From contig JABFXT010000472.1 in NCBI GenBank assembly GCA_013361595.1, forward strand, positions 1-12,138: 12,138 nt of DNA, read 5' to 3'. Shown here one piece after another: positions 1 through 12,138 of the stretch. The DNA comes from Nocardia sp. (GTDB lineage: Bacteria; Actinomycetota; Actinomycetes; Mycobacteriales; Mycobacteriaceae). Position 1 is the first letter of the stretch; each line of letters begins with the position of its first letter. Both the position numbers and the translations under genes were made by a program. The notes beneath the pieces were generated by a model. It was not told the DNA's origin and ran no database searches. It worked only from the letters and a program-made list of their open reading frames with translations.

Positions 1-770
1 CCGTATTTCACCGGATCGCCCGAGACGAACGGAGTGAAGACCTGGGTGATCTTGCGCTGCCAGGACAACGGCACATAGGGAACGGTGCGGAAATAGCGAT
101 CGGCCGGGGTCCCCGCGAAATACTTCGGCACCACCCACGCGCTCGACCTCGTCGACAACCACACATCGTTGTCCGTACTGCGCGAGGACAGTTCGACGGC
201 GATATCGGCGGCACTGTTGCCGATGCCGACGATCAGGATGCGTTTACCGTGCAGGTCCAGCGGTGTGCGCGGGTCCACATAGGCGTGGGAGTGGATCGAT
301 TCGCCGGTGAACTCCCCGGGAAAGTCGGGCAGACGCGGGTCCCAGTGGTGTCCGTTGGCCACGACCAGCAGATCGAACCGGCGGGTCGTACCGGATCCGG
401 TCTCGATATCCCAGCCACCCCCCGCCGCGGGCCGGGCGTGCTGGACCGCGGTGCCGAATTCGATGGCGCTCTTCAGGTCGAAGGCCGCGGCGTAGCCCTC
501 GAGGTACTCCTTGATCAGGCTGTGGTGCGGGAAGTCGGGATAGGACTCCGGCATCGGATAGTCGCGGAAGGAGAGCTGGTACTTCGACGTGTCGATATGC
601 AATGAGCGATAGGCACTCGAGTGCCCGTTCGGATTGCCGAACGCCCAGTTCCCGCCGATGCGGTCGGAGGCTTCGAAACAGGTGTACGGAATGCCGTAGT
701 CGCCCAGCATCTTCCCGGTTGTCAGGCCACTGATCCCGGCTCCGATCACGGCGACGGTGGGCTGTGACAT
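1..770 (-). CDS. Flavin-containing monooxygenase (class B FMO family), C-terminus cut by window edge
   Basis: FAD- and NAD(P)H-dependent monooxygenase inserting one oxygen atom into an organic substrate: S/N-oxygenation, or Baeyer-Villiger oxidation of a ketone. About 256 N-terminal residues are visible. The FAD dinucleotide-binding motif GAGISG is at residues 10-15, and the FMO fingerprint FxGxxxHxxxY (FTGESIHSHAY) is at about 154-164. The second, NADPH-binding Rossmann motif GIGNSA is at about 182-187. The fingerprint ends in Tyr, whereas type I Baeyer-Villiger enzymes carry Trp, so it resembles true FMOs or type II enzymes. The ATG at 770-768 is preceded by a strong AGGAGGT ribosome site (773-779). 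The gene is divergent from a secondary alcohol dehydrogenase and shares its regulatory region, so oxidation of that enzyme's ketone product is a reasonable inference. The substrate cannot be read from sequence, and the C-terminal third lies outside the window. Confidence 0.9.
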   Translation of the reverse strand, partial: MSQPTVAVIGAGISGLTTGKMLGDYGIPYTCFEASDRIGGNWAFGNPNGHSSAYRSLHIDTSKYQLSFRDYPMPESYPDFPHHSLIKEYLEGYAAAFDLKSAIEFGTAVQHARPAAGGGWDIETGSGTTRRFDLLVVANGHHWDPRLPDFPGEFTGESIHSHAYVDPRTPLDLHGKRILIVGIGNSAADIAVELSSRSTDNDVWLSTRSSAWVVPKYFAGTPADRYFRTVPYVPLSWQRKITQVFTPFVSGDPVKY

Positions 771-835
771 ACGACCTCCTGGTGCGGCGCTGCGCCGGTG
801 CGACTCCGACCCCGCGGGTGATACCGGTCACACGG

Positions 836-864
836 ACATTAGGACCACATTTGACATGTGTCAA
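836..864 (-). promoter_or_regulatory. Predicted sigma-70-type promoter of the monooxygenase gene
   Basis: On the minus strand a perfect TTGACA (864-859) is followed after 17 bases by TAATGT (841-836), a moderate match to TATAAT. Transcription would begin near 829, leaving a leader of about 60 bases before the monooxygenase ATG at 770. The -35 box is one arm of the palindrome at 851-864. This is a pattern match only. Confidence 0.5.
851..864. promoter_or_regulatory. Palindromic operator in the FMO/ADH divergent promoter region
   Basis: TTGACATGTGTCAA consists of two exact 6-base inverted arms around TG. It is the only clearly AT-rich, symmetric element between the two divergent genes (771-946). 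Its size and position suit a TetR-family operator. Because it covers the predicted -35 box of the monooxygenase, binding there should repress that gene, and possibly the dehydrogenase too. No regulator gene is visible beside it in the window. Confidence 0.5.
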
Positions 865-946
865 TAAAAATCGACTCTTGTCAGCCGACCTGGTCACGGC
901 CTAGTTTGTGAGGCACGCCATATCCGGCCGGATCGGGAGGACACCT

Positions 947-1987
947 GTGCGAGCGCTACAACTCACCGAGCCCGGCATCCTGGAGATACGCGAGGTCCCG
1001 ACTCCGGAGCCCGGCCCCGGCGAACTGTTGATCCGGGTCGGCGCATCCGGGATCTGCCACTCCGACCTGCATGTACTCCACCTTCCCGTCAAGGTCCGCG
1101 ATGAGCCGCTGACCCTCGGTCACGAGATCGCGGGCACCGTCGCGGCGGTGGGCGGGCAGGCCGGCGGCCATGCGGTCGGCGACCGCGGAATCGTCTATCT
1201 GTGCTGGTCGTGCGGGCACTGCCCGGAATGCGCGAGCGGTAACGAGAATGTGTGCCGAGCGGCCGGGCGGGTGGCGATGCCGCCCTGCCCCGGTCTGGGC
1301 CCCGACGGTGGAATGGCCGAATACATCGCCGTCCCGGCGAACTCCTTCGTACCCATCGGCGATATGGATTTCGTGGCCGCGGCGCCCCTGGCCGATGCGG
1401 CGCTGACCAGCTATCACGCCATCCGCGGCGCGCGCGATCAGCTCTACCCCGGCGCGACCGCCGTGGTGATCGGCGCGGGCGGGCTCGGCCATATCGGTAT
1501 CCAGATCCTGCGCGCGATCACCCCGGTGCGGGTGATCGCGGTGGATACCGATCCCGCCAAACTCCAGTTGGCGGCGGAATGCGGTGCGCACGAGGGGCTC
1601 GCGGCCGATGCGGAGACCGCGGCGCGGGTCCTCGCCATGACCGGCGGCCGGGGCGCGGAGGCGGTTTTCGATTTCGTCGGAGTGGATTCGACCGCGAAGC
1701 TGTCGGTGGAATCGGTCGGTCCGAACGGGGCCTACCGGATGATCGGATTGGGTGACGGGAATCCGGGGATCACCGCGGGCCCCGCGGGCGGGCCGGGGCT
1801 GCCGTGGGGAGCGACGGTGCGCAAATCCTACGGCGGCACCAAACGCGATCTCATCGACAGTATCGCGCTGGCCCGGGCGGGCCGGATCACCGCGCATACC
1901 GAACAGTTCGCCCTGGAAGAGGGCGCTCACGCCTACGAACTGCTCGAACAGGGCAGAATCGGGGGCCGCGCGGTCCTGGTGCCCTGA
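947..1987 (+). CDS. Zinc-dependent NAD+ secondary alcohol dehydrogenase, ADH-A-like
   Basis: Medium-chain dehydrogenase that interconverts (mostly secondary) alcohols and ketones in the cytoplasm. The 346-residue length is normal for the family. Catalytic zinc ligands are Cys37 (GICHSD), His59-Glu60 (GHE) and probably Asp150 (ADAALTSY). An Asp third ligand is the arrangement known from Rhodococcus ruber ADH-A, which this protein also resembles around the nucleotide-binding site. Structural zinc cysteines are 89, 92, 95 and 103. The Rossmann motif GAGGLG (176-181) is followed by Asp200 at the end of strand 2, which indicates NAD+ rather than NADP+. I chose the GTG at 947 because GGGAGG (935-940) precedes it by 6 bases; an in-frame GTG at 908 has no ribosome site and adds 13 atypical residues. 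The divergent monooxygenase neighbour suggests an alcohol-to-ketone-to-oxygenated-product route. Confidence 0.93.
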   Translation: MRALQLTEPGILEIREVPTPEPGPGELLIRVGASGICHSDLHVLHLPVKVRDEPLTLGHEIAGTVAAVGGQAGGHAVGDRGIVYLCWSCGHCPECASGNENVCRAAGRVAMPPCPGLGPDGGMAEYIAVPANSFVPIGDMDFVAAAPLADAALTSYHAIRGARDQLYPGATAVVIGAGGLGHIGIQILRAITPVRVIAVDTDPAKLQLAAECGAHEGLAADAETAARVLAMTGGRGAEAVFDFVGVDSTAKLSVESVGPNGAYRMIGLGDGNPGITAGPAGGPGLPWGATVRKSYGGTKRDLIDSIALARAGRITAHTEQFALEEGAHAYELLEQGRIGGRAVLVP

Positions 1988-1993
1988 ACGGCG

Positions 1994-2038
1994 GCGGGCA
2001 TTCCGCACCCGGTATCCGGGTGCGGCGAGAACGCCCGC
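1994..2038. terminator. Bidirectional hairpin terminator between convergent ADH and SnoaL-like genes
   Basis: A perfect 10-base-pair stem, CCGCACCCGG (2003-2012) and CCGGGTGCGG (2016-2025), closes on a TAT loop. It is flanked by outer arms GCGGGC (1994-1999) and GCCCGC (2033-2038) that can extend the structure. No U-tract follows, as is common in high-GC actinobacteria. Its place between two convergent stop codons supports a terminator role. Confidence 0.7.
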
Positions 2039-2059
2039 GCCGGGGCGGTCGCGGCTCGG

Positions 2060-2539
2060 TCAGTTCTTCCCGGCCGCCCACATATTGCTGAGCAGCGTAT
2101 GGCTGGGGGTATCGGCGAGCGATTGCGAGGATTCGTAGATCCGCACATAGGAGGTGGCGTGGATGCGCCAGACCCCGTCGGCACCGCGGCGGTAGCGGTC
2201 GGTGTAGTACCCGGCACCCCGGATGAGCACCCCATAATCGGTCGCGAGCACGGTGTCCTCGAACAGCCAGCTACCCGTGGCGGTATCGCCGTCGACCGTG
2301 ATCTCCGGATGGTTGGCCACATGGGTGGTGACGATGCCGGGGCCCATGTTCTCGCGCATGAACCCGACCACCGCGTCGCGGCCGTCGAGGGTGAGCGCCT
2401 CCCCCATGGCATGCGTCCCGTAGCGGGCTTCGATCTCCGGATCCAGGGTGGCGGCGAAATCGTCCCACTGCTTCAGGTCCAGAGTGCGGAAGTACCGATA
2501 TTTGAGGCCGCGGAGTAGTTCGAGTGCCTGCAGATCCAT
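2060..2539 (-). CDS. SnoaL-like (NTF2 fold) protein, possibly KstR-regulated
   Basis: Small alpha+beta-barrel protein of the SnoaL-like/NTF2 superfamily, 159 residues from this start. The N-terminal helix pattern (LELLRGLKYRYFRTLD, then QWDDF) and later strands with a Gly-rich YYTDRYRR segment are typical. Relatives include ketosteroid isomerases, polyketide cyclases and dehydratases, so the reaction cannot be assigned. The frame is open to an ATG at 2581 and also contains an ATG at 2551. I prefer 2539 because the fold begins there and a weak GGTGA lies 5 bases upstream. The 2581 ATG also sits inside the palindrome at 2574-2587, which looks like an operator. The gene converges on the alcohol dehydrogenase and is divergent from the DinB-like gene. 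A second SnoaL-like gene lies at 10370-10798. Confidence 0.8.
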   Translation of the reverse strand: MDLQALELLRGLKYRYFRTLDLKQWDDFAATLDPEIEARYGTHAMGEALTLDGRDAVVGFMRENMGPGIVTTHVANHPEITVDGDTATGSWLFEDTVLATDYGVLIRGAGYYTDRYRRGADGVWRIHATSYVRIYESSQSLADTPSHTLLSNMWAAGKN

Positions 2540-2573
2540 GGAAGTCACCATGGCACGCCGGCCGCGACGCGGC

Positions 2574-2587
2574 AAGAACATGTTCTA
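2574..2587. promoter_or_regulatory. KstR-like operator upstream of the SnoaL-like gene
   Basis: On the minus strand this reads TAGAACATGTTCTT and contains the perfect 12-base palindrome AGAACATGTTCT (2575-2586). It matches the published KstR consensus TnnAACnnGTTnnA at every defined position except the last. KstR is the TetR-family repressor of cholesterol/steroid catabolism in Mycobacterium and Rhodococcus. The site lies about 35 bases before the chosen ATG at 2539, where a repressor would block transcription. KstR control is inferred from the motif alone. Confidence 0.5.
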
Positions 2588-2720
2588 TTTTCGGCGGCGG
2601 CCCGGGCCGGACCCGCGTTTGCCGGACGCGAACCGTGGTACTGCGCCGGGAACGTACGACAGTTCGCGGTATCCGGCCGCCGCGCCGAAGGTGCCGCACC
2701 CAGCAGCGACGGAGACAGGA

Positions 2721-3260
2721 ATGAACAGTGCCGAGATACTCACCGACGCCTTCGACCGGATCCGCGAGGAGGTCCACGACGCGGTGGACGGACTCGACGA
2801 GGCAGCCCTGACCACCCGGCCGGCCCCGGCCGCCAACACCATCGCCTGGCTGGTGTGGCATCTCACCCGAGTGCAGGACGAACACCTGGCCGAACTCGAG
2901 GCCACGGAATCGCTGTGGACGGGCCGTGGCTGGTACGAACGCTTCGACCTACCGATCGACCGGAACGCCACCGGTTACGGCGATACGCCTGCCGAGGTGG
3001 CGCTGATCAGCGCCCCGGCCGAGTTGCTCACCGGCTACCACGACGCCGTACACGCGCGGACGGTCCGATTCGTCGGCGCCCTGAACGATCGGGCTCTCGA
3101 CGCGATCGTCGATACGAACTGGGATCCGCCCGTCACCATGGGTGTGCGACTGGTCAGTGTGCTGGCCGACGACCTCCAGCACGCGGGCCAGGCCGCTTTC
3201 GTCCGCGGGATCCTCTCCCGCGCACCGGCCGGCCGAACGGATCCGGCGGCCGCGCGCTGA
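2721..3260 (+). CDS. DinB-family / DUF664 four-helix protein
   Basis: 179-residue protein of the DinB/YfiT-like superfamily, a four-helix bundle that usually binds a divalent metal through three histidines. The likely ligands are His47 (WLVWHLTR), His55 (QDEHLAEL) and His154 (DDLQHAGQ), spaced as in the family. Characterised actinobacterial relatives include mycothiol-dependent enzymes such as maleylpyruvate isomerase, so thiol-transfer or detoxification chemistry is possible but not shown. The ATG at 2721 follows GGAGA (2711-2715) at 5 bases. Upstream in-frame starts are rejected because the domain begins at MNSAEIL. The gene is divergent from the SnoaL-like gene and ends 24 bases from the convergent sigF stop. 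The name DinB is historical and does not imply a DNA polymerase. Confidence 0.85.
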   Translation: MNSAEILTDAFDRIREEVHDAVDGLDEAALTTRPAPAANTIAWLVWHLTRVQDEHLAELEATESLWTGRGWYERFDLPIDRNATGYGDTPAEVALISAPAELLTGYHDAVHARTVRFVGALNDRALDAIVDTNWDPPVTMGVRLVSVLADDLQHAGQAAFVRGILSRAPAGRTDPAAAR

Positions 3261-3292
3261 TACCCGGACCGCGGCCGGCGGCGATCAGTCGC
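3250..3292. terminator. Possible weak hairpin between convergent DinB-like and sigF genes
   Basis: GCGCGCTGAT near the DinB-like stop can pair with ATCAGTCGCGC at the sigF stop, with one bulged T. The intervening 22-base loop is itself rich in self-complementary GC. The stem includes both stop regions, so it may be a shared terminator, but the loop is long and there is no U-tract. Confidence 0.25.
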
Positions 3293-4136
3293 GCATCGCC
3301 TGATCGCGCAACCAGCCGAGCGTCCGCGACAGTATCCGTGAGATATGCATCTGTGAGACACCGAGTTCGTCGGCGATCTGCGACTGCGTGCGGGATTCGA
3401 AGAAACGCATCCGCAGAACCTGACGTTCCCGGTCGGACAGCTCGCCGAGCAACGGTTCGATCGCCAGATAATCCTCCAGCCAGCCGTAGGACGGCTCCTC
3501 CGCACCCAGCGACTCCACCAGCGGTAATGCCGAACTCTCGCTGTCCTCCCCGGCCGCGGGCGCGTCCAGGGACGACGCCTGATAGGCGTTACCGGCGATG
3601 AGCGCCTGCGTCACTTCCACCACATCGATATCGAGTTCCGCGGCGATCTCCTTGGCGCGCGGTACCCGCCCCAACCGCTGCGACAGGATCTCGACGGTGG
3701 GACCCAGGTTCAGCTGCAGTTCCTTGACTCGCCGCGGCACCCGGACCGACCAGGTGTTGTCCCGGAAATGGCGGCGGACCTCACCCATGACGGTGGGAAC
3801 GGCGAAGGACAGGAACGACGAACCGCGCGAGACGTCGAACCGGTCCACCGCGTTCACCAGACCCAGCCGGGCCACCTGCAGGAGATCGTCGTAGTTCTCG
3901 CCGCGACCGGAGAACTTGCGGGCGATGTGTTCGGCCAGCGGCAGACACCGCCGCATGATCTCCTCACGCAGCCCGGCGCCGGCCGGATCGCCCTCGGAAA
4001 GAGCGGCCAGTTTGCCGAACAAAGGCTCGATATTGTCGTAACTGTCGTTGCCGCGATGGCGACGCGAAGGTCCGGGGTCGGCCCGGGGTCCTTCATCCGC
4101 CATCGGCGCCTGCTCGGAACCAGCTGAACTCGACAT
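3285..4136 (-). CDS. sigF: RNA polymerase sigma factor of the SigB/SigF/SigG (group 3) stress family
   Basis: Alternative sigma factor directing RNA polymerase to GTTT/GGGTAT-type promoters of general-stress and stationary-phase genes. From this ATG it has 283 residues. Region 2, with core binding and -10 recognition, covers about 60-130 (DDLLQVARLGLVNAVDRFD, then FLSFAVPTVMGEVRRHFRD). Region 3 covers about 135-185, and region 4 with its helix-turn-helix about 233-280 (LSDRERQVLRMRF, SQIADELGVSQMHISRIL). The N-terminal about 35 residues are variable and low in complexity. The start is uncertain: ATG 4136, GTG 4151 and ATG 4103 are all in frame and none has a strong ribosome site. All three overlap the end of the anti-sigma gene (stop 4095-4093), so translational coupling is likely. 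The gene order anti-sigma then sigF matches mycobacterial usfX-sigF. Confidence 0.93.
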   Translation of the reverse strand: MSSSAGSEQAPMADEGPRADPGPSRRHRGNDSYDNIEPLFGKLAALSEGDPAGAGLREEIMRRCLPLAEHIARKFSGRGENYDDLLQVARLGLVNAVDRFDVSRGSSFLSFAVPTVMGEVRRHFRDNTWSVRVPRRVKELQLNLGPTVEILSQRLGRVPRAKEIAAELDIDVVEVTQALIAGNAYQASSLDAPAAGEDSESSALPLVESLGAEEPSYGWLEDYLAIEPLLGELSDRERQVLRMRFFESRTQSQIADELGVSQMHISRILSRTLGWLRDQAMRD

Positions 4137-4533
4137 CGGTCGGGTAACCACCGCTCGCCACGTCGTAGGGGTGCTGTACCACGCTGACCGAGCGGGTCAG
4201 CGTCCGGACGATATGCCAGCCGAACCCCTCCTGGTCCCGGAGGGAATCGACCTCCGAAACCGAGGTTACGCGCACTGTCATGCGATGCTCGTCGTAATCG
4301 AAGTCGCAGGTCAGACTCGAATCGGGAACGGCGGCGGCAATAAGCGATGTGGCCACTTCGTCGAGCGCGAGCCGGATATCGGTCACTTCGTCCAGACCGA
4401 AGTCGGCGATCAGCGATACCGTCTCGGCCAGCGCGCGCAACATCACCAGCTGCTCCTGCCGGGCCGGGATCCGTACGCCCACCGTCATATCCGCCGATGT
4501 CGTATACACGGACTCGGAGATACTCTCCGCCAT
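4093..4533 (-). CDS. rsbW: Anti-sigma factor, RsbW/UsfX-like HATPase domain
   Basis: Cytoplasmic GHKL-ATPase-fold protein expected to bind and silence the SigF encoded just downstream. From the chosen start it has 146 residues, the normal RsbW length. The fold is visible from about residue 17 (TVGVRIPAR), with the N-box helix at about 54-68 (RLALDEVATSLIAAA) and a Gly segment EGFGWHIVR at 102-110. The N-box keeps its Glu59, but the position normally occupied by Asn (ExxxN, a Mg/ATP ligand) is Ser63, so kinase activity is doubtful. The ATG at 4533 is preceded by GAGGTGG about 8 bases upstream. An in-frame GTG at 4662 would add 43 Gly/Pro/Arg-rich residues and would lie about 2 bases from the predicted SigF-dependent transcription start, so a leaderless longer form cannot be excluded. 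The 3' end overlaps sigF. Confidence 0.88.
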   Translation of the reverse strand: MAESISESVYTTSADMTVGVRIPARQEQLVMLRALAETVSLIADFGLDEVTDIRLALDEVATSLIAAAVPDSSLTCDFDYDEHRMTVRVTSVSEVDSLRDQEGFGWHIVRTLTRSVSVVQHPYDVASGGYPTDVEFSWFRAGADGG

Positions 4534-4670
4534 GCGCACCACCACCTCGTTCCTACCGCCCGCGCCACGGCGGGCAGGGGGGCGCCCGCCGGGCCCCGTC
4601 GTGCCCGTGACCGTCGGTGACGCCGCGGTTCGTCTGTCCTCGGATATCGGCCTGATTGTCACATGCGCAC

Positions 4671-4695
4671 ATACCCCGGTCGGAATCTCCGAAAC
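4671..4695 (-). promoter_or_regulatory. SigF/SigB-type promoter driving rsbW-sigF
   Basis: On the minus strand, GTTT (4695-4692), a 15-base spacer and GGGTAT (4676-4671) form an exact match to the SigB/SigF promoter class. It begins 11 bases beyond the end of the PAS-ANTAR gene and reads into the anti-sigma gene. Transcription should start near 4664, giving a leader of about 130 bases to the ATG at 4533. This indicates that SigF activates its own operon, as in Bacillus sigB and mycobacterial sigF. Confidence 0.75.
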
Positions 4696-4705
4696 ACCGC
4701 GCAGT

Positions 4706-5389
4706 TCAGGTGCGGTCGATCCGCTCGTGCACGGTCAGCAACAGATGATCGAATTCGGTGCGCAGACCGAGGCCGGCGTGCTCGACCGTGCGGACTTCGG
4801 CTACCAGCCGCTCCGCCAGCAGACGTAATTTGACGTTGGATTCCTGGGAACGCCAGATCAGGACGCGGAATGCCTGATCGGCACTGATCCCGTAGACGAG
4901 CATCAACGCGCCCTTGGCCTGTTCGATCACCGCGCGTGCGGCGTAGAGACCGGGCAGCGTGTCCTGCAGCGTCTCCTCGCGTTCCTCTGCCAATGTCTCG
5001 GTGAGATCCACGTAATAGCCGGCGCAGCCGACCACCGTGCCGTCCTCGTCGGTCATCGCATCGGCCACCACGATCACGGGTCTGGTGTGGCCCTCGAGAT
5101 CGACGATGCGGTGCCGGCTGCAGAAGGGCTGCGCATCGGCGACCGATTTCGCCAGCGCATTCGCCACCTGGTCCCGGTCGTCGGGGTGCTTGTGACCGAG
5201 CAGTAATTCGGTGCTGGGTGTCATCGGCTCGGCCGGATAGCCGTGCATCTGCGCGACTGCCTCCGACCACTCCCAGCGTTGTTCGGCGAACCAGAACCGG
5301 AAGGCCCCGGCGCACTGCGATACGCCGGCGATCGATTCCAGTAACTCGTCGTCCAGTTCGTCGGCGATTTCGCCGTGCTCTCGGGTCAC
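4706..5389 (-). CDS. PAS-ANTAR regulatory protein
   Basis: 227-residue cytoplasmic regulator with an N-terminal PAS sensor fold at about 29-130 and a C-terminal ANTAR domain at about 148-200. In the PAS part, FRFWFAEQRWEWSEAVAQMHGY and a later VGCAGYYVDLTE strand are typical PAS_3 features. The ANTAR part shows ARAVIEQAKGALMLVYGIS, the three-helix RNA-binding pattern. ANTAR proteins bind paired RNA hairpins and prevent transcription termination, with activity set by the attached sensor. The GTG at 5389 is used because the only internal ATGs fall inside the PAS domain; its ribosome site is weak. The gene lies between the STAS gene and the rsbW-sigF pair on the same strand, suggesting a signal input to the same stress circuit. 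No histidine kinase or receiver domain is present, so the signal probably enters through the PAS pocket. Confidence 0.87.
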   Translation of the reverse strand: MTREHGEIADELDDELLESIAGVSQCAGAFRFWFAEQRWEWSEAVAQMHGYPAEPMTPSTELLLGHKHPDDRDQVANALAKSVADAQPFCSRHRIVDLEGHTRPVIVVADAMTDEDGTVVGCAGYYVDLTETLAEEREETLQDTLPGLYAARAVIEQAKGALMLVYGISADQAFRVLIWRSQESNVKLRLLAERLVAEVRTVEHAGLGLRTEFDHLLLTVHERIDRT

Positions 5390-5423
5390 GGCTCGAGTAT
5401 CGACGGTTCCGGCGCGGAAAGCG

Positions 5424-5459
5424 ACCCCGTCCCAGCCTCTGGACCGGCCGGGACGGGGT
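5424..5459 (-). terminator. Strong GC hairpin between STAS and PAS-ANTAR genes
   Basis: ACCCCGTCCC (5424-5433) pairs exactly with GGGACGGGGT (5450-5459). After one A/C mismatch, three more pairs (5435-5437 with 5446-5448) extend the stem to 14 positions with an 8-base loop. It follows the STAS stop (5473) and precedes the PAS-ANTAR start (5389). It is therefore either a terminator of the STAS transcript or an attenuator for the next gene. No U-tract follows. Confidence 0.6.
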
Positions 5460-5472
5460 TACGGACGGCAGA

Positions 5473-5880
5473 TCAGCTCGCCAGCGCGGTCCGCAGTGTC
5501 GGGAAGTAGCGGAACTGCGGCCGTACCCCGGCTACCTCCAGTGCTCGTTCCACTTCCTTACGCCCGCTGACCACCCGCAGTTCGACCCCGGCCCGCCAGG
5601 CGTCGGCCTTGGCGTCGGCGAGCACGGCGGCGGCCCGGATGCTCATGAACGTGGTGGCCCGTAGGTCCAGCACCACCACCCGGCACAGCATCGAGCGGCA
5701 CCTGCCCAGCACGGTGCGCAGTTCGTCGTGGAGCACCGCGTCCAGTTCGCCTTCCACCCGAGCGATCACACAATCGGGATACTCGGTGCTACGGCGCGAC
5801 CACAGCCGCGCTGCCGCCGAAGGCCTCGGATCACGGCGCCGGTGTTGATCGACCTGGTACATAGCGGTGGTAACCGACAT
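5473..5880 (-). CDS. STAS-domain protein (anti-sigma-factor-antagonist-like), missing the usual phospho-serine
   Basis: 135-residue cytoplasmic protein with a STAS fold from about residue 36 (DCVIARVEGELDAVLHDELRTVL) to 133. Such proteins normally bind RsbW-type anti-sigma factors and free the sigma factor, and are switched off when RsbW phosphorylates a Ser in a D-S-S/T-G loop. Here the matching loop is TTFMSIRAAA (77-86). Aligned to FIDSTG, the Asp is Ser80, the phosphorylatable Ser is Ile81 and the Gly is Ala83. The protein therefore cannot be controlled in the standard way. A basic N-terminal segment (QHRRRDPRPSAAARLWSRR) precedes the domain. ATG 5880 follows GGGA at 5 bases; the frame stays open to 6054, but the extra residues look non-coding. 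Location next to PAS-ANTAR and rsbW-sigF supports a role in SigF control. Confidence 0.82.
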   Translation of the reverse strand: MSVTTAMYQVDQHRRRDPRPSAAARLWSRRSTEYPDCVIARVEGELDAVLHDELRTVLGRCRSMLCRVVVLDLRATTFMSIRAAAVLADAKADAWRAGVELRVVSGRKEVERALEVAGVRPQFRYFPTLRTALAS

Positions 5881-6109
5881 ATCAATCCCGTCCTGGTGGT
5901 GGGGATTTCCGGTGGCGTACGCGCTGGCGGGCAGATATCGGAGCGGAATCGTTTCCCGCTCGTCGAGCCCGAGCACCGGGCTACGCGGTACCGGGATCGG
6001 CTGCATGTTATCAACCTGCGGACCATTCTGGCACGGTCGGCCGACCCTGTACACCGCCGCGCGACCGGGGGATCTCCGCCCGGAAGCGGCCGCGCGGCCG
6101 GATCGCGAT
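5881..6109. other. Intergenic region upstream of the STAS gene
   Basis: I see no convincing gene here. Open frames on both strands lack family features. A 14-base perfect palindrome, CGGCCGCGCGGCCG, lies at 6087-6100. I found no SigF-type promoter facing the STAS gene. The minus-strand TAACAT near 6003-6008 is a possible -10 but has no matching -35. Confidence 0.4.
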
Positions 6110-6134
6110 GTTTATCCCGGTCTCGACCGGTTAT
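6110..6134 (+). promoter_or_regulatory. Candidate SigF-type promoter upstream of the seven-gene operon
   Basis: GTTT (6110-6113), a 15-base spacer and GGTTAT (6129-6134) match the SigB/SigF class with one deviation in the -10 box (GGTTAT for GGGTAT). The spacing is identical to that of the rsbW-sigF promoter at 4671-4695. It reads towards the operon beginning at 6388, with a predicted start near 6141 and a leader of about 245 bases. This is suggestive only. Confidence 0.45.
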
Positions 6135-6164
6135 TGCGGGAGGCAAACGGCCGGGTCGGACCGG

Positions 6165-6180
6165 CCGACCGACCGACCGA
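6165..6180. repeat. Tetranucleotide tandem repeat (CCGA)4
   Basis: Four perfect CCGA copies lie between the candidate SigF promoter and the ribosome site of a possible small ORF. The copy number is low, so the repeat could be chance, but a variable tetranucleotide tract in a leader could alter spacing or structure. Confidence 0.6.
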
Positions 6181-6200
6181 CAGGGGTGGAGGTATCCGAT

Positions 6201-6314
6201 ATGGCTTCTGTGACCGCAGTCGCGACGATGCGTCCATCGACAGGCCCACGCGCCGATTCCACTGCCGGACGCCGGGCGGCCCCGATCTCCGGATCGCTGC
6301 GCGGCACATCCTGA
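6201..6314 (+). CDS. Possible 37-residue leader ORF, unrecognised
   Basis: A short ORF starts at ATG 6201 behind a good GGAGG ribosome site (6188-6192, 8 bases away) and ends at TGA 6312-6314. The peptide begins MASVTAVATMRPSTGPRADS and ends GSLRGTS. It has no hydrophobic segment, cysteines or recognisable motif. Third-position GC is roughly two thirds, clearly lower than in the neighbouring genes, which argues against a conserved coding sequence. It sits in the leader between the candidate SigF promoter and the diiron-oxidase gene (6388), so it could be an upstream regulatory ORF or chance. Confidence 0.25.
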   Translation: MASVTAVATMRPSTGPRADSTAGRRAAPISGSLRGTS

Positions 6315-6387
6315 CCGGCCCGACGACGAGCGGTATCTGCTGCCGACCCCCAGGGATCCGGCGGCGGATGCCTGCGAAAGGCGAACC

Positions 6388-7395
6388 ATGGTCGAAACAC
6401 TGTCCCCGAGCGAAGCGGCTGTCGTGCGCTGCCTGCCGATGCCCCGAGGCCCCCTGTCGGCGGCCGTCACGGACTTGCTGGCAGGTACGCCCGGCCGGCC
6501 GGTTCCCGGAGTTCCCGGCGGCCTCGACCCGTACGGCGAGGATTTCCAGCTGACGCTGCACACCTGCTACGAGCTGCACTACCAGGGTTTTCCGGGGGTG
6601 CACCCGGACTGGGAATGGGATCCAGGGCTACTGGGACTGCGCGCGGAGCTGGAACGCGAGTTCCGCGCCGCTCTCCAGGCCGAGGTACCCGGTGGCGACG
6701 ATGTCACGGCCGAACTGGACCGATTGCTCACGGTGCCCGCCTCCGGCGGCATTCCGGGCCGGTTGCGCGACGAGGGCGCCTGGTGGCAGATACGCGAATA
6801 CTTCGTCCATCGCTCGATCTACCACCATAAGGAAGCCGATCCGGTGGCGTGGGTGATCCCCCGGCTGCGGGGGCGGGCGAAAGCCGGGCTGGTGGCGATC
6901 GAGTTCGACGAGTTCGGCGGCGGCCACGGTGACCGTATCCATGCCCGCCTCTACGCCGACCTGATGCGCGGCGCCGGGCTGAACGGGGAGTATCTGCACT
7001 ATCTGGACGTGGTGCCCGCTCCCATGCTCGCACTGGTCGACATGATGTCGCTGTTCGGTCTGCATCGGTCGTTACGCGGTGCGATCGTCGGACATTTCGC
7101 GGCGGTCGAGATCACCTCATCCCCGGCCTCACGGCTGATGGTCGAGGCGCTGCACCGCTTCTCCGCCCATCCCGACTGCGTGCGCTTCTACAGCGAGCAC
7201 GTCACGGCCGACGCGGTCCACGAACAGGTGGTCCGCCGCGATGTGCTCGACGATCTGCTCGCCCGGGAACCCGGACTGGCCGAATCGGTGGTGTTCGGCA
7301 TCCAGGCCACCGATTTCCTCGAGGACCGGTGGGCCGCCGCTGTAGTCGATCGCTGGCACGCGGGTGAGAGCTCGCTGCGGACGACGGACCGGTGA
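6388..7395 (+). CDS. Iron-containing redox enzyme, heme-oxygenase-like diiron oxidase (HDO) family
   Basis: 335-residue all-helical protein of the iron-containing redox enzyme family (Haem_oxygenas_2/TENA-like fold). Known relatives such as UndA, BesC and SznF use a diiron centre and O2 to cleave or hydroxylate amino-acid- or fatty-acid-like substrates. Likely ligands and signature residues are Glu62 (CYELHYQGF), His141 and His146-147 (FVHRSIYHHKEADP), Asp174/Glu175 (IEFDEFGGG), His185 (DRIHARLYADL), Glu241 (AAVEIT) and His271, Asp275 and His278 (HVTADAVHE). The EFDEFGGG...H...LYADLM block is characteristic of this subgroup. ATG 6388 follows AAAGG (6377-6381) at 6 bases. It is the first gene of a tight operon and overlaps the methyltransferase gene by four bases (GTGA). 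The substrate is unknown. Confidence 0.87.
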   Translation: MVETLSPSEAAVVRCLPMPRGPLSAAVTDLLAGTPGRPVPGVPGGLDPYGEDFQLTLHTCYELHYQGFPGVHPDWEWDPGLLGLRAELEREFRAALQAEVPGGDDVTAELDRLLTVPASGGIPGRLRDEGAWWQIREYFVHRSIYHHKEADPVAWVIPRLRGRAKAGLVAIEFDEFGGGHGDRIHARLYADLMRGAGLNGEYLHYLDVVPAPMLALVDMMSLFGLHRSLRGAIVGHFAAVEITSSPASRLMVEALHRFSAHPDCVRFYSEHVTADAVHEQVVRRDVLDDLLAREPGLAESVVFGIQATDFLEDRWAAAVVDRWHAGESSLRTTDR

Positions 7396-8051
7396 GCCCG
7401 GTGCTGGTCCGAGTTCCCGGCGTCTACCGCCCCCAGCCGGATACCCGGCTGCTCGCCCGGGCGATGACCGATGCCGCATTGCCGCCGGGCGCTCGGGTGC
7501 TGGACGCGTGCACCGGTACCGGGGCGCTGGCCATCCACGCGGCGCGGTCCGGGGCGGCGGCGGTGACGGCGGTGGATCTCTCGCGTGCCGCACTGGCCTC
7601 GGCCTGGTTCAACAGCCGGCTCTACGGAGTGCGGCTGGAACTGCTGTGGGGCGATGTCACCCGGGTGGTCGAGGGCCGCACCTTCGACGTGGTGGTCGCG
7701 AACCCGCCGTATGTGCCGAGTACATCGCATCCACCCGAGGTGGGCCCGGCACGCGCCTGGGACGCGGGATGGCACGGCCGCCATCTGCTCGACCCACTGT
7801 GCGAAATGATGCCGCGTCTGCTCTGTACGGGCGGTACCGCGCTGATCGTGCACTCCGCGGTCTCCGGTATCGCCGCCACCCTCGTCGGACTGCGCGCGGG
7901 CGGCCTCAAGGCGACCGTCGTGGCGCGCACCGTCGTTCCCTTCGGTCCGGTGATGCGCAGCCGCGTCGAATGGCTCCGCGACCGCAGTCTGATCCAGCCC
8001 GAACAACAGCACGAGGAACTGGTGGTCATCCGTGCCGATCGAACCCGCTGA
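7392..8051 (+). CDS. HemK2/MTQ2-like SAM-dependent methyltransferase
   Basis: 219-residue class I methyltransferase. Near the N-terminus VYRPQPDTRLLA resembles the HemK2/MTQ2 signature (VYxPxxDTxLL). The SAM-binding motif I is VLDACTGTGALA at 37-48, with the acidic motif II at VTAVDLS (58-64). The catalytic NPPYVP (104-109) marks amide-nitrogen methyltransferases acting on glutamine or asparagine, as in PrmC/HemK. Family members methylate release-factor glutamine, but nothing here shows that substrate. Linked genes suggest a specialised target such as a peptide, protein or small amide. GTG 7392 overlaps the stop of the diiron-oxidase gene, indicating translational coupling. The 3' end overlaps the CDGSH gene by 20 bases. 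A separate housekeeping prmC is expected elsewhere in the genome. Confidence 0.88.
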   Translation: MSPVLVRVPGVYRPQPDTRLLARAMTDAALPPGARVLDACTGTGALAIHAARSGAAAVTAVDLSRAALASAWFNSRLYGVRLELLWGDVTRVVEGRTFDVVVANPPYVPSTSHPPEVGPARAWDAGWHGRHLLDPLCEMMPRLLCTGGTALIVHSAVSGIAATLVGLRAGGLKATVVARTVVPFGPVMRSRVEWLRDRSLIQPEQQHEELVVIRADRTR

Positions 8052-8388
8052 TCCGCCACCCGGCCCCGACGAATTGCTCGCCGCGATCCAGTGCCCCGGT
8101 GCCGCTGTCGGCAACGGCGAGACCGGGCAATCGGAGATTCCGGCTCCCGCTACGGCCGCGGACCGGCCGGAGCCGCCCGCGCCCGAGGTTCGCCGGGTCA
8201 CTTTCACGGCCGAGGGGCCGGCGCTGATCGAAGGACCACTGGAGGTGATCGCCGCGAACGGCGACCGTATCCTCGCCGACCGTTTCCTGGTCGCACTGTG
8301 TACCTGCAAACGATCCGGTAACTATCCGCTGTGCGATACCAGCCATCGCCGCCGGGCCCGGCCGGATACCGGCCGTGAAGGGAGGTAG
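8032..8388 (+). CDS. CDGSH-type [2Fe-2S] iron-sulfur protein
   Basis: 118-residue protein with one CDGSH domain at the C-terminus. The motif CTCKRSGNYPLCDTSH (90-105) fits C-X-C-X2-S-X3-P-X-C-D-X-S-H, giving the three-Cys/one-His cluster ligands Cys90, Cys92, Cys101 and His105. The usual Gly after Asp is Thr103. CDGSH clusters are redox-active and acid-labile and act in electron or cluster transfer. A likely role is to feed electrons or iron to the diiron oxidase encoded two genes upstream. About 50 Pro/Ala-rich residues (DPPPGPDELLAAIQC, then PAPATAADRPEPPAPE) precede the domain and may be a flexible tether. GTG 8032 lies inside the methyltransferase gene after GGTGGT. The stop is embedded in the next gene's ribosome site. 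Confidence 0.9.
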   Translation: MPIEPADPPPGPDELLAAIQCPGAAVGNGETGQSEIPAPATAADRPEPPAPEVRRVTFTAEGPALIEGPLEVIAANGDRILADRFLVALCTCKRSGNYPLCDTSHRRRARPDTGREGR

Positions 8389-8393
8389 CCGAA

Positions 8394-8627
8394 ATGTCAT
8401 CCATGGATCCCGACCCCGCCGAAACCCCCGATCTGGAGCCGGGCGGCGGAGTTCCGCCGGGCTCCACCCCACCGGATACCGCGCAGACCTCCGGGTTGTC
8501 GGCCGAGGAGCCGGCCACCCGCCACCGATTTCCGCGAACCGGGGTGCTCGCGGTCGCGCTGACGATCGTGCTGGTGGTGGCCTTCGCCGCGGTAGCGGTG
8601 GGTTTGGTGATAGCGGTCGTAGGTTGA
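8394..8627 (+). CDS. Small single-helix membrane protein, unrecognised
   Basis: 77-residue protein with a Pro/Glu/Gly-rich acidic N-terminal half (residues 1-42). A short basic stretch (RHRF-R, 43-48) follows, then one strongly hydrophobic segment at about 50-76 that ends at the C-terminus. The positive charges before the helix and the absence of any tail suggest a tail-anchored protein with the N-terminus in the cytoplasm. There is no signal-peptidase site or lipobox. A strong GGGAGGT ribosome site lies 7-8 bases before ATG 8394 and contains the TAG of the CDGSH gene, so the two are coupled. It may anchor an operon product at the membrane; no family was recognised. Confidence 0.75.
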   Translation: MSSMDPDPAETPDLEPGGGVPPGSTPPDTAQTSGLSAEEPATRHRFPRTGVLAVALTIVLVVAFAAVAVGLVIAVVG

Positions 8628-8658
8628 TTGGCGGCGCTGTTTCCGGGTAGCCCCCGGT

Positions 8659-9243
8659 ATGGCTCCGACCCATCAGCAATTGCTGCATGCGCTGACGCGA
8701 GCCGCGAACGCGTTGACACACCACGACGTGCCCTTCGCCGTGGCGGGCGGATGCGCGGTCTATGCCCGGGGCGGACCGCCTTCGGACCACGATGTCGATC
8801 TCTTCGTCAAACCCGCCGACTGTGCCCGGGCGCGCACCGAACTCGCGCGGGCGGGACTGCGGATCGCCGACGCCGCCGAGGACTGGCTCGTCAAGGCCTA
8901 CGACGGCAACACCCTCATCGATATCATCCACCGGCCGAACAACCGGGAAGTCGACGACGCACTCCTCGCGCGGGCCGAGGTCATGCGGGTGGGTCCGACG
9001 ATGGCACCGGTGGTGCACGGTACCGACCTGCTGGTCGACAAACTGCTCGTCTTCGACGCGCATCGGCTGGACCTGAGCCCGCTGCTGCGGATCTCCCGCG
9101 ACCTGCGCGAACAGGTGGACTGGCCGTCGGTGCGCGTACAGACCGAGCATTCGCCGTACGCGCGCGCTTTTCTGGGGCTGATCGACGATCTCGGGATCGC
9201 CGACACCCGCCCAGGTGATCGAGTATCGGGAAGGGGCGGATAG
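8659..9243 (+). CDS. Nucleotidyltransferase-fold protein (MNT-like superfamily)
   Basis: 194-residue protein with the polymerase-beta-type nucleotidyltransferase core. It shows the Gly-Gly loop VAGGCAVYARGG (28-39) followed by SDHDVDLFV (42-50) with Asp45 and Asp47 as the catalytic metal pair. A third acidic residue is at Asp88 (LIDIIH). Relatives transfer NMP or AMP to small molecules (aminoglycosides, lincosamides), proteins or RNA. The target here is unknown, and no HEPN-type partner is visible beside it, so a toxin-antitoxin role is not supported. Start ATG 8659 lies 31 bases after the membrane-protein stop and has only a weak ribosome site. The first residues MAPTHQQLLHALTRAANAL form the helix expected before the core. 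The stop abuts the BON-domain ATG directly. Confidence 0.8.
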   Translation: MAPTHQQLLHALTRAANALTHHDVPFAVAGGCAVYARGGPPSDHDVDLFVKPADCARARTELARAGLRIADAAEDWLVKAYDGNTLIDIIHRPNNREVDDALLARAEVMRVGPTMAPVVHGTDLLVDKLLVFDAHRLDLSPLLRISRDLREQVDWPSVRVQTEHSPYARAFLGLIDDLGIADTRPGDRVSGRGG

Positions 9244-9522
9244 ATGTCGCAGACCCACCACCGGCCGGCGGGACGACCACCGGAATATCTGGCCGCCGAA
9301 CTGCACCGAGCCCTGACCGAGGACCCCCGCACAGCCGAGCAGGGCGTACGGGTCCGCATCCGGGGGGACGTGGTGGTGCTCGACGGCGAGGTGAGTACCG
9401 CACAGCGGCGCCGCCTGCTGGAAACCGTGGTCCACGAGATCGCGCCGGACGCGCAGATCCACAACGACGTACACGTGACCGCGACACCCGGGCCGGGTGA
9501 ATGCGAGGACCTCGGTGATTGA
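9244..9522 (+). CDS. BON-domain protein without signal peptide
   Basis: 92-residue protein that is almost entirely one BON domain (about 14-79). It shows the helix EYLAAELHRALTEDP, the strand pair VRVRIRGDVVVLDGEV with the conserved Gly, the helix QRRRLLETVVHE and the final strand IHNDVHV. BON domains bind membrane lipids or peptidoglycan in many secreted proteins, and cytoplasmic stress proteins also contain them. No signal peptide or membrane segment is visible here, so a cytoplasmic location is likely. ATG 9244 follows the TAG of the nucleotidyltransferase gene with no gap, and AAGGGG lies 8-13 bases upstream inside that gene. Context suggests an accessory role within the operon; the ligand is unknown. 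Confidence 0.83.
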   Translation: MSQTHHRPAGRPPEYLAAELHRALTEDPRTAEQGVRVRIRGDVVVLDGEVSTAQRRRLLETVVHEIAPDAQIHNDVHVTATPGPGECEDLGD

Positions 9523-9546
9523 CACCGGGCGGAAGGGAGCACACCG

Positions 9547-10302
9547 ATGCGGATCGCCGCTGTGGGGGATGTTCATCTGGGGACCGACTCGGGGGGCATG
9601 CTGCGCCCCACGCTGCGCGGACTACCCGAACACGCCGATGTACTGCTGCTGGCCGGCGATCTGACCAATCACGGGACGCTGCCGGAGGCGGAAGTGGTGG
9701 CGGCGGAATTCACCGATCTCGGCGTCCCGGTGATCGCGGTCCTCGGAAACCACGACCATCACAGCGATCTCCAGGAGGAGATCACCGTCGTGCTGGGCGA
9801 GGCGGGGATCACGGTCCTCGAGGGCAGTGCCACCACGGTAACCGTCGGTGATCGAACGCTCGGTGTCGCGGGCACCAAGGGATTCGGCGGCGGTTTCGCG
9901 GGCAAATGCGCCAGCGTGTTCGGGGAACACCTGATGCGCGAGTTCGCCGGGCACACCGTAGACCTGGCCGCCGGCCTGGATACCGCGTTGGCGGGTCTGG
10001 ACACCGATATCACGGTGGCCCTGACCCATTACTCGCCCGTCAGCGACACACTGCACGGTGAACCGCGGGAGATCTATCCGTTCCTGGGGTCCTACCTGCT
10101 CGGTGAGCCCATCGATACACACGGTGCCGATCTGGCGCTGCACGGCCACGCCCATGCCGGTACCGAACGCGGCAGTACCCCGGGCGGTATCCGGGTCCGC
10201 AATGTCGCCCAGCCGGTGATCCGTTCCGCTTTCGCGGTGTACGAACTGCATCCGCGACCGGCCGGGGAATCCGAGCGCGCGGAGACCGCGCTGACCGGAT
10301 GA
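9547..10302 (+). CDS. Calcineurin-like metallophosphoesterase
   Basis: 251-residue dinuclear-metal phosphoesterase. All family motifs are present in order: GDVH (7-10, Asp8 and His10), GDLTNHG (37-43), GNHDH (68-72), THYSP (160-164, His161) and GHAH (200-203, His201 and His203). The enzyme should hydrolyse phosphomonoesters or phosphodiesters (nucleotides, cyclic nucleotides, lipids or nucleic acid). The substrate cannot be deduced. There is no signal peptide, so it is cytoplasmic. ATG 9547 follows GGAAGGGAG (9531-9539) at 7 bases. It is the last gene of the plus-strand operon, 24 bases after the BON gene, and is followed by hairpins at 10325-10360. Placement after a nucleotidyltransferase raises the possibility of a matched nucleotidylation and phosphodiester-removal pair. 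Confidence 0.92.
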   Translation: MRIAAVGDVHLGTDSGGMLRPTLRGLPEHADVLLLAGDLTNHGTLPEAEVVAAEFTDLGVPVIAVLGNHDHHSDLQEEITVVLGEAGITVLEGSATTVTVGDRTLGVAGTKGFGGGFAGKCASVFGEHLMREFAGHTVDLAAGLDTALAGLDTDITVALTHYSPVSDTLHGEPREIYPFLGSYLLGEPIDTHGADLALHGHAHAGTERGSTPGGIRVRNVAQPVIRSAFAVYELHPRPAGESERAETALTG

Positions 10303-10324
10303 GAGGTGACGGGCCCGCGCATCC

Positions 10325-10360
10325 GGTTCCGCGGGAACCCGATCGGCCCGGGATCCGGGC
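10325..10360. terminator. Tandem hairpins between convergent metallophosphoesterase and SnoaL-like genes
   Basis: Two small stems stand in tandem. GGTTCC (10325-10330) pairs with GGAACC (10334-10339) around GCG, and GCCCGG (10346-10351) pairs with CCGGGC (10355-10360) around GAT. They occupy the 67-base gap between convergent stop codons. No U-tract is present on either side, so termination is inferred from position and structure. Confidence 0.5.
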
Positions 10361-10369
10361 GCTCCGGCG

Positions 10370-10798
10370 CTATTGCGCGAAAGCGGCCTCGATACCGTCG
10401 AACCAGGCCGCTTCCTCGATCAGCCGGGTGCTGCGCCAGCCGTCGGGGGTGCGGGCCAGATCGTGGTTGTACCAGCCGCCGCAGGTGAACTGCTTTCCCG
10501 GCGACACGATCATCGGATTGAAGAACATCGCCCGCACCTTCGCGCTGTCCCCGTCGAGTTCGACCGCGATATTGGAGATGAAATGCTGTGTGCAGGTGAA
10601 CAGGCTCAGCTGTTCGGTCAGCCGGGCCACCACGGTCTCCCGATCGCCGACCGGCCCGCCCGCGGTGCTGTAGTCGATATGCGCGTCGGCGGTGAACACC
10701 GACCGGTACAGCTCCCAATCCTTGCTGTCGACGGCGGTGGCGTAGCGGGTGAGCAGATCGGTGATCTCGAACCGGTCGGCGAGGGTCGCTGAATCCAT
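10370..10798 (-). CDS. Second SnoaL-like (NTF2 fold) protein
   Basis: 142-residue SnoaL-like protein. The N-terminus has the typical LADRFEITDLLTRYATAVDSKDWELYRSVF pattern of two helices with an Asp and a Trp. Beta strands ending in the WYNHDLARTPDGWR segment follow, and then a C-terminal helix. Relatives act as isomerases, dehydratases or hydroxylases on steroid- or polyketide-like substrates, or are small binding proteins. It is a distant paralogue of the protein at 2060-2539, with similar architecture but few identical residues. ATG 10798 starts the fold. A GGAGGG directly before it is too close for normal pairing, so the start may be leaderless or at the in-frame TTG/GTG a few codons upstream. 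The DUF1992 gene lies 46 bases upstream on the same strand. Confidence 0.8.
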   Translation of the reverse strand: MDSATLADRFEITDLLTRYATAVDSKDWELYRSVFTADAHIDYSTAGGPVGDRETVVARLTEQLSLFTCTQHFISNIAVELDGDSAKVRAMFFNPMIVSPGKQFTCGGWYNHDLARTPDGWRSTRLIEEAAWFDGIEAAFAQ

Positions 10799-10844
10799 CC
10801 CTCCATCCAACCGCACCGGCGGTATCGCCGGGTGGGATCGGCGT

Positions 10845-11363
10845 TCAGCGACCGCGGAAGATCCGGCGCCATCGCGGCACCGCGGTCGGCGTGTGCTCGT
10901 CGCGGCCCGGCCGACCGCTATCCCGGACGGTCTCCGCGGTGGTGGCTCCGGGCGCGCCCGCGACGTTGTCCCTCCACTCCCGGACGACTTCGTCGGCATC
11001 GACCGGAGCGATCGGAATCTGCGGTCCGGCCGGCATCCGCAACCAGTCGACGATCCGGCGATTGAGTTCGGTGACCGTCGAGCGCACCTCGGCCTCGGAA
11101 CCGGCATCACGCACGGTCTCCGGTAACCGTTCCACATCGCGCCGCAACAGCAGCGAAGGCGGCAGCATCGCGTCGCCACTCACCCCTTCGCGGCGCAGGT
11201 AGTCGCGCAGCCAGGCATTCTCGTCGTGGTACGGGTTACCCGCACCCGGCAACGGTTTACCGGCACCCGGAAGATTCTCGAATTCGCCGCGCTCGGTGGC
11301 TTCCCTGATCTTGCGATCGACCCAGGACTCGAAGTCGACTCCCGCGGGCTTGCGCTCGGCCAT
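10845..11363 (-). CDS. DUF1992 / DnaJ-homologue-C28-type protein
   Basis: 172-residue cytoplasmic protein. The N-terminal block FESWVDRKIREATERGEFENLPGAGKPL (about 10-37) is the diagnostic DUF1992 sequence, continuing to NPYHDENAWLRDYLRREG. A helical middle part (about 65-115) contains LPPSLLLRRDVERLPETV and ends in VTELNRRIVDWLR. The C-terminal about 45 residues are variable, with a basic end (RWRRIFRGR). The family function is unknown; the eukaryotic homologue DNAJC28 carries the same domain. ATG 11363 is chosen because GAGGAG lies 5 bases upstream; the in-frame GTG at 11369 is too close to it. It may be cotranscribed with the downstream SnoaL-like gene. The frame remains open into that gene, but the stop at 10845 ends this one. 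Confidence 0.88.
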   Translation of the reverse strand: MAERKPAGVDFESWVDRKIREATERGEFENLPGAGKPLPGAGNPYHDENAWLRDYLRREGVSGDAMLPPSLLLRRDVERLPETVRDAGSEAEVRSTVTELNRRIVDWLRMPAGPQIPIAPVDADEVVREWRDNVAGAPGATTAETVRDSGRPGRDEHTPTAVPRWRRIFRGR

Positions 11364-11462
11364 CGTCACTCCTCACCGTCTCCCACCACGGTAACGCTCC
11401 CGCCGGGACCGGCGCGTACGGACGACCCGCCGCACTACGGGACACCCCACCAGCGAGCCCGG

Positions 11463-12138
11463 TCAGGCTCCGTTGGTGGAGGCGCTGCGGGTACGGCCGG
11501 AGCGGGCCCGGCGACGTTCGGCCTGCAGTTCGGCGAGTTCCTGCTCGAGGATATCGGCGACCCGGAACTGCCCGGTGTCGTACCCGTCGGAGGAACGTAC
11601 GACGTCCAGGAACTCGTCGGTCTCCTTGTCCCCGGACATCTTGCCTTTGGATCCGCCGTCCGCGGCGCCGTTCTTGACACCGTCCGACGCGGCCTTCCCG
11701 AGGCCGGCGATCTTCTTGGGTTTGGTCACCGGCAGTTTGTCGGTGGTATCGGCTGTTCTGTTCGTCACCGTATCCCCGTCGAACAGCGGCGAATTGGCGG
11801 CCATCTCATCGAGCAGCGAGCTCGTCCGTCCGATCAATCCCGAGGTGACCTCCGCCAGGTCCCCCGATCGGCGTTTTCCCATATCACCGCCCTTGCTGTC
11901 CGACCGAAAGGCCGAACCACTCGAAGCGGTACCCGATGGCTTGCTACCGGCGGGCTCCAGGGCGGCCGGTCTCGGCGTGACCTCGGCCTCGGTCACCGGC
12001 ATCGTCGACACCGCCCGGGCGGTATCGAGTCGCACGCTCACCCGGGGCAGCTTGCTGCGGATGTGCTCGGCGGGGTCGGGCAACACCCGGACCTGTTCGG
12101 TGGCCCGCAGGATCGCCATACCGTAGCGGGCGCTCGCC
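11463..12138 (-). CDS. Unrecognised low-complexity protein, N-terminus probably beyond the window
   Basis: About 225 residues are visible. The frame stays open to the right edge (residues ASARYG before the first Met at 12119), and no ribosome site precedes that ATG, so the true start is probably outside. The visible part has a short ordered beginning (YGMAILRATEQVRVLPDPAEHIRSKL). A long Ser/Thr/Gly/Lys-rich middle follows (about 45-175), including GGDMGKRRSGDLAEV and the lysine-rich KLPVTKPKKIAGLGKAA. A charged helix near the C-terminus (FRVADILEQELAELQAERRRARS) could form a coiled coil. There is no membrane segment or catalytic motif. Codon use matches the neighbours, so it is probably a real gene. 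I do not recognise a family. Confidence 0.65.
   Translation of the reverse strand, partial: ASARYGMAILRATEQVRVLPDPAEHIRSKLPRVSVRLDTARAVSTMPVTEAEVTPRPAALEPAGSKPSGTASSGSAFRSDSKGGDMGKRRSGDLAEVTSGLIGRTSSLLDEMAANSPLFDGDTVTNRTADTTDKLPVTKPKKIAGLGKAASDGVKNGAADGGSKGKMSGDKETDEFLDVVRSSDGYDTGQFRVADILEQELAELQAERRRARSGRTRSASTNGA

Follow-up and report, generated by a model that had tools for sequence, protein, structure and literature searches.

Conserved neighborhood of an HDO-family enzyme, a HemK2-type methyltransferase, and a CDGSH protein in Actinobacteria, with a possible role in the general stress response

The Nocardia locus and the extent of the unit

Which of seven closely spaced genes in a Nocardia genome belong together, and what might they do? 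The window, i.e., the whole 12,138-nucleotide stretch analyzed (Nocardia sp. GCA_013361595.1, contig JABFXT010000472.1, positions 1 to 12,138, forward strand), carries seven + strand open reading frames at 6388..10302 with junctions of -4, -20, +5, +31, 0, and +24 bases, exactly as described in a sequence-only reading, and Pfam matches (PF14518, MTS/PrmA-type methyltransferase, PF09360, PF20088, PF14907, BON, and Metallophos) showed its gene set to be real. The methyltransferase (MT) gene has a GTG start and a 4-base overlap with the HDO stop, the CDGSH gene overlaps the MT gene by 20 bases, and the DUF6480 protein has by eye a single, C-terminal hydrophobic stretch. The window held no tRNA and no Rfam RNA at gathering score. 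Its features are as follows:

3285..4151, - strand: SigF/SigB-type sigma factor (Sigma-70 regions 2, 3, and 4; type by reading and homologues)
4093..4662, - strand: RsbW-like anti-sigma kinase (by reading; HATPase_c_2)
4706..5389, - strand: PAS-ANTAR regulator (context gene)
5473..6054, - strand: STAS-domain protein, anti-sigma-factor antagonist type (context gene)
6388..7395, + strand: HDO, heme-oxygenase-like dimetal (diiron) enzyme (335 aa; PF14518, Haem_oxygenas_2, 189 bits)
7392..8051, + strand: MT, HemK2/MTQ2-type NPPY N-methyltransferase (219 aa; Pfam MTS/PrmA-type)
8032..8388, + strand: CDGSH (NEET-type) [2Fe-2S] protein (118 aa; zf-CDGSH PF09360; motif CTCKRSGNYPLCDTSH)
8394..8627, + strand: DUF6480 small protein (77 aa; PF20088; clade-local, outside the conserved unit)
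8626..8649, + strand: SigF-like motif GATT-N15-GGGTA (one mismatch to GTTT-N15-GGGTA)
8659..9243, + strand: nucleotidyltransferase, PF14907-type (NTP_transf_5; 194 aa; clade-local)
9244..9522, + strand: BON-domain protein (92 aa; clade-local)
9547..10302, + strand: calcineurin-like metallophosphoesterase (251 aa; Pfam Metallophos; clade-local)

The sequence-only reading had placed all seven genes in one operon and pathway, in which the nucleotidyltransferase and phosphoesterase (genes 5 and 7) would add and remove nucleotidyl and phosphate groups. The short junctions and the presence of the full set in three related Nocardia are in line with such a pathway. However, in the main locus set, taken as the best 80 of 552 confirmed HDO loci and hence the closest relatives, genes 4, 5, 6, and 7 were matched at only 4, 4, 4, and 3 loci, respectively, and occurred jointly only in Nocardia sienata, N. 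flavorosea, and N. carnea (the fourth close locus, L036, ends after the CDGSH gene and is uninformative on genes 4-7). The SigF-like motif lies 9 bases upstream of the nucleotidyltransferase start, its GATT-N15-GGGTA form is also found before gene 5 in the three relatives, and the M. smegmatis SigF table likewise holds short motif-to-start distances. As genes 4-7 are clade-local and gene 5 is preceded by this motif, a single operon was unsupported and a conserved seven-gene unit was ruled out, so that the seven-gene pathway as a conserved unit is largely refuted and highly improbable. The nucleotidyltransferase and phosphoesterase were accordingly dropped as unit parts, each belonging to a nucleotidyltransferase-BON-phosphoesterase block with its own SigF-like motif. 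Anti-phage defense was also rejected, as PADLOC returned only partial matches and no gene set of one system, comprising mad2 (an alignment spanning 139 residues) plus orphan and type II methyltransferase models for the MT and PDC-S10 for the phosphoesterase, with the other five genes unmatched.

Conservation of the three genes and their stress-island setting

Gene neighborhood analysis placed the MT and CDGSH genes by HDO across many genera, at 72/80 and 79/80 loci, respectively, with search models derived from HDO-linked genes that favor HDO-linked matches. HDO was also found in 21 of 22 MT-bearing genomes (uncorrected for kinship), the MT occurring almost only alongside HDO even in genomes where the two were unlinked. 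These data support that HDO, MT, and CDGSH belong together; the first three genes had been suggested to form one oxidation-methylation unit, of which the togetherness was upheld by neighborhood and co-occurrence while the oxidation-methylation function stays a proposal. The MT was absent from 29 of 50 HDO genomes and 18 of the 50 had no CDGSH match (E ≤ 1e-8) within 5 kb of HDO, such that neither partner is needed everywhere. In relatives, the MT and CDGSH genes were closely spaced and usually directly adjacent, and the three genes remained close through many changes in layout, with fewer than 15 changes forced by well-supported branches (for the commonest layout 5, not 10). Among 40 further loci, 11 had a family-21-like glycosyltransferase near HDO and no MT in the stretch (the 65-bit MT match of L145 was counted as MT among these loci and left out of the layout-change analysis). 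No HDO-CDGSH or CDGSH-MT fusions were noticed in passing.

The setting of the three genes looks like a general-stress (SigF/SigB-type) island. Homologues of the sigma factor of the window were identified near HDO in other loci, and families known from stress regulons were frequent there among the best 80 of 552 loci, including SDR (24/80), FMN reductase (16/80), and hemerythrin (13/80). A SigF motif preceded HDO in several genera and the MT in 5/6 Mycobacteriaceae loci (counted without a control set). The strict motif occurred in 6/79 HDO upstream regions vs. 85/981 other genes of the same islands and the relaxed motif in 19/79 vs. 183/981, a clear excess over base shuffles that was hardly above neighbor genes. 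In the window, the sole SigF-type site before HDO is a one-mismatch site 254 bases upstream. The window's own genes may be under stress control. In M. smegmatis, MSMEG_1771-1773, which may correspond to the triad with HDO at 1773, CDGSH at 1772, and the MT at 1771, are described as increased in log-phase cultures that had been spray-dried repeatedly (PMC5445863), and existing sigF expression data likewise concern these genes. The published MSMEG_1773 promoter sequence had no match in 396 and 198 genomes, which perhaps do not include M. smegmatis.

A YbdK/GCS2 carboxylate-amine ligase was a more frequent fourth neighbor of the three genes than genes 4-7; neither this ligase nor an FMN reductase is present in the window, and both may be stress-regulon bystanders. 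Long upstream extensions of the HDO frames at several loci were dismissed as shadow frames, the true gene upstream of HDO in L076 and L045 being GCS2. An arginine substrate, hinted at by a Kitasatospora dimethylargininase encoded between GCS2 and HDO, was discarded with the dimethylargininase present in 0/120 other loci. The clustering of the three genes themselves could merely reflect a common SigF/SigB stress regulon with no joint pathway, consistent with the spread of the SigF motif among other island genes and the frequency of SDR, hemerythrin, and FMN reductase. This explanation is quite improbable, as apart from the three genes no gene cluster near HDO exceeded 34/120 loci, the MT is nearly restricted to HDO genomes even when unlinked, and the proximity survives rearrangement.

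Folds, metal residues, and motifs of the three proteins

The window HDO has the heme-oxygenase-like helical fold of the HDO superfamily and the conserved start motif LPxPRGPLS. Residues E149, E175, H185, E241, H271, D275, and H278 were invariant in an alignment of the window HDO with 29 fetched relatives (out of 50 HDO genomes), and each aligned to an identical SznF residue at offset 40, which we take to be the SznF metal ligands. These predicted ligands agree with the three histidines and three or four carboxylates of the superfamily, for which a 3H/4C set has been described with HrmI given as 3H/3C (PMC13108848). The fourth carboxylate position aligned to Glu in HrmI as well, such that the metal residues cannot settle the N-oxygenase subtype. 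The nearest folds were the substrate N-oxygenases HrmI, SznF, and RohS, although aligned identity was only 14-19%, the window HDO lacks the cupin domain of SznF, and it differs from all three by its stress-island setting and its CDGSH neighbor, no CDGSH neighbor being mentioned for these enzymes in the available source text.

The MT was confirmed as a HemK2/MTQ2-like methyltransferase with NPPY at residues 104-107, its score of 87.5 bits being barely above the NCBIfam TIGR00537 cut-off of 87. NPPY was invariant in an alignment of the MT with 31 of 34 picked relatives (L074, L084, and L145 omitted), 31/32 members matched TIGR00537 at E ≤ 1e-20, and the start VYxPxxDTxLL is presumably HemK2-like too. 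The top structural matches were KMT9/N6AMT1, followed by PrmC and the peptide methyltransferase AerE. Assignment as the PrmC release-factor methyltransferase was rejected (89.6 bits vs. a cut-off of 199.1); a better PrmC-like match is encoded elsewhere in the genome (168 bits, also under the cut-off). HemK2/MTQ2 enzymes act together with a TRMT112 partner in methylating proteins at glutamine N5 or at lysine. The NPPY motif and fold are common to HemK2/N6AMT1/MTQ2 and PrmC, whereas the window-type MT differs from these in being almost confined to HDO genomes (21/22) and usually adjoining a CDGSH gene.

The CDGSH assignment likewise held (PF09360, 54.7 bits), with the cluster motif CxCxxSxxxPxCDx(S/T)H and its 3-Cys/1-His pattern intact in the form CDTSH, which predominates in the 80 closest of the 552 loci. 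The motif residues were invariant or almost so across the window protein and 27 of 102 loci with CDGSH matches. The 3-Cys/1-His motif is shared with mitoNEET-type CDGSH/NEET proteins, in contrast to which the window-type protein is short, mostly CDTSH, and by eye has no apparent membrane anchor.

These features could point to maturation or modification, with CDGSH giving iron or a cluster to the HDO diiron site and the MT methylating HDO, CDGSH, or another protein on a glutamine or a different side chain. HDO diiron sites are labile in many members (PMC13108848), the MT is nearest to KMT9/N6AMT1 and then PrmC and AerE, and it usually lies directly beside CDGSH. Such a role is unlikely, since 29/50 HDO genomes dispense with the MT and the frequency of the GCS2 ligase suggests that a small molecule is involved.

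A possible stress-response module

The persistent proximity of the three genes, often beside stress genes, suggests an undescribed stress pathway. We tentatively propose, at somewhat less than an even chance, that HDO, CDGSH, and the HemK2-type MT function as a single module within the general stress response of Actinobacteria. HDO, most likely an N-oxygenase-type diiron enzyme, would act on a peptide or a molecule derived from an amino acid, at an amine, guanidine, or amide group; once reduced by a flavin reductase, CDGSH would most likely hand single electrons to the diiron site; and the MT would methylate a nitrogen of the same substrate, which in many genomes the YbdK/GCS2 ligase may make by amide-joining an amino acid. 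The stronger form, in which CDGSH is the dedicated HDO electron donor and the pathway turns an amino-acid-derived compound into a new protective metabolite across Actinobacteria through ligation, N-oxygenation, and N-methylation, with a glycosylated variant at MT-less, glycosyltransferase-bearing loci, is doubtful.

HDOs studied to date are described as requiring no protein effector (PMC13108848), which counts against the proposed module. MboA/MboB from mangotoxin biosynthesis pairs an HDO with a dedicated Fe2S2 redox partner, encoded in a cluster alongside amino-acid ligases, and is perhaps the first such pair characterized according to its authors (PMC13185094). MboB is a flavin and Fe2S2 NAD(P)H reductase, whereas a small CDGSH protein is the candidate partner here; the present loci also carry a HemK2-type methyltransferase, and the neighboring ligase is GCS2 rather than ATP-grasp.

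Alternatively, a flavin reductase-CDGSH-HDO electron chain could consume O2 or H2O2, or guard iron, when cells dry out or face oxidative stress, in the manner of DtpC, with no metabolite and the MT as an accessory. Acinetobacter DtpC is described as the one HDO-family protein tied to oxidative stress or desiccation; it keeps H2O2 low in dried cells and requires metal residues E143, H153, and H232 (PMC13232832). Its HDO fold and stress setting liken it by description to the window HDO, whereas katE is its partner in the operon and neither CDGSH nor methyltransferase occurs as a word in the main text (PMC13232832). The stress-island resemblance and the spray-drying response, if MSMEG_1771-1773 is the triad, fit such a defense. 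Nevertheless, the closest folds to the window HDO are substrate N-oxygenases, and an amide-type methyltransferase and carboxylate-amine ligase are ill-suited to a pure scavenger, making this role rather unlikely.

With CDGSH beside HDO in many actinobacterial families, the proposed module offers a concrete second candidate for an HDO redox partner and, conversely, a possible role for bacterial CDGSH proteins. For Nocardia, mycobacteria, and Streptomyces relatives, it places HDO in the apparent general stress response, adjoining the recent DtpC report, and it predicts a new metabolite or protein modification.

Conservation of the HDO neighbourhood

The seven plus-strand ORFs at 6388-10302 of the window and their six junctions, which the sequence-only reading had described as an operon, were all reproduced by ORF listing, and the domain assignments were upheld by domain and family searches. 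HDO (gene 1, PF14518) has a heme-oxygenase-like dimetal fold with its metal residues, followed by a HemK2/MTQ2-type NPPY methyltransferase (MT), a NEET-type [2Fe-2S] CDGSH protein, DUF6480 (gene 4, domain search), a nucleotidyltransferase, a BON protein, and a metallophosphoesterase. Beyond the operon end lie convergent minus-strand genes for SnoaL-like and DJC28-domain proteins (10370-11369), which also occur near the operon in N. sienata, N. flavorosea, and N. carnea.

An HDO protein search matched 50 of 296 genomes sampled across the phylum. A one-genome-per-species scan confirmed 552 HDO loci, of which the best 80 were used; these are the closest relatives, and fractions from them are not valid for HDOs in general. 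Profiles built from the matches were searched in stretches of up to 6 kb either side of HDO. Among these best 80 of 552 loci, CDGSH was found near HDO in 79 and MT in 72, while genes 4, 5, 6, and 7 were matched in just 4, 4, 4, and 3, respectively, occurring all together only in L032, L034, and L035 (L036 stops too early to judge). The nearest named relative in this set was N. sienata (84% HDO identity). HDO converged on a CDGSH-MT pair in 40 of the best 80, the gene order of the window was found in 24, and other or partial layouts in 16. In 68 of the 75 loci with MT and CDGSH on one strand, no more than 350 bases separated the CDGSH end from the MT stop. Mapped on a quick HDO tree, nine layouts required 15 changes (absence of a gene from the stretch was scored as one) and MT presence or absence six, with 25 of 77 inner branches starred and fewer changes forced by the well-supported branches alone.

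The triad was also associated at the genome level. Of these 296 genomes, 22 were matched by the MT profile (E<=1e-40) and 93 by the CDGSH profile (E<=1e-8); loosening the MT cut-off exposed a score gap (154 bits vs 105). HDO was present in 21 of the 22 MT genomes compared to 3.7 expected (hypergeometric 1.8e-17, relatedness ignored) and, with the window's class removed, in 6 of 7 (31 HDO genomes among 270; p 9e-6, relatedness ignored). The sole MT genome lacking HDO (G253) was 81% complete with partial MT matches on two contigs. MT goes with HDO, but 29 of the 50 HDO genomes lacked this MT. Among the 21 genomes with both, MT and HDO were no more than 5 kb apart in 16, 171-223 kb apart in three, and on different contigs in two. 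HDO occurred in 37 of the 93 CDGSH genomes (p 9e-12, relatedness ignored), and CDGSH lay within 5 kb in 32 of the 50 HDO genomes by hand count.

Stress-island setting

The triad of the window stands beside likely stress-regulatory genes.

Features upstream of the HDO operon in the window
3285-6054, minus strand: sigma factor, RsbW-like HATPase, PAS-ANTAR, and STAS genes, divergent from the operon
4672-4695, minus strand: exact GTTT-N15-GGGTA motif, 9 bases before the RsbW-like ORF

SigF matches were found in 15 of the best 80 of 552 loci. The window's class contributed 15 genomes with both HDO and MT, all of which were searched; a SigF homologue lay within 6 kb of HDO in four (G000, G050, G288, and G182, two sharing one genus) vs 0.16 expected from counts and sizes. 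The strict GTTT-N14-17-GGGTA motif preceded 6/79 HDO genes vs 85/981 other genes of the same loci and 0.1 of 79 base-shuffled HDO upstreams; a relaxed motif preceded 19/79 and 183/981, respectively (shuffles 2.75). By these figures, entire islands appear to be under SigF control, and HDO hardly more so than its island neighbours. In six Mycobacteriaceae loci, raw counts were five for a GTTT-GGG[TA]A form preceding HDO and five for a GTTT-GGG[CA]A form preceding MT.

MSMEG_1771-1773 of M. smegmatis fit a candidate triad in which MT-CDGSH would converge on HDO. In the data tabulated in PMC4694148, where MSMEG_1771 is a "methylase, putative", expression of the three genes in a sigF mutant was lower by 17- to 86-fold (log2 -4.09 to -6.43), with SigF motifs 29 bases before MSMEG_1771 and 11 before MSMEG_1773 and one matching that form 696 bases ahead of MSMEG_1772. 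Excerpts of PMC5445863 report higher expression of all three (probability 95-99%) in log-phase cells that had been "cycled" through repeated spray-drying, and MSMEG_1773 appears as an uncharacterised protein in passages of PMC7390352 and PMC5656591. The main alternative to the chemistry proposed below is an O2- or H2O2-limiting system like DtpC, the Acinetobacter HDO-fold desiccation/peroxide protein described in PMC13232832.

Wider neighbours and possible chemistry

The gene families of the triad are all already named; RefSeq annotates HDO, CDGSH, and MT on Kitasatospora and Streptomyces plasmids as "iron-containing redox enzyme family protein", "CDGSH iron-sulfur domain-containing protein", and "HemK2/MTQ2 family protein methyltransferase". 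The Kitasatospora plasmid has an annotated dimethylargininase between the GCS2 ligase and HDO (L152:7121-7942), a gene found near HDO in 0 of 120 other loci searched. The HDO-CDGSH-MT set of the Streptomyces plasmid has an IS3 transposase after it and a gas-vesicle gene cluster (L153:1701-5534) a few kb away. Among the matches listed from open-licence PMC literature, none was identifiable as addressing HDO together with CDGSH or this MT. MboA/MboB of mangotoxin are an HDO-redox-partner pair (PMC13185094, in part), and the portions of PMC13185094 and PMC13108848 covered here held no second such pair.

CDGSH is proposed to reduce HDO, as it is the commonest HDO neighbour and mitoNEET can be reduced by FMN, NADH, and E. 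coli flavin reductase (excerpts of PMC9490426). FMN reductase genes occurred in 16/80 closest and 1/40 further, longer HDO stretches added to the 80, 31 of the 40 from outside the window's class. These reductases belong to a different family from the E. coli flavin reductase. Directly before HDO, the loci of N. sienata and its relatives carry an NADPH-dependent FMN reductase gene (L032:5333-5938, same place in L033-L036), which the window lacks, having other sequence there.

A GCS2 gene (PF04107) was found near HDO in 30/80 closest and 5/40 further loci, upstream on the same strand in 29/80 and 2/40; one is a YbdK family carboxylate-amine ligase in RefSeq. MT was also present in four of the five further loci (L119, L125, L126, and L136). 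The window's own genome (78% complete) had a single GCS2 match, on another contig. A glycosyltransferase-21-like gene occurred in 11/40 further loci (L113, L114, L118, L121-L124, L128, L129, L131, and L133), just downstream of HDO on the same strand in 10, with MT in 0 of the 11 within their stretches. L128 has two divergent HDO genes side by side (8174-11255) and no CDGSH or MT matches in its stretch. Because the GCS2 family forms amide bonds and the glycosyltransferase turns up in loci lacking MT, MT and GCS2 may share one small-molecule substrate.
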